DNA of 64,000 bases from an uncultured Ruminococcus sp. (lineage in GTDB: Bacteria > Bacillota > Clostridia > Oscillospirales > Ruminococcaceae): contig CAMKMD010000004.1 of the NCBI GenBank assembly GCA_946413815.1, forward strand, positions 1-64,000, written 5' to 3'. Positions 1 to 64,000 of the stretch are shown in pieces. A program made the position numbers and the translations under genes. How positions within the stretch are numbered: position 1 is the first letter of the stretch; each line of letters begins with the position of its first letter. The notes beneath the pieces are model-generated. The model was not told the DNA's origin. It ran no database searches and saw only the letters and a program-made list of their open reading frames with translations.

Positions 1-19
1 CCCGGCAAGGGGTGAATTC

Positions 20-78
20 AAAAACAGTCCGGTGGACTGTTTTTGAAGAGGGGACACCCTGCAAGAGAGGGCGTCCCC
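20..78. repeat. intergenic hairpin pair (repeat-family fragment)
   Basis: Two adjacent inverted repeats lie between the window edge and dapL. The first is a perfect 12-base-pair palindrome (20-31 with 35-46, three-base loop). The second (51-60 with 69-78) has a GCAAGAG loop. It closely matches the last module of the tandem-hairpin repeat at 19426-19450, sharing CCCTGCAAG and GAGGGCGTCCCC. Its placement suggests a dispersed intergenic repeat rather than a gene-specific signal. Confidence 0.55.
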
Positions 79-106
79 CGAATTGATACAGGTTTTTGAC
101 AGACTG

Positions 107-132
107 AAGCTGTGCCTGATACGGCACAGCTT
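107..132 (-). terminator. possible dapL terminator hairpin
   Basis: A ten-base-pair stem (107-116 with 123-132) and six-base loop lie just past the dapL stop. No uridine run follows on the minus strand, so it may act as a 3'-end stabiliser rather than a strong intrinsic terminator. Confidence 0.35.
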
Positions 133-152
133 TCTGTTCACGAAATAGCTTA

Positions 153-1349
153 TCAGAAGAGCTCCCTGAACCTCCTCATGGCCTCCTCTGTATTCTCCTT
201 GCTGTTAAAGGCTGTCAGGCGGAACCAGTTATCGCCGTTCCTGCCGAAGCCTGCGCCGGGGGTGCCGACCACTCCTGCCTTTTCAAGCATGAAGTCGAAG
301 AATTCCCAGCTGTTCATGCCGCCAGGGCATTCAAACCAGATGTATGGTGAATCTATGCCGCCGGTAAAGCGTATACCGAGCTCCTTCATAGTCTCTGCGA
401 TTATTCCTGCGTTGACCATGTAGTGTGCTATCATATCTCTTGCTTCCTTCATTCCCTCTTCGCTGAATACAGCTGCTGCTGCACGCTGTACGATATAGGG
501 AACGCCGTTGAATTTAGTACACTGACGCCTGTTCCACATCTTGTTCAGGCTCATCTCTCTGCCGTCTGAGGAAACGGTCTTTATATCCTTCGGAACTACG
601 GTATATCCGCAGCGTGTTCCGGTGAAGCCTGCTGTCTTTGACAGTGAGCAGAACTCAACGGCGCATTCCTTTGCGCCCTCTATCTCGTAGATGCTGTGGG
701 GGAGGGAACTGTTGGATATGAAGCATTCATAGGCGGAATCGAAGAGTATCACTGCATCGTTCTCAAGGGCATAATCCACCCACTTACGGAGCTGCTCCCT
801 GTTGTAGCAGGCGCCTGTCGGATTGTTGGGCGAGCAAATATAGATGATATCAGCATGGACGCTCCTGTCGGGCATGGGGAGAAAGTTGTTCTCCGCTGTG
901 CCGTCCGTGAAGACTATCCTTCTGCCGTTCATTGTATTCGTATCGACATATACAGGGTATACCGGGTCGGGTATCAGTACAGTGTTGTCTGCTGAGAAGA
1001 GGTCGGTGATATTTCCTGTGTCTGATTTTGCGCCGTCTGATACGAATATCTCATCTATATCCAGATAAACTCCGAAGGTGCGGTAGTGACCGGCCACAGC
1101 CTCCCTGAGGAAGTCATAGCCCTGCTCGGGGCCGTATCCCCGGAAGCTCTCGGCTCTGCCCATCTCATCTGCGGCAGAGTGCATAGCCTGCACTACGGTC
1201 TGGCTGAGGGGCAGGGTCACATCACCGATGCCGAGCCTGATGACGGACCTGTCGGGGTGCTTCTCCTGAAATGCAGAAACACGTTTAGCTACCTCGCTGA
1301 AGAGGTAGCTTTCCTTTAACTCTGAAAAATGTTCATTGAACCTTGCCAT
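153..1349 (-). CDS. dapL: LL-diaminopimelate aminotransferase
   Basis: PLP enzyme that converts tetrahydrodipicolinate to LL-diaminopimelate in one step, using glutamate as amino donor, for lysine and peptidoglycan synthesis. The 398-residue product has the family layout: SPNNPTGA near residue 173 and the Schiff-base lysine in SLSKTAGFTG at about K238. I chose the methionine beginning MARFNEHF. An upstream in-frame ATG would give six more residues but lies deeper inside dapF. The start overlaps the 3' end of dapF by 17 bases, so the two are translationally linked. It is the last gene of the leftward amt-pyrG-glnN-dapF-dapL operon, which ties lysine/cell-wall nitrogen use to ammonium assimilation. 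Aminotransferase paralogues are alike, but the dapF partnership supports DapL. Confidence 0.93.
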   Translation of the reverse strand: MARFNEHFSELKESYLFSEVAKRVSAFQEKHPDRSVIRLGIGDVTLPLSQTVVQAMHSAADEMGRAESFRGYGPEQGYDFLREAVAGHYRTFGVYLDIDEIFVSDGAKSDTGNITDLFSADNTVLIPDPVYPVYVDTNTMNGRRIVFTDGTAENNFLPMPDRSVHADIIYICSPNNPTGACYNREQLRKWVDYALENDAVILFDSAYECFISNSSLPHSIYEIEGAKECAVEFCSLSKTAGFTGTRCGYTVVPKDIKTVSSDGREMSLNKMWNRRQCTKFNGVPYIVQRAAAAVFSEEGMKEARDMIAHYMVNAGIIAETMKELGIRFTGGIDSPYIWFECPGGMNSWEFFDFMLEKAGVVGTPGAGFGRNGDNWFRLTAFNSKENTEEAMRRFRELF

Positions 1350-2187
1350 AATAATACTCTCCGTCAAATGTATATTCTGCGGGGCCTGTCATATAGATAT
1401 GACCGTCAGACTCCTTCCATTCTATCGTGAGCTCTCCGCCGGAAAGCTCTACAGTCACCGGTTCGCGGGGGCTTATGCCGTTCAGGCAGGCTGCTGCGAC
1501 TGTTGCACAGGTGCCTGTACCGCAGGCAAGAGTCTCGCCGGTGCCTCTTTCCCATACCCTCATTCTCAGATGGGTGGGGGAGAGGATGTTCACGAATTCA
1601 ATATTGGCTCTGTGGGGGAATCTTTCATCCTGCTCGAAAACTCTTCCGAACCGCTCAACGTCGAATCCTCTTACGTCTTCGTCTATGAAGATGACGGCAT
1701 GGGGATTGCCCATTGATACACAGGTGGCCGTGAACTCCCTGCCGTATGCCGAAAGCAGGAGGTCCTTGACGGGGGAGGCCTCAGCAATGACCGGCACCGC
1801 TGCCGCTTCCGTCACGGGTACGCCCATATCAACCGTAAGGGTGCGTGCGATATCCTTTTCATCGGTGTGTACTGCTATGGACTTGATGCCCGCAAGTGTT
1901 TCAACAGTTACCGTTTCCTTGTGGAATATCTTCCTGTCGTAGACGTACTTGGCAACGCAGCGTATAGCGTTGCCGCACATCTCCGATTCACTGCCGTCCG
2001 GATTGAACATACGCATACGGCAGTCAGCCCTGTCGCTGGGAAGTATCAGAACGAGGCCGTCAGAGCCGATGCCGAAATGCCTGTCGCTGACTGCTCTTGA
2101 CAGCTCCTGAGGAGACCTTACGGTCTCCTCGAAGCAGTTGATGTATACATAGTCGTTTCCGCACCCATGCATTTTAGTGAACTTCAT
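1333..2187 (-). CDS. dapF: diaminopimelate epimerase
   Basis: Cofactor-independent racemase that turns LL-diaminopimelate into the meso form. The two catalytic cysteines are visible: C71 in MCGNAIR and C222 in ACGTGTCA. The glycine-rich N-terminal start (MKFTKMHGCGNDYV) is typical. At 284 residues it is full length for the family. It begins five bases after the glnN stop, with a GGAG-type ribosome site inside the end of glnN, and its own end overlaps dapL, so it acts in a dapF-dapL pair that completes the aminotransferase variant of lysine synthesis. Confidence 0.95.
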   Translation of the reverse strand: MKFTKMHGCGNDYVYINCFEETVRSPQELSRAVSDRHFGIGSDGLVLILPSDRADCRMRMFNPDGSESEMCGNAIRCVAKYVYDRKIFHKETVTVETLAGIKSIAVHTDEKDIARTLTVDMGVPVTEAAAVPVIAEASPVKDLLLSAYGREFTATCVSMGNPHAVIFIDEDVRGFDVERFGRVFEQDERFPHRANIEFVNILSPTHLRMRVWERGTGETLACGTGTCATVAAACLNGISPREPVTVELSGGELTIEWKESDGHIYMTGPAEYTFDGEYYYGKVQ

Positions 2188-2192
2188 TTATA

Positions 2193-4280
2193 TCACACTC
2201 CGAAAAGAAGCTTGTCGTATGCCGGGAAGGGATAGTAGTCCTCGGCAGTCATGGTCTCTGCCTTGTCAGCAGCGCTGCGGAGCTTATCCATAGCAGGCAG
2301 CATGGTATCACGGACGAACTCTGAAGCGGGAACGATTTCTGTGAATTCTCTGAGACCTGCAACAGCAGCCTCGAGCTCTGTGGTTGCTGCATCCATATCA
2401 TCTACGCAGCCGGAGAGCTCTGTTACCAGCTTTGTCTCGTAGCGGCAGGCTGCACCGGATACGCTCTTCTTTACGGATACTGCTGATGCGGTATCAGCTG
2501 CGAACCTTGCAACAGCGGGGATTATCTCCTTGCGAGCCATATCTATCATGGTGGAAGCTTCGATGTTGACCTGCTTTACGTAGTTCTCAAGCATGATATC
2601 GCGGCGTGAGTAGATCTCAGCCTCTGTGAAGATGCCATGAGAGGTGAGCATCTCGATGTTCTTCTTGTCGCAGATATGCGGCATAGCATCGGCTGTAGTC
2701 CTGAGGTTCATAAGGCCTCTCTTCTCAGCCTCCTTTATCCATGCGTCATCGTAGCCGTTGCCGTTGAATATTATGCGCTTGTGATCCTTGATAGTCTTCT
2801 TGATAAGATCGTGGAGAGCCTTGTTGAAGTTCTTTGCGCTCTCGAGCTTGTCAGCGAACTGCCTGAGTACCTCTGCAACAGCGGCATTGAGATGGATGTT
2901 AGCACAGGAGATGCTGTTTGAAGAACCGAGCATACGGAACTCGAACTTGTTGCCGGTGAAGGCGAAGGGGGAGGTACGGTTGCGGTCGGTGGAATCCTTG
3001 CTGAACTGGGGGAGAACATCAACGCCCAGCTTCATCTTCTCCTTGGCTGTACCGCCGTAGGGCTTGTCAGCCTCGATAGCATCAAGAACAGCAGTGAGCT
3101 CGTCGCCGAGGAAGATGGAGATCACGGCGGGAGGAGCCTCGTTTGCACCAAGACGGTGATCGTTGCCGGCGGTTGCAACGGAGAGACGGAGCAGATCCTG
3201 ATAGTCGTCAACAGCCTTGATTACTGCTGCGAGGAAGAGGAGGAACTGTGCGTTCTCTGCGGGAGTCTCACCGGGAGAGAGGAGGTTCTCGCCCTGGTCA
3301 GTGGAGATGGACCAGTTGTTGTGTTTGCCGGAGCCGTTTACGCCTGCGAAGGGCTTTTCATGAAGCAGGCATACAAGACCGTGGCGGAGGGCTACCTTCT
3401 GCATTACCTCCATGGTCAGCTGGTTGTGATCGGCTGCGATATTCGTTGTATCATAGATAGGAGCGAGCTCATGCTGAGCGGGCGCTACCTCGTTGTGCTT
3501 GGTCTTTGCGAGTATGCCCAGCTTCCAGAGCTCCTTGTCCAGATCAGCCATATACTCGGCAACACGGGGCTTGATGGAGCCGAAGTAGTGATCGTCCATC
3601 TCCTGTCCCTTGGGAGGCATAGCACCGAAGAGGGTGCGGCCTGTCATGATGAGGTCCTTTCTCTTCTTCCACATCTCACGGTCAACAAGGAAGTACTCCT
3701 GCTCGGGACCGACAGAGGTCTTTACGCTCTTTACCTTGTCGTTTCCGAAGAGCTTCAGGATACGAAGAGCCTGCTTGTTGATAGCCTCCATTGAGCGGAG
3801 GAGGGGCACCTTCTTGTCGAGGGCCTCGCCTGTGTAGGAGCAGAAGGCTGTGGGGATGTAGAGGGTGCCGTCCTTGATGAAGGCATAGGATGTGGGATCC
3901 CATGCTGTATAGCCTCTTGCCTCGAATGTTGCACGAAGACCGCCGGAGGGGAAGGATGAAGCATCAGGCTCGCCCTTTACCAGTTCCTTGCCGGAGAATT
4001 CCATTATTACTCTTCCGTCGGGGGCGGGGGAGATGAAGCTGTCATGCTTCTCGGCAGTAACGCCTGTCATAGGCTGGAACCAGTGTGTGTAGTGTGTAGC
4101 GCCTTTCTCGATAGCCCAGTCCTTCATGGCTGCGGCTACTGCATTTGCTACGGAGATATCAAGGGGAGTGCCCCTGTCGATAGTCCTCTTCAGTGAACGG
4201 TACACCTTGTCTGAAAGTGTAGCCTTCATTATCCTGTCGTCAAATACCATTGAACCGAAATACTCTGTTACCTTTTCCAT
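2193..4280 (-). CDS. glnN: glutamine synthetase, type III
   Basis: ATP-dependent condensation of glutamate and ammonia to glutamine. The 695-residue length and the type III landmarks ([20 protein letters not shown] near the N-terminus, [33 protein letters not shown]) separate it from the ~440-residue type I enzyme. These motifs carry the metal-binding glutamates and the ATP/glutamate-site residues, and all look intact. It is the third gene of the leftward nitrogen operon, 20 bases after pyrG and five before dapF. It is probably the main glutamine synthetase of the cell, because the type I-like homologue at 14306-15583 has lost catalytic residues. Expression probably depends on the amt leader. 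Confidence 0.96.
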
Positions 4281-4300
4281 TTTTAATATCCTCCTTATAA

Positions 4301-5920
<1,620 letters not shown>

Positions 5921-5977
5921 TCATTTATATGACAGGGCGGGGGAGGCTGTGTGCGTCCCGGCGCCCATATCAGCTTA

Positions 5978-7786
5978 TCAGGAACGCTCCCATTCCTCGG
6001 AGTCGTGAAGTGCGTTGTAGCCTTCCTCTCCGGTACGGATCTTGATGACGTTCTCGATGTCGTAGATGAACATCTTGCCGTCGCCGTAGTTTCCTGTATA
6101 GAGAGCGGATTTAGCGGCTGCGATTACCTTTTCTACAGGTACTGCGCATACAGCTATCTCAGCCTTGATCTTGGGGAGCAGATTCATCTCGACGGTAGTA
6201 CCACGGTAGTAGTTCTTCTGTCCGTTCTGCATACCGCAGCCGAGGACGTTGGTAACTGTGATACCCTTTACGTCGATAGCTTCCATAGCCTCAATGAAGG
6301 CCTGGAGCTTCTGCTGTTTGAATACGACTACTACATTAGTCATCTTGGGACGTCCGTCAACGGAAGGTACAGAGTAGTTCTTTACTTCTACTGCCTCGTC
6401 AACAGGAACAACGGGAGCTGTGGGAGTGCCTACGACCTCGACGCTCTTTGCGTCCTCCTTGGTGTAACCGTACATTGCGGCATCGTTCATGGAAGGAGCG
6501 AAGTCAGCATAAGAGGAGATAAGGCCGTGCTCTGTGATATCGAGACCGATGATCTCTTCCTGCTCTGAAGCACGGAGGCCGATAGTAGCCTTGATTGCGA
6601 AGAATACGATAGTCATGCTTACAGCTGTGAATACTGCGATAGCTGCAAAGCCGCCGAGCTGTCTGCCGAGGAGTCCGAAGCCGCCGCCGTAGAAGAGACC
6701 TGCCAGCTGGTTGCCGTTCTGGTCAGCCAGTGAGTAGCCGGGAACCTCAGGGTTTGCAAGAAGGCCGACTGCGATAGTTCCCCAGATACCGTTCATCATG
6801 TGTACGGCAACTGCGCCGACAGGATCGTCGATGTGGAGAACATAGTCAAGGAACCATACGCCGAAGCATACCAGGAAACCGGAAACAACGCCGACGATTG
6901 TTGCACCGAGAGCGTCAGTTACGTCACAGGGAGCAGTGATACCAACAAGGCCTGCCAGTGAGGCGTTAAGACACATTGAAACATCGGGCTTGCCGTATTT
7001 CAGCCATGTGAAGATCATGCAGGTAACTGTTGCAACTGCGGGAGCGATGGTAGTTGTAAGGAATACTGAGCCGAGCTGCTCAACAGATGTACAAGCGGCA
7101 CCGTTGAATCCGTACCAGCCGAACCAGAGGATGAAGCATCCGAGAGCACCTATTGTAAGGTTGTGTCCGGGGATGGCGTTTACCTTTACCTCGCCGTCCT
7201 TGGTCTTGTGGAACTTACCGATTCTCGGGCCGAGGATTGCTGCGCCTACGAGAGCTGCGATACCGCCGACCATGTGGATATGTGCGCTTCCTGCGAAATC
7301 ATGGAAGCCCCACTGTGCCAGCCAGCCGCCGCCCCAGCCCCAGTGAGCTTCGATGGGGTAAACGACTGCACTGATGATAGCTGAGTAAACGCAGTATGAA
7401 AGGAACTTGGTACGTTCTGCCATGGCACCGGAAACGATAGTTGCCGTGGTCGCACAGAACACAAGGTTGAATACGAAGTTTGACCAGTCGAATGTGCCGT
7501 AAGATGTGAAGATATCAAATCCGGGCTGACCGATGATGCCGGCGACGTCTGCTCCGAAGAGAAGACCGAAGCCTATGAGAATGAAAACTACTGTACCGAT
7601 ACAGAAGTCCATAAGGTTCTTCATAATGATATTGCCTGCATTCTTAGCGCGGGTGAATCCTGTCTCCACCATTGCGAATCCTGCCTGCATAAAGAATACG
7701 AGGGCGGCTCCTATAAGGAACCATACGCCGAATAACTTACTGTCAGTCTGCGCTGTCACTTCTTGTATAATAGTCTGTGCGTCCAT
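5978..7786 (-). CDS. amt: ammonium transporter fused to P-II regulatory domain
   Basis: A fusion of an Amt/Mep ammonium channel (about residues 1-430, multiple membrane helices) and a GlnK-type P-II protein (about 480-602). Channel landmarks include FMQAGFAMVETGF and the pore histidines in GFHDFAGSAHIHMVGG and VHMMNGIWG. The P-II part keeps the start MTNVVVVFKQQKL and a T-loop followed by LLPKIKAEI. The usual T-loop tyrosine that is uridylylated (in EYVVDLLPK-type sequences) is replaced in YRGTTVEMNLLPK, so control is more likely by direct ATP/ADP/2-oxoglutarate binding. I chose the start MDAQTI, 13 codons inside the longest frame, because AGGAGGT lies just upstream. It is the first gene of its operon, with a long structured leader. 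Free GlnK normally plugs AmtB; here the plug would be tethered. Confidence 0.95.
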   Translation of the reverse strand: MDAQTIIQEVTAQTDSKLFGVWFLIGAALVFFMQAGFAMVETGFTRAKNAGNIIMKNLMDFCIGTVVFILIGFGLLFGADVAGIIGQPGFDIFTSYGTFDWSNFVFNLVFCATTATIVSGAMAERTKFLSYCVYSAIISAVVYPIEAHWGWGGGWLAQWGFHDFAGSAHIHMVGGIAALVGAAILGPRIGKFHKTKDGEVKVNAIPGHNLTIGALGCFILWFGWYGFNGAACTSVEQLGSVFLTTTIAPAVATVTCMIFTWLKYGKPDVSMCLNASLAGLVGITAPCDVTDALGATIVGVVSGFLVCFGVWFLDYVLHIDDPVGAVAVHMMNGIWGTIAVGLLANPEVPGYSLADQNGNQLAGLFYGGGFGLLGRQLGGFAAIAVFTAVSMTIVFFAIKATIGLRASEQEEIIGLDITEHGLISSYADFAPSMNDAAMYGYTKEDAKSVEVVGTPTAPVVPVDEAVEVKNYSVPSVDGRPKMTNVVVVFKQQKLQAFIEAMEAIDVKGITVTNVLGCGMQNGQKNYYRGTTVEMNLLPKIKAEIAVCAVPVEKVIAAAKSALYTGNYGDGKMFIYDIENVIKIRTGEEGYNALHDSEEWERS

Positions 7787-7854
7787 AATAAGACCTCCTA
7801 TGAGTATTATAACAGCCTCAGACACACCCTGTACGGAGGTATTGTCTGAAATAC

Positions 7855-7892
7855 AAAAGGGTGCATGATGCCATCATTGACATCATACACCC
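7855..7892 (-). promoter_or_regulatory. ANTAR-type hexaloop hairpin in the amt leader, with T-tract
   Basis: In the amt mRNA a 12-base-pair stem (7881-7892 with 7859-7870, one G-U pair) is topped by a T-G and a C-G pair and a six-base loop, AATGAT (7873-7878 on the minus strand). A1 and G4 of the loop match the known ANTAR recognition pattern. TTTTGTATTT follows the stem, so the same element could terminate transcription. The top (TC-AATGAT-GG) parallels the gltB leader hairpin (TC-AAAGAC-GC). Confidence 0.6.
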
Positions 7893-7920
7893 CATTGTGT
7901 ATGGAATCAGCGCTGATTAC

Positions 7921-7956
7921 AAAAAAAGAGAGCTACGGACTTCCTGTCCGCAGCTC
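7921..7956 (-). terminator. promoter-proximal intrinsic terminator in the amt leader
   Basis: An eleven-base-pair GC-rich stem (7946-7956 with 7930-7940) with loop AGGAA is followed by seven uridines in the leftward transcript. It starts only about 13 bases after the predicted transcription start, so it is an attenuator, not the end of another gene. Confidence 0.75.
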
Positions 7957-7975
7957 CCTTGCTGTTTACAATGCC

Positions 7976-8004
7976 ATTATAGACCCTTTTCGCAGGTTTG
8001 TCAA
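7976..8004 (-). promoter_or_regulatory. amt operon promoter
   Basis: Full-consensus boxes on the minus strand: TTGACA (7999-8004), a 17-base spacer and TATAAT (7976-7981). The predicted start is near 7969, giving a leader of about 180 bases before the amt start codon. It is divergent from the gltB promoter about 120 bases away. Confidence 0.85.
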
Positions 8005-8127
8005 GGGCTTTTTTCAGATTTGTTAGTTTTTGATAATCATTTTCCGCTTTAAACACCAAAAGTATATGCAGGTCTGACAAAAGTGCTCAGAAACGCCTGA
8101 AATGACCTGTTTTTTTCAAAATGCCCC

Positions 8128-8156
8128 TTGACATTTGCGCTGCAAAGTGCTAAGAT
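8128..8156 (+). promoter_or_regulatory. gltB operon promoter
   Basis: TTGACA (8128-8133), 17-base spacer, TAAGAT (8151-8156). Transcription would start near 8163, leaving a leader of about 100 bases with two hairpins before the gltB start codon. The stretch 8005-8127 between the two divergent promoters shows no other feature that I can name. Confidence 0.85.
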
Positions 8157-8169
8157 AAAAAACAGGAAC

Positions 8170-8217
8170 AAGGACGTTTGTGCAGACTATCAGTCTGCCC
8201 GGACGTCCTTTATTTTA
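8170..8217 (+). terminator. promoter-proximal intrinsic terminator in the gltB leader
   Basis: An outer eight-base-pair stem (8170-8177 with 8203-8210) encloses an inner seven-base-pair stem (8182-8188 with 8192-8198). TATTTTATTA follows directly. It begins about seven bases after the predicted start of transcription, mirroring the amt leader. The GCAGA segments of this hairpin and of the next one could compete for the same partners, which would allow alternative folds. Confidence 0.65.
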
Positions 8218-8221
8218 TTAT

Positions 8222-8247
8222 GGTGCAGATCAAAGACGCTCTGCACC
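8222..8247 (+). promoter_or_regulatory. ANTAR-type hexaloop hairpin in the gltB leader
   Basis: An eight-base-pair stem (8222-8229 with 8240-8247), a T-C mismatch, a closing C-G pair (8231-8238) and the six-base loop AAAGAC (8232-8237). Loop positions A1 and G4 fit the ANTAR target pattern. It sits just before the ribosome site of gltB. Confidence 0.6.
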
Positions 8248-8266
8248 GGGAAGGCGAGTGAATGAG

Positions 8267-11200
8267 ATGGATAATTTCAGAAACGAATCTCCGTATGATC
8301 AGCAGGGGCTCTATGATCCCCGCTTTGAACACGATAACTGCGGTATCGGTGCAGTTGTGAGCATCAGGGGCGAGCAGTCAAGATATGTGGTTGACAGCGC
8401 TCTTACTATAGTAGAGAAGCTCGAGCACCGTGCCGGCAAGGATGCCGAGGGCAAGACCGGCGACGGTGTCGGACTTCTGGTGCAGATGCCCTACAGTTTC
8501 TTTATAACAGAGGCTGCAAAGCTGGGCTGCGATATCGGCGGCAAGGGCGATTTCGGCGTGGGTATGTTCTTCTTCCCGCAGAACGAGATGAAGCGCAGCC
8601 AGGCAAAGAAGCAGTTCGAGCTGATCGTCAGAAAGAACGGTATGGAGTTCGTATGCTGGAGAGAGGTGCCGGTATCACCCTGTATCCTCGGTCAGAAGGC
8701 ACTCGACAGTATGCCCCATATCATGCAGGCTTTCGTAAGGCGTCCTGAGGATTGTGCAAAGGGACTCGGTTTCGACAGAAAGCTCTTTATAGCAAGAAGA
8801 GAGTTCGAGCAGTCCAACGAGAATACTTATGTATGCTCACTTTCAAGCCGCACTGTAGTATATAAGGGTATGTTCCTTGTTGACGAGCTGAGAAAGTTCT
8901 ATACGGATCTCCAGAGCGATACCTTCGTATCAGCTATCGCCACAGTGCATTCACGTTTCTCCACAAATACCAACCCGAGCTGGCAGAAGGCTCATCCGAA
9001 CCGCCTTATAGTACATAACGGCGAGATAAATACAATCACAGGCAACGCCGACAAGATGCTTGCCCGTGAGGAGACCATGTCCTGTGAGGCTCTCAGCGGC
9101 GATATGCACAGGATACTCCCCCCGCTGAACGTGAACGGTTCAGACTCCGCAAGACTTGATAACTCTCTTGAGTTCCTTGTAATGTCGGGTATGCCACTTC
9201 CCCTCGCAGTAATGATAATGATACCCGAGCCCTGGAAGAACGACAGGACCATATCAAAGGCGAAATACGATCTTTATCAGTACTACGCCACTATGATGGA
9301 GCCCTGGGACGGCCCCGCATCTATCATATTCTCCGACGGAGAGATCATGGGCGCAGTCCTTGACAGGAACGGTCTCCGCCCCTCACGCTACTGCGTGACC
9401 AGCGACGGATTCCTGATACTCTCCTCCGAGACCGGATGTATCGACATACCGCCGGAGAAGATAGTAAAGAAGGATCGTCTCCGCCCCGGAAAGATGCTCC
9501 TTGCAGACACTAAGCAGGGCCGCATAATCGAGGATGACGAGATCAAGAATACCTACGCATCCCGCCAGCCATACGGCGAATGGCTCGATTCCAACCTTGT
9601 ACGTCTCCATGACCTGCATATCCCCAACAAGGGCGTCAGGACCTACACAGAGGAGGAGCTTGCAAAGCTCCAGAAGGCCTTCGGATATACCTATGAAGAA
9701 GTTCGCACTTCCATACTCCCCATGGCAGAGAAAGGCGCAGAGCCCATAGCTTCCATGGGCAGCGATATACCGCTCCCGCCGCTGGATAAGCAGTCTCCGC
9801 CCCTTTTCAACTACTTCCGCCAGCTTTTCGCGCAGGTCACCAATCCGCCTTTTGATGCTATCCGTGAGGAGAGCGTAACCGATACCAGCGTATACCTTGG
9901 CAAGGACGGCAACATCCTCGAGGAGAAGCCGGAGAACTGCCATGTGCTCAAGATAGAGAACCCGATACTTACAGAGACTGATATGTTAAAGATAAGAAGT
10001 CTCAGCGGCAAGGGACTCAGAAGCGCAGTCATCCCTATAACATATTATATAGGCACCTCACTCGAAAAGGCCGTTGAGCGTCTCTTCATAGATGCAGACA
10101 AGGCATACCGCGACGGTGCGAATATACTCATACTCTCAGACAGAGATGTGGACGAGTTCCACTGTGCGATCCCTTCACTGCTTGCAGTTGCAGCTCTCCA
10201 GCAGCACCTTGTAAACACAAAGAAGCGCACATCAGTTGCAATGGTACTTGAATCAGCTGAGCCCAGGGAGGTACACCACTTCGCAGCACTCCTCGGATAC
10301 GGCGCCTGTGCAGTTAATCCCTACCTCGCACATGAGACCATTCGTTCACTCATTGAGGAGGGCTCCCTTGACAAGGATTTCTATGCTGCTGAGGATGACT
10401 ACAATTCAGCCATACTCCACGGCATTGTAAAGATAGCTTCCAAGATGGGAATCTCCACAATACAGTCCTATCAGGGCAGCAAGCTCTTTGAAGCTGTCGG
10501 CATATCGGAGGAACTGATAAACAGATACTTCTCCGGCACAGTCAGCCGTATCGGCGGCATAGGTCTTGCGGATATCAGCCGCAGAACAGAGAAGCTGCAT
10601 ACAGCTGCATTCGACCCCCTCGGACTTGCTGTGAACAGCAGCATCGGAAGTGCGGGCAGCCACAAGCTGCGCAGCGGAAAGAGCGAGCATCTCTACACCC
10701 CCGAGACCATACACCTCCTCCAGCAGGCGGCATGGACGGGAAGCTATGATACCTTCAAGGCCTACACCGCAGCCGTTACCCGTGAGGACAGCGAACTGAC
10801 ACTGCGCAGTCTCCTTGATATACGCTTTGACGAGAACGGTGGCATCCCCATAGACGAGGTTGAGTCGGTGGAGAGCATCTGCCGCCGCTTCAAGACAGGC
10901 GCCATGTCCTACGGCTCCATCTCACAGGAAGCTCACGAATGTATGGCAGTCGCCATGAACAGCATCGGCGGCAAGTCCAACAGCGGTGAGGGCGGCGAGA
11001 GCCCCGAGAGACTGAAGTCCGACAGATGCTCCGCGATCAAGCAGGTTGCATCGGGACGTTTCGGTGTAACATCGGAATACCTCGTTTCCGCACAGGAGAT
11101 ACAGATCAAGATGGCACAGGGCGCAAAGCCCGGCGAGGGCGGACATCTTCCCTCCGGAAAGGTTTATCCCTGGATCGCAAAGACACGTCACTCGACGGCA

Positions 11201-12802
11201 GGCGTGGGACTTATCTCACCTCCTCCCCATCACGATATCTATTCCATCGAGGATCTTGCACAGCTGATATATGATCTGAAGAATGCCAATGACAGCGCAA
11301 GGATCTCTGTAAAGCTGGTATCCGAGGCCGGAGTCGGCACAGTTGCGGCAGGTGTTGCAAAGGCCGGCGCACAGGTAATACTCATCTCCGGCTATGACGG
11401 AGGTACCGGTGCGGCTCCAAAGAGCTCGATATACAATGCAGGTCTTCCGTGGGAGCTCGGCGTTGCTGAGGCACATCAGACACTCATGCTCAACGGTCTG
11501 CGTTCAAGAGTCCGCATAGAGACAGACGGAAAGCTCATGACTGGACGTGATGTCCTTGTAGCTGCTCTTCTCGGTGCTGAGGAGTTCGGATTCGCTACCG
11601 CACCGCTGGTAACCATGGGCTGTGTTATGATGAGAGTCTGCAACCTTGATACCTGTCCTATGGGTATAGCAACACAGAATCCCGAGCTGAGAAAGCGCTT
11701 CCGCGGCAAGCCTGAGTATATAGTGAACTTCATGCACTTCATCGCTCAGGAAGTAAGGGAGTATATGGCAAAGCTCGGCATACGCACATTCGATGAGCTC
11801 GTAGGCCGCAGCGACCTCCTGCAGGTTAAGGAAACCACAGCAGACAAGAATATAGACTTCACGAATATACTTGCATCAGCAGTAAGCGGAGAGAAGCAGC
11901 ACTTCGATCCTGAAGATATTTATGATTTTGAACTTGACAAGACCATAGATCGACGTGTTATAATGAAGAAGCTGGGAGCCGCTTTAAAGAACGGCACACC
12001 CAAGTCCATTTCCATAGACGTTGTCAATACAGACCGCTCGGTAGGTACTCTCACGGGTGCCGAGATAACACGCATCCACGGCGAGAATACCCTCCCCGAT
12101 GACACCTTCACAGTCAGCTGCACAGGCAGCGGCGGACAGTCCTTCGGCGCATTCATACCCAAGGGACTCACTCTCAGGCTCACAGGCGACAGCAATGACT
12201 ACTTCGGCAAGGGTCTCTCAGGCGGAAAGCTCATACTCACTCCTCCCGCCGGCGCAGGCTTCGATGCAAGCGAGAATATCATCGTCGGAAACGTAGCACT
12301 CTACGGTGCTACCTCCGGCAAGGCCTTCATCAATGGCATAGCAGGAGAGCGCTTCTGTGTAAGAAACTCCGGTGCTATAGCAGTATGTGAAGGAACAGGC
12401 GATCACGGCTGCGAGTATATGACAGGCGGAAGAGCAGTCATACTCGGCAATACCGGCAAGAACTTTGCTGCCGGTATGTCAGGCGGCATAGCCTACGTGC
12501 TCGATGAAAAGCATGACCTCTACACACGTCTGAACAAGGCTCTCGTTTCACTTGAAGCCGTGACGGATGAAGAGGATATAAACGAGCTCAGGGAGATAAT
12601 CACGGAGTATGCAGAGGCAACAGCTTCACCGAAGGCAGCAGCAATACTTGCCGACTTCGACCGCTGTCTGCCGGGCTTCAAGAAAGTCATCCCGCACGAT
12701 TACGCAAAGATACAGAGCACTGTCAAGTCGCTTGAAAGATCCGGCGTATCACATGAGCAGGCTGAGATAGAAGCCTTTGAACTGATAACCAAGGGGGCTT
12801 GA
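8267..12802 (+). CDS. gltB: glutamate synthase, large (alpha) subunit
   Basis: Transfers the amide nitrogen of glutamine to 2-oxoglutarate, giving two glutamates, with electrons delivered by the GltD subunit. The 1511-residue protein has a ~24-residue propeptide ending in FEHDN, then the N-terminal nucleophile cysteine (C25, CGIGAVVS). Next come the class II amidotransferase domain, the central and FMN-binding synthase domain (KTGAMSYGSISQEAHECMA; ISGYDGGTGAAPKSS; a 3Fe-4S cysteine cluster near CNLDTCPMGIATQ) and the C-terminal beta-helix GXGXG domain. I chose MDNFRNES because the longer reading frame starts inside the leader terminator. It heads the rightward nitrogen operon, with gltD four bases downstream. 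Confidence 0.97.
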   Translation: MDNFRNESPYDQQGLYDPRFEHDNCGIGAVVSIRGEQSRYVVDSALTIVEKLEHRAGKDAEGKTGDGVGLLVQMPYSFFITEAAKLGCDIGGKGDFGVGMFFFPQNEMKRSQAKKQFELIVRKNGMEFVCWREVPVSPCILGQKALDSMPHIMQAFVRRPEDCAKGLGFDRKLFIARREFEQSNENTYVCSLSSRTVVYKGMFLVDELRKFYTDLQSDTFVSAIATVHSRFSTNTNPSWQKAHPNRLIVHNGEINTITGNADKMLAREETMSCEALSGDMHRILPPLNVNGSDSARLDNSLEFLVMSGMPLPLAVMIMIPEPWKNDRTISKAKYDLYQYYATMMEPWDGPASIIFSDGEIMGAVLDRNGLRPSRYCVTSDGFLILSSETGCIDIPPEKIVKKDRLRPGKMLLADTKQGRIIEDDEIKNTYASRQPYGEWLDSNLVRLHDLHIPNKGVRTYTEEELAKLQKAFGYTYEEVRTSILPMAEKGAEPIASMGSDIPLPPLDKQSPPLFNYFRQLFAQVTNPPFDAIREESVTDTSVYLGKDGNILEEKPENCHVLKIENPILTETDMLKIRSLSGKGLRSAVIPITYYIGTSLEKAVERLFIDADKAYRDGANILILSDRDVDEFHCAIPSLLAVAALQQHLVNTKKRTSVAMVLESAEPREVHHFAALLGYGACAVNPYLAHETIRSLIEEGSLDKDFYAAEDDYNSAILHGIVKIASKMGISTIQSYQGSKLFEAVGISEELINRYFSGTVSRIGGIGLADISRRTEKLHTAAFDPLGLAVNSSIGSAGSHKLRSGKSEHLYTPETIHLLQQAAWTGSYDTFKAYTAAVTREDSELTLRSLLDIRFDENGGIPIDEVESVESICRRFKTGAMSYGSISQEAHECMAVAMNSIGGKSNSGEGGESPERLKSDRCSAIKQVASGRFGVTSEYLVSAQEIQIKMAQGAKPGEGGHLPSGKVYPWIAKTRHSTAGVGLISPPPHHDIYSIEDLAQLIYDLKNANDSARISVKLVSEAGVGTVAAGVAKAGAQVILISGYDGGTGAAPKSSIYNAGLPWELGVAEAHQTLMLNGLRSRVRIETDGKLMTGRDVLVAALLGAEEFGFATAPLVTMGCVMMRVCNLDTCPMGIATQNPELRKRFRGKPEYIVNFMHFIAQEVREYMAKLGIRTFDELVGRSDLLQVKETTADKNIDFTNILASAVSGEKQHFDPEDIYDFELDKTIDRRVIMKKLGAALKNGTPKSISIDVVNTDRSVGTLTGAEITRIHGENTLPDDTFTVSCTGSGGQSFGAFIPKGLTLRLTGDSNDYFGKGLSGGKLILTPPAGAGFDASENIIVGNVALYGATSGKAFINGIAGERFCVRNSGAIAVCEGTGDHGCEYMTGGRAVILGNTGKNFAAGMSGGIAYVLDEKHDLYTRLNKALVSLEAVTDEEDINELREIITEYAEATASPKAAAILADFDRCLPGFKKVIPHDYAKIQSTVKSLERSGVSHEQAEIEAFELITKGA

Positions 12803-12806
12803 GAAA

Positions 12807-14294
12807 ATGGGAAAGGCAACAGGATTCCTTGAATACACAAGGACGGAGGCAGCCGCAAAGGAGCCTCTTGAGAGAATAAAGGACTTCAACGAATTCCATA
12901 TCCCGCTCGGCGAGGAGCAGAGGAAGGAGCAGGCATCAAGGTGTATGGACTGCGGAGTGCCATTCTGTCAGAACGGCAGGATGCTCTGCGGCATGATGTC
13001 AGGCTGTCCCCTCAACAACCTCATTCCCGAGTGGAACGATCTTATTTACCGCGGACAGAAGGAGCAGGCTCTTGAACGTCTCCTTATGACGAACAGCTTT
13101 CCGGAATTCACCTCAAGGGTGTGTCCGGCGCTGTGCGAGAAGGCCTGCACCTGCGGGGTGTACGACAGCCCCGTAACGGTAAAGGAGAATGAGAACTCGC
13201 TGATAGAGTACGGCTTTGAGAAGGGGCTTATGCAGCCGCAGATACCGGCTGTAAGGAGCGGCAAGAAGGTAGCTGTCATCGGTTCAGGTCCGGCAGGACT
13301 TGCAGCAGCCGATACCCTCAACAAGCGCGGCCATAGCGTTACAGTATACGAGCGCTCCGACCGTCCGGGCGGACTTCTGATGTACGGCATCCCGAACATG
13401 AAGCTCGAGAAACATATCATCGAGCGCCGCCTCAGACTCATGGAGGCGGAGGGCGTTGAGTTCGTGACGAATGCTGATGTGGGAAAAACCATATCCGCAG
13501 AGGAGATAAAGGAAAGCAGCGATGCGGTCATACTCGCCTGCGGTTCATCCAATCCGAGGGATATAAAGACTGAGGGCAGGGATGCGCAGGGTATCTTCTT
13601 TGCTGTTGATTTCCTGAAAGCCACTACAAAAAGCCTGCTTGATTCCGGGCTGTCAGACGGGAAGTATATCTCCGCAAAGGATAAGAACGTGGTCATAATC
13701 GGCGGCGGTGATACCGGAAACGACTGCGTGGGCACCTCAGTGCGCCACGGATGCAGGTCAGTGACTCAGCTTGAGATGATGCCGAAGCTCCCCGACGAAA
13801 GGGCGGGTAATAATCCCTGGCCGGAGTGGCCGAGAGTCTGCAAGACGGACTACGGTCAGGAGGAGGCAATTGCCGTATTCGGCCATGATCCCCGTATCTA
13901 TCAGACAACAGTAAAGGAATTCATCAAGGATGACAAGGGCGCGCTGACTGCGATAAAGACAGTCAAGCTCGAGTTCGGTACTGATCCCGAGACCGGCAGA
14001 CGCACCATGAATGAGGTAAAGGGCAGCGAGGAGATCATCCCCTGCGAACTCTGCCTTATCGCCGCAGGATTCCTCGGATGTCAGGGCTATGTTGCTGAGG
14101 CCTTCGGAGCTGAGCTCGACCAGCGTACGAATGTGAAGACTGCTCCCGGCAGTCACAGGACAAGTACAGACAAGGTATTCACCGCCGGTGATATGCACAT
14201 CGGACAATCCCTTGTGGTGCGTGCTATACGTGAAGGACGCGACGCAGCAGCAGATGTGGATGAATACCTCATGGGATACACAAACCTAAGATAA
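12807..14294 (+). CDS. gltD: glutamate synthase, small (beta) subunit
   Basis: NAD(P)H-oxidising flavoprotein that feeds electrons to GltB. The N-terminal cysteine groups for iron-sulfur clusters are visible (CMDCGVPFC, CGMMSGCPLNN, CPALCEKACTCG). The FAD-binding fold follows with GSGPAGLAAADTL near residue 155, and the NAD(P)H fold with GGGDTGNDCVGTSVRHG near residue 300. At 495 residues it has the usual beta-subunit length. It follows gltB by four bases and precedes the GlnA-like gene by eleven, so it is clearly cotranscribed. Confidence 0.96.
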   Translation: MGKATGFLEYTRTEAAAKEPLERIKDFNEFHIPLGEEQRKEQASRCMDCGVPFCQNGRMLCGMMSGCPLNNLIPEWNDLIYRGQKEQALERLLMTNSFPEFTSRVCPALCEKACTCGVYDSPVTVKENENSLIEYGFEKGLMQPQIPAVRSGKKVAVIGSGPAGLAAADTLNKRGHSVTVYERSDRPGGLLMYGIPNMKLEKHIIERRLRLMEAEGVEFVTNADVGKTISAEEIKESSDAVILACGSSNPRDIKTEGRDAQGIFFAVDFLKATTKSLLDSGLSDGKYISAKDKNVVIIGGGDTGNDCVGTSVRHGCRSVTQLEMMPKLPDERAGNNPWPEWPRVCKTDYGQEEAIAVFGHDPRIYQTTVKEFIKDDKGALTAIKTVKLEFGTDPETGRRTMNEVKGSEEIIPCELCLIAAGFLGCQGYVAEAFGAELDQRTNVKTAPGSHRTSTDKVFTAGDMHIGQSLVVRAIREGRDAAADVDEYLMGYTNLR

Positions 14295-14305
14295 CGGAGG
14301 AAGAT

Positions 14306-15583
14306 ATGATCTATTCAGAAAACGAGATATTGCAGTATATCGAAGAGAACGACGTCAAGTTCGTAAAGCTGACCTTCTGTGATCTGCACGGAAGGCTGAA
14401 GAATATTTCCATACTCTCATCGGAGCTCGCTGTGACCTTTGAGAGCGGTCTCAGGATAGCAGCCAAGAAGATAGCCGGCTTCGGTGCAGCAAACGGCAGA
14501 GACCTTTTCCTGTTCCCGGATGCACAGACCATGACAGTCCTTCCCTGGAGACCGCAGCAGGGAAGAGTAATAAGGATGTACTGCTATATCCGTTACAAGG
14601 ACGGCACCCCCTTCGAGGGCGACAGCCGTTTCTTCCTGAAGAAGGCCATGAAGGCGGCTGTCAAGGCGGGTTACTGTTTCCGCTTCGGCACCTCCTGCGA
14701 GTTCACACTCTTCCGAACTGACAGCAACGGTCTCCCTGTCAAGGTGCCGCATGACTATGCCGGCTACTGCGATACCGCACCCGATGACAAGGGGGAGAAT
14801 ATCCGGCGCGATGTATGTCTCACTCTTGAACAGATGGGGATACAGCCTGTATCCTCACGTCATGAGAGCGGCTGCGGCCAGCATGAGATAGATTTCAACT
14901 CCTCTTCCGCACTGAAGGCTGCGGATACCTTCCTCAGCTTCCGCTCCGCTGTAAAATCCGTTGCGGAGACTCACGGAGTGCACGCAAGCTTCATGCCGAA
15001 GCCGGTGCGGAACGACTGCGGCAACGGTATGCACATAAGCTTCAATGTCTTCCCCGACAGTGATTTCCTTGAGGAGAGGGGACAGGAGTGCTGCGGCATG
15101 ATAAAGAGCGCTGCAGCAGGTATAATGAAGCGTATGCGCGAGATCGCGATGTTCACAAATTCAACAGTCAATTCATACGAAAGGCTCGGTGAGTTCACTG
15201 CGCCGAGGGATATACTCTGGTCTGACGAGGAGGGCTCACAGTTGATACGCATGGCGCCCGACACCGATGACAATTCCGTGGAGCTGAGAGCAGCAGACTG
15301 CGTATGTGATCCGTATTTCGTTTTCGGACTTATGATATATGCAGCTCTTGAGGGCATAGAGCAGAGACAGGAGCTGCCTGCGAAGAACAGCAGCAGCGGA
15401 AGACTGCCTGAGACACTCGGCGAGGCTGCTGATACTGCCGAGGGATCAGAGTTCCTGAAAAGGTATATCCCGGGAAGCATCCTTGAGGAGCTTGTCAGGT
15501 ACAGCCGTGACGAGTGGAAGGAGTATTCCTCCGCCTATGACAAGGAAGCATTCGAGGACAAGAAGTATTTCTACACGCTCTGA
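14306..15583 (+). CDS. GlnA-like protein with degenerate active site (possible nitrogen-sensor partner)
   Basis: A 425-residue homologue of type I glutamine synthetase. The overall fold signatures remain (GQHEIDF, SFMPKP, NGMHIS, VNSYERL, VELRAADC). Aligned by eye to the Salmonella enzyme, several active-site positions are changed: the GPEPEF motif reads GTSCEF (first metal-binding glutamate lost), GYEAP reads EFTAP (ammonia-site glutamate lost), NRSASIR reads EGSQLIR (one substrate arginine lost), and the N-terminal DGSS motif is absent. It is therefore probably not an efficient glutamine synthetase. A true synthetase is encoded by glnN. It sits eleven bases before the ANTAR regulator, so I infer a role in sensing or partner control. 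A ligase acting on another amine remains possible. Confidence 0.75.
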   Translation: MIYSENEILQYIEENDVKFVKLTFCDLHGRLKNISILSSELAVTFESGLRIAAKKIAGFGAANGRDLFLFPDAQTMTVLPWRPQQGRVIRMYCYIRYKDGTPFEGDSRFFLKKAMKAAVKAGYCFRFGTSCEFTLFRTDSNGLPVKVPHDYAGYCDTAPDDKGENIRRDVCLTLEQMGIQPVSSRHESGCGQHEIDFNSSSALKAADTFLSFRSAVKSVAETHGVHASFMPKPVRNDCGNGMHISFNVFPDSDFLEERGQECCGMIKSAAAGIMKRMREIAMFTNSTVNSYERLGEFTAPRDILWSDEEGSQLIRMAPDTDDNSVELRAADCVCDPYFVFGLMIYAALEGIEQRQELPAKNSSSGRLPETLGEAADTAEGSEFLKRYIPGSILEELVRYSRDEWKEYSSAYDKEAFEDKKYFYTL

Positions 15584-15594
15584 GGAGGAAGATT

Positions 15595-16176
15595 TTGGAA
15601 AAGATCCTTATAGTATCAGGTAATAAGGCCGCTTCCGAAGCACTCCTTGAATTCATACGCGGAACGTTCAAATGCTCCCCGAAGATAGTTGAATCGGCAT
15701 ATCAGGCAAAGACTCATCTTGAATCAGACCTGATGACCGAGCTCGTCATGATAAACTCGCCCCTCCTTGACGAATCCGGCGTGGAATTCGCCGAGTATGT
15801 AACGGGGAATACAGCAGCGAACTGCATACTGCTGATAAAGAGCGAGACAGCCGAGAAGATAGAGGAACGCGCCGAGAAGGCGGGCATCATCGTTGTCGGC
15901 AGGCCCTTCAGCAAGTCGGTGCTCTATCAGATTGTCAGGACGATTGATATAGCCCTTAACAGGTCAGCGGAGCTGTATGTCAGAAATGCCCGGCTTGAAG
16001 AGAGGATAGACGAGATACAGACCATCGACAAGGCGAAGTTCATGCTTATGGAGTACAAGGGCATGACAGAGAGCGAGGCTCATACCTATATCGAGCAGTA
16101 TGCCATGAACAAGCGCAAGAAGAAGAGCCTTGCGGCGGCTGCGGTGATAGACAAGCTCAGTGAGCAGTATTTGTAA
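15595..16176 (+). CDS. ANTAR-domain antitermination regulator with pseudo-receiver
   Basis: A 193-residue two-domain protein. Residues 1-120 form a CheY-like receiver that lacks the phosphorylation pocket: the paired acidic residues after strand 1 read VSGNK, the acceptor aspartate position reads MINSPLL, and the conserved lysine reads GRPF. A coiled-coil linker leads to a C-terminal ANTAR domain (about 130-190) with the family core LMEYKGMTESEAH and YAMNKRKKKS. ANTAR proteins bind paired or single hexaloop RNA hairpins and stop intrinsic terminators from forming. The start is a TTG with GAGGAGG upstream. Candidate targets lie in both nitrogen leaders and before asnB. Without a phosphorylatable receiver it is probably driven by a protein partner or ligand, with the adjacent GlnA-like protein the obvious candidate. 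Confidence 0.88.
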   Translation: MEKILIVSGNKAASEALLEFIRGTFKCSPKIVESAYQAKTHLESDLMTELVMINSPLLDESGVEFAEYVTGNTAANCILLIKSETAEKIEERAEKAGIIVVGRPFSKSVLYQIVRTIDIALNRSAELYVRNARLEERIDEIQTIDKAKFMLMEYKGMTESEAHTYIEQYAMNKRKKKSLAAAAVIDKLSEQYL

Positions 16177-16188
16177 GAAGGTGCGGGA

Positions 16189-17610
16189 ATGTTTGATACG
16201 ATACACGAGGAATGCGGAGTATTCGGGATATACGAAAACAAGACCTCCAATGTTGCGGCCTCTGTCTGCTACGGGTTATATGCCCTTCAGCACAGGGGAC
16301 AGGAGAGCTGCGGCATAACGGTCTGCGATGACGGGATATTCCGGCACAAGCGTGCGGACGGCCTTGTTTCAGAGGTCTTCAGCAAGGAGGAGATAGCAAA
16401 GCTCGGCAGCGGAAATATGGCTGTCGGACACGTACGATACTCCACCACCGGCGGCCACAGCCACAATAACATACAGCCCCTTGTCATACGCCATGTCAAG
16501 GGAAATATGGCTCTCGTCCACAACGGCAACCTTGTGAATGCCGCGGAGCTGAGAAGCTCCTTCGAGATGACAGGAGCCATATTCCACGGCACGTCCGATA
16601 CCGAGGCCATAGCCTATTCCATCGTGCGGGAGCGCCTGACGAGCAGCTCCACAGAGGAAGCTGTGGAGAGGGCGATGCCATTCATAAGGGGTGCTTACTC
16701 CTGCATACTCATGACGGCAACGAAGCTCATTGCCTTCCGTGATCCGGACGGCTTCCGGCCGCTCTGCATCGGCAGGACACATGACGGCGCCTATATCGTC
16801 GCATCTGAATCCTGTGCTCTCGAGACAGTAGGTGCCGAGTTCGTCCGAGATGTGGAGGCCGGAGAGATAGTTGTCATAGACGGCAGCGGACTGCGTTCCA
16901 TACGCACCAACTGTGCCGGCAGAAGGAATATCTGCATATTCGAGTATATCTACTTCGCAAGGCCGGATTCCGTGATAGACGGAGTACCCGTGCATCTTGC
17001 GAGAGTGCGTGCGGGAAGACTCCTTGCAGAGCACAGCCCTGCAGATGCGGATATAGTCATAGGAGTGCCGGATTCGGGCCTCGATGCAGCCCTCGGCTAT
17101 GCCCAGGCGAGCGGCATACCCTACGGCATAGGCTTCATCAAGAACAAGTACATCGGCAGGAGCTTCATACAGCCCGACCAGGACCAGCGTGAGAATGCCG
17201 TCAGGATAAAGCTCAATGCTATCCGCGAGACTGTCGGCGGCAAGCGCGTGGTAATGATAGATGATTCGATCGTAAGAGGTACTACGAGCGGCAGGATAGT
17301 ACGCCTGCTGCGGGAGGCGGGAGCAAGCGAGGTGCACGTAAGGATATCCTCGCCGCCCTTCCTGCATTCATGCTACTTCGGAACGGATATCGATTCCGAG
17401 GAGAATCTCATAGCAGGCAGATGCCATTCGACGGAGGAGATAGCAAGGTATATCGGTGCTGATTCTCTTGCCTACCTCCCGACGGAATGCCTCAGCGGCC
17501 TTATCGGCGGTGGCAGCGGCTTTTGCATGGGCTGCTTTACAGGCAGCTATCCCGTAGACGTTTCAGGCGCCGGCGGAAAGAATAAATTTGATGAGAAGAT
17601 ACATAGGTGA
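16189..17610 (+). CDS. purF: amidophosphoribosyltransferase
   Basis: First committed step of purine synthesis: PRPP plus glutamine gives phosphoribosylamine. An eight-residue propeptide (MFDTIHEE) precedes nucleophile C9 in CGVFGIYEN. The PRPP-binding loop VVMIDDSIVRGTTSG is intact. Cysteines near the C-terminus (GFCMGCFTGSYP) and in HSCYFG place it in the iron-sulfur-containing Bacillus-type class. The 473 residues are full length. It is part of the glutamine-using rightward operon, twelve bases after the ANTAR gene, and is the only purine gene here, which suggests recruitment into nitrogen control. Confidence 0.96.
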   Translation: MFDTIHEECGVFGIYENKTSNVAASVCYGLYALQHRGQESCGITVCDDGIFRHKRADGLVSEVFSKEEIAKLGSGNMAVGHVRYSTTGGHSHNNIQPLVIRHVKGNMALVHNGNLVNAAELRSSFEMTGAIFHGTSDTEAIAYSIVRERLTSSSTEEAVERAMPFIRGAYSCILMTATKLIAFRDPDGFRPLCIGRTHDGAYIVASESCALETVGAEFVRDVEAGEIVVIDGSGLRSIRTNCAGRRNICIFEYIYFARPDSVIDGVPVHLARVRAGRLLAEHSPADADIVIGVPDSGLDAALGYAQASGIPYGIGFIKNKYIGRSFIQPDQDQRENAVRIKLNAIRETVGGKRVVMIDDSIVRGTTSGRIVRLLREAGASEVHVRISSPPFLHSCYFGTDIDSEENLIAGRCHSTEEIARYIGADSLAYLPTECLSGLIGGGSGFCMGCFTGSYPVDVSGAGGKNKFDEKIHR

Positions 17611-17625
17611 GATCATTTAAACGGT

Positions 17626-17651
17626 GCTGTACATCAACGGCGATGTGCAGC
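17626..17651 (+). promoter_or_regulatory. ANTAR-type hexaloop hairpin between purF and asnB
   Basis: A ten-base-pair stem (17626-17635 with 17642-17651, one G-U pair) carries the six-base loop AACGGC, again with A1 and G4. The flanks TC-loop-GA resemble the two leader hairpins. No uridine tract follows, so here it may affect mRNA processing or asnB translation rather than termination. Confidence 0.5.
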
Positions 17652-17684
17652 CGGTCATAAGCCTATTATTCGGAGGGATTTACT

Positions 17685-19265
17685 ATGTGTACGATAATGG
17701 CATACTGCGGTCTTGACGGCGGCACGGAAAAGGTCATGACGGGACTTAAAGCAACGGTGTCCCGCGGACCTGACGATCAGAGGATCGTGAAAGTTCCGGG
17801 AGGACTCCTCGGCTTTCAGAGACTTTCCATAATGGGACTGACACCTGAGGGTATGCAGCCCTTTGAGCTTGACGGCGATTTCGTTGTCTGCAACGGAGAG
17901 ATATACGGCTTCCGCAGACAGCGTGAGGAACTGAAAAAGCTCGGCTACACCTTCAGGAGCGACAGCGACTGCGAGATACTTCTCCCGCTCTACAGGGAGT
18001 ACGGAACGGATATGTTCGCCATGCTCGATGCCGAGTTTGCCTGCGTTATTTATGACAGCTCAGACCGCAGCTTCATAGCAGCAAGAGACCCGATAGGCAT
18101 ACGTCCGCTCTACTACGGCAAGGCGGAGGACGGCACCATGGTATTTGCCAGCGAGGCAAAGAACCTTGTGAAGATATGCAGCAGGATAATGCCCTTCCCG
18201 CCCGGACATTACTGGAAGGACGGCGAGTTCCGCTGCTACTGCGATATAACAAAGGTGGAAGAGGTCATACACGATGACCTTGAGACAGTGTGCAGGAATA
18301 TCCATGACAAGCTGGTTTCCGGCGTTGAGAAGAGACTCGATTCCGATGCAAAGGTGGGCTTTCTCCTCTCCGGCGGCCTTGATTCCTCACTGGTATGTTC
18401 CATTGCCCAGAGAAAGAGCGACAAGCCGATACGCACATTCGCCATCGGTATGAACACCGATGCCATCGACCTCAAATACGCAAAGCAGGTAGCTGACTAT
18501 ATCGGCAGCGACCACACAGAGGTCATAATAACCAGGGATGATGTTATTGCAGCGCTGGATGAAGTTATACATCTCCTCGGCACATTTGATATCACAACCA
18601 TACGTGCCAGCATGGGTATGTATCTTCTCTGCAAGGCCATCCACGAGCAGACAGATATCCGTGTTCTCCTGACCGGCGAGATATCCGATGAGCTCTTCGG
18701 ATACAAGTATACAGATTTTGCACCTTCTGCAGATGCCTTCCAGCAGGAATCCGTAAAGCGTGTACATGAGCTGCATATGTACGATGTGCTCCGTGCGGAC
18801 AGGTGTATTTCTGTAAACTCCCTTGAAGCAAGAGTACCCTTCGGCGACCTTGACTTTGTGAAGTACGTCATGGCAGTAGACCCGGAGATGAAGCTCAATA
18901 AATACAACAAGGGCAAGTACCTTCTCCGTCATGCCTTCGAGGGCGATTATCTCCCGCATGACATCCTTTACCGTGAGAAGGCAGCCTTCTCGGATGCTGT
19001 CGGACACTCCATGGTGGACTATCTCAAGGAGTATGCAGAGGAGCATTATCTGGACGAGGAGTATGAGCTCCTGCGCACCAGGTATACACACGCTCAGCCC
19101 TTTACAAAGGAATCACTGCTCTACCGTGAGATATTTGAGAAATACTATCCCGGCCAGAGTGATATGATCGTTGATTTCTGGATGCCCAACAAGGAGTGGG
19201 AGGGCTGCAACGTAAACGATCCCTCGGCAAGAGTGCTTTCAAACTACGGTGAGAGCGGAACATAA
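17685..19265 (+). CDS. asnB: asparagine synthase (glutamine-hydrolysing)
   Basis: Makes asparagine from aspartate, ATP and glutamine. The start MCTIMAYCG exposes catalytic Cys2 of the class II amidotransferase domain (residues 1-190). The synthetase domain has the PP-loop LLSGGLDSSLVC near residue 230 and the GEISDELFGYKYTDF segment. The 526 residues match the single-protein bacterial form. GGAGGG stands before the start. The 74-base gap after purF holds the hexaloop hairpin, so it is cotranscribed but perhaps separately tuned. It is the last gene of the rightward nitrogen operon. Confidence 0.94.
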   Translation: MCTIMAYCGLDGGTEKVMTGLKATVSRGPDDQRIVKVPGGLLGFQRLSIMGLTPEGMQPFELDGDFVVCNGEIYGFRRQREELKKLGYTFRSDSDCEILLPLYREYGTDMFAMLDAEFACVIYDSSDRSFIAARDPIGIRPLYYGKAEDGTMVFASEAKNLVKICSRIMPFPPGHYWKDGEFRCYCDITKVEEVIHDDLETVCRNIHDKLVSGVEKRLDSDAKVGFLLSGGLDSSLVCSIAQRKSDKPIRTFAIGMNTDAIDLKYAKQVADYIGSDHTEVIITRDDVIAALDEVIHLLGTFDITTIRASMGMYLLCKAIHEQTDIRVLLTGEISDELFGYKYTDFAPSADAFQQESVKRVHELHMYDVLRADRCISVNSLEARVPFGDLDFVKYVMAVDPEMKLNKYNKGKYLLRHAFEGDYLPHDILYREKAAFSDAVGHSMVDYLKEYAEEHYLDEEYELLRTRYTHAQPFTKESLLYREIFEKYYPGQSDMIVDFWMPNKEWEGCNVNDPSARVLSNYGESGT

Positions 19266-19340
19266 ATCATACTGGAGATCAGGCCTTATATGCCCGATGC
19301 CCGACCTTTCATAACAGCGGTTTCCTCACTGAGCGGGATT

Positions 19341-19444
19341 CTAAAGGGCCTTCGGCCCTTTAGCGGAGTCCAGAGGCAGAGCCTCTGGCAGGGTGTGGGA
19401 CAGAGTCCCGCATATATCCGCAAAGCGCCCTGCAAGTGAGGGCG
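19341..19444. repeat. tandem-hairpin intergenic repeat
   Basis: Four consecutive short-looped hairpins: 19341-19350 with 19354-19363; 19370-19377 with 19381-19388; 19394-19401 with 19405-19412; 19426-19431 with 19439-19444. Three have three-base loops. The last module recurs at 51-78 of this window, with GCGTCCCC following in both. It has no coding capacity, and the strict secondary structure suggests a mobile or dispersed palindromic repeat. The gap 19266-19340 before it shows nothing else recognisable. Confidence 0.7.
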
Positions 19445-19475
19445 TCCCCTGATAAAAAGTGAATTTACAGACAGG

Positions 19476-19508
19476 GAGATCAGGCATATAAAAGCCTGAT
19501 CTCTTTTT
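19476..19508 (+). terminator. intrinsic terminator
   Basis: A perfect ten-base-pair stem (19476-19485 with 19494-19503), eight-base loop and five thymines. It ends the gltB-asnB transcription unit after the tandem-hairpin repeat. Confidence 0.85.
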
Positions 19509-19524
19509 ATATCCTGATATGGTA

Positions 19525-19553
19525 TTGAAATCCATTCCGGCTTGTGTTATAAT
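19525..19553 (+). promoter_or_regulatory. promoter of the dockerin-protein gene
   Basis: TTGAAA (19525-19530), 17-base spacer, TATAAT (19548-19553), about 66 bases before the start codon at 19619. Confidence 0.8.
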
Positions 19554-19618
19554 GAAGAAAAACGAGAGATAAGAACGATGAGAATGAAAACATTATTATA
19601 ATGAGGGAGGAAACCATC

Positions 19619-20731
19619 ATGAAACACAGAAGAACAGCAGCGGTAATAATAGCAGCCTCTGTGCTGCTTGGTGCTGCGGTCATACCCTGCAGCACACCGC
19701 TCACAGCACTTGCCGAGTACGACTACGTCGGAGAGGGATGCGATCCCGTACACGATACATCAAGGGATGTACAGGCGGAGGGTGTCGGCAACCCCTACAA
19801 CTTCGGCGAGAGAAATACCCCCGCCGATGCCTCCACCGAAGAGATACGTGCCATCAACCACAAGATGACCGTGCAGGAGGTAAAGTACGCCATGTACAAG
19901 GAGATAGACGAGCACTGGGATCTTATCTCCGTCCGTCTCGGCCAGACTGAGCGCGAGAAGGTATACGCCATCTTCCTCGGCTTAGGTACAAGAGAATCCA
20001 CACTCGGCGGCAACGGTGACGGAGCAGACGTTGAAACGGCTCAGCTTGACGGCTTCGGAGTGAACTCTGCCCACGCCTACGGAACCATGCAGACAGCTGT
20101 AACCGCCTTCGCCGACTGCGACCCGACCTTCATGAAGGAGGACAACGTACCGGAGATGTTCCAGTATTCCTTCACCGAATCCAATTTCTACGATGCAATA
20201 ATCTCAAATCATATGGGTATCAGGAAGATACTCCACTTTGCTGAGATATGTATCAACCAGCACGGCATGAAGGGCTATCAGGTCATCAGGAACAGTCTCA
20301 AGGGATTCAATACAGGCTGGTGTGATATGGGCGATGACGGCGCATACACGACCTATGCCGATGAGATATGTGCAATGGCACAGTTCTATTATAACGAGGG
20401 CCACCTCTACGATGACGTATTCACATGGACGAATTCACCTGCCGCAGAAGCCTACAGGACGAATGACCGCTGGGCATGGTGGGGCGACGGTGAGCCGAGC
20501 ATGGCGCCCGTTGAGGAAAAGCCCCCTGTGGAGCAGCCTGCGAAGGAGCTTCCCGGCGATGTGAATGCAGACGGAGAGGTCAATGCTGCGGATGCAGTAA
20601 CACTGGAGCGCTTCCTTCTCGGTGCCTCCGATGAACTGAAAGCATGGAAGAACGGCGACCTTTATAAGGACGAGATCATAGATACCTACGATATGGTATA
20701 TCTCAGAAAGCTGCTTTCGGAGGGTGAATAA
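19619..20731 (+). CDS. secreted lysozyme-like protein with C-terminal dockerin
   Basis: A 370-residue exported protein. A signal peptide (MKHRRTAAVIIAASVLLGAA, cleaved near TALAE) leads to a ~230-residue domain. That domain reads like a lysozyme/transglycosylase fold: a candidate catalytic glutamate in GTRESTLGG, then AYGTMQTAVTAF, and a late YTTYADEICAMAQFYY segment. A proline/glutamate linker (VEEKPPVEQPAKE) precedes two dockerin-type calcium repeats (DVNADGEVNAAD and the weaker DLYKDEIIDTYD). Dockerins bind cohesins on scaffoldins, so it may be cellulosome-bound and act on peptidoglycan or a related glycan. The enzyme assignment is by pattern only. I chose MKHRR because GGGAGG lies eight bases upstream. 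The stop abuts the kptA start. Confidence 0.7.
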   Translation: MKHRRTAAVIIAASVLLGAAVIPCSTPLTALAEYDYVGEGCDPVHDTSRDVQAEGVGNPYNFGERNTPADASTEEIRAINHKMTVQEVKYAMYKEIDEHWDLISVRLGQTEREKVYAIFLGLGTRESTLGGNGDGADVETAQLDGFGVNSAHAYGTMQTAVTAFADCDPTFMKEDNVPEMFQYSFTESNFYDAIISNHMGIRKILHFAEICINQHGMKGYQVIRNSLKGFNTGWCDMGDDGAYTTYADEICAMAQFYYNEGHLYDDVFTWTNSPAAEAYRTNDRWAWWGDGEPSMAPVEEKPPVEQPAKELPGDVNADGEVNAADAVTLERFLLGASDELKAWKNGDLYKDEIIDTYDMVYLRKLLSEGE

Positions 20732-21295
20732 ATGAAAGGAACAGACGAATTATCCAAATACCTCTGTCTCCTTCTCCGCCATCAGCCGGAGAAGGCCGGA
20801 CTTGATATGGATTCACACGGCTGGGTGTCTGTGGAGCAGCTCATCAGCGGAGTGAACAGCTGCAGCGGCTACAGACTCGACCGTGAACTGCTTGAAAGGA
20901 TAGTTGCAGAGGACAGGAAAGGACGTTATCGCTTTGACGAGAAGCATGAGAGGATAAAGTGTTGTCAGGGCCATTCCGTGGAATGGGTAGAACCTGAACT
21001 CACGTACAGCGAGCCGCCGGAGTTTCTCTATCACGGCACCACGACCAGAGCGCTCGGACTGATAGAGGAAAGTGGTTCCATCAGCAGGATGAAGCGTCAT
21101 GCTGTGCATATGCAGGCAGCCGAAGAGAAAGCATGGCAGTCCGCAGAGCGCTGGCATATGACTCCTGTCGTGTTGAAGATAGCGGCATCGGAGATGGCAA
21201 AGGACGGTTACACCTTCGGCGTTACAGAGAACGAGGTTTGGTGCACCGAAGAGGTACCGGTAAAGTATATCTGCGACAGGATATATAATAAGTAA
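20732..21295 (+). CDS. kptA: RNA 2'-phosphotransferase (KptA/Tpt1 family)
   Basis: Transfers an internal RNA 2'-phosphate to NAD, releasing nicotinamide and ADP-ribose cyclic phosphate. The 187 residues show the family order: N-terminal winged helix (LSKYLCLLLRHQPEKAGL, DSHGWVSVEQL) and the NAD-binding ADP-ribosyltransferase part (LYHGTTTRALGLI, RHAVHMQ). The core Arg-His-Arg-Arg type positions appear as LLRHQP and SRMKRHAVHM. Its role in bacteria, which lack the tRNA splicing that yields the substrate in yeast, is not settled. It starts immediately after the stop of the dockerin gene and is probably cotranscribed with it by chance. Confidence 0.92.
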   Translation: MKGTDELSKYLCLLLRHQPEKAGLDMDSHGWVSVEQLISGVNSCSGYRLDRELLERIVAEDRKGRYRFDEKHERIKCCQGHSVEWVEPELTYSEPPEFLYHGTTTRALGLIEESGSISRMKRHAVHMQAAEEKAWQSAERWHMTPVVLKIAASEMAKDGYTFGVTENEVWCTEEVPVKYICDRIYNK

Positions 21296-21299
21296 ATAT

Positions 21300-21329
21300 A
21301 GCTCCCCGGATCCGGGGAGCTCAGTTTTT
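21300..21329 (+). terminator. intrinsic terminator after kptA
   Basis: A perfect 22-base palindrome (21300-21321) followed by CAG and five thymines. Confidence 0.8.
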
Positions 21330-21380
21330 AAGCAAGCCTTTTTTCTGATAAAAAAGCTGAGTATGGAGAACTGGTTTGTA

Positions 21381-21409
21381 TTGAAAAATGTGTCCTTTCA
21401 TGATATAAT
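21381..21409 (+). promoter_or_regulatory. promoter of the 21441 gene
   Basis: TTGAAA (21381-21386), 17-base spacer, TATAAT (21404-21409), about 30 bases before the start codon. Confidence 0.8.
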
Positions 21410-21440
21410 GAAGTAAAATTAACGGTCAGGAGGTGCTGAA

Positions 21441-22748
21441 ATGGGTTTCTGGGACAGCACAAGCATAGATGTATTAAAAACTACAGCTGACGGCATGGTA
21501 ATAGCAGTAACGGGAGGCAAGGGAGCACTGAAATGTGAGCTTCTTAGCCACGAGGAGGACGAGGACAGCATGACCTATCCAATGGTCATGACCCTTAACG
21601 GAGTCCCCGTTATTCAGATGCACCCGAGCTACTGCCCGACCTGCTGCGGACTGCTCGCTGCGGGCTATGGGCTTGACAGCGCCCATTGTACAGAGCTTTC
21701 GGAGATATCGGACAAGCTAAACAGTGGTTTTACAGGTATCGCAGACTCAGCTGAGACACTGAGGCCTCTGATAGGTCTGCTTGAGGACGGGGTGTATCTT
21801 ATAAGGGATATGCAGACCTTTCCTGTTGACGGAGATAACCGTTTCTTCTGGGATATACCTGAAAAGCTTACATACTACACTGCGTTCTCAGATGAATTAT
21901 ACCTGTCCGAGTTATGGCAATGCGTGGATACAGAAAGCACCTTTCTGTATCCGACACAGTCCGGTGACAGGTATGACGAGAGCCGTGTACAGTACTATAC
22001 CGAGCTTTTTCGCAGCGGCAGGCCTAAGCCGAGGGCAGTTGCATATAACGCCATGAGCGGGATAAGCGCCCTGCTTGACGGCCATCACAAGGCCTGTGCA
22101 GCTGCAAGGCTCCATGAGCCCCTTGATACCATAGTGATAACAAAGGGACATCTTTGCGGCTCAAAGAACAATATACGTATCGGATTCAGGTATGATACGG
22201 AAACTGAGTATGATTTGCCTATGAACAGGAGAAGCGGCATCCCTTCAAAGCTGTACAGGCAGTTTGAGGAGCAGCTGGTGAATGCGTTCTCGGGGAAGAA
22301 GAGACCGCTGCCGGAGCTGTATAAGGGAATGCCTGTTGAGAGCAGTTCCAAAAGGCGTGACTGGGAGAAATGCTACAGGGAGAGCGTGGCCTGCTATCCC
22401 ACCGCCTATCAGCTTGCGGCTGAAACGGCCTGCAACTACAGGGCTGTTGAGGAAATGTCAGCGGATGAGGTATACAGCTATGTATTTGAGCAGGATTACC
22501 CTGTATTCTACGGACAGACACTGATGAACAGATTTGTGAGAACGAATGACAGCCGGGCGAGAGAACTGCTTATGAAGTTCGCAAGACTGCCGTTTTCCGG
22601 TGATACGAAACAGATCATAGCAGAAGCCCTCAGATGTCTGATGAAATTCAGGGATGAAGAGACCGAAAAGCTGTTAATTGATTTTGTTGTCTGCGGAGAC
22701 GATTATCTGTCAGATATCGCAAAGGATTACTGGGAGAATGCCGACTGA
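21441..22748 (+). CDS. ParB-like/HEAT-like protein of unknown function
   Basis: Not recognised as a named family. The 435-residue cytosolic protein has a CPTCC metal-binding-like motif near residue 62. The central segment ALLDGHHKACAAARL (about residues 205-220) resembles the DGHHRxxAA core of ParB/sulfiredoxin-type domains. The C-terminal ~110 residues are helical and hint at HEAT-like repeats. There is no signal peptide or membrane segment. Start ATG with AGGAGGTG upstream. Twenty bases separate it from the GH3 gene, so the two may be cotranscribed. A DNA-, nucleotide- or protein-binding role cannot be separated from sequence alone. Confidence 0.6.
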   Translation: MGFWDSTSIDVLKTTADGMVIAVTGGKGALKCELLSHEEDEDSMTYPMVMTLNGVPVIQMHPSYCPTCCGLLAAGYGLDSAHCTELSEISDKLNSGFTGIADSAETLRPLIGLLEDGVYLIRDMQTFPVDGDNRFFWDIPEKLTYYTAFSDELYLSELWQCVDTESTFLYPTQSGDRYDESRVQYYTELFRSGRPKPRAVAYNAMSGISALLDGHHKACAAARLHEPLDTIVITKGHLCGSKNNIRIGFRYDTETEYDLPMNRRSGIPSKLYRQFEEQLVNAFSGKKRPLPELYKGMPVESSSKRRDWEKCYRESVACYPTAYQLAAETACNYRAVEEMSADEVYSYVFEQDYPVFYGQTLMNRFVRTNDSRARELLMKFARLPFSGDTKQIIAEALRCLMKFRDEETEKLLIDFVVCGDDYLSDIAKDYWENAD

Positions 22749-22768
22749 GCAGCGTGAGGAGGGAAAGT

Positions 22769-25102
22769 ATGGAGCTTACACCTGATGAACAGATACTGAT
22801 GGTCAACGGGCAGTCCTTTTTTGGTATGGGTGAACTGCCGGATAAAGGTATAAAGCGCATTCAGATGCTGGACGGCGGGACAGGGCTCAATTTTGAGCAG
22901 CTTTTCGGGGATATTATGGAAAGGGCAGGGCATCCTGAAAAGGGGAGCGGAGTATTCAGGAAGGTGCTGGAGAATTTCTATCAGCCTGAGACTCTCAGTA
23001 CTCCGGAGGAGGTGGAGCTGCATGGCTGGCTCAGCAGCCGTCTTCGTGAGATAATACCGGAGATGACCGCACCCGGCTGTTATCCGCCGGGTATGCTGCT
23101 CGGTGCGACATGGGACGAGGATACGGTATACCAGGTGGGTCAGGCGCTCGGTCACGAGGCGCGGGCCTACGGTATCCATGTTCTGCTCGGAACACCTAAC
23201 ATCAACCTGCACCGTGACCTGAGGGCGGGCAGACTTTTTGAGGGATATTCGGAAGACCCGTATCTCATATCGAAGCTGGCACCGGAGCTTGTAAGGGGTG
23301 TGCAGTCTCAGGGATGCGCAGCCAATGTCAAGCATTTTGCTGCAAACAATCAGGAGACGAACCGTCAGGGCATAAACGAGATAATACCCGAGAGAGCGCT
23401 CCGTGAGCTTTATCTGCCGGGATTTGAGGCCTGCGTGAAAGCGGGCTGTGCAACTGTCATGGCAGCCTATGATAAGATAAACGGTACTGCCTGTACGGAG
23501 AACAAGTGGCTGCTGACTGAGCTGCTCCGTGACGAATGGGGATTCGAGGGCCTTGTTATGAGCGACTGGGGAGCAGTGTATCATCCTGCTGAGGCGGTCA
23601 ATGCAGGCTGTGACGTCAATATGCCGGGGCCCGTATCATCCGGCCCGCTCAGAAAGGCGCTGGCGGACGGCAGCCTTTTGCCGGAAAGACTTGCGGCATC
23701 GGCAGAACGCGCAGCCGCTCTTGCACGCAGATACAACCTGCCGCCTGCAGGACATACTGACCGGGAAATGACTGACCGGGCCGCTTATAAAGCGGCTGCT
23801 GAGGGCATCGTGATGCTGGAGAACCATGACTTCCCCGCAGATTCCGGAGAGAAAGGAAAATGCTGTCCGCTGCCCGCAGCATCGAAAGTTGCACTGCTGG
23901 GTACGATGGATGGCAGATTGCTCATATGCGGTGAAGGCAGCGCGGAAGTGCATACCGACCGTGCCACAGACCTGTGTACTGAACTGCGCAGGTGCTTTGC
24001 GGATGTACGCTGCGGGCTTTTCGATGAAGCTGATACTGTCATTTATGTGCTTGCCGTTCCGGGGCAGGAAGGAAACGACAGGAAGTCGCTGTGCATCGGT
24101 AAGGAGAAACAGGAACGCATGATGGAGCTCTGCAGTACTGCAAGGCAGAGGAGAATGCGTTCTGTACTGATACTCAACACCTCCGGCCCTGTCACCGGAG
24201 AGGCACTCGATGGCTGGGATGCGGTATTCTGGGTCTCTCTGCCGGGTATGCAGGGTGCCGCAGCCATTGCTGATATTCTCTGCGGAGGAGTTTCTCCTTC
24301 CGGACGTCTGCCCCTGTCATTTCCTTATAGTGAGGAGGATATGCCGACATATCTGAATTTTCCCGGGGACGGTATGACAGTATACTACGGCGAGGGCATT
24401 TTCGTCGGTTACCGCTATTATGCGACACGCCGTTACCTCAGCGGAAAGGCTGACTATGCAAGGTATTATTTCGGCCGCGGGCTTTCGTATTCGGAGTTTG
24501 AAGTACTGGAACTGCGTATAACAGGCGGCAGTATAGCTGAAGGCCTTGACCTGACAGCGGAGGTAAGGAATAAGGGCTGCGTTCCGGGAAAGACAGTTGT
24601 GCAGATATATGTCCATGACCCGGTCTCCACCCTTACAAAGCCTGTATGTGAGCTCTGCGCCTTTGGAAAGGTGTTTATCGAAGCCGGTCAGACTGAGTCC
24701 GTGAAGCTGCACATTGACAGACGTGCCTTTGAAAGCTGGGATCCTGATCTGCACGTATGGACGCTGGAGGACGGGGAGTATGTACTTAATGCGACTGTAG
24801 AGGATGCAGGAGCTGTGGACTGGCGTAAGCAGGCAGGCACAGTAATAAGATATGAAGGTGAATCTCCCTACAGCTGGGGCAGCAGCACAAGTATCAAGGA
24901 GATATATGAGATGCCGGAGCTGAGGGATGCCCTGTATAAGTTCATGAATTCTAATGGGCTTCCGTGGGAGAGCATACTTACAGCGTACCGGTATACCTCG
25001 ATGGACAGCATCGGGAAAACATTTGATAATATGGGCTGCAGTGCAGATGTGTATGAAGGATTCATGGATATCCTTCGCAGGCTGCGGCCTCTGAAACCAT
25101 GA
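22769..25102 (+). CDS. glycoside hydrolase family 3 beta-glycosidase
   Basis: A 777-residue retaining glycosidase. The catalytic TIM-barrel domain carries the conserved KHFAANNQETNR and the nucleophile aspartate D266 in VMSDWGAV. The alpha/beta sandwich domain follows, and the C-terminal part (from about 590) has the fibronectin-III-like segment VQIYVHDPVSTLTKPVCEL. No signal peptide is present, so it likely hydrolyses imported oligosaccharides in the cytosol, as expected for beta-glucosidases or xylosidases of fibre degraders. Substrate cannot be told from the sequence. I chose the ATG at 22769 with GGAGGG upstream rather than the in-frame GTG five codons earlier. Confidence 0.92.
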   Translation: MELTPDEQILMVNGQSFFGMGELPDKGIKRIQMLDGGTGLNFEQLFGDIMERAGHPEKGSGVFRKVLENFYQPETLSTPEEVELHGWLSSRLREIIPEMTAPGCYPPGMLLGATWDEDTVYQVGQALGHEARAYGIHVLLGTPNINLHRDLRAGRLFEGYSEDPYLISKLAPELVRGVQSQGCAANVKHFAANNQETNRQGINEIIPERALRELYLPGFEACVKAGCATVMAAYDKINGTACTENKWLLTELLRDEWGFEGLVMSDWGAVYHPAEAVNAGCDVNMPGPVSSGPLRKALADGSLLPERLAASAERAAALARRYNLPPAGHTDREMTDRAAYKAAAEGIVMLENHDFPADSGEKGKCCPLPAASKVALLGTMDGRLLICGEGSAEVHTDRATDLCTELRRCFADVRCGLFDEADTVIYVLAVPGQEGNDRKSLCIGKEKQERMMELCSTARQRRMRSVLILNTSGPVTGEALDGWDAVFWVSLPGMQGAAAIADILCGGVSPSGRLPLSFPYSEEDMPTYLNFPGDGMTVYYGEGIFVGYRYYATRRYLSGKADYARYYFGRGLSYSEFEVLELRITGGSIAEGLDLTAEVRNKGCVPGKTVVQIYVHDPVSTLTKPVCELCAFGKVFIEAGQTESVKLHIDRRAFESWDPDLHVWTLEDGEYVLNATVEDAGAVDWRKQAGTVIRYEGESPYSWGSSTSIKEIYEMPELRDALYKFMNSNGLPWESILTAYRYTSMDSIGKTFDNMGCSADVYEGFMDILRRLRPLKP

Positions 25103-25171
25103 GCTTACAGCCGGCTGCAACAGGCACGGCCGCAGTCTCATGTAAGGGAATATACATCTGAATCTATGAAA

Positions 25172-25195
25172 GCAGCCCTGCGTGGCTGCTTTTTT
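25172..25195 (+). terminator. intrinsic terminator after the GH3 gene
   Basis: Six-base-pair GC stem (25172-25177 with 25184-25189) followed by six thymines. Confidence 0.75.
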
Positions 25196-25229
25196 CCTGA
25201 TTGATACATATTAAGCCTTTAAAAGATAG

Positions 25230-25258
25230 TTGACAAAAGTTTTAAGAAATGTTATAAT
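25230..25258 (+). promoter_or_regulatory. promoter upstream of a decayed gene
   Basis: Perfect consensus: TTGACA (25230-25235), 17-base spacer, TATAAT (25253-25258). It is still intact although the gene behind it is broken. Confidence 0.8.
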
Positions 25259-25276
25259 AATGGCAAATAATCCATA

Positions 25277-25711
25277 ATGGAAAAACGGGAAAAGCAGCTG
25301 CCTCGTTTATGGCAGCGGTAATGCTGCTTTCGTCCGTCTCCTGCGGGCAGGAGTCAAAGTATCAGCTTACGGATATGCTGGCTTTTGATCGGGCGCTCTT
25401 TGGCGGAAAGCTGCTTAATAAAGAGTCAATGGAGGTGCTTCTTACTGGAGGATAAAGGCTGCTGCTTGAGGAGAAAGATGCTGCCAAAGTCAATGGAACC
25501 TGAAACCGGCGATGAAAGAGTCAAGGTAAAGCTTGGCGGCCGGGAGTATCTTAGACAGCAGACCATGCTGCATGAAGGCTCGGAGATCTGCGATTGCTTC
25601 GAGTATGCAAGCAAACTGGATGATAATCTTATGTGCTGTGTTTCTATTGCAATCTGGTCTGATAAAACGCCGGAGGATTACGAAAAGCTTATCAGTGCAT
25701 TGAATGAATGA
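25277..25711 (+). pseudogene. decayed lipoprotein gene, possibly serine-hydrolase (beta-lactamase-like)
   Basis: An ATG at 25277 is followed within a run of adenines by a frame change. The next frame (25279-25455) reads a lipoprotein signal with the box SSVSCG, then a segment like the late part of class C beta-lactamase-family proteins (TDMLAFDRALFGGKLLNKES). That frame stops at 25453-25455, but the original frame continues to 25711 with a coherent C-terminus (LGGREYLRQQTMLHEGSE ... DKTPEDYEKLISALNE). The bulk of a catalytic domain is missing. The pattern fits an internally deleted and frameshifted lipoprotein gene behind an intact promoter. The beta-lactamase link is tentative. Confidence 0.55.
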
Positions 25712-25741
25712 AATGAATAAACAGGAATGAAGGAGACAGGT

Positions 25742-26044
25742 ATGCTTACTTATATCGATAAGGTCACAGAGCTTGTAGCAGATCGTACACAGCTCAACAA
25801 CGAAGACCTTGTGCATCTTTACGCTCTGCTGGTGCTTGTCAGGGGTACGGATATCACATTGAAGGATGTTCATGATGCCTGGGCTGTGAATATGAATTTC
25901 AAGGCAAAGTCGGAATGGTGCCGCGGACATGACCATCCCTGCATCGTTCCTTTTGAGGAACTTAGCCCGGAGGAACAGGAAAAGGACAGGCATTTTGCGG
26001 ACATACTCAGAGCAGTTGCCACAGATATACAGTCTGCGGACTGA
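25742..26044 (+). CDS. small RyR-domain-like protein
   Basis: A 100-residue cytosolic protein. The segment DVHDAWAVNMNF ... HPCIVPFEELSPEEQEKDR resembles the RyR repeat (HxxWA ... hpxLVPYdeLseeEkexDR), which in other proteins is a small helical ligand- or protein-binding unit. Function is unknown. I chose MLTYIDK at 25742 because AAGGAGA stands six bases upstream; an ATG at 25727 would add five residues. It lies behind the decayed lipoprotein gene and may use its promoter. Convergent terminators follow. Confidence 0.6.
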   Translation: MLTYIDKVTELVADRTQLNNEDLVHLYALLVLVRGTDITLKDVHDAWAVNMNFKAKSEWCRGHDHPCIVPFEELSPEEQEKDRHFADILRAVATDIQSAD

Positions 26045-26075
26045 TGATGGATTCCGGCAGGCTCTGTGAGTGATG

Positions 26076-26107
26076 ATAAAAAAGCAGTCACGCAGGACTG
26101 CTTTTTT
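26076..26107. terminator. bidirectional terminator
   Basis: Hairpin with arms around 26083-26089 and 26096-26102, flanked by a run of A on the left and T on the right. It serves the RyR-like gene. Confidence 0.7.
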
Positions 26108-26126
26108 CATATGCGCTCTGATACGA

Positions 26127-26158
26127 AAAAACAGTCACAGGCATGGCCTGTGACTGTT
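26127..26158 (-). terminator. terminator of the sortase-anchored protein gene
   Basis: A perfect twelve-base-pair stem (26131-26142 with 26146-26157), three-base loop, followed on the minus strand by a run of T. Confidence 0.8.
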
Positions 26159-26186
26159 ATATTTTTTCTTAGTATATCCGTAAGAC

Positions 26187-26933
26187 TTAGTCCTCTTTCT
26201 TTCTGAGAGAGAAAGCAACTGCAACAGCTGCTGTCATGCCTGCGAGAGAAAGTGCAGGGAATGCAACACCTGTCTTGGGGGAGTTTGTCTTATTGCCGGA
26301 GTTTGCAGCTGTTGTTGCTGCCTTTGTAGTAGTAGCGGGCTTTGCTGTAGTTGCTGCGGCAGTAGTTGCAGCAGCTGTAGCAGCCTGAGTTGCGGGAGCT
26401 GCGGCGTTGTCACGGATAAGGCGTGCCTGACCGCCGTTGCCGATGTTGATAACATCAGAGCCTGCTGTGTAGTATCCGCCGTAGAGAAGAGTTTCGCCTG
26501 AGTATAAGCCGACAGTGTTCACTGTTGTACCTGCGATTTCTTCTGTGCCGAGCTTGATAGTACCGGACTGTGTGCCGCCTGCAAGGTCGGTATATGTGAA
26601 TGAACCGTCGGAGTTGATTACAACTGTACCGCTGTCCTTGGCATTAGTGTCAACAGTTGAGTTGGCTTCTGCTACCTGGAGCTTCCAGTTGCCTGCAAAC
26701 TGCTTGACATCCAGAGCGGGAGCAGCAGCCTCTGTAGCAGCAGCGGTAGGAGCCTGAGCAACAGCTGTTGCAGCTTCGGTAGCAGCCTCTGTAGCGGCCT
26801 CAGTGGCCTCAACTGCTGTTGTTGCGGGCTCAGTTGCAGCAGTTTCCTCAGCTGCGAATACATTTACAGATCCGGCCAGTGTAAGTGAAGCAGCCATAGC
26901 AGCTGCTGCGATAATTGAAACAGACTTTTTCAT
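26187..26933 (-). CDS. cell-wall-anchored low-complexity surface protein
   Basis: A 248-residue exported protein. It has a signal peptide (MKKSVSIIAAAAMAASLTLA, cleaved near VFAAE), a Thr/Glu/Ala-rich stretch (about 28-75) and a compact beta-rich domain (about 76-180) with FAGNWKLQVAEAN and DGSFTYTDLAGG, like small surface domains that report a property such as tolerance or binding. A second Ala/Thr/Lys-rich spacer follows, then a sortase signal NSPKTG, a membrane helix and a KKED tail. It is probably an abundant surface protein linked to peptidoglycan by a class B/D-type sortase. The ligand is unknown. Its own consensus promoter and terminator make it monocistronic. Confidence 0.8.
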   Translation of the reverse strand: MKKSVSIIAAAAMAASLTLAGSVNVFAAEETAATEPATTAVEATEAATEAATEAATAVAQAPTAAATEAAAPALDVKQFAGNWKLQVAEANSTVDTNAKDSGTVVINSDGSFTYTDLAGGTQSGTIKLGTEEIAGTTVNTVGLYSGETLLYGGYYTAGSDVINIGNGGQARLIRDNAAAPATQAATAAATTAAATTAKPATTTKAATTAANSGNKTNSPKTGVAFPALSLAGMTAAVAVAFSLRKKED

Positions 26934-26988
26934 GATGGTTCTCCTTTACAAAAATAACATTTCCGGAAGTAATTCTTCCATAACCACC

Positions 26989-27017
26989 ATTTTAGCACAA
27001 CTGAAAGTACAAGTCAA
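26989..27017 (-). promoter_or_regulatory. promoter of the anchored surface protein gene
   Basis: TTGACT (27012-27017), 17-base spacer, TAAAAT (26989-26994) on the minus strand, about 55 bases before the start codon. Confidence 0.8.
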
Positions 27018-27119
27018 GACATATTTGGTAAACCGCCGCTTTTTACAAATAAAGGTGACTGTGTGCAATGTTTTTTACCTGCCAAAAGAGCAGTTCTTGC
27101 ATATTCTGAACATTTTCTA

Positions 27120-27148
27120 TTGCAAAACCTACGTGGATGTTGTATAAT
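27120..27148 (+). promoter_or_regulatory. promoter of the 27208-29579 operon
   Basis: TTGCAA (27120-27125), 17-base spacer, TATAAT (27143-27148). Confidence 0.7.
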
Positions 27149-27207
27149 ATATTTATGAATTGTATTCTGGCTCAGTCATATGAATAACCGCACGGAGGTA
27201 TAAGGAC

Positions 27208-28164
27208 ATGGAAAAAAACGAAGCAAAGAAGAAACCTGATATAAAAGAACTGCTCATAGACTCAGGCTGCCTTGTATTGTCATATGTAATGCTTTTTCTG
27301 CTGCCGGAGAAGACAGGTATACTGTTCTATCTTCTCATCGGAGTATCGGCCTCTCTGTTCTGTGTTGGGTTCTTCCGGCTGGGATTTCTTGTGGATATCC
27401 CGAAAAGCAGAAAAAGCGAGATACTTGCAGCTGCCGGGTTTCTTGTTTACGGAGCTGCCGCAAACGGTCTCGGGTTATTCCGGCTGACAGCCGAACAGGG
27501 CAGCGGACGCAGTATAGCTGTTGCAACAGTACTGATTATACAGGCAGTGATGCTCTATGCAATGGCCGGCAGCAAGGCGGAGGCTCCCCGCACTGTATGG
27601 GTGATGTCTCTCCTGTTCAGAGCTGCAGCAGTTTTATGCGCTGTCACAGGCGTTGTATACATTATCTGTAAAGATTTTTCAGAGGGAGCGATCGCTGTAT
27701 GCGGTATGCTGCTTATCGAGGGCGTAGTCCTCTGGGCCATGGGCAAGGGCAACAACCCCTTCAATACCTTCTCTTCCGGCATTCAGACCATACCCGGCAT
27801 GAAGAAAAAAGCGGCAGAGCTGCAGAAGGACTTTGCCGGTACTGAGACTCAGCTCGGCTGCCCCTGGACAGGAAGGATAAGGACCATCAGGGAGGAATGT
27901 ATCATCTATGGCCCCTCTGAGGAGGACGGTTATTTCATATACGGCTTCTACAACTTCGGCAGATTCTATGTTGCCGGAGGCAGCAGTGATATATTCCTTG
28001 ATACTGCGGAAGCTGACACTCACAGGATCGCTGAGATACCGGACAAGAGCGGCAGGCTCCTCGATCATGAGATGCTGCCGGAGGTATACGCTGAAATGTT
28101 CAGACGCTATCTCAGAGACGGAAAGACCATATGGAGCACGAAGCTACCGAAGAAAAAAAACTGA
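27208..28164 (+). CDS. six-helix membrane protein of unknown function
   Basis: A 318-residue protein, not recognised. About six hydrophobic helices lie between residues 17 and 185 (such as LFYLLIGVSASLFCVGFF and AIAVCGMLLIEGVVLWAM). A ~130-residue soluble C-terminal part follows, with ECIIYGPSEEDGYFIYGFYNFGRFYVAGGSS. The soluble part looks like a regulated cytoplasmic domain. It opens a three-gene cluster with a zinc-ribbon protein and a lipoprotein, so a shared envelope role is possible but not shown. Confidence 0.6.
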   Translation: MEKNEAKKKPDIKELLIDSGCLVLSYVMLFLLPEKTGILFYLLIGVSASLFCVGFFRLGFLVDIPKSRKSEILAAAGFLVYGAAANGLGLFRLTAEQGSGRSIAVATVLIIQAVMLYAMAGSKAEAPRTVWVMSLLFRAAAVLCAVTGVVYIICKDFSEGAIAVCGMLLIEGVVLWAMGKGNNPFNTFSSGIQTIPGMKKKAAELQKDFAGTETQLGCPWTGRIRTIREECIIYGPSEEDGYFIYGFYNFGRFYVAGGSSDIFLDTAEADTHRIAEIPDKSGRLLDHEMLPEVYAEMFRRYLRDGKTIWSTKLPKKKN

Positions 28165-28203
28165 AAGAAGCTGCCAGACAGCTCTGATCTGAGGAGGATA
28201 ATC

Positions 28204-28875
28204 ATGGAGATAAGAAAATGTACACAGTGCGGAGGAGACCTTAAGCGTATACACACCAGAAGAGAGTGGTCATGCCCCTTCTGCAGCGCAAGATACACTG
28301 ACGAACCGGCCGAGACAGCAAAGCCTCGTAAAAAATACTATGGACTGAACGAGGAGGTATTTCTTCTTGAGGCTGATCTTTCAAAGATAATCAAGAAGGA
28401 TAATGTCAGGTGCTGCATCAACACCATAGTCCACTGTATGGATAATTATGAGACCTCAGGAGATATTGAGGAATACATTATGAGGAAATGCGAGATACCG
28501 GATGATGTCTCTGCAAAGGGTGTGCGTGAGGAGCAGATAACCAACGCCATGCCACGTATAAGCGAGGTCATGGAGCAGGGAGAGCGTGTAATATTTTACT
28601 GTAACAAAGGGATTTTATCCAAGGGTAAGGAGTATACTGTTGTGACTGACAGGCGCTGCATCTTTGTGGACAAGAAAAGCATAATGCAGGTGCCGCATAT
28701 CGATATCGATACCCTCGAGTTTTCGGACTGCGCAAACTGCTATATGAACGGCGATTACTCCAAGTCGATCATCAATGTCAGCGGAAAAAGCTCATTCCAT
28801 GGCGCACTTCTTGCCATGATAGTTCTGATGTCCTTTGAAGCTGACAACGACAGGGAAAAGATAAGGATTATATAA
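28204..28875 (+). CDS. zinc-ribbon protein with PH-like domain
   Basis: A 223-residue protein with an N-terminal zinc ribbon (C6, C9, C24 and C27 in CTQCGG and CPFCSA). The C-terminal half contains GERVIFYCNKGILSKGKEYTV and VVTDRRCIFVDKKS, the pattern of bacterial PH-like (YdjP/bPH) domains. The last residues include a weak hydrophobic stretch (LLAMIVLMSF). Function is unknown. It lies 39 bases after the membrane protein and 11 before the lipoprotein, in one operon. Confidence 0.6.
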   Translation: MEIRKCTQCGGDLKRIHTRREWSCPFCSARYTDEPAETAKPRKKYYGLNEEVFLLEADLSKIIKKDNVRCCINTIVHCMDNYETSGDIEEYIMRKCEIPDDVSAKGVREEQITNAMPRISEVMEQGERVIFYCNKGILSKGKEYTVVTDRRCIFVDKKSIMQVPHIDIDTLEFSDCANCYMNGDYSKSIINVSGKSSFHGALLAMIVLMSFEADNDREKIRII

Positions 28876-28886
28876 GGAGTGTAATA

Positions 28887-29579
28887 GTGGATCACTTCAG
28901 AAATGTTTTTGCAGTCCTGATGCTGGCGGCGATGGCCCTGTCGTCCTGCGGAAGTAAAGACGATGCCGCAGATACGGCAGTACCTGATGCGGAGCTTGTC
29001 TTTGCCGCAGCAGGTAGCGTATATATTGACGGAGATGCTGATGCCGTGAAAAACAGGGGAGATGTGCTTGCAGACGGAAAGCCTGTGGGACAGGTACGTG
29101 AGAGCGGCATAACAGATCCCCGTATAACGTATTCCGTCAACGGTGAGGACAGGTTCTATATCAAATACTATACAAAGGGCGATATTGAGGACGAGAGATA
29201 TCCCTCGGGTGCGACCTATGCCTATTACGACATGAATGGCACGGTTCTCGGCTACTCACAGGAAAGACTTCTGTTCAGGGGCGATGATATGGGATATATG
29301 ATGACCTTCCTTAATGCAGACGGTACGATGAAGGATTACTTCGTTGAAGCCAACGACACCTCCACCCACAACTGGGCGGAGAATAATGCCGTCATCCGTA
29401 CTATGGACAGAAAGGCCGTTGGTTCGGTGGATCTCAGCCTTGTGGACAATACCACAAAAGAATGCTCAGTCACAATGTCATTAGGGGAAGCCGCTGGTCA
29501 GCTTTCCGAAATGGACCGTGCGGCAGTGTACTGGAAATGTATGAAGGATCTCTATGACAGGTACTGTCAGAAGGAATGA
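28887..29579 (+). CDS. lipoprotein of unknown function
   Basis: A 230-residue exported protein with GTG start (AAGGAG upstream) and a lipoprotein signal ending ALSSCGS (lipidated cysteine about residue 21). The mature part has the repeat-like segments DAELVFAAAGSVYIDGDADAV and TVLGYSQERLLFRGDD, suggesting a beta-rich surface domain. It is the third gene of the operon starting at 27208 and is followed by a hairpin terminator. Confidence 0.65.
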   Translation: MDHFRNVFAVLMLAAMALSSCGSKDDAADTAVPDAELVFAAAGSVYIDGDADAVKNRGDVLADGKPVGQVRESGITDPRITYSVNGEDRFYIKYYTKGDIEDERYPSGATYAYYDMNGTVLGYSQERLLFRGDDMGYMMTFLNADGTMKDYFVEANDTSTHNWAENNAVIRTMDRKAVGSVDLSLVDNTTKECSVTMSLGEAAGQLSEMDRAAVYWKCMKDLYDRYCQKE

Positions 29580-29600
29580 GATGCCAATGGATATACACTG

Positions 29601-29633
29601 AAAATGCCTGCAGTACTTACTGTACGGCATTTT
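29601..29633 (+). terminator. terminator of the 27208-29579 operon
   Basis: Eight-base-pair outer stem (29601-29608 with 29626-29633) around a short inner stem. The arms are A-rich and T-rich, as in bidirectional terminators. Confidence 0.6.
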
Positions 29634-29663
29634 CCTTTATCCGGCAGATGAGCTTCAGACGCC

Positions 29664-29692
29664 TTGACTTTTTTTGTCACGGCTGCTATAAT
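29664..29692 (+). promoter_or_regulatory. promoter of the MoxR-VWA operon
   Basis: TTGACT (29664-29669), 17-base spacer, TATAAT (29687-29692). A leader of about 105 bases follows. A 60-codon frame crossing it (29664-29846) starts within the promoter and looks like chance. Confidence 0.8.
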
Positions 29693-29805
29693 GTTCGTAA
29701 ACGTATCATGGTATCATAAGGAGTACGTGGACATCTGCCCTGATGACTGCCAAAGGCAGCATTACGGTATGCGTATACTCTTGCTAATATTCTACTGGAG
29801 GCAAT

Positions 29806-30870
29806 ATGAATCTACCATTTACTATAACTCAGAACGAGCTTTCTGAGATACTGCTCAATATATCACCTATACGCCCGGTTTTCATCTGGGGAGCACCGGG
29901 TATCGGAAAATCAGCTCTGGTGCAGAAATTTGCCGACGATGTGGGTATGCCCTGCGTATCACTTCTCGGCAGTCAGCTTGCGCCGGAGGATATCATCGGA
30001 ATACCGCAGATAAGCGGGGAGACCTCACGCTTTGTGCCGCCGAAGATGATAGCGCGCAAGGAGCCTTATGTACTGTTCCTCGACGAGCTCAACGCCTGTT
30101 CACAGGAGGTGCAGAAGGCCTTCTACAGTCTTATCCACGAAAAGAGGATAGGTGAATACCACCTTCCCGCAGGAAGCGTGGTCATCGGTGCCGGAAACCG
30201 CTCTCAGGATGGCGCTATCGTAAAGACCATGTCTACGGCACTTGTAAACCGTATGTTCCATGTGCAGCTCATGGCAGATCCGCAGCAGTGGCTGAACTGG
30301 GCATACGAGAACGAACTTCATCCGTGGGTCATCGAATATATTACTCAGCGCCCCGACCATCTGTTTTCAGAACCGCCCAAGACCGAGGAGCCCTACTCCA
30401 CGCCTCGTTCGTGGCATATGCTGAGCGATGCGCTGAAGGAGTACGAGGCCGGTGAAAAGCGGCTTCCTGAAAATATTCTCCGGGTGCTGGCATACGGATC
30501 TGTATCCGCGAGCCATGCGGGACTCTTTCTTGCCTTTGTCAAGAACATAGGCAACAAAGACCTTCTCAGCAGGATAATCAAGGGCGATGCACGCTTTCCG
30601 TCTGACCCTTCCGAAAGAGATGTGCTTTACTTTGTTTCACAAAGCTTCCGTGCAAGGCTGCTGACGGAGCTGCCTGAGGACAAGCAGAAACTCGACAAGA
30701 ACACGCAGTACCTGACGCACCGTGCAAAGGCGCTCATCAAGGATCTCTCCCATATCAGCCTTGAACTTGCGCAGATGATAGTTTCATCAGATGACGGGAA
30801 GGTGCTGCCGGAATGGTTCATGGTGGAGATTGTCCGTGACCTACCGAGGCTCGTAAAGAACGAGAAATAA
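29806..30870 (+). CDS. MoxR-type AAA+ ATPase
   Basis: A 354-residue ATPase. Walker A reads GAPGIGKSAL near residue 31, Walker B LFLDELN near residue 89 and sensor I GAGNR near 125. The C-terminal half is helical. MoxR ATPases act as chaperones that remodel or load cofactors into a partner carrying a VWA domain. Here the partner is the next gene, which starts one base after the stop. The pair is widespread in Firmicutes without a fixed function. No substrate gene is recognisable nearby. Confidence 0.88.
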   Translation: MNLPFTITQNELSEILLNISPIRPVFIWGAPGIGKSALVQKFADDVGMPCVSLLGSQLAPEDIIGIPQISGETSRFVPPKMIARKEPYVLFLDELNACSQEVQKAFYSLIHEKRIGEYHLPAGSVVIGAGNRSQDGAIVKTMSTALVNRMFHVQLMADPQQWLNWAYENELHPWVIEYITQRPDHLFSEPPKTEEPYSTPRSWHMLSDALKEYEAGEKRLPENILRVLAYGSVSASHAGLFLAFVKNIGNKDLLSRIIKGDARFPSDPSERDVLYFVSQSFRARLLTELPEDKQKLDKNTQYLTHRAKALIKDLSHISLELAQMIVSSDDGKVLPEWFMVEIVRDLPRLVKNEK

Positions 30871-30871
30871 T

Positions 30872-32716
30872 ATGGCAAGGAATAAGAAAACCGAAAGAAT
30901 AACTCCCAACGAGCAGCAGCTTCTGGACGGCCTTGAGCTCATAAAAGCACATCCGCTGTTCGGAAAGCTGGACATGAGCTTGAACATTGTGCCGAAATCA
31001 AAGCTCGGGAAGAATGTATCGGCGAAGGTATCCTCTACAGGACATATCTACCTGAACAAAGACTGCGACAGGCAGCCGAAGGAGTGGGCATATCTTATCG
31101 CACACTGTATGCTGCATCTCTCTTTCGGCCATTTCGATGCGGACCGTATGCCCGGCTACTGGCAGCAGATAAGCGAAAAGAATCAGAAGTGGATAAACCG
31201 CTACGACCCCGGGCTGTGGAACATGGCCTGCGATATCTATATATCAAGGTTCCTTGCGGATATCAGGTTCGGCAAGACAGATATAGACCCTGCGTCTCTG
31301 AACACATACGGAAACTCCGAAGGCGAGCAGGGCATATATGAGAAGCTTGAGAGCGGGCACGTTCAGCCTGACCACACCCTTTTCGGTACCGCAGGGGAGC
31401 AGCCGGATATGATAGGCACTGAGACTCCGAAGACCTACCGCTGGGGAAGAAACGGCTATATCACGGATTTTGCCTATGCACTGGCGGATTCAGTGCGGAC
31501 GGTCATTGATACAGCCGGCAATCAGCAGCCCGGTTACAGCAAGCGCAAGAGCGTGATGCAGAAGGCTGCGGATTGGTTCGTGGATCACTACCCTCTGCTG
31601 GGCGGTGTGGCCATGGGATTCAGGCTCGTGGAGACCATCGGAAGGAGTGACCTCAGGGATGTTGAGGTCGCCGCAATAGATGTGGTCATCGGAGAGATAT
31701 ACGTCAATCCGGCTGCCGGACTGAATCTTGATGAATGGAAGTTCGTGCTTGCCCACGAGTACCTTCATGCGGGTCTGCAGCATCATGCAAGGCGCAACGG
31801 AAGAGACCCGTATCTCTGGAACGTGGCCTGCGATTTTGTCATCAACGGCTGGCTGAAGGAGATGGAGATAGGGCAGATGCCGGAGAAGGGGCTTCTGTAT
31901 GACGAGAAGCTGAAAAATCTTTCCGCTGAGGAGATATTCGACATCCTCACTGAGAATCTCAGGAAGAATTCGAAGCTGGAGACCTTCCGCGGCTACGGCC
32001 TCGGAGATATCATCGACAAGGGCTGGACGCCCGGCGGTGGGAATGCGACGACGCTGGATGATTTCTGCCGGAGCGCTCTGAGGAGCGGTCTGGAGTACCA
32101 TACATCCAGCGGGCGCGGCTACATCCCTGCAGGGCTTATCGAGGAGATAAAGGCACTTTCAATGCCGCCCGTACCATGGGATGTGGAACTGGCGAAGTGG
32201 TTCGATACCTGGTTCGCACCGATAGAGAAGCACCGGACCTATGCCCGTCCGAGCAGACGACAGAGCAGTACTCCGGATATACCGCGCCCGAGTCTCACGG
32301 CACAGGAGATACCGGACAACAGCCGGACCTACGCGGTAATAATCGACACCTCCGGTTCCATGTCCCCGACACTCATCGGCAAGGCACTCGGTGCGGCGGC
32401 AAGCTATTCCGTTGCCAAGGAGGTGCCGTATGTCAGAGTTGTATTCTGTGATGCCCGGGCATACGATCAGGGCTACCTTGCCCCTGAGGACATTGCCGGA
32501 AGGGTAATGGTGAAGGGCAGGGGCGGAACCATATTGCAGCCGGCTGTGGATCTCATCGAGAATGCAAAGGATTTCCCGAAAAACGGCCCTGTACTCATAA
32601 TCACCGATGCTGATATCGAACGTGACCTGAAGATAAAGCGTGAGCACGCCTTCCTCATACCAGCCGGAAAAAGACTGCCTTTCAGACCTAAGGGAAAGGT
32701 ATTCTATTTCTCCTGA
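30872..32716 (+). CDS. VWA protein with duplicated metallopeptidase-like region
   Basis: A 614-residue partner of the MoxR ATPase, resembling DUF2201-type putative metallopeptidases. Two zinc-site-like blocks are visible: HCMLH (78-82) with LWNMACD (near 121), and HEYLH (295-299) with LWNVACD (near 321). The second keeps the HExxH glutamate while the first has cysteine there. The C-terminal part (about 485-614) is a von Willebrand A domain with MIDAS motif DTSGSMS. There is no signal peptide. It likely works with the ATPase in protein maturation or stress response; peptidase activity is unproven. Confidence 0.82.
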   Translation: MARNKKTERITPNEQQLLDGLELIKAHPLFGKLDMSLNIVPKSKLGKNVSAKVSSTGHIYLNKDCDRQPKEWAYLIAHCMLHLSFGHFDADRMPGYWQQISEKNQKWINRYDPGLWNMACDIYISRFLADIRFGKTDIDPASLNTYGNSEGEQGIYEKLESGHVQPDHTLFGTAGEQPDMIGTETPKTYRWGRNGYITDFAYALADSVRTVIDTAGNQQPGYSKRKSVMQKAADWFVDHYPLLGGVAMGFRLVETIGRSDLRDVEVAAIDVVIGEIYVNPAAGLNLDEWKFVLAHEYLHAGLQHHARRNGRDPYLWNVACDFVINGWLKEMEIGQMPEKGLLYDEKLKNLSAEEIFDILTENLRKNSKLETFRGYGLGDIIDKGWTPGGGNATTLDDFCRSALRSGLEYHTSSGRGYIPAGLIEEIKALSMPPVPWDVELAKWFDTWFAPIEKHRTYARPSRRQSSTPDIPRPSLTAQEIPDNSRTYAVIIDTSGSMSPTLIGKALGAAASYSVAKEVPYVRVVFCDARAYDQGYLAPEDIAGRVMVKGRGGTILQPAVDLIENAKDFPKNGPVLIITDADIERDLKIKREHAFLIPAGKRLPFRPKGKVFYFS

Positions 32717-32725
32717 AAAGCACTG

Positions 32726-32761
32726 AGCCGCGTTTCCGGCATAGCCGGAGCGTGGCTTTTT
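32726..32761 (+). terminator. terminator of the MoxR-VWA operon
   Basis: A two-tier hairpin (32726-32732 with 32751-32757, inner 32736-32740 with 32744-32748) ending in five thymines. Confidence 0.75.
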
Positions 32762-32800
32762 GTATGAAGCTGTCACTGGTATTTCTCTCTTCTGTACATC

Positions 32801-32829
32801 TTGACATTTCTATGGCAATATGTTAAAAT
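32801..32829 (+). promoter_or_regulatory. promoter of the LRR surface protein gene
   Basis: TTGACA (32801-32806), 17-base spacer, TAAAAT (32824-32829). The transcript has a ~180-base leader. Confidence 0.8.
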
Positions 32830-32887
32830 TAGAGGTATCAGTATAGCAGTATCTTAAACTGCGCCACAGGAGAGGGGCCTGATCGTT

Positions 32888-33007
32888 ATGGGATATCAGA
32901 TATACACATACGTGAAAGACGGGTCAGCTCTGTCCTGTTCAAAATCCAACACGGGAATACAAGCGCTCTATGGGATAATCATGTTCTGTCGGGGCGCTTT
33001 TGTTTAA
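32888..33007 (+). other. possible leader peptide frame upstream of the LRR gene
   Basis: The ~180-base leader contains an open frame of 39 codons (MGYQIYTYVKDG ... FCRGAFV) that stops at the ribosome site of the LRR gene. Its 3' half overlaps a GC-rich stem (AAGCGC around 32970 with GCGCTT around 32995). AGGAGAGG stands rather far upstream, so translation is uncertain. No known riboswitch pattern was recognised. Confidence 0.3.
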
Positions 33008-33018
33008 GGAGGAAAAAG

Positions 33019-35154
33019 ATGAAACGATTCTGGAAAAAGACAACTGCCGGACTGCTTGCACTTCTTACTGTATTCGGCGCTTCGTACGTTATGCCGTATG
33101 CTGCAACGGAGGAGAGAGCAGTGATCACCGCAAGCGCGGATGATACCATCTCCGATGATTACAGTTACTCAGTCAACGAGGACGGCACAAGTGTTACCAT
33201 CAACAAGTGGTTCGGTTCTGCTGAAGAGGTAAATGTACCTGCAGAGCTTGACGGACTGACCGTAACCGGTATTGCCGGATGGACATTCTACGACAAGGCT
33301 TCCATTGTCAGGGTAAAGCTGCCGGATACGGTAAACAGCATCGGAAGCAATGCCTTCAACAGCTGCAGCAGCTTAAAGAGCATCAATATCCCGAAAGGCG
33401 TGACGGAAGTAAGTGACAGCGCATTTGTAAGGTGTACCTCATTGGAGGAGATAGAAATCCCGAACAGCGTCAAAAGCATCGGTGTACAGTCATTTGCAGG
33501 CTGTACAGCGCTGAAGAGTATTAATGTCCCTGAAAGCGTTAAAAGTATCGGCGGAAGTGCCTTCCGCGACACAGCATGGCTGGAGGCAAGAAAGGCTGAG
33601 ACCCCTCTCGTTATCGTAAATAAGATGCTGATAGACGGTACAACTGCTACTGGGAACGTGACTATACCCGATGGCGTTACATACATCGGCGACATGGCAT
33701 TCTCCGGCAGCAGCGGTCTTACAGGCATCACTGTACCGGGATTCGTAAAAGGCATAGGAGAGAATGCTTTCAGCCAATGTCCTTCCCTCAGTTCGGTAAC
33801 CATCAAGAACGGCGTTGAGAGCCTCGGCTATCAGGCATTTGCAAACTGCTCCGCCCTGACGGAGATAGAGCTGCCCGACAGCGTTACAAGCATCGGTGGA
33901 AGCGCCTTCTTCAACTGCGGGAAGCTGACCACTGCCGTACTTCCTTCCAACCTTGATGTTATCAGCAACTCCCTTTTCATGAGCTGCTCTTCTCTTAAGG
34001 ACCTTACACTTCCGGATACTGCGGGAAGCATAGAATTCCGTGCCTTTGTCGGCTGCTCATCCCTTAAAAAGATAGTCGTTCCGGAGGGCGTCACCAGTAT
34101 CGGTATGCAGGCTTTTGCTATGTGTCCGGAAATAACATCCTTTACAGTCCCTGGATCTGTAACAAGTATCGGATATGCGGGCATACCGATGAATGACGGT
34201 ATCGTTGTCAAGGGTATTCCGGGTTCAGGTGCGGAGGAATATGCAAAGCAGTACAGCCTTACTTTCGTTGATTCCAGGGCTGCTGATGCTGAGATAAGCT
34301 CCGTTTCTCTCACACTCAGCGATGACCTCGGTCTCAACTTCATCGTAGGTGAGGCGAATGCTGATAACTACAGGAACTACAGTATCAGGTTCTCCGGCAA
34401 ATGCTCTGAGGACGGAAAGACCGTTTCCGTCTCATCAAAGACCGTGAACGGAAAGAAGGTCTACTGCGCATCTTCAGGAGTTTATGCAAACAACATGAAG
34501 GAAGAAATAACAGCTGAGCTTTACAAGAACGGCGTTATGATAGACAGGAAGACCTTTTCAGTATTCGATTATCTCAATGCCGAAAGTGCAAGGATAAATG
34601 CTCTGCCTGAGATGACATCAGGCGACAAGAAGCTCCTTGACCTTGTGTCATTCACGATGACATACGGAAAGGTGGCTGACAATTACTTCAACGGCGCTTC
34701 AAATGATGTATCCATCCTCGACGGCGAGGGCTACAGCAAGTCTGAGGTAATAAGCAGGATAGGCAATAAGCAGCTTATGATAAACAACGAGGTTTGCCCG
34801 GTAAACTCCGATGCGGCAAAGCTCTCACTTGCACTTGACAGCAAGATGGCTGTACGTCTCTACATCAGGGGCGTAGCAGCAGGAACGGAGGATGATTCGA
34901 GAAGCCTCAGTACTGTTGCCGGCAAAAAGGGCGGAAAGAACTATCCCTCCTATTTTGAGTTCAGCGGACTGACGCCGCTTCAGCTCGGCGATATGCAGAC
35001 TGTTATCTTCGGAGATAATGTCTATAACTTCTCGGCTCTTGCATGGGCTTACCGCACACTTACAAACAGTGACGCCACAGAAAATAACGTATATATGGCA
35101 AAGGCTGTGGCACTGTACGCTTACTACGCCGGCATCTATGCTGACGGTCAGTGA
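33019..35154 (+). CDS. BspA-like leucine-rich-repeat secreted protein
   Basis: A 711-residue exported protein. The signal peptide (MKRFWKKTTAGLLALLTVFG) is cleaved near ASYVMPYAA. Residues about 85-400 are tandem LRR_5 units (VNSIGSNAFNSCSSLKSINI and similar, about 23 residues each). The C-terminal ~280 residues form another domain (ISSVSLTLSDDLGLNFIV ... KAVALYAYYAGIYADG) without recognisable catalytic motifs or dockerin. Such proteins act in adhesion to host or plant surfaces, or as effectors. It starts after AAGGAGG, and a 30-codon gene follows 18 bases downstream. Confidence 0.85.
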   Translation: MKRFWKKTTAGLLALLTVFGASYVMPYAATEERAVITASADDTISDDYSYSVNEDGTSVTINKWFGSAEEVNVPAELDGLTVTGIAGWTFYDKASIVRVKLPDTVNSIGSNAFNSCSSLKSINIPKGVTEVSDSAFVRCTSLEEIEIPNSVKSIGVQSFAGCTALKSINVPESVKSIGGSAFRDTAWLEARKAETPLVIVNKMLIDGTTATGNVTIPDGVTYIGDMAFSGSSGLTGITVPGFVKGIGENAFSQCPSLSSVTIKNGVESLGYQAFANCSALTEIELPDSVTSIGGSAFFNCGKLTTAVLPSNLDVISNSLFMSCSSLKDLTLPDTAGSIEFRAFVGCSSLKKIVVPEGVTSIGMQAFAMCPEITSFTVPGSVTSIGYAGIPMNDGIVVKGIPGSGAEEYAKQYSLTFVDSRAADAEISSVSLTLSDDLGLNFIVGEANADNYRNYSIRFSGKCSEDGKTVSVSSKTVNGKKVYCASSGVYANNMKEEITAELYKNGVMIDRKTFSVFDYLNAESARINALPEMTSGDKKLLDLVSFTMTYGKVADNYFNGASNDVSILDGEGYSKSEVISRIGNKQLMINNEVCPVNSDAAKLSLALDSKMAVRLYIRGVAAGTEDDSRSLSTVAGKKGGKNYPSYFEFSGLTPLQLGDMQTVIFGDNVYNFSALAWAYRTLTNSDATENNVYMAKAVALYAYYAGIYADGQ

Positions 35155-35172
35155 TAATAAAGGAGAACAGGA

Positions 35173-35265
35173 ATGGAAAAATACACGGCTCCGGAGATGG
35201 AGATAATAGCATTCGAGGCGGAGGATGTCATAACAGACAGCATCCCTGAAACAGACCTTGATTAA
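35173..35265 (+). CDS. 30-residue microprotein, copy 1 (possible peptide precursor)
   Basis: The reading frame MEKYTAPEMEIIAFEAEDVI plus a ten-residue acidic tail sits behind AAGGAG and directly before a strong terminator. It is cotranscribed with the LRR gene. A second gene at 61176-61265 encodes MEKYTSPELEVVAFEAEDVI with a different tail. Fifteen of the first twenty residues are identical, and eight of those use different synonymous codons, which argues for selection on the peptide. The YxxPE(L/M)E start resembles the YxxP motif that RRE-type recognition domains bind in leader peptides of some ribosomal peptides, but no modifying enzyme is encoded in this window. Confidence 0.65.
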   Translation: MEKYTAPEMEIIAFEAEDVITDSIPETDLD

Positions 35266-35272
35266 GAAAAGA

Positions 35273-35298
35273 CAGGCAGCTCCGGCTGCCTGTTTTTT
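35273..35298 (+). terminator. terminator after the LRR-microprotein unit
   Basis: A perfect eight-base-pair stem (35273-35280 with 35285-35292), four-base loop, six thymines. Confidence 0.9.
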
Positions 35299-35323
35299 AT
35301 TGATGGGATAAAGTGATCCGAAC

Positions 35324-35352
35324 TTGACGCAGATGCGGTGAGGTGATACAAT
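35324..35352 (+). promoter_or_regulatory. promoter of the sigma/anti-sigma operon
   Basis: TTGACG (35324-35329), 17-base spacer, TACAAT (35347-35352). About 185 bases of leader, AT-rich, without a recognised element. Confidence 0.7.
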
Positions 35353-35539
35353 ATAAAACGTACAACATCCTTTTTCTGTTTTTTATGATTTCCCGGCAGT
35401 TTTTTCGTGTGCCGGAGGATTACGGGAAATTTTCTGAATTTTTTCAGGAAATGTGTGACACTTTGAAAATTTGGTCTGAATGTTGTTTATGAAAGGAAAA
35501 ATTCCATGGAACTCTTTCGATCACATAAGGAGGACAGCT

Positions 35540-36106
35540 TTGACCGGAACTGAGTACTGTGCATTGCACAGAAAATCGCCAGATGAGGCGTATAATGCAC
35601 TGTTTGGAGCCTACTGCGACTATGTCCACGCCATAGTCTTCAATAAGCTGAGAAGCGTTGCTTCAAGGGAGGACATTGAGGAATGCGTGAGTGATATCTT
35701 TGCCGATATCTTCTTCGGCTACGATGTAAACAGCGAGTTTGAAGGGGATATGAAGGGATATATAAGTACAGTCGCAAAGCGCAGGGCGATAAACGCCTAT
35801 CACAGCCTGACAGCAAGAGCCGGCCATATGTCCGGTGAAACGGACGAGTATCTTGATTCCGTGAGCTCCGGCACCGATATTGAGGCCGACCACGACAGGG
35901 AAGAGACAAGGACCGTGCTTCTCGCCGGTATAAAAGATCTCGGCGAGCCGGATTCAACAATAATCCTCCAGAAATACTACTATGACCGCACCTCGGAGGA
36001 GATAGCAAAGCTGCTTTCCATGAAGGCCTCGGCAGTGCGTATGAGAGCTGCAAGAGCACTTGAAAAACTGAAAAAATCACTGGCTGCTGCCGGTATCACA
36101 TTATAA
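35540..36106 (+). CDS. ECF-type RNA polymerase sigma factor
   Basis: A ~188-residue sigma-70 family factor. Region 2 spans about residues 10-85 (AYNALFGAYCDYVHAIVFN, EDIEECVSDIFADIFF). Region 4 is C-terminal (DSTIILQKYYYDRTSEEIAKLL ... VRMRAARALEKLKKSL). I propose a TTG start (LTGTEYC) because AAGGAGG lies seven bases upstream. The in-frame ATGs further upstream (35480, 35489) have no ribosome site. The next gene encodes a membrane-anchored anti-sigma-like protein, and they likely form a regulatory pair for an envelope signal. The promoter it recognises is unknown. Confidence 0.88.
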   Translation: MTGTEYCALHRKSPDEAYNALFGAYCDYVHAIVFNKLRSVASREDIEECVSDIFADIFFGYDVNSEFEGDMKGYISTVAKRRAINAYHSLTARAGHMSGETDEYLDSVSSGTDIEADHDREETRTVLLAGIKDLGEPDSTIILQKYYYDRTSEEIAKLLSMKASAVRMRAARALEKLKKSLAAAGITL

Positions 36107-36118
36107 GGAGTGAGCACT

Positions 36119-37492
36119 ATGAGAGAAAATCGTGAATTTGATATACTTGAAAATGCAGACGATAACGAGATAGAGCTCCTTGCCAAGGTGCCGGTGCTGA
36201 CACAGAAAGAAAAGGACAGGATGTTGAAAATGAGCAAGAAAAAGCTGGATAATAAAAACAGGGAAAACAATATTGAAGAACAGGTAAGCGGAGTTGAGCA
36301 GTACAGACGCCCTAAGTGGCAGCCCATCTTTTCTGCTGCTGCCTGTGTGGCACTTGTTGCAGGTATAATCGGTACATCCGGTTTCCTGCACAAGAACAAG
36401 CAGAATGTTCCCGATACTGCCTACGCTGAGACAGTGATAGGCCTGTTTGAAAGGATAAATGAACTGAACCTCATTTGCGCCGGCGGAGGTGTGGAGCTTG
36501 AAGACGGTGCGCCTATTGAATACAGTGTGAATTCTTCTGAGGGATTCCATGATTATAACTATTACATTGTAGACGATGACCGTTTCAGCACTATTGACGA
36601 GGTTGAGGACTACTTCGGCAGGTTTGTTGCCGGTCCCCTTGAATTAAAGTATGATACCGCTGCATCAGAAGGATCACGGGAGAATGAGGCACCTGTATTC
36701 AGGGACTGGTATAACGATGACCAGACGTACACACTCTACTTTCTGAAGCGTGATGATGCAGAGGAAAATGCTGAGAAGATTGAACTGCGGAAGGACAGTG
36801 AAGGCACAGTTGCAGTGGATATCAGAGCAACAGACAGCGAGGAGATAAAGGCCGTATATGACAGATGCTGTGATTTTTCCGTTCCCGCAAAGGTAAGCGG
36901 CAATGACTGCACCGTATACGGCAGGATGGTGCTTGATGACGGTCAGTGGAAGATAAGCGAATATGCCTTCAGCCCAGACGGGCTTGCAAAGGACGGCTCA
37001 CATATCTATGATGCCTGCGCCGCAATGGATGCTGTCGAGGAATTTGATGCCTTTATAAGCACCGATGTCATAAGCGTAGATGAAAGTGATGAAAAGGCGC
37101 TCTATACAAACGGAAGTGAAATGAAATACTATCGGATCACTGACAAGGCTTTCAGAAATAAGGAAGACCTCAAGAAGTATATCCTGAACAGCTTCACAGA
37201 TTCTGTTTTCAGGAATTGCCCCGGTGTTCTCGGCGGCTACGCTCCTGTATTCATGGAGTTTGACGGCAGACTGTACCGCAATGCCCATGTGGGACTGAAA
37301 CATCATATAAGGTTCTTCGGTGAGCCGCAGGTCACTGTGACAGGCGCAGACAGCTTCACCGTTGAGGCTTCGAGCTCAACTGCTTATTCTTCTGTTGAGA
37401 CCGTGACGATAAACTGTGTCATGGAAGGCGGCAGATGGAAGGTGGAAAGCTTTGTCAGCGAGGCATATCCGGGGAGCAGCTCCGTTCAGTAA
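36119..37492 (+). CDS. anti-sigma-factor-like membrane protein
   Basis: A 457-residue single-pass protein encoded twelve bases after the sigma factor. A cytoplasmic N-terminal part (about 1-65, acidic then basic) precedes one membrane helix (FSAAACVALVAGIIGTSGFL, near residue 70). A large extracellular part follows with two NTF2-like units (GRMVLDDGQWKISEYAFS; NCVMEGGRWKVESFVSEAY). This topology fits a sensor that holds the sigma factor at the membrane, although no canonical zinc anti-sigma motif is visible. Start ATG chosen with AAGGAG nine bases upstream. Confidence 0.7.
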   Translation: MRENREFDILENADDNEIELLAKVPVLTQKEKDRMLKMSKKKLDNKNRENNIEEQVSGVEQYRRPKWQPIFSAAACVALVAGIIGTSGFLHKNKQNVPDTAYAETVIGLFERINELNLICAGGGVELEDGAPIEYSVNSSEGFHDYNYYIVDDDRFSTIDEVEDYFGRFVAGPLELKYDTAASEGSRENEAPVFRDWYNDDQTYTLYFLKRDDAEENAEKIELRKDSEGTVAVDIRATDSEEIKAVYDRCCDFSVPAKVSGNDCTVYGRMVLDDGQWKISEYAFSPDGLAKDGSHIYDACAAMDAVEEFDAFISTDVISVDESDEKALYTNGSEMKYYRITDKAFRNKEDLKKYILNSFTDSVFRNCPGVLGGYAPVFMEFDGRLYRNAHVGLKHHIRFFGEPQVTVTGADSFTVEASSSTAYSSVETVTINCVMEGGRWKVESFVSEAYPGSSSVQ

Positions 37493-37513
37493 ATAACAGG
37501 CATACGGCAAAAA

Positions 37514-37550
37514 GCAGCCGCAGGGATGTCCCTGCGGCTGCTGTGTTTTA
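37514..37550 (+). terminator. terminator of the sigma/anti-sigma operon
   Basis: A perfect 13-base-pair GC-rich stem (37514-37526 with 37529-37541), very short loop, then TGTGTTTTAT. Confidence 0.85.
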
Positions 37551-37613
37551 TGTATCTTCTTTAACAGCCACAATCAAGCATGAAGTTTTTTGCTTTCCTG
37601 AGGTTGTTAGTCA

Positions 37614-37642
37614 TTGACTAACTCGCTGTTCTATGGTAGAAT
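37614..37642 (+). promoter_or_regulatory. promoter of the cobalamin biosynthesis operon
   Basis: TTGACT (37614-37619), 17-base spacer, TAGAAT (37637-37642). Only about 25 bases separate the predicted start of transcription from the cbiD start codon, so no riboswitch can fit. Confidence 0.75.
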
Positions 37643-37674
37643 TAAAACGTATTTTAAAAAGGCCGGGTGATAAT

Positions 37675-38802
37675 GTGGAAGAAAGATTCATATACAGCGG
37701 AACTAAAAAGCTGCGCTGCGGATATACTACAGGCTCCTGTGCTGCCGGTGCGGCGAGAGCGGCTGCTGAGGCTCTCCTTACCGGACATCCGGTAAAGTCG
37801 GCGGATGTAATGACACCAAAGGGATTACTCCTGCATCTGCCTGTTGAAAGGTGCAGTGCAGGCACAGGCAGCGTTCTCTGTTCCGTTATCAAGGACAGCG
37901 GAGACGACCCGGATATCACCCACGGCATGGAGGTCTGCGCAGAGGTGACGCTGACTGCGGAGGACATCGTGATAGAAGGCGGCGAAGGCATAGGCAGGGT
38001 GACAAAGCCCGGTCTGGACCAGCCTGTCGGGGCGGCTGCCATAAACTCAGTCCCCAGAATGATGATAATACAGGCGGTGAAGGAGGCGGCAGAGCTTTAC
38101 GACTACAGCGGCGGCTTCCACATCGTGATATCAGTCCCCGGCGGGGAGGATGTGGCACAGAAGACCTTCAATCCCCGTATCGGGATAGTCGGCGGCATCT
38201 CCATCATCGGCACCACCGGCATAGTAGAGCCCATGAGCGACCGCGCTGTCATTGAGACCATACGCACGGAGGCCTCCGTCAGACGTGAGGAGGGGCGGAA
38301 GGTGCTCATCCTCACCCTCGGAAACTACAGCGAGAAGCATATCTTTGAGAACGCTCCCGCCCTTGCGGAGCAGTGCGTCATGTGCAGCAACTTCATCGGG
38401 GATGCTATAGATATCGGCATCTCCCTCGGATTCGAGGATATACTTGTCTACGGCCATATCGGAAAGATGGTCAAGCTTGGCTCGGGCATCATGAATACCC
38501 ATTCCTCTTATGCAGACGGCAGGATGGAGACGCTTATCGCCTGCGGAGCCCTGACCGGAGTCCGCACGGAAGTGCTGCGCTCCCTTGCGGACTGCGCGAC
38601 TACGGATGCAGCCCTTGATATACTCTATGCGGCAGACTGTGCGGAGGCGGTCATGAAGGTGCTTACAGAGCGGATAGACAGCTATCTGAGGGCCCGTGCA
38701 AAGGGTGCGGCAAGGACAGGAGCAGTCATCTTCTCCTTTAAGCATGACCTCCTGTTAAAGACTGGATATGCCGATGATATTACCGGAAAGGCTGTGATGT
38801 GA
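37675..38802 (+). CDS. cbiD: cobalt-precorrin-5B C1-methyltransferase
   Basis: SAM-dependent methylation at C1 in the anaerobic (early cobalt insertion) corrin pathway. The N-terminal CGYTTGSCAAGAARAA and the internal GGISIIGTTGIVEPMS are family signatures. I chose the GTG start (VEERFIYSG) because the longest frame would begin inside the -10 box of the promoter. The resulting 375 residues are normal for CbiD. It opens a run of sixteen corrin genes. Confidence 0.94.
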   Translation: MEERFIYSGTKKLRCGYTTGSCAAGAARAAAEALLTGHPVKSADVMTPKGLLLHLPVERCSAGTGSVLCSVIKDSGDDPDITHGMEVCAEVTLTAEDIVIEGGEGIGRVTKPGLDQPVGAAAINSVPRMMIIQAVKEAAELYDYSGGFHIVISVPGGEDVAQKTFNPRIGIVGGISIIGTTGIVEPMSDRAVIETIRTEASVRREEGRKVLILTLGNYSEKHIFENAPALAEQCVMCSNFIGDAIDIGISLGFEDILVYGHIGKMVKLGSGIMNTHSSYADGRMETLIACGALTGVRTEVLRSLADCATTDAALDILYAADCAEAVMKVLTERIDSYLRARAKGAARTGAVIFSFKHDLLLKTGYADDITGKAVM

Positions 38803-38803
38803 A

Positions 38804-39556
38804 ATGGTACATTTTGTGGGTGCAGGCAGCGGTGCTGCCGACCTTATTACTATACGTGGAAAGAGACTGCTTGAGGAGGCAGATGTTATAATATATGCCG
38901 GCTCTCTCGTCAACCCGGAGCTGCTGGGATATGCCCGGCAGGACTGTGAGATACACAACAGCGCTGTCATGACGCTTGACGAGGTCATTGCTGTCATGGA
39001 GAGGACTGAGCGTGAGGGGAGGACGACGGTAAGGCTCCATACCGGCGACCCCTGTGTCTATGGAGCCATAAAGGAACAGATGGAGCGCCTTGATGCACTC
39101 GGCATCGGTTATGATGTCTGCCCCGGCGTCAGTTCCTTTTGCGGAGCGGCGGCTGCACTGAGGGCGGAGTATACCCTGCCTGATGTGAGCCAGACGGTGA
39201 TACTGACACGCATGGCGGGAAGGACGACAGTACCGGAAAAGGAGAGCATAGAGAGCCTTGCCGCACATGGTGCGACCATGGTGATATTTCTCAGCACAGG
39301 TATGCTTGCGGAGCTCTCGGAAAGACTTGTCAGAGGCGGCTACAGTCCGGATACCCCTGCGGCGATAGTATACAAGGCCACATGGCCGGAGGAGAAGGTC
39401 TGCCGTTGTACCGTAGGCACGCTTGCACGTACTGCGGAAGAGAACGGCATCAAAAAGACGGCTCTTATCACAGTCGGTGATTTTCTCGGGGACGTGCGAG
39501 CTCTCTCAAAGCTTTATTCCCCGGATTTTGAGACAGAATACAGAAAGGTCAGATAA
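38804..39556 (+). CDS. cbiF: cobalt-precorrin-4 C11-methyltransferase
   Basis: Tetrapyrrole methylase of 250 residues, adding the C11 methyl. Family motifs: VGAGSGAADLITIRGKRLL at the start, VRLHTGDPCVYGAI near residue 80 and VCPGVSSFCGAAAAL. It starts one base after cbiD and leaves two bases before cbiG. Its place in the run and its close match to CbiF separate it from other tetrapyrrole methylases. Confidence 0.93.
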   Translation: MVHFVGAGSGAADLITIRGKRLLEEADVIIYAGSLVNPELLGYARQDCEIHNSAVMTLDEVIAVMERTEREGRTTVRLHTGDPCVYGAIKEQMERLDALGIGYDVCPGVSSFCGAAAALRAEYTLPDVSQTVILTRMAGRTTVPEKESIESLAAHGATMVIFLSTGMLAELSERLVRGGYSPDTPAAIVYKATWPEEKVCRCTVGTLARTAEENGIKKTALITVGDFLGDVRALSKLYSPDFETEYRKVR

Positions 39557-39558
39557 GG

Positions 39559-40590
39559 ATGAAAGCAGCAATAATCTCATATACAGAAAACGGAAGGCTT
39601 CTCTCGGAAAAGATAGCCGAAGAGGCCGATTTCATGACTGCGGAGCGCTTCTGCTTCTACAGTCATACCGACCGCAGTGCCAAAAGCTTTGTCGGCACTG
39701 CAAAGCTGACAGAAGATATATTCCATCGCTACGATGCGCTTATATACATATGCGCGAGCGGCATAGCAGTGCGGGCAGTGGCTCCCCATCTGCGCACTAA
39801 GATGACAGACCCCGCAGTTATCGTCATAGATGACTGCGGCAGGTTCGTTATACCCGTTCTTTCGGGACACATCGGCGGGGCTAACGTGCTTGCCCTCCTG
39901 CTCTCTGAGCTTATCGGTGCGCAGGCTGTCATAACTACGGCCACGGATACGGGAGGACGCTTTTCTCCGGACAGTTTTGCCAAAGCAAACGGACTTCTCA
40001 TCTCCGATATGCAGGCAGCAAAATCGGTGGCGGCTGCCGTACTTGACGGCGAAAAGGTCGGATTCGTCAGCGATTACGAATACTCGGACCTGCCGTCTGA
40101 TATCACTGCCGGAAAGGGCTGCCGTACCGGCATCTATGTGGGCTGTGACAATATACAGCCTTTCCCTGTGACGCTGAAGCTGGTTCCCAGGAACATCGTT
40201 CTCGGAATAGGATGCAGGAGGGGCGTTGAGTGTGAGGACATAGAGCTCACAGTCAGGGCTGTTCTCGGAGCGGCACGTATCCCTCTTGAAAGGATAGAGC
40301 GCATAGCCACGGTTGACCTGAAGGCGGACGAAAAGGGGCTTCTTGCGTTCTGCCGGAAGCACGGACTTGAGATGTCGGTCTATACGGCACAGGAGCTTAT
40401 GGAGACTGAGGGAGATTTCACACGCTCACACTTTGTAAGGACGGTGACGGGAGCTGACAACGTATGCGAAAGAAGTGCGGTAAGATGCAGCGGCGGCAGG
40501 CTTCTGCTCCGCAAGACCGCACATGACGGCGTTACTGTTGCGGCTGCTGAGCGTCCCATAGAGCTGGATTTTGAAAGGAAGACGCTGTGA
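39559..40590 (+). CDS. cbiG: cobalt-precorrin-5A hydrolase
   Basis: Opens the delta-lactone ring and releases acetaldehyde during ring contraction. The N-terminal part has the ICASGIAVRAVAPHL motif, followed by VIDDCGRFVIPVLSGHIGGAN. The C-terminal domain begins near residue 210 with IVLGIGCRRGVECEDI. The 343 residues are the expected length. It overlaps the next gene by one base. Confidence 0.94.
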   Translation: MKAAIISYTENGRLLSEKIAEEADFMTAERFCFYSHTDRSAKSFVGTAKLTEDIFHRYDALIYICASGIAVRAVAPHLRTKMTDPAVIVIDDCGRFVIPVLSGHIGGANVLALLLSELIGAQAVITTATDTGGRFSPDSFAKANGLLISDMQAAKSVAAAVLDGEKVGFVSDYEYSDLPSDITAGKGCRTGIYVGCDNIQPFPVTLKLVPRNIVLGIGCRRGVECEDIELTVRAVLGAARIPLERIERIATVDLKADEKGLLAFCRKHGLEMSVYTAQELMETEGDFTRSHFVRTVTGADNVCERSAVRCSGGRLLLRKTAHDGVTVAAAERPIELDFERKTL

Positions 40591-41312
40591 TGCTTTACAT
40601 CGTAGGCACCGGCGCCGGCAGTCATGAGGGCATGACCTTTGCGGCTGAGAGCGCTATACTTGAAAGCAGTCTGATAGTCGGCTACATGAAATATACTGAG
40701 CTTCTGCGGGAGATATTTCCGGAGAAGGAATATGTATCTACCGGTATGCGTCAGGAGAAGGAGAGAGTTGAACTGGCTCTCCGTGAAGCAGAGAACAGGA
40801 CTGTCTCTCTCGTGTGCAGCGGTGACCCGCAGCTATATGGCATGGCGGGACTGGCTTTTGAGCTGGCGGAGGGACACCCCGGAGTGCAGATTGAGGTAGT
40901 ACCGGGCGTTACTGCTGCATTCAGCGGCGGAGCAGTACTCGGTTCGCCCCTGACGACGGACTTTGCTGTCATAAGCCTTTCAGACCTTCTTACTCCGGCG
41001 GATAAGATACGCAGGAGACTTGAATGTGCGGCGGAATGTGATATGGTCATAGTCCTCTACAACCCCTCATCGAAGGGCAGACCGGACTATCTTCAGAAGG
41101 CCTGCGATATCGTGCTGAGATACCGCAGTGCGGATACTGTCTGCGGCTATGTGAGAAACATAGGCCGAGAGGGACAGGAGAGCCGGATACTTACTCTCGG
41201 GGAGCTGCGTGACACTCAGGTGGATATGTTCACGACAGTCTGTATCGGCAGCTCTGAGACAAAGGTGATAAACGGCAGGATGGTAACTCCGAGAGGCTAC
41301 AGGAATGTATAG
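40590..41312 (+). CDS. cbiH: cobalt-precorrin-3 C17-methyltransferase
   Basis: Ring-contracting tetrapyrrole methylase (240 residues). LYIVGTGAGSHEGMTFAAE and the SAM-site VCSGDPQLYGMAGLAFEL identify the CbiH/CobJ group. The NIGREGQESRILTLGEL segment is typical. The chosen ATG at 40590 overlaps the cbiG stop. Part of the continuous cbi run. Confidence 0.93.
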   Translation: MLYIVGTGAGSHEGMTFAAESAILESSLIVGYMKYTELLREIFPEKEYVSTGMRQEKERVELALREAENRTVSLVCSGDPQLYGMAGLAFELAEGHPGVQIEVVPGVTAAFSGGAVLGSPLTTDFAVISLSDLLTPADKIRRRLECAAECDMVIVLYNPSSKGRPDYLQKACDIVLRYRSADTVCGYVRNIGREGQESRILTLGELRDTQVDMFTTVCIGSSETKVINGRMVTPRGYRNV

Positions 41313-42048
41313 GCTGCTCATTTTCGGAGGTACTACCGAGGGCAGGCTACTTGCGGAATACTGTGCGGAAAACTCTGTGCAGGCTGACGTTAGTGTGGCT
41401 ACAGACTATGGTGCCTCACTGCTGCCGGAGGACGTGGAAGTCCTATGCGGGAGGCTTGATGCAGAGCAGATGGCGGAGCTTATGATACGTCGGGGCTACA
41501 GCGCCGTGATAGATGCGACTCATCCCTATGCTGCCGAGGCTACGGCTAATATACGGCGGGCCTGCAGCAAGACCGGAGCCAGGTATCTGCGCCTTGTCCG
41601 TGAGAGCAACGTACCCTGCGGCATGACGGTAAGGGATATGGAGGAGCTGGTGGAGCTTCTTGACAGTACAGAGGGCACTATACTCAGCACTCTCGGGAGC
41701 AAGTCACTGGCTGAGCTGACGAAGGTCAGAGACTATCGGGAGAGGATTTGGGTAAGAGTTCTCCCGGCAGAGGGGGCGGAGGAATACTGCCGTGAGCTGG
41801 GCTATGATCCGGGTAAGGTCATTCAGGAGAAGGGGCCTTTCAGCACCGAGCGCAACTCGGAGCATATCAGAATGACGGGGGCAAGGTATCTCGTTACAAA
41901 GGAGAGCGGCTGCACAGGCGGTTATCCTGAAAAGGCGGAGGCAGCGAAGCTCTGCGGGGCGGAGCTGATAACGCTTGTAAGACCTCTTGAGGATGGTCTG
42001 ACCCTCATTGGAATAGAAGATATCATAGCAAGGGAGATGAAAGAATGA
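41305..42048 (+). CDS. cbiJ: cobalt-precorrin-6A reductase
   Basis: NAD(P)H-dependent reduction of the macrocycle. The start LLIFGGTTEGRLLAEYC and DATHPYAAEATANIRRAC are diagnostic, and KEGPFS-like VIQEKGPFSTERN follows. The 247 residues are full length. It overlaps cbiH by eight bases and cbiE/T by four. Confidence 0.94.
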   Translation: MYRLLIFGGTTEGRLLAEYCAENSVQADVSVATDYGASLLPEDVEVLCGRLDAEQMAELMIRRGYSAVIDATHPYAAEATANIRRACSKTGARYLRLVRESNVPCGMTVRDMEELVELLDSTEGTILSTLGSKSLAELTKVRDYRERIWVRVLPAEGAEEYCRELGYDPGKVIQEKGPFSTERNSEHIRMTGARYLVTKESGCTGGYPEKAEAAKLCGAELITLVRPLEDGLTLIGIEDIIAREMKE

Positions 42049-43235
42049 AGATAACCATTGCCGGAACAGGAATGGAGGGTGCGAACACCATCACTGCAGA
42101 GGCTCGCAGAGCCATAAACGATGCGGAGATACTGATAGGCGGTGAGCGTATGCTTGTTCCTTTCGCAGAGACGGGAAAGGAGCTTTTTGTCAGCTATAAG
42201 CCGGAGGATATTGTGGAGAAACTGAAAAGCTGCGGCTGTGAGCGTGCAGTGATACTGATGTCCGGAGACAGCGGATTTTTCAGCGGTACGAAGAGGATCC
42301 TGCCCATGCTTGCGGGCCACGATGTGAGAGTACTGCCTGGAATATCCTCCATGTCCTGTTTTTGCAGCAGAGTGGGCATATCCAGTGAGAATATGAAGCC
42401 TGTCTCACTTCACGGCAGGAATGCGAATATTGCTGTGAATGTAAATCTGAACGAGTATTGCTTCTTCATCCTCGGGGGAGATATGACGGCAGCAGAGGTC
42501 TGCCGAAGGCTCTGTGAATACGGTCTCGGTGATACGGCTGTGCATATCGGCTCTGATCTCGGCTACCCTCAGGAGCGTATCATCAGCGGCAAGGCGAAGG
42601 AGCTTACGGAATGCGAAACAGGAAAGCTGTCCGTTATGATAACGGATAACTGGGAGCATCGCAGTGTTCTTCCCTCAGGTATCACCGACGGAAGCTTTAT
42701 ACGCAGCGAGGTGCCTATGACAAAGTCAGAGGTGCGCTGCATAGCAGTATCAAGGCTCCAGGTAAGCCGTGATGCTGTGGTGTGGGATGTGGGATGCGGC
42801 AGCGGTTCGGTGTCAGTCGAGGCGGCTTTCCGCTGCCCGGACGGCATAGTACTCGCTTTCGATAAAAAACCGGAGGCAGCAGCACTCACCAGGGACAATG
42901 CCAGACTCTTCGGCTGTGATAATATCATCGTGACTGAGGGTCGCTGTCCTGAGATGCTGAGCAGTGCGGAGGCGCCGGACTGTGTTTTCATCGGCGGCAC
43001 ATCCGGCAATATGTCAGGCGTCTTCACCGAGGTCTACAAAAAGAATCCCTCAGCGCAGATAGTAGTGACAGCTGTATCTCTCGAGACTATGCACGATGCG
43101 AGGGTATGCTTCCGGCAGTACGGCGCTGAGCCTGAGATAGCGCAGATATCCGTATCGAGGGCGGAGAACGTTCTTGGCCACAGTATGATGCGGGCTCAGA
43201 ACCCGGTATTCATCATAAGCGGCAGGCTGTCATGA
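42045..43235 (+). CDS. cbiET: fused cobalt-precorrin-7 C5/C15-methyltransferase
   Basis: A two-enzyme fusion (396 residues), as in aerobic CobL. CbiE (about 1-200) is a tetrapyrrole methylase with ITIAGTGMEGANTITAEA and VILMSGDSGFFSG. CbiT (about 205-396) is a Rossmann methyltransferase with VWDVGCGSGSVSVEAAF and CVFIGGTSGNM, which also decarboxylates. In many anaerobic producers these are separate genes. It overlaps both neighbours by four bases. Confidence 0.94.
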   Translation: MKITIAGTGMEGANTITAEARRAINDAEILIGGERMLVPFAETGKELFVSYKPEDIVEKLKSCGCERAVILMSGDSGFFSGTKRILPMLAGHDVRVLPGISSMSCFCSRVGISSENMKPVSLHGRNANIAVNVNLNEYCFFILGGDMTAAEVCRRLCEYGLGDTAVHIGSDLGYPQERIISGKAKELTECETGKLSVMITDNWEHRSVLPSGITDGSFIRSEVPMTKSEVRCIAVSRLQVSRDAVVWDVGCGSGSVSVEAAFRCPDGIVLAFDKKPEAAALTRDNARLFGCDNIIVTEGRCPEMLSSAEAPDCVFIGGTSGNMSGVFTEVYKKNPSAQIVVTAVSLETMHDARVCFRQYGAEPEIAQISVSRAENVLGHSMMRAQNPVFIISGRLS

Positions 43236-44578
43236 GGCGCTTCATCATAGCCGGCACCAAGAGCGGCTGCGGCAAGACCACAGTGACCTGTGCCGTACTC
43301 GCGGCACTCAGGGGGAGGGGGATGTCTCCTGCGGCATTCAAGTGCGGCCCGGACTACATCGACCCCATGTTCCACAGGAGAGCTATCGGCGTATCCTCAC
43401 ACAACCTGGACAGCTTCTTCTGCGGGCGGGATATGCTGCTGCATATACTGGAGAGATACGGCGCCGGACACGATGTATCCGTCATTGAGGGGGTAATGGG
43501 CTTCTACGACGGCATCTCCGGCAGCGCCTGGTCGGTCTCGGAGCTGACTGAGACTCCGGCTGTCATCGTCATTGACTGCCGCGGCATGAGCGATTCCATC
43601 GGCGCAGTGATGAGCGGTTTTCTCGGATACAGAAAAAACCGTATCGCAGGCTTCATATTCAGCCGCCTGCCCGAAAAGCTCATACCCCTTGCGGAAAGGC
43701 TCTGTGCGGAGCTGGGGACGGAGTACCTCGGCTGTCTGCCGAAGACTGATATCACCTTTGAGAGCAGGCATCTCGGCCTTGTGACTGCGGACGAGATACC
43801 GGGAATACAGGAAAAGCTTTCCGCACTCGGCGAGCTTGTTGAGAAGTATATACGTATAGACAGGCTCATCGGGCTGTGCGGTACGGCGCTGCCGGAGCAT
43901 ATCTCTCCCGTGATACCCCGTCGTGATGACGGTCCTGTGATAGCTGTCTCCCGCGACAGCGCCTTCTGTTTCCTCTATGAAGAGAGCATTGGTCTCCTTG
44001 AGGATATGGGATGCCAGGTGGAGTATTTCTCACCCCTTGAGGACGAGAGAGTACCGGAAGCGGACGGTCTTATCCTCTGCGGCGGCTATCCGGAGCTTTT
44101 TGCGGAGCGCCTTTCGGAGAACGGCTCCATGCGGGAGAATATCAGGCGCCTCATTGAGGGTGGTATGCCGGCCATAGCGGAATGCGGCGGGTTCATGTAC
44201 CTGCATGATGCACTTTCTGACAGGGAGGGCAGAAGATACCCCATGGCGGGAGTTATCAGCGGTGAGGTCTTCCCGACGGACAGGCTCGGGCGCTTCGGGT
44301 ATATAACCATGACAGCACGCAGGGACGGTCTCCTGTGCGGCAAAGACGGCAGTATCAGGGCACACGAGTTCCACTACTGGGACAGCACCTCCTGCGGGGA
44401 TGGCTTCTCGTCGGAGAAGACGGATGGCAGAAGCTGGGTATGCGGCCATGTGAGCGATACCCTTTACGCAGGCTTCCCGCATATTTACCTCTGCTCGGAT
44501 ATCTCTGCGGCAGAGCGCTTCGTGAATAAATGTATGGAGTACAGATATGGAAAGGATAAAACGCATACAGCCCCCTGA
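43232..44578 (+). CDS. cbiA: cobyrinate a,c-diamide synthase
   Basis: Amidates the a and c side chains with glutamine nitrogen and ATP. The P-loop reads AGTKSGCGKTTVTCA at the start, followed by the nucleotide-binding CGPDYIDPMFH. The C-terminal amidotransferase domain has LILCGGYPELFAERL and the nucleophile cysteine in PAIAECGGFMYL. The 448 residues are normal. It overlaps cobT by 32 bases, the longest overlap in the run, so the cobT start is slightly uncertain. Confidence 0.95.
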   Translation: MRRFIIAGTKSGCGKTTVTCAVLAALRGRGMSPAAFKCGPDYIDPMFHRRAIGVSSHNLDSFFCGRDMLLHILERYGAGHDVSVIEGVMGFYDGISGSAWSVSELTETPAVIVIDCRGMSDSIGAVMSGFLGYRKNRIAGFIFSRLPEKLIPLAERLCAELGTEYLGCLPKTDITFESRHLGLVTADEIPGIQEKLSALGELVEKYIRIDRLIGLCGTALPEHISPVIPRRDDGPVIAVSRDSAFCFLYEESIGLLEDMGCQVEYFSPLEDERVPEADGLILCGGYPELFAERLSENGSMRENIRRLIEGGMPAIAECGGFMYLHDALSDREGRRYPMAGVISGEVFPTDRLGRFGYITMTARRDGLLCGKDGSIRAHEFHYWDSTSCGDGFSSEKTDGRSWVCGHVSDTLYAGFPHIYLCSDISAAERFVNKCMEYRYGKDKTHTAP

Positions 44579-45596
44579 CAGGGCATCGTATCTCGCTGCA
44601 AAGGAGCGGTGGGACAGCATAGCAAAGCCCCTCGGCAGCTTCGGTGCTCTCGAGGAGGCACTTCAGAGGATAGCGGCGGTGCAGGGCACTCCTGACGTTG
44701 ATATCTCCGTGAGGACGGCAGTGATCATGTGCGGCGACCACGGCGTTGTACGTGAGGGCGTGACTCAGTGCGGTCAGGACGTTACCGCAAAATGCGCCGA
44801 GGCCATAGCACAGGGCCGCTCCAACATAAACGCAGTGGCTCAGGCCTTCGGTATAGGCGTCAGGGCGGTGGATGCCGGTATGGCAAGAGACGTACACTGT
44901 GAATGGCTCGTAAGGCGCAAGGCTGTCTGCGGCACAGGGAATATGACGGAGGGCAGCGCCATGACGCCGGAGGAGACGGAGTACGCCATAGTCACAGGCA
45001 TGGATACCGTGAATGAGCTGCGTGAGAGCGGCACGAAGCTGATAATAGCCGGAGAGATGGGAATAGGCAATACTACCTCTGCCGCCGCCATAGCCTCTGT
45101 ACTGCTGGGCCTGCCGCCGGAATGCGTGACAGGCAGGGGCGCAGGTCTCACCTCTGCCGGGCTTGAAAGGAAGACGGAAGCCGTAAGGCGTGCCATAGAG
45201 GTGAACAGGCCGGACAGGTCTGACCCCTTCGGAGTGCTCTGCAAGGTGGGCGGGGCGGAGGTTGCTGCCATGACAGGACTCTTTCTCGGGGGCGCTTACT
45301 ACAGGATACCCGTTATCATAGACGGGGTCATCTCTGCGGCAGCTGCTGCCATAGCCTATGGTATGGAGCCTCTCAGCCGCGAGTATATGCTGGCCTCCCA
45401 CTGCTCCGGTGAGCCGGCGGGAGCAGGCTTACTTAAGCATATCGGCCTGAGTGCGCCCATAAATGCAGGTCTCCGGCTGGGCGAGGGAACAGGCGGAGCT
45501 CTTCTGGTGCCGCTCCTTGACGGAGCTGCCGCCCTCTACAGGAATGCACACAGATTTGATGATACAGCTATAGAAAGGTATGTGGAGCTTAAATGA
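44547..45596 (+). CDS. cobT: nicotinate-nucleotide:lower-ligand base phosphoribosyltransferase
   Basis: Activates 5,6-dimethylbenzimidazole (or another base) as the alpha-ribotide for the nucleotide loop. Signatures: WDSIAKPLGSFGALE, VIMCGDHGVV, GQDVTAKCAEAIA and GEMGIGNTTSAAAI, with the catalytic glutamate in GLRLGEGTGGALL. The 349 residues are full length. No bluB or bza gene for making the base is in the window, so the base may be imported or made elsewhere. Confidence 0.95.
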   Translation: MERIKRIQPPDRASYLAAKERWDSIAKPLGSFGALEEALQRIAAVQGTPDVDISVRTAVIMCGDHGVVREGVTQCGQDVTAKCAEAIAQGRSNINAVAQAFGIGVRAVDAGMARDVHCEWLVRRKAVCGTGNMTEGSAMTPEETEYAIVTGMDTVNELRESGTKLIIAGEMGIGNTTSAAAIASVLLGLPPECVTGRGAGLTSAGLERKTEAVRRAIEVNRPDRSDPFGVLCKVGGAEVAAMTGLFLGGAYYRIPVIIDGVISAAAAAIAYGMEPLSREYMLASHCSGEPAGAGLLKHIGLSAPINAGLRLGEGTGGALLVPLLDGAAALYRNAHRFDDTAIERYVELK

Positions 45597-46114
45597 CGAT
45601 ACTTGTTACAGGCGGCTCAAAGTGCGGTAAATCGTCCTTTGCGGAGCGCATACTTGAAGGCTTTCCCGGAAGGAAGATATATATCGCCACCATGCAGCCC
45701 TTCGGGGAGGACGCCATTGAAGCCATTGAGCGCCACAGGAGGATGCGTGCCGGAAAGGGCTTTGAGACGGTGGAGAGATATACGGATATGGGTTCTGCTG
45801 TGCTGCCGGAGGGCTGTGCAGTCCTCCTTGAGTGCATGGGCAATCTCTGTGCGAACGAGATGTTCTCAGGCGAAGGCTGTGCTGACCCGGCAGAGCGCAT
45901 CATTACAGGTATACGTTCTCTTGCTGAGCGGACGGCGGAGCTTGTGATAGTTACGAATCAGGTGGGCAGCGACGGCATCGCCTATCCGGAGGGGACAGCG
46001 GATTATATCCGCGTACTCGGCCTGATAAACGCCGGAATTTCCGCCTTTGCCGACAGCGTGATAGAATGTGTATACGGCATCCCTCTTGTGCTGAAAGGAG
46101 ATATGCCATGCTGA
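45593..46114 (+). CDS. cobU: adenosylcobinamide kinase/guanylyltransferase
   Basis: Phosphorylates adenosylcobinamide and transfers GMP. The P-loop ILVTGGSKCGKSSFAER stands at the N-terminus, and IATMQPFGEDAIEAIERHR and the closing VYGIPLVLKGDMP are typical. The usual guanine-site glutamate motif (NEVGxGIVP) reads NQVGSDGIAYPEG here, whereas the second cobU-like gene retains EIGCGIVP. The 173 residues are near normal. It overlaps the cobT stop and the cobS start. Confidence 0.9.
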   Translation: MTILVTGGSKCGKSSFAERILEGFPGRKIYIATMQPFGEDAIEAIERHRRMRAGKGFETVERYTDMGSAVLPEGCAVLLECMGNLCANEMFSGEGCADPAERIITGIRSLAERTAELVIVTNQVGSDGIAYPEGTADYIRVLGLINAGISAFADSVIECVYGIPLVLKGDMPC

Positions 46115-46872
46115 AGTCGCTGTTTTCTGCCTTTCTTATGTACTCGCGCATACCCATGCCCGGGGTGGAGTGGAAGGAGGAGAACAGGCGCTACGCCCTC
46201 GGATTCTTCCCACTCGTCGGTGCAGTCACAGGCGGGGCTCTCCTTCTCTGGAGGCTGCTCTGCACCCGTGCAGGCTTCGGTCAGCTGCTGTTTGCGGCGG
46301 GAGCCCTGCTGATAAACGTCATCATAACCGGCGGCATACACCTTGACGGCTTCTGCGATGTCACTGACGCAAGGGCTTCCTGGGCGGAGAAGGAGAAGCG
46401 CCTTGAGATAATGTCCGATCCGCATATCGGCTCCTTTGCTGTCATAAGGGTGTGTCTGCTGCTCATTGTTCAGACGGCTCTCTTCTCTGAGGTGACTGAA
46501 ACAGAGACGGCGGCAGTAATAGCCTGCGGCTATGTCCTCTCCCGTGCACTCAGCGGTCTCAGTGCCGTGACCTTCCGCGCAGCAAAGAGCGGCGGCAGCC
46601 TGCAGAGCTTTGTAAAGCCCTCCCATAAGCGCACGGTAACAGGTATGGCAGTCTTCTTCACCGCGCTTCCGGCCGCAGTTTCCGTCATAGTCTTCCCGGC
46701 GGCGGGCATTGCATCGGCGGCAGCGGCGGGAGCTGTACTGCTGTATCACAGGTATGCTTCATACCGTGATTTCGGCGGCATAACAGGAGATCTCTGCGGC
46801 TGGTTCCTTGTCGTATGCGAGACCGCTGTGCTTGCTGCGGCAGTACTCACAGAAAGGATTGCGTCATTATGA
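46108..46872 (+). CDS. cobS: adenosylcobinamide-GDP ribazoletransferase
   Basis: Membrane enzyme that joins adenosylcobinamide-GDP to alpha-ribazole (phosphate), the last assembly step. Several hydrophobic helices run through the 254 residues. The motif GGIHLDGFCDVTDARAS near residue 78 and RYALGFFPLVGAVTG near the start are diagnostic. I chose MLKSLFSAF with AAGGAG upstream, overlapping the end of cobU. Confidence 0.94.
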   Translation: MLKSLFSAFLMYSRIPMPGVEWKEENRRYALGFFPLVGAVTGGALLLWRLLCTRAGFGQLLFAAGALLINVIITGGIHLDGFCDVTDARASWAEKEKRLEIMSDPHIGSFAVIRVCLLLIVQTALFSEVTETETAAVIACGYVLSRALSGLSAVTFRAAKSGGSLQSFVKPSHKRTVTGMAVFFTALPAAVSVIVFPAAGIASAAAAGAVLLYHRYASYRDFGGITGDLCGWFLVVCETAVLAAAVLTERIASL

Positions 46873-47249
46873 TACTTATTACAGGCGGGGCATATCAGGG
46901 CAAGACAGCTTTCGCTGCCGGACTGCTCGGCATATCCCCTGAGGATATTGCAGACGGAAGGGTGTGTACACCAGAGGAGGCTCTCTCCGCAGGCTGCATA
47001 AACAGCTTCCATGCCCTTGTAAGGAGACTGCCGGAACCCGTGCTCTTCACGGAGGAACTCTGCCGGAGGAATGCGGGAGCAGTCGTTATCATGGACGAGA
47101 TCGGCTGCGGTATCGTTCCCATGGAGAAGAGCGAGAGGGTATGGCGAGAGAATACGGGCAGATGCGGCTGCATCATCGCTTCCCGGTCTGATACAGTTGT
47201 CCGGCTGGTCTGCGGGATACCGTCAGTCATAAAGGGTGAGCTGCCATGA
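46869..47249 (+). CDS. second, short CobU-like protein
   Basis: A 126-residue homologue of CobU: P-loop ILITGGAYQGKTAFAA at the start, MDEIGCGIVPMEKSERVWRE in the middle and VCGIPSVIKGELP at the end. The central ~50 residues of normal CobU are missing. It retains the EIGCGIVP motif that the full-length copy has changed, so the two may divide kinase and guanylyltransferase functions or form a mixed complex. Such short forms occur in other clostridia. It overlaps cobS and the phosphatase gene by four bases each. Confidence 0.75.
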   Translation: MILITGGAYQGKTAFAAGLLGISPEDIADGRVCTPEEALSAGCINSFHALVRRLPEPVLFTEELCRRNAGAVVIMDEIGCGIVPMEKSERVWRENTGRCGCIIASRSDTVVRLVCGIPSVIKGELP

Positions 47250-47806
47250 GGATAGTACTTATACGCCACGGACTCACCGCCGGCAACCTTGAAAAGCGCT
47301 ATATCGGCCGCACTGACGAGCCCCTCTGCGCTGAGGGAGAAAGAGCCCTGCGTGAGACAGCTCCGCCGCCATGTGATGCAGTGATATGCAGCCCCATGAA
47401 GCGCTGTATACAGTCTGCCGCCCTGCTCTATCCGGATATGGAGCCTTTCACAGAAGAGGGCCTGCGGGAATGCGATTTCGGCGCCTTTGAGGGGAAGAAC
47501 TACAGGGAACTCACCGGTGATGCCGGCTATCAGGCCTGGACAGACAGCGGCGGGACACTGCCTTTCCCCGGCGGCGAGAGCCCGGACAGCTTCCGGCAGC
47601 GCTGCACTGAGGCCTTTGCCGATACACTCAGCAGATTTGCAGGGGCCCGGACCCTTGTATACATAGTACACGGCGGCACCATAATGTCGGTGCTTGACAG
47701 ATACGCCGTACCGCACAGGGACTACTTTGACTGGCACTGTGAGAACGCTCACGGTTATGTCTGTCACTGGGACGGAAATAAACTTACTGTCACGGAGAGA
47801 ATATGA
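47246..47806 (+). CDS. cobC: alpha-ribazole phosphatase (histidine phosphatase family)
   Basis: Removes the phosphate from alpha-ribazole-5'-phosphate or adenosylcobalamin-5'-phosphate. The 186-residue product shows the phosphohistidine motif LIRHGLTAGN at the start, the second histidine in YIVHGGTIMSVLD and EFDFGxFEG-type RECDFGAFEGKNY. Its position in the cob run makes CobC the best fit among phosphoglycerate-mutase-like enzymes. Confidence 0.88.
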   Translation: MRIVLIRHGLTAGNLEKRYIGRTDEPLCAEGERALRETAPPPCDAVICSPMKRCIQSAALLYPDMEPFTEEGLRECDFGAFEGKNYRELTGDAGYQAWTDSGGTLPFPGGESPDSFRQRCTEAFADTLSRFAGARTLVYIVHGGTIMSVLDRYAVPHRDYFDWHCENAHGYVCHWDGNKLTVTERI

Positions 47807-48765
47807 AACATCTGATACCTGCTCTGCCCCTGATACTCGGCTTCCTGCTCGACTGTATCATAGGGGATCCATACAATATCCCGCATCCCGTCCGGCTCAT
47901 GGGAAGACTAATAACACGTCTTGAAAATCTCGTCCGCGCCCGAATGAGGAATCTCCGTCTCGGCGGAGTGCTTCTTGCTGTCACTGTGATACTCCTTTCC
48001 TTTGCCGCACCTCTTATACTGCTCCGGATCTGCTACCGGATCAGCACAGTACTCGGCACAGCCGCAGAGACCATACTCTGCTGTTATATGCTCGCCGCAA
48101 GGTGTCTCTGTAATGAGAGCATGAGGGTATGCCGTGCGGCGGAATCCGGCGATACAGAGGGCGCAAGGCGGGCAGTATCCATGATAGTCGGCCGTGATAC
48201 CGACGTACTTGACCATGATGGTATAGTACGTGCGGCAGTGGAGACCGTTGCGGAGAATACCTCCGACGGGGTGACAGCCCCCCTCTTCTTCATGGGGCTC
48301 GGCGGAGCTGCCGGAGCCTTTCTCTACAAGGCTGTGAACACCATGGATTCCATGATAGGCTATAAGAATGAGAATTATGCCGATATAGGCCGGTTCGCTG
48401 CAAAGCTCGACGATGTGCTCAACTTCATCCCCTCGCGCCTTACTGCCCTCCTCATGGTGGCTGCCGCACCGCTGCTCCGCCTTGACGGGAAGAATGCCCT
48501 CAGGATATGGAGACGTGACAGGCGCAACCATGAAAGCCCGAATTCCGCCCAGACGGAGTCAGCCTGTGCCGGCGCCCTTCATGTGAGGCTCGCAGGCGAT
48601 GCCTGGTACTTCGGAGAGCTCCACAAAAAGCCCTACATAGGCGATGATGACAGGAACATAGAGCCGGAGGACATACGCCGTGCCAACAGACTGATGTACG
48701 CATCATCAGTCCTTATGCTCCTTATCGCAGCAGCACTCAGATGCCTGACAGGAGGTCTTGTATGA
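47803..48765 (+). CDS. cbiB: adenosylcobinamide-phosphate synthase
   Basis: Membrane enzyme that attaches aminopropanol phosphate (or ethanolamine phosphate) to cobyric acid. The start LILGFLLDCIIGDPYNIPHPVRLMG and the internal VAENTSDGVTAPLFF are diagnostic, and several hydrophobic helices are present in the 320 residues. It overlaps the cobC stop and the decarboxylase start by four bases each. Confidence 0.94.
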   Translation: MKHLIPALPLILGFLLDCIIGDPYNIPHPVRLMGRLITRLENLVRARMRNLRLGGVLLAVTVILLSFAAPLILLRICYRISTVLGTAAETILCCYMLAARCLCNESMRVCRAAESGDTEGARRAVSMIVGRDTDVLDHDGIVRAAVETVAENTSDGVTAPLFFMGLGGAAGAFLYKAVNTMDSMIGYKNENYADIGRFAAKLDDVLNFIPSRLTALLMVAAAPLLRLDGKNALRIWRRDRRNHESPNSAQTESACAGALHVRLAGDAWYFGELHKKPYIGDDDRNIEPEDIRRANRLMYASSVLMLLIAAALRCLTGGLV

Positions 48766-49796
48766 TACAGCTTCACGGCGGGAATATACAGCAGCTTCCC
48801 GGCATCCTTGACTTCTCGGCCAACATCAGCCCCCTTGGTATGCCGGAGAGTGTACGGGAGGCCGCAATACGCAGCATAGACAGCGCTGAGAGCTACCCCG
48901 ACCCGTACTGTGTTCAGCTCCGGCAGAGGATAGTGGAGACAGAGGATATACCGCCGGAGAATATCGTCTGCGGGAACGGTGCCGCAGATCTCATCTTCCG
49001 GATAGTTCATGCCATGCGGCCCGGAAGGGCTCTGGTGTGCGCACCCTGCTTCCTCGAATACGAAAGGGCGCTCACGGAGACAGGCTGCAGGACAGACCGG
49101 CATATACTCCGGGAGACGGAAGGTTTCCGGCTTACGGAGCGTATACTCACCGACCTTACCCCCGATACGGATATCTGCTTTCTCTGCACTCCGAACAATC
49201 CCACAGGCCTTCTCATAGAGCCGGAGCTCCTCGGACGCATAGCACACAGATGTGCAGAAAAGGGTATACTCCTTGTATGCGATGAGTGCTTCATGGGCTT
49301 TACGGAAAAACCGGAGGAATACAGCCTGCGCCGTTTCCTCAGTGAGAAGACAGTCATACTCAGGGCATTTACGAAGCTCTTTGCCATGCCGGGGCTCAGG
49401 CTCGGATATGCGCTCTGCGGTTCTCAGGCTGTTGCGGATGCCATAGCCGGGAGCGGTCAGTTCTGGAGCGTTTCCTCGCCTGCGCAGGCTGCCGGTATTG
49501 CCGCCCTGGATGAGAAGGGGCTTGCCGGGCGTACGGCCGCATTCGTCAGGGAGCAGCGCGGATACCTCTTAACCGCAATGGAGGAGGCAGGCATCAGGGT
49601 CTACGGCGGTCAGGCCAATTATATATTCTTCCGCAGCGGCCCAGGCCTTGCCGGAAGAATGCTGCGGGAGGGGATACTCATCCGCGACTGCCGGAACTAC
49701 GCCGGACTCAGCGGTGGATATTACCGTATCGCCGTGAGGACGCAGGAGGAGAACAAAGTATTTCTTGAAGCATTAAGGAGGTGCCTTGATGGCTAA
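48762..49796 (+). CDS. cobD: threonine-phosphate decarboxylase
   Basis: PLP enzyme that makes (R)-1-amino-2-propanol phosphate for the side chain added by CbiB. Fold-type I features: HGGNIQ near the start, DFSANISPLGMPESV, CTPNNPTGLL near residue 145 and the PLP lysine in RAFTKLFAMPGLRLGYAL near residue 206. The chosen ATG (MIQLHGG) overlaps the cbiB stop. It resembles histidinol-phosphate aminotransferase, but context and the HGGN start favour CobD. Confidence 0.93.
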   Translation: MIQLHGGNIQQLPGILDFSANISPLGMPESVREAAIRSIDSAESYPDPYCVQLRQRIVETEDIPPENIVCGNGAADLIFRIVHAMRPGRALVCAPCFLEYERALTETGCRTDRHILRETEGFRLTERILTDLTPDTDICFLCTPNNPTGLLIEPELLGRIAHRCAEKGILLVCDECFMGFTEKPEEYSLRRFLSEKTVILRAFTKLFAMPGLRLGYALCGSQAVADAIAGSGQFWSVSSPAQAAGIAALDEKGLAGRTAAFVREQRGYLLTAMEEAGIRVYGGQANYIFFRSGPGLAGRMLREGILIRDCRNYAGLSGGYYRIAVRTQEENKVFLEALRRCLDG

Positions 49797-51258
49797 GTGC
49801 ATAATGCTGCAGGGGACGATGTCGGATGTCGGGAAGAGCTTCCTGACGGCGGCACTCTGCCGGATATTCCGTCAGGACGGCTATACCTGCGCCCCATTCA
49901 AATCACAGAACATGGCGCTCAATTCCTATGTCACCCGTGAGGGGCTGGAGATAGGAAGAGCCCAGGCATTGCAGGCCGAAGCCGCCGGCATAGAGCCATC
50001 TGCGCTCATGAATCCCATACTACTGAAACCCACCACTGATACAGGCTCACAGGTCATAGTAAACGGCAGGGTGCGGGGGAATATGCGGGCAGCGGATTAC
50101 TTCCGCCATAAGAAGGAGCTTATACCCGATATCATGTCCGCCTACGAAACTCTGTCATCGCAGTATGACATCATAGTCATAGAGGGCGCAGGCAGCCCCG
50201 TGGAGCTGAATCTGAAAGCGGATGATATCGTTAATATGGGGCTTGCGAAGCTCGTCAGAGCACCTGTTCTCCTTGTAGGAGATATCGACAGGGGCGGAGT
50301 ATTCGCGCAGCTCATCGGTACTCTCTCCCTCCTTGAAGAGGAGGAGCGGGAGCTTGTCAGAGGGCTTGTTGTGAACAAGTTCCGCGGGGATATAGGTCTT
50401 TTCCGTGACGGCACGGATATACTCGAGGAACGCTCAGGTAAGAAGGTGGCCGGAGTGGTGCCCTTCCTTGACTGCGACCTTGAGGACGAGGACAGCCTTT
50501 CACCGAAGCTTTCAAGGCGTGAGCGTGACGGCGTCACAGATATCGCTGTGATACGCCTCCCTAAGATATCCAACTTCACCGACCTCGATGTGTTCGGGCA
50601 GTACGAAGGTGTGTCCGTCCGCTATGTATCACGCCCCGCAGAGCTCGGGATGCCTGATATGATAGTCATACCCGGCACGAAAAGCACCATAGCGGATATG
50701 CGCTGGCTCAGGGAGAGCGGGCTTGCGGACGCGGTAAAGGAGCGCTGCAGCGAGGGAATACCGGTATTCGGCATCTGCGGCGGTTATCAGCTCATGGGGC
50801 AGACTGTCTCCGACCCTGACGGCAGCGAGGGCGGCGGCAGTATAAGCGGCCTCGGGCTGCTTGACACACATACCGTTTTCGGCAGGGAGAAGCGGCAGAC
50901 ACAGGTGCGAGGAAGGTTCTGCGATATACAAGGCTTCTTCTCCTGCCTGTCCGGTGCGGAGTTTGAGGGCTATGAGATACACATGGGCGTCACTGCCGAT
51001 ACCGGAACGCCCCTCACCGACTGCGGCGGCAGCTTTTCCGGCAATGCGGCGGGCTGCTACGTACACGGGATATTCGATACTGCCGGGGTCTCCGGCAGGC
51101 TCGTAAGGGCGCTGTTCCGCCGGAAGGGAATGGAGTATACCGGCAGGATATCAGGCCGCAGGCAGTACCGGGAGGAGCAGCTCGACCTGCTGGCGGACAG
51201 GGTTAGAAAGGCTCTTGATATGGACTTCGTATACAGGATACTGGAGGAGGGCGTATGA
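49789..51258 (+). CDS. cbiP: cobyric acid synthase
   Basis: Amidates four side chains of adenosylcobyrinate diamide. The ATP-binding start reads MLQGTMSDVGKSFLTAALCR. The amidotransferase domain has the cysteine in FGICGGYQLMG near residue 333, and KNMALN-like FKSQNMALNSYVT follows the P-loop. The 489 residues are normal. It overlaps cobD by eight bases and cbiC by four. Confidence 0.95.
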   Translation: MAKCIMLQGTMSDVGKSFLTAALCRIFRQDGYTCAPFKSQNMALNSYVTREGLEIGRAQALQAEAAGIEPSALMNPILLKPTTDTGSQVIVNGRVRGNMRAADYFRHKKELIPDIMSAYETLSSQYDIIVIEGAGSPVELNLKADDIVNMGLAKLVRAPVLLVGDIDRGGVFAQLIGTLSLLEEEERELVRGLVVNKFRGDIGLFRDGTDILEERSGKKVAGVVPFLDCDLEDEDSLSPKLSRRERDGVTDIAVIRLPKISNFTDLDVFGQYEGVSVRYVSRPAELGMPDMIVIPGTKSTIADMRWLRESGLADAVKERCSEGIPVFGICGGYQLMGQTVSDPDGSEGGGSISGLGLLDTHTVFGREKRQTQVRGRFCDIQGFFSCLSGAEFEGYEIHMGVTADTGTPLTDCGGSFSGNAAGCYVHGIFDTAGVSGRLVRALFRRKGMEYTGRISGRRQYREEQLDLLADRVRKALDMDFVYRILEEGV

Positions 51259-51896
51259 AGCTGGAATACGTACTGCCCGCTGATATAGAGCGGCGCAGCT
51301 TTGAGATAATAGAGAGCGAGCTCGGTCGTGAGATACCGGAGGATATAAAGCCGGTAGTCATACGCGCCATACATACTACAGCCGATTTCGACTACGCCGA
51401 TAATCTGTGGTTCTCGGAGGGAGTTGTTGAAAGGGCACTTGAGCTGCTCGGAAACGGTGCTGTGATAGTGACCGATACGAATATGGCAAAGGCAGGAATA
51501 AATAAGCCGGCCCTTGCCCGCCACGGCTGCGAGTGTATGTGCTTCATGGCTGACGAGGACGTGGCAGAGGCGGCAAGGATGAACGGCACAACAAGAGCGG
51601 CGGCATCTGTAGACAAAGCTGCCGGACTCGGACAGCCTGTGGTGTACGCTGTCGGAAATGCCCCGACTGCACTGGTAAGGCTCAGTGAGCATATCAAGGC
51701 CGGAACCTTCGTACCGGAGCTTATAATAGGTGCTCCCGTAGGATTTGTGAATGTGGTGCAGTCAAAGGAAATGATAATAGAGACCGGTGTGCCGTGTATA
51801 GTCGCAAGGGGCAGAAAGGGCGGAAGTAATGTGGCAGCGGCGATATGCAACTCCCTGCTCTATATGCTTGACGCCAAAAAAGGCTTTAAAAAGTGA
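51255..51896 (+). CDS. cbiC: cobalt-precorrin-8 methylmutase
   Basis: Moves the C11 methyl to C12 to form cobyrinate. The catalytic histidine lies in VIRAIHTTADFDYADNLWF near residue 38, and IVTDTNMAKAGI and GAPVGFVNVVQSKE follow. The 213 residues are full length. It is the last gene of the sixteen-gene run. No terminator is visible before the riboswitch promoter, so some read-through into the next unit is possible. Confidence 0.95.
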   Translation: MKLEYVLPADIERRSFEIIESELGREIPEDIKPVVIRAIHTTADFDYADNLWFSEGVVERALELLGNGAVIVTDTNMAKAGINKPALARHGCECMCFMADEDVAEAARMNGTTRAAASVDKAAGLGQPVVYAVGNAPTALVRLSEHIKAGTFVPELIIGAPVGFVNVVQSKEMIIETGVPCIVARGRKGGSNVAAAICNSLLYMLDAKKGFKK

Positions 51897-51934
51897 AGAC
51901 CATTAGTAGTATATGTACATTTTCTCTGTATTGC

Positions 51935-51963
51935 TTGCATTGTCGCATCAAGTCTGCTATAAT
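51935..51963 (+). promoter_or_regulatory. promoter of the riboswitch-controlled unit
   Basis: TTGCAT (51935-51940), 17-base spacer, TATAAT (51958-51963). The riboswitch begins about 20 bases after the predicted start. Confidence 0.75.
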
Positions 51964-51984
51964 ATCTATTGTTGAAAATCAAAC

Positions 51985-52200
51985 AGGCAAACGGTGCTTT
52001 CCGGCGGTATACCGTGCGGAAAGGTAAAAGGGAAGCAGGTGAAGATCCTGCACGAGCCCGTCACTGTGATTGCGGAGCGTTATACTGATATGCCACTGAG
52101 AGATCGGGAAGGCTGTATGACGCATTGAGGCATAAGTCAGGAAACCTGCCGCTTGCTGGTACATGGCCGGAAAGGCCAGGGTCACGAGGTTCTGATCGTA
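51985..52200 (+). ncRNA. cobalamin riboswitch
   Basis: The conserved aptamer pieces appear in order: GGTGC (51993), AAAAGGGAAGCAGGTG from 52026, GATCCTGCACGAGCCCGTC, CACTGTGAT, GCCACTGAG near 52092, GGGAAGG at 52106, and the B12 box AAGTCAGGAAACCTGCC at 52134-52150. The following stem (GGCC near 52166 with GGCC near 52174) probably belongs to the L5-L13-type regulatory part. A terminator lies 40-60 bases further on. Binding of adenosyl- or methylcobalamin should switch off the downstream chelatase and transport genes. Confidence 0.95.
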
Positions 52201-52237
52201 CTGTTCACAGGCTCCCGAAGGGGGTCCGTTCTTAGTG

Positions 52238-52263
52238 CCTTCTGCCCGCGCGGAGGGTTTTTT
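52238..52263 (+). terminator. riboswitch expression-platform terminator
   Basis: A GC-rich hairpin (52238-52242 with 52253-52257 as one possible pairing) followed by six thymines (52258-52263). The start codon of the next gene is 38 bases on. Confidence 0.7.
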
Positions 52264-52301
52264 GTTATGCGGTCAGACCTTTCATAGAAAGGAAGATCAT
52301 T

Positions 52302-53378
52302 ATGAAAAAGACACTTGCACTCATCATCAGCCTCGCCTGCCTGACAGCAGCTGCAACATCATGCGGCGCAGCAGGTACTGCATCCGAGACACCTTCTGAG
52401 CCCGCTACAGAGACTGCAACAGAGGCAGAGACAGAAGCTCCTACAGAGGAAGAGACAGAGGCTCCCACCGAGGCAGAAACAGAGGCACCGACTGAGGAAG
52501 AGACAGAGGCAGAGGAAGAAGAGGACGAAGAGGAGAACTACGAGACAGGCGATGCTTCTCTTGACGATATCCGCAATGATGACAATATCGGCGACAACGA
52601 GCTGCTGGTACTGAGCTTCGGTACAAGCTACAATGACAGCCGCCGTTTCACCATAGGAGCCATCGAGGGCGCACTGGACAAGGCATTCCCTGATTATTCA
52701 GTACGCCGCGGCTTCACAGCAAACATCATTATCGACCACGTTGAGCGCCGTGACGGCATCCACATCGATGATATCAACGAGGCTCTCCAGAGAGCAGTTG
52801 ACAACGGCGTAAAGAACCTTGTTATACAGCCCACACATCTTATGAACGGCATAGAGTACAACGAGATCGTTGATACCGTTGCAGAGTACTCCGATGCCTT
52901 CGAGAAGGTCGTATTCGGCGAGCCCCTCCTCACAAGCGATGATGATTTCAAGCGCGTGGAGAACGCCATCGTGAACTGGACAGCAGAGTATGATGACGGA
53001 AATACAGCTATCTGCTTTATGGGACACGGCACAGAAGCCGATTCCAACAGCGTATACGGCAAGATGCAGGAAATGCTCACAGCAGACGGACACAAGAACT
53101 ACTTCGTAGGCACAGTAGAGGCAGAGCCCTCACTCGAGGACGTACTTGCCAAGGTGCAGGAGGGCAATTACAAGAAGGTTGTCCTGGAGCCCCTCATGGT
53201 AGTTGCAGGCGACCACGCCAACAACGATATGGCAGGCGATGAAGAGGATTCATGGAAGAGCGCATTCGAGGCAGCAGGCTACGAGGTAGAGTGCGTACTG
53301 AGAGGTCTCGGCGAGAACGATGCCATCAGACAGATCTACGTTGAGCACGCTCAGAAGGCAATAGACTCCATCAAGTAA
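52302..53378 (+). CDS. cbiK: lipoprotein sirohydrochlorin cobaltochelatase (CbiK type)
   Basis: CbiK inserts cobalt into sirohydrochlorin (factor II), the entry step of the anaerobic corrin pathway. This copy has a lipoprotein signal (MKKTLALIISLACLTAAATSCG, lipidated C21) and a Thr/Glu-rich acidic linker (about 30-85). The chelatase domain of ~270 residues follows: LLVLSFGTSYNDSR, VIQPTHLMNG, FMGHGTEAD and VAGDHANNDM, which contain the candidate metal-site histidines. An exported CbiK is known in Desulfovibrio (periplasmic form), but a membrane-anchored extracellular one in a Gram-positive is unusual. It is the first gene under the cobalamin riboswitch, 38 bases past its terminator. It could chelate or shuttle cobalt outside, or bind tetrapyrrole for import. 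Confidence 0.88.
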   Translation: MKKTLALIISLACLTAAATSCGAAGTASETPSEPATETATEAETEAPTEEETEAPTEAETEAPTEEETEAEEEEDEEENYETGDASLDDIRNDDNIGDNELLVLSFGTSYNDSRRFTIGAIEGALDKAFPDYSVRRGFTANIIIDHVERRDGIHIDDINEALQRAVDNGVKNLVIQPTHLMNGIEYNEIVDTVAEYSDAFEKVVFGEPLLTSDDDFKRVENAIVNWTAEYDDGNTAICFMGHGTEADSNSVYGKMQEMLTADGHKNYFVGTVEAEPSLEDVLAKVQEGNYKKVVLEPLMVVAGDHANNDMAGDEEDSWKSAFEAAGYEVECVLRGLGENDAIRQIYVEHAQKAIDSIK

Positions 53379-53395
53379 GAGATTAATTGACAACT

Positions 53396-53419
53396 ATCGG
53401 GCAGTTTCGGCTGCCCGAT
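53396..53419 (+). other. intercistronic hairpin between cbiK and the NEAT-like gene
   Basis: A perfect nine-base-pair stem (53396-53404 with 53411-53419) with loop TTTCGG and no thymine run. It may stabilise or process the mRNA between the two lipoprotein genes. Confidence 0.5.
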
Positions 53420-53440
53420 ACTGATATAAAGAGGTATACT

Positions 53441-54397
53441 ATGAAAAAATTGACAGCTATATTAGCATTCATCACAGCACTTACACTTACTTCCTGCGGC
53501 AGCACTGCTCAGCAGAGTGCACCGGCTGAGACACCGACAGAAGCAGCCACCGAAGCTGTAACGGAGGAGGAGACAGAAGAAACGGCAGAACCGTCAGAGG
53601 AAGCAGAGACCGAAGCTCCGACTGAACCCGCCACCGAGCATGAGACAGCCGCACAGAACGAGGTTGGCTATGAGGGTATGCAGGCTGTGTCTGCCGATGC
53701 GCTCATGGACGGCGATTACCATATAGAAGTAGATTCAAGCTCTTCCATGTTCAAGATAGCCGACTGCATACTCCATGTAGCGGACGGTTCTATGAATGCA
53801 GATATCATCATCGCCAGCAAGTCCTACGACAAGCTCTTCATGGGCACCGAGGACGAGGCAAAGGCCTCCGGCGCAGAGCAGGGAATAGAGTATACATCGG
53901 ACGAGGAGGGCAGGTCCGTTTTCAATGTACCCGTAGAGGCACTTGACAAGGAGACCGAGTGTGCCGCACTGAGTGCGAAGAAGCAGGAATGGTACGGCAG
54001 AACACTGGTATTCCGTGCTGATTCGCTGCCTGATGCAGCCTTTAAGGAAAAGCGGTACACAACTGTTGAATCACTGAATCTTGCAGACGGTGTGTACACT
54101 GTTGATGTAAAGCTGGATGGAGGCTCTGGCAAAGCTTCTGTTGAATCTCCTGCGGTGCTCACTGTCAAAGACGGCAAGTCGACTGCTAAGATAGTATGGA
54201 GCAGTGATAAGTACGACAAAATGGTAGTTGATTCTCTGGAATACACTCCCGAAATAACAGACGGCCATTCCATTTTCGAGATACCCGTTACAGGCTTTGA
54301 CTACAGAATGCCCGTTCAGGCTGAGACAACTGCTATGAGTGAACCACACATGATTGATTACACACTGTATTTCGATTCAGCTACGATTAACACATGA
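53441..54397 (+). CDS. two-domain NEAT-like surface lipoprotein
   Basis: A 318-residue lipoprotein (signal ending LTLTSCGS) with a Glu/Thr/Ala-rich linker to about residue 75. Two related domains follow (about 85-190 and 195-318). Domain 1 has SSSMFKIADCILHV, SYDKLFMGTEDEA, FNVPVEALDKE and KQEWYGRTLVF. Domain 2 repeats the pattern (YDKMVVDSLEYTPE, FEIPVTGFDY, PHMIDYTLYF). The pattern resembles NEAT-type iron-transport-associated domains that bind haem. Under a cobalamin riboswitch the ligand may instead be a corrinoid or its precursor. I chose MKKLTAILAF with AAGAGG upstream. It overlaps the next gene by four bases. Confidence 0.7.
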   Translation: MKKLTAILAFITALTLTSCGSTAQQSAPAETPTEAATEAVTEEETEETAEPSEEAETEAPTEPATEHETAAQNEVGYEGMQAVSADALMDGDYHIEVDSSSSMFKIADCILHVADGSMNADIIIASKSYDKLFMGTEDEAKASGAEQGIEYTSDEEGRSVFNVPVEALDKETECAALSAKKQEWYGRTLVFRADSLPDAAFKEKRYTTVESLNLADGVYTVDVKLDGGSGKASVESPAVLTVKDGKSTAKIVWSSDKYDKMVVDSLEYTPEITDGHSIFEIPVTGFDYRMPVQAETTAMSEPHMIDYTLYFDSATINT

Positions 54398-55521
54398 TAA
54401 TCAGAAAATTCGTTTCCGTTGCAGCGGCGTTGGGGTTGCTGCTCGTCTCGTGCGGAGCTCCGACAGCAGCACCGTCACAGGATACCGGCAGCGGCATAGA
54501 GCTTGAATACGCCTCGCAGTTCACCGCCGGTCAGCGTGAGGACGGGTGCTATACCCTTACCATAGGAGATGACAGCTATCTTGTGGTTCCGGAGGGCGTG
54601 AGCGTGCCGGCCGATACCGGAGATATGACCGTGATACAGCAGCCGGTGAAGAATATCTACGTTGCCGCTTCATCTGCCATGGACCTCTTTGACGGCATCG
54701 GCAGGCTCGGTGACGTCACAATGACTTCCACCTCCGCAGAGAACTGGTCTCTCCCTGCGGTGCGTGAGGCCCTTGAGAACGGAAGTATCACCTATATCGG
54801 CAAGTACAGCTCGCCGGACTATGAAGCCCTGCTCTCGGAGGAATGCTCACTCGTCATCGAATCGACGATGATATACCACACCCCGGAGGTAAGGGAGAAG
54901 ATAGAGTCTCTCGGCATACCCGTCATAGTGGAGCGTTCAAGCTACGAGACTCATCCCCTCGGGCGCATGGAATGGATGAAGGCTTACGGCATCCTGACAG
55001 GCATACCGGAGGAGGCGGAGAGGATATTCAGCGAGAAGACGAAGGCCTTCAACGGGATAGAGGTAAAGGATATACCGGAGGAGGAGAGGAAGAGCGCAGC
55101 CTTCTTCTATTTCACCTCCAACGGCTATGTGAATATACGCAAGCCCTCTGACTATGTACCCGAGATGATAAGACTCGCGGGGGGAAGGTATGCCTTCACC
55201 GCGGATGACCTGAAGGTGGATGAGAACGCCCTATCCACCATGAATATACAGACCGAGACCTTCTTCGGGCTCGCTCATGACGCTGATATACTGATATACA
55301 ACAGCACAGTCAGCGGCGACCCGGGCAGCCTTGATGCACTTGTGTCGCAGTACGGCATACTTGCTGATATGAAGGCAGTGAAGGAGGGCAATGTCTGGTG
55401 TACGGGACAGAATATGTTCCAGCAGACGACCGGTGCGGCGGATATGATATGCGACCTCAACCGGATATTCACAGACGACAGCGTCAGTGCAGAGCTGACT
55501 TATCTGCACCGGCTCACCTGA
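54394..55521 (+). CDS. btuF: corrinoid-type ABC transporter substrate-binding lipoprotein
   Basis: A 375-residue lipoprotein (signal ending LLLVSCGAP) of the periplasmic-binding-protein fold with two lobes. Typical pieces are NIYVAASSAMDLFDGIG, YEALLSEECSLVIESTMIY and PEMIRLAGGRYAF. It delivers substrate to the permease encoded ten bases downstream. Riboswitch context points to cobalamin or cobinamide rather than iron siderophores, which share the family. Confidence 0.85.
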   Translation: MIIRKFVSVAAALGLLLVSCGAPTAAPSQDTGSGIELEYASQFTAGQREDGCYTLTIGDDSYLVVPEGVSVPADTGDMTVIQQPVKNIYVAASSAMDLFDGIGRLGDVTMTSTSAENWSLPAVREALENGSITYIGKYSSPDYEALLSEECSLVIESTMIYHTPEVREKIESLGIPVIVERSSYETHPLGRMEWMKAYGILTGIPEEAERIFSEKTKAFNGIEVKDIPEEERKSAAFFYFTSNGYVNIRKPSDYVPEMIRLAGGRYAFTADDLKVDENALSTMNIQTETFFGLAHDADILIYNSTVSGDPGSLDALVSQYGILADMKAVKEGNVWCTGQNMFQQTTGAADMICDLNRIFTDDSVSAELTYLHRLT

Positions 55522-55530
55522 GGAGGAGCT

Positions 55531-56553
55531 ATGACAGGAAACAGAGCTGTAAGATGGACGATATGCTATACCCTGCTGCTGCTCCTTGCGGGAGTATTCG
55601 CCCTGCTCGGCCTGATGAGCGGAACGGCTGATATCACGCCGGGCGAGGTATTCTCCGCCCTCACCGGCAAGGGCGGCAGCGGAGCCATGCAGACCATAGT
55701 GAAGGATATACGCCTCCCGAGGGTGCTCTCAGCAGCGCTCCTCGGCGGGGCTTTGGCCGTTTCCGGCTTTCTGCTGCAAAGCTTTTTCAACAACCCCATA
55801 GCAGGCCCCTACATACTCGGTATATCCTCAGGCGCAAAGCTTACCGTGGCCATTGCCATGCTCATCACCATGCAGCACGGTATACTCCTCGGCTCGGCGG
55901 CTATGGTAGCAGCAGCCTTTGCGGGTTCGCTGCTTTCCATGGGGGCGATACTCCTTCTCTCCGGCAAGGTGCGGAATATGGCGCAGCTCATCATCGCCGG
56001 AGTAATGATAGGCTACATCTGCTCCTCCATAACGGAGCTGACCGTCACCTTTGCAGACGATGCCAATATAGTGAACCTCCACAACTGGTCCATGGGCAGC
56101 TTTTCCGGCATAAGCATGAAGAATATCCCGGTCATAGCAGTGATAGTTGCAGCCGGAACAGCGGCCTCATTCATGCTCTCAAAGCCTATGGGCGCCTATC
56201 AGCTGGGCGAGAGCTATGCGGAGAATATGGGGGTTGATCTCAGGCTCTTCCGTCTTGCGCTGATACTCCTTTCAAGCATACTCTCCGCCTGTGTCACAGC
56301 CTTTGCGGGGCCTGTATCCTTTGTGGGGGTGGCTGTCCCGCACCTGATGAAGGCACTCTTCGGAACGGCGAAGCCAATAGTTATCGTACCGGCGGCCTTC
56401 GCGGGCGGTGCGGTATTCTGCCTTGCCTGTGACCTTATCGCAAGGACTCTGTTCGCGCCCGTTGAACTGAGCATCAGCACTGTGACAGCAGTATTCGGCG
56501 CCCCCGTAGTTATTGCCGCTATGCTCGGCAGAAGAAAGGGGGCACAGCCATGA
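55531..56553 (+). CDS. btuC: ABC transporter permease, BtuC/FecCD type
   Basis: A 340-residue polytopic protein with about nine or ten helices. The family signatures RLPRVLSAALLGGALAVSG near residue 58 and the late GPVSFVGVAVPHLMKALFG are present. It forms the channel of the importer with the ATPase whose start overlaps by four bases. Confidence 0.92.
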   Translation: MTGNRAVRWTICYTLLLLLAGVFALLGLMSGTADITPGEVFSALTGKGGSGAMQTIVKDIRLPRVLSAALLGGALAVSGFLLQSFFNNPIAGPYILGISSGAKLTVAIAMLITMQHGILLGSAAMVAAAFAGSLLSMGAILLLSGKVRNMAQLIIAGVMIGYICSSITELTVTFADDANIVNLHNWSMGSFSGISMKNIPVIAVIVAAGTAASFMLSKPMGAYQLGESYAENMGVDLRLFRLALILLSSILSACVTAFAGPVSFVGVAVPHLMKALFGTAKPIVIVPAAFAGGAVFCLACDLIARTLFAPVELSISTVTAVFGAPVVIAAMLGRRKGAQP

Positions 56554-57641
56554 GCGGCGCAGTACTTGCAGCGAAGGATATCTCAGTCGGCTACGGAAAG
56601 AAGGCAGTAGTCTCCGGTCTAAGCTTTGAGGTCAGCACCGGGGAGATACTCACCCTCATCGGACCCAACGGCGCCGGAAAATCAACCATACTCCGCAGCA
56701 CAGCGGCACAGCTGCCCCTCCTTTCCGGCACGGTAACCCTTGCAGGCAGGGATATGAAGGAGATGAACGTCCATGAGACGGCCAGAAAGCTCTCGGTATG
56801 CTTTACTGAGCGCATAACGGCTGAGCGTATGAACTGCTATGACCTTGTGGCCACAGGAAGATACCCCTATACAGGGCGTCTCGGTGTGCTGTCACAGGAG
56901 GACAGGCGGATAGTGCAGGAGGCGATGGAGCTCACCGGCATAACGTACCTCGCGGGTACGGATATACGCTGCATCAGCGACGGACAGCGACAGACGGCCA
57001 TGCTCGCAAGGGCCATAGCACAGGAGCCGGAGGTACTGATACTCGATGAGCCTACCTCCTTCCTTGATATCAGTAATAAGCTGAGGCTCCTGACGCTTCT
57101 CCGTGAGCTTGTCCGCAGCAGGGGGATAGCAGTGGTGCAGTCCCTCCACGAGCTTGACCTTGCACAGCGCTTCTCTGACAAGATAGTCTGCATACGTGAC
57201 CATAAGGCGGACAGGACAGGCACCCCCGAGGAGATATTCGCAGGTGACTATATAAGCACCCTTTACGGCATGAACGCCGGTGTCTTCCTGCCGGATTTCG
57301 GTACAGCGGAGGCACAGAGGATAACAGGCGAGCCTGAGGTATTCGTCATAGGCGGAGGGGGCAGCGGCATAGCTACTTACCGCAGGCTTCAGAGGCAGGG
57401 CATCCCCTTTGCGGCCGGTGTGATACACGAGAACGACATGGAGTATCCTGTTGCGAGGAGCCTTGCTTCCGTCCTTGTTGCAGAGAAGGCCTTTGAGCCA
57501 ATCAGCGACGTCAGCACAGAGGGGGCGCTCGAAGTGATGAAGAAGTGCGGGAAGGTCATCTGCTGTACAGATGGTTTCGGCACGATGAATGCCGGGAACC
57601 GCAGGCTGCTCGAAGAGGCTCAGAAGATGGGAAAACTGTAA
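56550..57641 (+). CDS. btuD: ABC transporter ATPase with extra C-terminal domain
   Basis: A 363-residue protein. Residues 1-255 are a standard importer ATPase: Walker A GPNGAGKST near 38, signature ISDGQRQTAMLARA near 142, Walker B VLILDEPTSFLD near 160 and the switch histidine in QSLHELDLA. The remaining ~105 residues are an added domain beginning EVFVIGGGGSGIATYRRLQRQG, with a Rossmann-like glycine pattern, ending FGTMNAGNRRLLEE. The add-on is not part of normal BtuD and has no assigned role known to me. It may bind a nucleotide or corrin and gate transport. It is the last gene of the riboswitch unit. Confidence 0.9.
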   Translation: MSGAVLAAKDISVGYGKKAVVSGLSFEVSTGEILTLIGPNGAGKSTILRSTAAQLPLLSGTVTLAGRDMKEMNVHETARKLSVCFTERITAERMNCYDLVATGRYPYTGRLGVLSQEDRRIVQEAMELTGITYLAGTDIRCISDGQRQTAMLARAIAQEPEVLILDEPTSFLDISNKLRLLTLLRELVRSRGIAVVQSLHELDLAQRFSDKIVCIRDHKADRTGTPEEIFAGDYISTLYGMNAGVFLPDFGTAEAQRITGEPEVFVIGGGGSGIATYRRLQRQGIPFAAGVIHENDMEYPVARSLASVLVAEKAFEPISDVSTEGALEVMKKCGKVICCTDGFGTMNAGNRRLLEEAQKMGKL

Positions 57642-57687
57642 AAAACGGCCGTATCACCTTTATAAGTGATACGGCCGCTGTATTTTT
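57640..57687. terminator. bidirectional terminator between the cobalamin unit and the LRR gene
   Basis: A perfect twelve-base-pair stem (57646-57657 with 57666-57677), with six adenines on the left and a thymine-rich tract on the right. It ends the btuD transcript rightward and the leftward LRR gene. Confidence 0.85.
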
Positions 57688-57688
57688 A

Positions 57689-60496
57689 TCAGACTGGATT
57701 TTCTGTGTATGCCGAAATGTTCTCCTTTCCTCCTGTTGACAAGTAGGTGTAGTAGGCGAGGATAGCTGTAGCGTCGGCGGCATTGATATGACCGTCAACA
57801 TTCACATCGGCAGTAAGTGTCTGTTTTTCGGTGAAGGTCTGACTGCTGCTGACTGACATGAGGGAGTACTCGTCAAGCAGTCTGGAAGCATCTGCGGAGG
57901 TAACGAATCCGTCGCTGTCAACATCACCCATGATAAGTCCCGGCGAGGCAAGACGCACTACAGCAGCCGCAAGGTCGCCGGCATTTGCTTTTCCGTTGAA
58001 ATCAAGGTCAGCCCTGATGTCATACATCTTTCCGCTGAGTATGCGTTCACGGAGGAGAGTGATGTCTGCATCGTCGAAGTCTCCGTCTCTGTCAAGGTCG
58101 CCCATTACCTCTGTGCATTCCGGAAGGTCAGCATCCTGGAAATCATGGTATTCTGACTGTATTTTCGGCTCCCATTCCTTGTGGTCGCCTCCGGCAGCTT
58201 TAAGCTCTGCGTCAGAGCGCATGAACCACTCATGGCTTCCGGCTGAATCATCCCAGGTGGTATCTATATGATAGGTATTTCCGTCTATCTCTGCCACATT
58301 CCATGAATGATCCCTGTTTGAAACGAACCAGCATTTCAGTCCGGCTTCGTGGAGCAGCATATTATAGGTCCTCGCATACCCGTCACATACCGCTACACCG
58401 TCCATGAATACAGAGGATTCGGTATGGTTCCCGAGTTCAGCGTACTGGTTGTCTGCATAACGGCAGTTATCGCATATCCAGTCATGGAGAGCCTTTGCCT
58501 TTTCGATATCTGACATATCTTCGGTGACAGTTTCCGCCACTGCCGCCTTTACGCTGTTCCTGATGAATCTGTCCACAAATCCGGCAGTGGTAGCTCCGTC
58601 GAAGTTTTTTCTTATGAAGCTGTCAAGCTCAGGTGCAAAGGTGTGATCGTTCCTGCCGATGGCTTCAATACCGTTGATGCGGTAAAGGTTAGTGCATCCG
58701 TCGAAGGCATCGGGATAGACCGTGGAAGTTGTATCGAGAGTGATATCCTCAAGGCCTGTGCAGCCGCAGAAGGCCCAGTTATTTATATTATGTTTGCCAT
58801 TAATCACCACATCTGTCAGAGCCTTGTCGTCCTTGAAGGCGCTGCCGCCGATACCTGAGGTACCGCCGTCAAGAGAAAATCTTTTCAGCTTATCGCATTT
58901 GCTGAAAGCAAAACGGCTTATATTTGCAACGTTGCTGCCGAGCTCTACCTCTTCAAGGGCAGTATAAGCAAAGGCGCTGTCGCCTATGTATATATCCTTG
59001 ATGTCGGGAGAGAATGTAAGCTCCTTCAGGTCTTTTGCCTCACAGAAGGCACGGGACAGTAATTCCACCTTGCTGCCGGCGCGGAAGGAAAGCTTCTCCA
59101 GCCCTTCATGGATTATATCATTCTGTATCGTACAGGTGCCTGGAAGATCAAGAGAGGTAAGGCCTGTTCCCATAAATGCTTCCCAGTCGATCTCTATGCT
59201 GTCACTTTCAATATTTATGTCTGTAAGATGTTCGCAGCTACTGAATGCGCTTCTTCCGATCCTTTTTATGTTAGGCGGAATGGTCAGGGAAGTCAGGTTG
59301 GCGCATCCCATGAAGGTGTAATCGCTGATCTCCGTACAGCCTGAGGGAATATTCAGCTTCTTTATACTGCTCCTCTCCAGATTCGGGATATAGTTCAAAT
59401 CGTCCGGCAGCCGCAGCTCTTCAACATGGGGGTTTTTGGAAAGTAAGCGGTAATTCTCAGGCTCATCAATTCCATTTATCACTTTGCCGCGCTTTACAGG
59501 AAAGCCGTTTATCTCCTCCGGATATTCGAGTATCTTCTGTGTCCCGAAGTATTCCTCGGGAACGGCATATATGTTCAGATCATCGCCGTAGTAATAGAAT
59601 ATCCTCCAGTCACCGTCGATGACGCTCATTGAGCAGCCGTCTCCTGAGACTTCATGTTCAGGCGAGAACGGATCGTAGGTATTGAATTTTGTATCGTAAA
59701 AAGCTTCGTCGCTGACGGCAATGATACTGTCCGGCAGGTTTATCTCCTCAAGCCCGGTGCAGTAGCTGAAGCAGTAATCAGGAATAAAATGCACGCTTTC
59801 GGGTATATCGACCGCTGTGACAGAAGAGCCGGAGAAGGCACCTATGCTGATGATACGGATGGTATCCGGAAGAGTGACCCTGTTTAAATGTGGAGAGTAA
59901 GAAAATGCGTACTGATCAATAGCCACGACATCAGCCCCCCCGACTGAAGATGGCACGGTGATATCGACTTTTTTCGCATAATACCTGCCGTTTACCAACT
60001 CACAGTATTTCTCGTGATACCTGTCACTTTCATCCTGATCCATATAGGGATAATCTTGCTGAGGGTTGCAGAGTATGGGATAGGAGATGGAGACATAATT
60101 CCTGTCATCACCAAAAGGAAAAACGGTATAATCCGGGAAATTTGCCACATAGATTTTTGAGTTCTTGAAAATATTGCCGTCAAATCTGACCGTATCATCA
60201 GGAAATGTGACAAAGCTGCTGTAATCCCAGCTATCGAAAACATGAGCCGAGATCTCTGTAACCTTTTTGCCTTCTATCTTATCAGGAACATATATATCAC
60301 AGTACTCTTCGGTGTCAGAGTATCTCAGAAGCTTTATGCCGTCTTCGACCTCTTCGTATTCCCATTTTTCAGGCTGGCTCAGATCAAATGCTGCCCCAGC
60401 TTCCAATACAGTAAGAGTCTCCGGCAATACCTCTCCGGCAGAGAATAGTGTTACAACTATGGCTGCTGCTGATGCTGTGATCCTTCTGAATTTCAT
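57689..60496 (-). CDS. secreted LRR-transglutaminase-dockerin protein
   Basis: A 935-residue exported protein. A signal peptide (MKFRRITASAAAIVVTLFSAG) leads to BspA-like LRR units from about 60 to 640 (for example VKRGKVINGIDEP region and IKRIGRSAFSSCEHLTDINI). A transglutaminase-like cysteine-protease core follows (about 670-770) with the full triad: Cys in AVCDGYARTYN, His in NRDHSWNVAEI and Asp in YHIDTTWDDSAG. The last ~140 residues contain four dockerin-type calcium loops (GDLDRDGDFDDAD, DLDFNGKANAGD, DVDSDGFVTSAD, DVNVDGHINAAD), two full dockerin modules. It probably docks to a scaffoldin and binds or processes protein or peptidoglycan. Start MKFRR with GGAGGG upstream. Confidence 0.88.
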   Translation of the reverse strand: MKFRRITASAAAIVVTLFSAGEVLPETLTVLEAGAAFDLSQPEKWEYEEVEDGIKLLRYSDTEEYCDIYVPDKIEGKKVTEISAHVFDSWDYSSFVTFPDDTVRFDGNIFKNSKIYVANFPDYTVFPFGDDRNYVSISYPILCNPQQDYPYMDQDESDRYHEKYCELVNGRYYAKKVDITVPSSVGGADVVAIDQYAFSYSPHLNRVTLPDTIRIISIGAFSGSSVTAVDIPESVHFIPDYCFSYCTGLEEINLPDSIIAVSDEAFYDTKFNTYDPFSPEHEVSGDGCSMSVIDGDWRIFYYYGDDLNIYAVPEEYFGTQKILEYPEEINGFPVKRGKVINGIDEPENYRLLSKNPHVEELRLPDDLNYIPNLERSSIKKLNIPSGCTEISDYTFMGCANLTSLTIPPNIKRIGRSAFSSCEHLTDINIESDSIEIDWEAFMGTGLTSLDLPGTCTIQNDIIHEGLEKLSFRAGSKVELLSRAFCEAKDLKELTFSPDIKDIYIGDSAFAYTALEEVELGSNVANISRFAFSKCDKLKRFSLDGGTSGIGGSAFKDDKALTDVVINGKHNINNWAFCGCTGLEDITLDTTSTVYPDAFDGCTNLYRINGIEAIGRNDHTFAPELDSFIRKNFDGATTAGFVDRFIRNSVKAAVAETVTEDMSDIEKAKALHDWICDNCRYADNQYAELGNHTESSVFMDGVAVCDGYARTYNMLLHEAGLKCWFVSNRDHSWNVAEIDGNTYHIDTTWDDSAGSHEWFMRSDAELKAAGGDHKEWEPKIQSEYHDFQDADLPECTEVMGDLDRDGDFDDADITLLRERILSGKMYDIRADLDFNGKANAGDLAAAVVRLASPGLIMGDVDSDGFVTSADASRLLDEYSLMSVSSSQTFTEKQTLTADVNVDGHINAADATAILAYYTYLSTGGKENISAYTENPV

Positions 60497-60581
60497 GTTT
60501 GATCCCTCCGTCATTAGTCTGTCAAGTCATTTCGCGTCCGTACATAAGGCAAAGCCGCTGTTCGGACACACTTCTAAGTAC

Positions 60582-60610
60582 ATTTTACCATACTGCTTTT
60601 TATAAATCAA
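60582..60610 (-). promoter_or_regulatory. promoter of the LRR-transglutaminase gene
   Basis: TTGATT (60605-60610), 17-base spacer, TAAAAT (60582-60587) on the minus strand, about 85 bases before the start codon. Confidence 0.7.
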
Positions 60611-60848
60611 CATTTTTTTTGCGGAATGTGTAATATAAACAAGAACGGCATCAGGGAAGGAACAGGCACTTATAGTAGGTTTTAAATCTGTGGAAAAAAA
60701 TACGGACGTGACTGCAAATGTGAAAAATCTCCGGAAAAACAGAAGAATTCCTGATGTTTATACGCCTTGATTTAAACCTGCGCAAGGTGATCTGTAGTAT
60801 CAAAATAGTATGATAATACCAAGTTTGCAGTGATAGACAGATTCCGCC
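60611..60848. other. AT-rich intergenic stretch without recognised feature
   Basis: About 240 bases between the two divergent promoters. I see no gene, repeat or known motif in it. Confidence 0.5.
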
Positions 60849-60877
60849 TTGACAATCTTTCCAAAATATGGTATGAT
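60849..60877 (+). promoter_or_regulatory. promoter of microprotein copy 2
   Basis: TTGACA (60849-60854), 17-base spacer, TATGAT (60872-60877). Confidence 0.75.
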
Positions 60878-60883
60878 AAAAAC

Positions 60884-61175
60884 AGAATTTGTAAATTATT
60901 CGTAAAATGTTACATAGATTTTACTGACAAGAGGAGTTGACAAATACGGCAGGCTCAGATCTTAGCGTGGAGAAGGTTCCTTCGGCTGCTCCTGTTTCAC
61001 TATCAGAGAAAGGATCATGCTGACAGGGGCGTGGTCCGTTTTTGTTTTATCTGAGGTCTGCGGGAACAAGTATGCTCTGTCAGGCGATGCTGCGGTCATA
61101 AAGCAATGATAGGAACTTCGCTGAGTACTATCACGCTTAATGATAATAATTGATTTTGAAAGGAGATGTAAGGTC
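60884..61175 (+). promoter_or_regulatory. long leader of microprotein copy 2
   Basis: About 290 bases lie between the predicted transcription start and a 29-codon gene. They contain several local inverted repeats (such as GGAG near 60970 with CTCC near 60989, and CCTGT near 60989 with ACAGG near 61023) and a thymine-rich patch (GTTTTTGTTTTAT, 61038-61050) that may be a terminator. No known riboswitch family was recognised. Confidence 0.4.
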
Positions 61176-61265
61176 ATGGAGAAGTACACAAGCCCTGAGC
61201 TTGAGGTTGTTGCTTTCGAGGCTGAGGATGTTATCGATGCAAGCGATGATCTCGAAAGAGACTAA
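61176..61265 (+). CDS. 29-residue microprotein, copy 2 (possible peptide precursor)
   Basis: MEKYTSPELEVVAFEAEDVI plus the tail DASDDLERD, behind AAGGAGATG. It is the paralogue of the gene at 35173-35265: the first 20 residues are nearly the same while the tails differ completely, a leader-plus-variable-core layout. It stands alone, with its own promoter and a 290-base leader, and is followed by a very stable hairpin. No maturation enzyme or transporter is adjacent. An acidic signalling peptide or RRE-recognised precursor are both possible. Confidence 0.65.
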   Translation: MEKYTSPELEVVAFEAEDVIDASDDLERD

Positions 61266-61273
61266 TGCGCACA

Positions 61274-61315
61274 GTCCGGCGCCGCCCCGTTTTCATGGGG
61301 CGGATGGCGTCGGAC
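61274..61315 (+). other. very stable hairpin directly after microprotein copy 2
   Basis: Ten-base-pair lower stem (61274-61283 with 61306-61315), a four-base bulge and a five-base-pair upper stem (61284-61288 with 61297-61301). No thymine run follows, so it may be a 3' stabiliser or RNA element rather than a terminator. Confidence 0.55.
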
Positions 61316-61350
61316 GTACTTAACTGTAAAATGATATTTTTATGATACAG

Positions 61351-61384
61351 AAAAGCCTCCGTACATTTTCCGGAGGCTTTATTG
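61351..61384. terminator. terminator between microprotein copy 2 and the acetyltransferase gene
   Basis: A ten-base-pair stem (61352-61361 with 61371-61380), A-rich on the left and T-containing on the right, so usable in both directions. Confidence 0.75.
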
Positions 61385-61393
61385 TATCATTTT

Positions 61394-62146
61394 TCATCTT
61401 TTTCCGGATACCAGCTTTATGAACTTCCTGTCGTTCATCTGCTCATTTGTCAGATACTCACCATTATAAAACAGCGCATAGTTAGTGACCGGAGAAGGAG
61501 CGTTCTGAGCCTCCTCACGGCTTTTTATATGAACTGCTCGGAACGGGACACCAAGCTCCTCTGCTGTCTTTTCGACTATCGGTACGTATTTTGCATTGAA
61601 CGGACACTGATCAGTGTAATAGAGGACATACCCGTCCTCTGCGGTATGCGGATGTTTTGCACACTCCCTGAACTGCGGCGGCTGTGCTTCACCGTCAAAG
61701 GGAAGGTACCAGAGCTGTATACCGTTGTCAGCCTCGTCGCAGACAGAAAAGCCCTTGTATTTCAGAAACCCGGGGTCAGCAAGAAAGGGCTTCTTCTTCG
61801 CTGAGGAAAGGATGCAGAGTCCACTCTTTTCCTTAGCCCTGCTGTCTTCAGTGCAGGCATCCAGCAGGTCGCTTGAATAGCCGTGCCCTTTCAGTGAACC
61901 TGATACCCACAGACAGTCGATGAACATATATCCGTCTGCAGAGACAGGGTTCCAGGCGTACTCAGCCGGGATATATTCGATAAAGCATTTGCCGCGTTCC
62001 GTGCTTCTGAGAAAGACGAGCCCCTCGTCAAAGCGGTCCCTGAGCCATGCCTTCTTTGAAGATACCTGTATATCATTGTTGTTTGATATGGCACAGCATA
62101 TGTGTTCGCTGTCTATATTTTCCTTTGTGATTCTTATATACTCCAT
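61394..62146 (-). CDS. GNAT acetyltransferase with YoaP-type C-terminal domain
   Basis: A 250-residue protein. The N-terminal GNAT part (about 1-150) has MFIDCLWVSGSLKGHGYSSDLLDAC, the acetyl-CoA-binding strand-loop-helix. The C-terminal part (about 170-250) has YYTDQCPFNAKYVPIVEKTAEEL and thioredoxin-like sequence, the YoaP-like add-on found in Bacillus homologues. Substrate unknown. I chose MEYIRITKENID because AAGGAGG precedes it. It is monocistronic, with its own consensus promoter. Confidence 0.85.
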   Translation of the reverse strand: MEYIRITKENIDSEHICCAISNNNDIQVSSKKAWLRDRFDEGLVFLRSTERGKCFIEYIPAEYAWNPVSADGYMFIDCLWVSGSLKGHGYSSDLLDACTEDSRAKEKSGLCILSSAKKKPFLADPGFLKYKGFSVCDEADNGIQLWYLPFDGEAQPPQFRECAKHPHTAEDGYVLYYTDQCPFNAKYVPIVEKTAEELGVPFRAVHIKSREEAQNAPSPVTNYALFYNGEYLTNEQMNDRKFIKLVSGKR

Positions 62147-62173
62147 AGCTGTCCTCCTTATGATCATACCTGG

Positions 62174-62202
62174 ATTATACCACAGATGCACCGGAAAGTC
62201 AA
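62174..62202 (-). promoter_or_regulatory. promoter of the acetyltransferase gene
   Basis: TTGACT (62197-62202), 17-base spacer, TATAAT (62174-62179) on the minus strand, about 28 bases before the start codon. Confidence 0.85.
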
Positions 62203-62245
62203 TCCTGTGCAACTGACAGTTGCTCGTGACTGTTTTTCGGTATAA

Positions 62246-62284
62246 GGAAAAGCCTGTACTCAGCTGCTGCCGGGTACAGGCTTT
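62246..62284 (-). terminator. terminator of the CotH-like gene
   Basis: An eleven-base-pair stem (62249-62259 with 62274-62284), followed on the minus strand by TTTTCC. Confidence 0.75.
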
Positions 62285-62292
62285 GTGTCTTG

Positions 62293-64000
62293 TCAGAAGG
62301 AGCTTATCTCTCCCATGATGAATTTCTGGAGGAGGTTCAGGTCTTCTGCGGTGACTGCATCATCACCGTTGAGGTCGGCTGCACCAAAGTGCTTTGCGCC
62401 GCCGTCAATGACTATCCTTCTCATCTCACAGAGGTCGTATACATCAACGTACCTGTCGCTGTTCACATCACCGGGGATGCATTCCTCGGTGCGGCTGTCA
62501 AGTCTCCACCAGTTTACGTTGAAGAGGTATCCCTCGCCGCCCCTGAATACAAAGTACAGGTCGTGCTTTCCGTCTGTCTTGTCGATATTGCAGGTCTGTG
62601 TGTTCCAGGTCTGCCAGCCGCCGGAGGGTTTTATGTCCATCTTTCCGATCAGCTTTCCGTCGGGCTTGTCTATATGGATCTCAAGTGAGGCCTTTGCGCC
62701 GTCTGTACCTATGCGGAAATCTATCTTCCCTGCATTCGTCAGGTCAACGTTCTTGAAACCGATATACTCATCATTTTCTATGTATGCTACATCGAGTCCG
62801 CCCTCGGAGCAGTTCTCTGTGTCAGTTCCGGAATTGTAGTCAAAGGTCTCAGCTTCGGTGATTATGCCGCTCTTCTTTGTCACAGGTTTCGCCGGTGCAG
62901 CAGCAGGCTTTGTGGCAGCGGGTGCCTTTGAAGCTGTGGTTGCCGTAGTCCTGGGTACAGCTGTTGCAGCAGGGGCTTTGGTAGCAGCCGCCTTTGTAGT
63001 GGTCGCAGCAGGTGCCTTTGTGGCTGCGGAGGTAGTCACAGCCGGAGCAGCTGTCTGACCGTTGTAAAGTGCCTGTATCCTTGCATCTCCTTCAAGTCTT
63101 ACAGTTACCTGAGCAGAGGTCTCGCTGCCTGATACTATCTTTGCACCGCTGATGCTCCACTTTGTGAACTTGCTGCCGTCGGCGGGAGCCGCCTTTATGG
63201 TTATATCATAATCGCTGTGGTAATTGCCGTTCCAGCTGCTGATATTTCCGAGGTCGAGCGTGTTGAGCACGATGTTGCCGCAGTCTGCGGAATTGACGAC
63301 AGTGAGGCTGCAGGGCTCTGAGGAGAGCTTTGCAGCTGACCTTGTGGTGCGCTCTGCATACTGATAGCGCTTGTTGTAGAACTCAGTGACTGTGTTTATC
63401 TCGCCCTCAAAGCGCCTTATGCCGTTATCACCGGAAAGGGTTCCGGAATGGAAGCGTGCATAGGTATCAGCCACCTGCTGTCTGAAATTATCCTTGTAGC
63501 TGTTTATGACAGCGCTCGTTCTGTCTGGTGCGAAATTATAGTTTGCAAGGTCCATCATGGTCCTTGCAAATCTCAGCCTGAATTCTTCGTATTCAAGGAG
63601 CTTCGTGAAGACCTTTGCAAGCCGGCTGCTGCTCTGACGGATTCGTCTGAAGCAGTCTGCTGAGTAGGATTTATCCTCGCTGCCGTAGAGCCCCTGTCCG
63701 GATTCTGTATCAAAGAGTATCATTCTCCATTTTCCGTCTGCATAAGGATTTGATTCATCTATGATACCGGAGCGCCATGCGCTGTAGTTGTTCTGCGGCC
63801 AGTCTGCATTGGCCCAGTATATCTGAGCAGCAAAGTAGTCGATGAAGCACTGTATATCTACCTTATTGCAGAATTCTTCGTAGGAGACAGTACCGTTTGC
63901 AGTGTGCTCGCAGAGTTCATCCCAGTCGCTGAGGTCGCTGTCAGTGCCTTCTTCAAGCTCGCCGTTCTCTATCATGGCGATACCGCTCTTGTCAACGCCG
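62293..64000 (-). CDS. CotH-kinase-family protein with CBM and dockerin (5' end beyond the window)
   Basis: The frame stays open to the window edge, so the N-terminus is missing; the ATG at 63975 is probably internal. The visible ~568 residues begin in a CotH kinase-like domain (WPQNNYSAWR, DGKWRMILFDTESGQG), proteins known to phosphorylate spore-coat proteins or to occur in cellulosomes. A small beta domain (SADCGNIVLNTLDLGN) and an Ala/Thr/Lys-rich linker (ATTTKAAATKAP) follow. Next is a CBM6/35-like carbohydrate-binding module (ITEAETFDYNSGTDTENC ... FNVNWWRLD). A dockerin closes the protein (GDVNSDRYVDVYDL and DLNGDDAVTAEDL). It is likely an extracellular cellulosome component. Confidence 0.85.
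   Translation of the reverse strand, partial: GVDKSGIAMIENGELEEGTDSDLSDWDELCEHTANGTVSYEEFCNKVDIQCFIDYFAAQIYWANADWPQNNYSAWRSGIIDESNPYADGKWRMILFDTESGQGLYGSEDKSYSADCFRRIRQSSSRLAKVFTKLLEYEEFRLRFARTMMDLANYNFAPDRTSAVINSYKDNFRQQVADTYARFHSGTLSGDNGIRRFEGEINTVTEFYNKRYQYAERTTRSAAKLSSEPCSLTVVNSADCGNIVLNTLDLGNISSWNGNYHSDYDITIKAAPADGSKFTKWSISGAKIVSGSETSAQVTVRLEGDARIQALYNGQTAAPAVTTSAATKAPAATTTKAAATKAPAATAVPRTTATTASKAPAATKPAAAPAKPVTKKSGIITEAETFDYNSGTDTENCSEGGLDVAYIENDEYIGFKNVDLTNAGKIDFRIGTDGAKASLEIHIDKPDGKLIGKMDIKPSGGWQTWNTQTCNIDKTDGKHDLYFVFRGGEGYLFNVNWWRLDSRTEECIPGDVNSDRYVDVYDLCEMRRIVIDGGAKHFGAADLNGDDAVTAEDLNLLQKFIMGEISSF

Follow-up and report, generated by a model that had tools for sequence, protein, structure and literature searches.

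Gene content of the locus

The window examined here, a 64,000-nucleotide stretch of a contig from an uncultured Ruminococcus sp., carries two divergent groups of nitrogen-related genes. The relevant coding features are as follows:

2193 to 5899, minus strand: pyrG and a 695-aa glutamine synthetase (GS; type III by size and Pfam match), behind amt on the same strand
5978 to 7786, minus strand: amt, with a C-terminal P-II domain (Pfam)
8267 to 12802, plus strand: gltB, glutamate synthase large subunit (Pfam; a GTG at 8258 is an alternative possible start)
12807 to 14294, plus strand: gltD, glutamate synthase small subunit (Pfam)
14306 to 15583, plus strand: GS-like protein, a conserved apparent pseudoenzyme (Pfam, NCBIfam GlnA score, active-site losses)
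15595 to 16176, plus strand: ANTAR protein with a degenerate receiver (PF03861, alignments, structure model)
16189 to 17610, plus strand: purF (Pfam GATase and phosphoribosyltransferase domains)
17685 to 19265, plus strand: asnB (NCBIfam asparagine synthase B, above cut-off)

The identities of Amt, GltB, GltD, the ANTAR protein, the PurF-type protein and AsnB agree with Pfam or NCBIfam; the name gltD is one that we take from the domain set. The pyrG and type III GS genes are presumably co-transcribed with amt. In the named loci of relatives the gene order gltB-gltD-GS-like-ANTAR-purF-asnB is kept. A search of the window against Rfam returned a cobalamin riboswitch and nothing else credible, and microRNA matches at 7750-8300 were weak and were taken as chance.

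Three hexaloop hairpins in the window

A first-pass annotation had described three hairpins with matching six-base loops, at amt, gltB and asnB, as one ANTAR antitermination circuit for nitrogen genes. All three are present, with loops from 7878 (minus strand, AATGAT), 8232 (plus strand, AAAGAC) and 17636 (plus strand, AACGGC). A scan of both strands of the window for TC[AANGNN]G hairpins, in which 8 or more of the 9 pairs had to form, recovered exactly these three, compared with a mean of 0.38 and a maximum of 2 in 60 dinucleotide shuffles, so that the match does exceed chance as had been supposed. The ANTAR gene reported from the same locus is also there (15595-16176, PF03861, 54.5 bits, cut-off 27.3). 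Conservation in relatives, on which the proposal was to stand or fall, divides the three. The gltB and asnB hairpins are conserved across many Ruminococcus genomes, their stems covarying while the loop stays A-A-N-G, whereas the amt loop AATGAT is found in one of 42 leaders. The loop bases said to be kept, A1 and G4, are borne out in relatives, and A2 is kept too.

The amt leader

The amt leader contains the following features:

7976 to 8004, minus strand: promoter, TTGACA-17-TATAAT (12 of 12 consensus matches; a consensus match only)
7951 to 7964, minus strand: H1, CAGC[AAGGGA]GCTG, a single hexaloop hairpin close to the transcript 5′ end (loop 7960-7955)
7926 to 7960, minus strand: terminator T1, whose 5′ arm begins with base 1 of the H1 loop
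7905 to 7918, minus strand: palindrome AATCAGCGCTGATT, between T1 and P2 (perfect; 38 of the 42 amt leaders have one of at least 8 bases)
7884 to 7903, minus strand: P2, CATACAC[AATGGG]GTGTATG, a hexaloop hairpin that shares bases with the 5′ arm of T2 (loop 7896-7891)
7858 to 7893, minus strand: terminator T2, the AATGAT hairpin of the first-pass annotation (loop not conserved)

With a search pattern that imposed the stem and not the loop, A1, A2 and G4 of H1 were found in all 44 amt leaders, whilst the third position varied (G33, A6, C4, T1). The fold of the T1 region (7930-7972) has a z of -5.5. P2 was found in 42 of the 44 leaders, with A1 in 41/42, A2 and G4 each in 42/42, and A34, T4 and C4 at the third position. 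A closer inspection of the AATGAT hairpin reveals that it is the intrinsic terminator itself (stem 7893-7858) and not an antitermination site, and that its A1 and T6 are able to pair, leaving a four-base loop. A six-base-loop register occurs at this place in 20 of 42 leaders, A1 with G4 in 3/42, and AANG in the window's own leader alone; against R1, a site model built from 59 gltB/asnB-type hairpins, it scored 9.1 bits (E 4.1). Being the head of a terminator with a loop seen in one of 42 leaders, it was rejected as an ANTAR site.

The palindrome was considered as a classical first hairpin, P1. As AATC[AGCGCT]GATT it fits in the window; it was rejected, six relatives having AGTACT and four having none. 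Its G4 is not kept, because the centre is AGTACT in 6 of the 38 leaders.

The gltB and asnB leaders

On the plus strand the leaders of gltB and asnB contain:

8128 to 8156, plus strand: gltB promoter, TTGACA-17-TAAGAT (10 of 12 consensus matches)
8167 to 8178, plus strand: gltB H1, AAC[AAGGAC]GTT, a hexaloop close to the transcript 5′ end (loop 8170-8175)
8170 to 8220, plus strand: gltB leader terminator and T-rich tail (stem 8170-8210; -26.6 kcal/mol, z -5.9)
8222 to 8247, plus strand: gltB H2, the hairpin first annotated, GGTGCAGATC[AAAGAC]GCTCTGCACC (loop 8232-8237), directly before the ribosome-binding site
17626 to 17651, plus strand: asnB hairpin, the one first annotated, GCTGTACATC[AACGGC]GATGTGCAGC (loop 17636-17641)

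The H1 pattern [AG]AC[A.....]GT[TC] was found in 57 of 61 gltB leaders. A1 is imposed by this pattern; A2 and G4 are not, and each is present in 57/57, with G37, A12, T5 and C3 at the third position. Folded alone, the H1 segment prefers a different weak pairing (-1.9 kcal/mol). All 57 leaders bearing H1 have the terminator tail and complementary arm; the window's gltB terminator was absent from a simple terminator scan because its stem is interrupted. When the best hexaloop hairpin after the terminator was chosen blind to its loop, 51 of 61 leaders reached the score and 48 of these 51 were AANG; an H2-type hairpin is missing in 13/61 at the score used. Below the closing C-G pair of H2 lies a T.C mismatch, which recurs in 27 of 59 alignment rows of relatives. 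The asnB hairpin has no adjacent terminator in the window and is missing in 31/59 leaders at the score used.

H2 and the asnB hairpin both lie upstream of the ribosome-binding site, and an adjacent terminator tail was found in 0/48 and 2/28 relatives respectively, which argues against the antitermination role first given to them. The A-A-N-G loops that do overlap terminators belong to other hairpins that the annotation had missed, namely amt H1 (AAGGGA) and P2 (AATGGG) and gltB H1 (AAGGAC); H2 and the asnB hairpin lack such overlap.

A wider set of sites

Covariation in R1 was 0.713 compared with 0.205 when shuffled and at most 0.181 in slid controls, and 8 of the 10 pairs show changes in both partners. 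For the terminator-linked sites the corresponding values were 0.502 and 0.188, with 4 of 5 pairs changing on both sides. The scores of gltB H2 (33.5 bits) and the asnB hairpin (31.8 bits) are those of training-set members. In its own genome R1 recovered gltB and asnB, the training genes, then asnA (E 2.4e-5); diaminopimelate dehydrogenase (ddh) was a weak match (E 0.26, rank 6 of 10). Six further matches in this genome (C19, C1, C45, C21, C27, C76) and six in relatives (L356-L360, L362) were set aside as chance because each falls within a reading frame or on the strand opposite one. The asnA hairpin was found in 41 of 51 leaders examined and was followed by a T-rich stretch in 6/26 tails. Across the four gene sets with terminator-free sites (gltB, asnB, asnA, ddh), 32-60 bases separate the loop from the start codon. 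At another place this genome has a second gene for a type III GS, and the loop is present in 11 of 14 leaders of that gene. In relatives, terminator-free sites were also found at a second GS-like/ANTAR operon (three genomes), at carA and at an FAD/NAD subunit gene adjoining a GltD-like gene; the leader of this genome's own second GS-like/ANTAR operon is without such a hairpin. Loop exceptions in ANTAR-bearing genomes were GATGGC (L145) and GAAGGG (L112).

The hairpins co-occur with ANTAR genes. The asnA hairpin was present in 41/47 genomes with an ANTAR gene and 0/4 without, three of these four being incomplete (Fisher, 8.4e-4), which leaves six ANTAR-bearing genomes with an asnA lacking it. 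Any R1 match at E<=0.01 was present in 42/54 ANTAR-bearing and 0/6 ANTAR-less genomes (Fisher, 3.7e-4), the filters being strict and 12/54 having no match. For the leader loop of the second type III GS gene the corresponding counts were 11/12 and 0/2. Absence from the ANTAR-less genomes may be an artefact, because they are only six, related and partly incomplete (completeness range 64-98%; G021 68, G034 87, G042 95, G053 74, G057 79, G013 98); G042 has a weak R1 match at 0.034. After hand sorting, the asnA hairpin was present in 38/41 genomes with the gltB-operon ANTAR and 3/6 with only the other ANTAR. Therefore neither ANTAR protein alone is required for the asnA hairpin, and separate site classes for the two proteins were rejected on these counts.

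The ANTAR protein and its GS-like neighbour

No receiver domain was called by Pfam in the window's ANTAR protein. Asn54 stands at the place of the phospho-accepting Asp in 17/17 aligned sequences. The AlphaFold model (mean pLDDT 70.6) is confident in the ANTAR part only, with alternating strands and helices (pLDDT 57-68) before a long helix. When aligned to EutV, AmiR and Rv1626, the hexaloop contacts of EutV are largely kept (K148, E159, H163, M171, N172, R174, K176), EutV Arg142 and Arg168 being I141 and E167 here, all under an inferred numbering offset. EutV Tyr164 corresponds to His163, and AmiR also has His in the alignment.

The neighbouring protein is a degenerate type I GS, scoring 259.6 bits to NCBIfam GlnA, below the cut-off of 429. 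The equivalents of Asp50, Glu327 and Arg339 are replaced in 73/73 copies and that of Glu129 in 71/73 (Salmonella numbering), and it is apparently a conserved, catalytically dead GS. Of 30 ANTAR loci fetched from across the order, 20 have an adjoining GS gene, and the GS-like protein is likely to be the sensor partner of the ANTAR protein. Older work on a clostridial glnA-linked antiterminator exists. A search confined to the open PMC literature yielded nothing on a pairing of GS with ANTAR or on ANTAR in Ruminococcus.

A putative ANTAR regulon for nitrogen assimilation

Taken together, these data point to a Ruminococcus nitrogen-assimilation regulon that probably comprises an ANTAR protein, single A-A-N-G-N-N hexaloops in two kinds of site, and a dead GS as partner. 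The proposal draws on sequence features, namely the hairpins with their covariation and conserved loops, gene content, co-occurrence, and the loss of the phospho-Asp and GS catalytic residues; from these we infer that ANTAR binds and antiterminates, how the second kind of site works, and that the GS-like protein is the sensor. The single ANTAR-linked circuit first suggested for these genes finds support.

The ANTAR protein would recognise single hairpins with a six-base A-A-N-G-N-N loop and a C-G closing pair, exerting control after transcription start. At the first kind of site (two at amt, and those at gltB and the second type III GS gene) the loop shares sequence with the 5′ arm of a leader terminator, and bound ANTAR, by holding the small hairpin in place, would block the terminator. 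At the second kind, the terminator-free loops of gltB (again), asnB, asnA and ddh, bound ANTAR may influence either the initiation of translation or the stability of the mRNA. A structure sequestering the Shine-Dalgarno sequence and freed by ANTAR was rejected, inspection by eye revealing no conserved pairing. The switch would be not phosphorylation but the operon neighbour, the dead GS, which would report glutamine or glutamate; induction at nitrogen shortage is our guess at the sign. More tentatively, and with somewhat less than an even chance in our estimation, the dead GS is a glutamine sensor for a single-hexaloop ANTAR acting at the levels of both read-through and translation or mRNA stability, with both switches in the gltB leader.

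Comparison with known systems

AmiC-AmiR comprises an ANTAR antiterminator under a ligand-binding partner encoded beside it. NasS-NasT (PMC3795266) is similar, a ligand-binding partner encoded beside it controlling an RNA-binding ANTAR protein. Here, unlike in both, the partner would be a degenerate GS. In the GS-GlnR circuit of Gram-positive bacteria (PMC9249791) a feedback-inhibited GS beside the regulator likewise reports glutamine by contact; however, GlnR is a DNA-binding protein whose GS is an active enzyme, whereas our regulator is predicted to bind RNA and its GS looks dead. ANTAR linked to a degenerate GS would thus be an RNA-level parallel of GS-GlnR.

The known antitermination sites of Enterococcus faecalis eut, bound by EutV, are two tandem hexaloops with a 5-12 base linker (Ramesh 2012, PMC3369931). 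Shared with these are the A1/G4 six-base loop, the hairpin overlapping the terminator 5′ arm, and amt, glutamate synthase and GS as targets; the differences are one hexaloop per terminator, a degenerate receiver and extra terminator-free sites. Each terminator here has one AANG hairpin, the amt palindrome being the sole candidate for a first hairpin, and a window-wide dual-hairpin scan gave an A1/G4 pair among nitrogen leaders at amt only. A structural study of EutV (NAR 2022, PMC8934654) redefined the ANTAR site as a single hexaloop, to which one ANTAR dimer binds, as we take it here, and predicts single-loop sites where the polymerase timing constraint is absent; in our case single loops overlap terminators too. 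In actinobacteria, ANTAR RNAs that repress translation (BMC Microbiol 2021, PMC8164766) also lie near the translation start and need no terminator. Those are dual stem-loops, about 37% of them holding the ribosome site or start codon, whereas the sites here are single hairpins that end before the ribosome site. The locus offers a natural, conserved set of predicted single-loop sites beside a probable regulator, and the genus has a central place in rumen fibre digestion. Nitrogen sensing in clostridial relatives without GlnR or NtrC can now be put to direct test with two proteins and short RNAs.

Alternative explanations

The sites could operate by classical antitermination only, the terminator-linked loops being genuine ANTAR targets while the hairpins that precede the ribosome-binding site are stabilising elements or spacers, targets of another binder, or ANTAR sponges. 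Terminator overlap is the published position of ANTAR sites, PMC3369931 names ammonium transporters, glutamate synthase and GS as ANTAR targets, and PMC8934654 mentions a sequestering RNA, EutX. We nevertheless consider this unlikely: the terminator-free class does not differ in its AANG loop or its C-G closing pair, and both its loop and its stem are under clear selection. Hairpins of this class precede several genes linked to ammonia, and they are absent from those ANTAR-less genomes that were examined. Less probable still is that the partner is another RNA-binding protein or a loop-pairing small RNA, with the ANTAR gene merely adjacent. The second base pair does differ by class (A-U/G-C in terminator-linked sites, U-A/U.C in the others), but ANTAR is known to contact A1 and G4, and the hairpins co-occur with ANTAR; moreover, loop position 3 is free, with A, C, G and T each occurring there in both amt H1 and gltB H1, which argues against small-RNA pairing.

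That the three hairpins first noted are chance matches, ordinary terminators or spacers holds for the one at amt. As an account of all three it is scarcely credible given three observed against 0.38 expected, and for the gltB and asnB hairpins, with their covariation and loop conservation, it is already refuted.

Hexaloop hairpins in the amt and gltB leaders

Two gene groups diverge in the window: amt, pyrG and a gene for a 695-aa glutamine synthetase (GS) on the minus strand, and gltB, gltD, a GS-like gene, an ANTAR gene, purF and asnB on the plus strand. The features are as follows:

5978-7786 (-): amt; protein with a P-II domain at its C-terminus (Pfam PF00909 and PF00543)
7893-7858 (-): terminator stem of the amt leader
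7896-7891 (-): loop of hairpin amt P2
7905-7918 (-): palindrome between the amt terminators
7960-7955 (-): loop of hairpin amt H1
8170-8175 (+): loop of hairpin gltB H1
8222-8247 (+): hairpin gltB H2
14306-15583 (+): GS-like gene
15595-16176 (+): ANTAR gene
17626-17651 (+): asnB hairpin
51975-52167 (+): cobalamin riboswitch (Rfam RF00174, 108 bits)

The first-pass annotation had assigned three hairpins to one ANTAR circuit, in the amt leader (loop AATGAT), the gltB leader (AAAGAC) and the purF-asnB gap (AACGGC). All three are present. TC[AANGNN]G hairpins forming 8 or more of 9 pairs occur three times on both strands of the 64 kb, exactly at these places, against a mean of 0.38 and a maximum of 2 in 60 dinucleotide shuffles. 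The number therefore exceeds chance, but one of the three, at amt, is a coincidence. Its stem with T tail (7893-7858) is an intrinsic terminator, and it was rejected as an ANTAR site: across 42 amt leaders (the window and 41 named relatives; 2/44 lacked a recognisable P2 and were omitted), a six-base loop is possible in 20, A1 and G4 occur in 3, and AANG is found only in the window.

Two other amt hairpins are conserved. Close behind the promoter, amt H1, CAGC[AAGGGA]GCTG, has A1, A2 and G4 in 44/44 leaders, with all four bases occurring at position 3. The second, amt P2, CATACAC[AATGGG]GTGTATG, precedes the second terminator (A1 41/42, A2 42/42, G4 42/42). Each overlaps the 5′ arm of a terminator, as described for EutV. 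The sequence at 7905-7918 (-) is a perfect palindrome in 38/42 leaders (versions TAGCGCTA, TTAAGCGCTTAA, TTAAGTACTTAA and TAACGTTA); since its changes preserve the symmetry, it could serve as an operator in DNA or pair with itself as RNA.

The gltB leader follows the same plan plus one further element. Shortly after the promoter, 57/61 leaders match the stem and A1 of gltB H1, AAC[AAGGAC]GTT, and all 57 have A2 and G4 (position 3: G37, A12, T5, C3). In each of these an arm before a T-rich tail is complementary to the loop and 3′ arm. For the leader terminator the folding energy is -26.6 kcal/mol (z -5.9). A terminator-linked loop, GAAAC[AATGGC]GTTTC, also precedes this genome's second type III GS gene, and AANG persists in 11/14 close orthologues. 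Among terminator-linked sites (54 rows, 51 distinct), whose stems are partly imposed by the search patterns, 4/5 pairs vary on both sides (covariation 0.502 vs 0.188).

Terminator-free hairpins

The gltB hairpin of the first-pass annotation, gltB H2, lies after the terminator tail, directly before the ribosome-binding site. When the best hexaloop hairpin after the tail was chosen blind to loop sequence, the score was reached in 51/61 leaders, 48 of them with AANG. For asnB it was reached in 36/59 (AANG in 28), and the hairpin is missing from most deeper relatives. Conservation held for gltB and partly for asnB, but not for the AATGAT hairpin of amt.

In a gap-free alignment of 59 gltB and asnB hairpins picked for AANG, 8/10 pairs vary on both sides; the covariation score of 0.713 compares with 0.205 after shuffling and no more than 0.181 with slid partners. 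T9, C10 and G17 are invariant, which the choice of rows did not impose. Pair 9-18 is U-A in 32 rows and unpaired in 27.

A model of these sites (R1) gave ten matches in this genome at E up to 10, led by the training genes gltB (7e-7) and asnB (2.9e-6). The third, outside the training set, was asnA (E 2.4e-5), whose product is aspartate-ammonia ligase, above the NCBIfam cut-off. The sixth (E 0.26) lies upstream of diaminopimelate dehydrogenase (ddh), likewise an ammonia user. The other six, within or antisense to reading frames, were discarded.

Among relatives, the asnA hairpin was found in 41/51 leaders (52 genomes carry the gene, one without a gene start). For ddh, 20 leaders could be located among 30 loci, and 11 carry the hairpin. 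In ddh leaders L227, L231 and L234 it comes after the TATAAT box, at most about 10 bases away, and the ribosome site comes next, so that a terminator would not fit. Further matches lie upstream of a second GS-like/ANTAR operon (three genomes), of an FAD/NAD subunit adjoining a GltD-like gene, and of carA, whose partial protein is below cut-off because it is cut by the stretch. Six other stretches were coding sequence and were rejected.

Association with ANTAR

An ANTAR gene occurs in 54/60 genus genomes. Uncorrected for kinship, R1 matches at E up to 0.01 were found in 42/54 genomes with ANTAR vs 0/6 without, and at E up to 0.05 in 46/54 vs 1/6. Likewise uncorrected, the asnA hairpin gave 41/47 vs 0/4 and the loop in the leader of the second type III GS 11/12 vs 0/2. 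In G057, where ANTAR was not found, that leader (L254) is recognisable with loop GTTGGC instead of AANGGC. With kinship uncorrected and several of the genomes without ANTAR being incomplete drafts, co-occurrence supports rather than proves the tie.

ANTAR control of nitrogen genes, the general idea of the first-pass annotation, is not new: a 2012 report (PMC3369931) describes genes for amt, glutamate synthase and GS as targets of ANTAR through dual hairpins. The searches made of open-access literature yielded neither the single-hexaloop architecture at terminators, nor conserved hairpins that precede the ribosome site without a terminator, nor ANTAR paired with a dead GS. The terminator-free hairpins may act through repression, activation or stability. 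At gltB the same ANTAR protein would open the leader terminator and act at H2; repression there would be contradictory, unless a brake, so we lean, conjecturally, towards a supporting role.

The ANTAR protein and its GS-like neighbour

The ANTAR protein can be aligned with Rv1626, EutV and AmiR. By alignment, the residues with which EutV is reported to contact the hexaloop map to K148, E159, H163 (Tyr in EutV, His in AmiR), M171, N172, R174 and K176; EutV Arg142 and Arg168 are not kept. Asn replaces the receiver Asp in 17/17 sequences, which makes control by phosphorylation unlikely.

In Salmonella GS numbering, the GS-like protein lacks residues matching Asp50, Glu327 and Arg339 in 73/73 copies and Glu129 in 71/73, and keeps Glu131, Glu212, Glu220, His269, Arg321 and Arg359 in 69 to 73 of 73. 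The second ANTAR gene of this genome likewise adjoins a degenerate GS. The apparently dead GS would, by analogy, be the sensor of the ANTAR protein, since two reports describe an active GS controlling GlnR through direct contact (PMC9249791) and NasS controlling NasT (PMC3795266).

Order-wide, ANTAR was found in 114/197 genomes. Of the 30 best-scoring loci, 20 have a GS gene in the flank, with Glu327 replaced in 10/20. These GS genes (L171-L200) range from about 70% identity to canonical GS to Lys at the Glu327 position (9/20). In two Lachnospiraceae (L164:9827, L165:9827), GGAC[AAAGGG]GTTT lies immediately upstream of the ANTAR gene start, where the loop looks like the gene's ribosome-binding site. 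In L164, asnB and LL-diaminopimelate aminotransferase are in addition preceded by AAAGGC loops linked to terminators.
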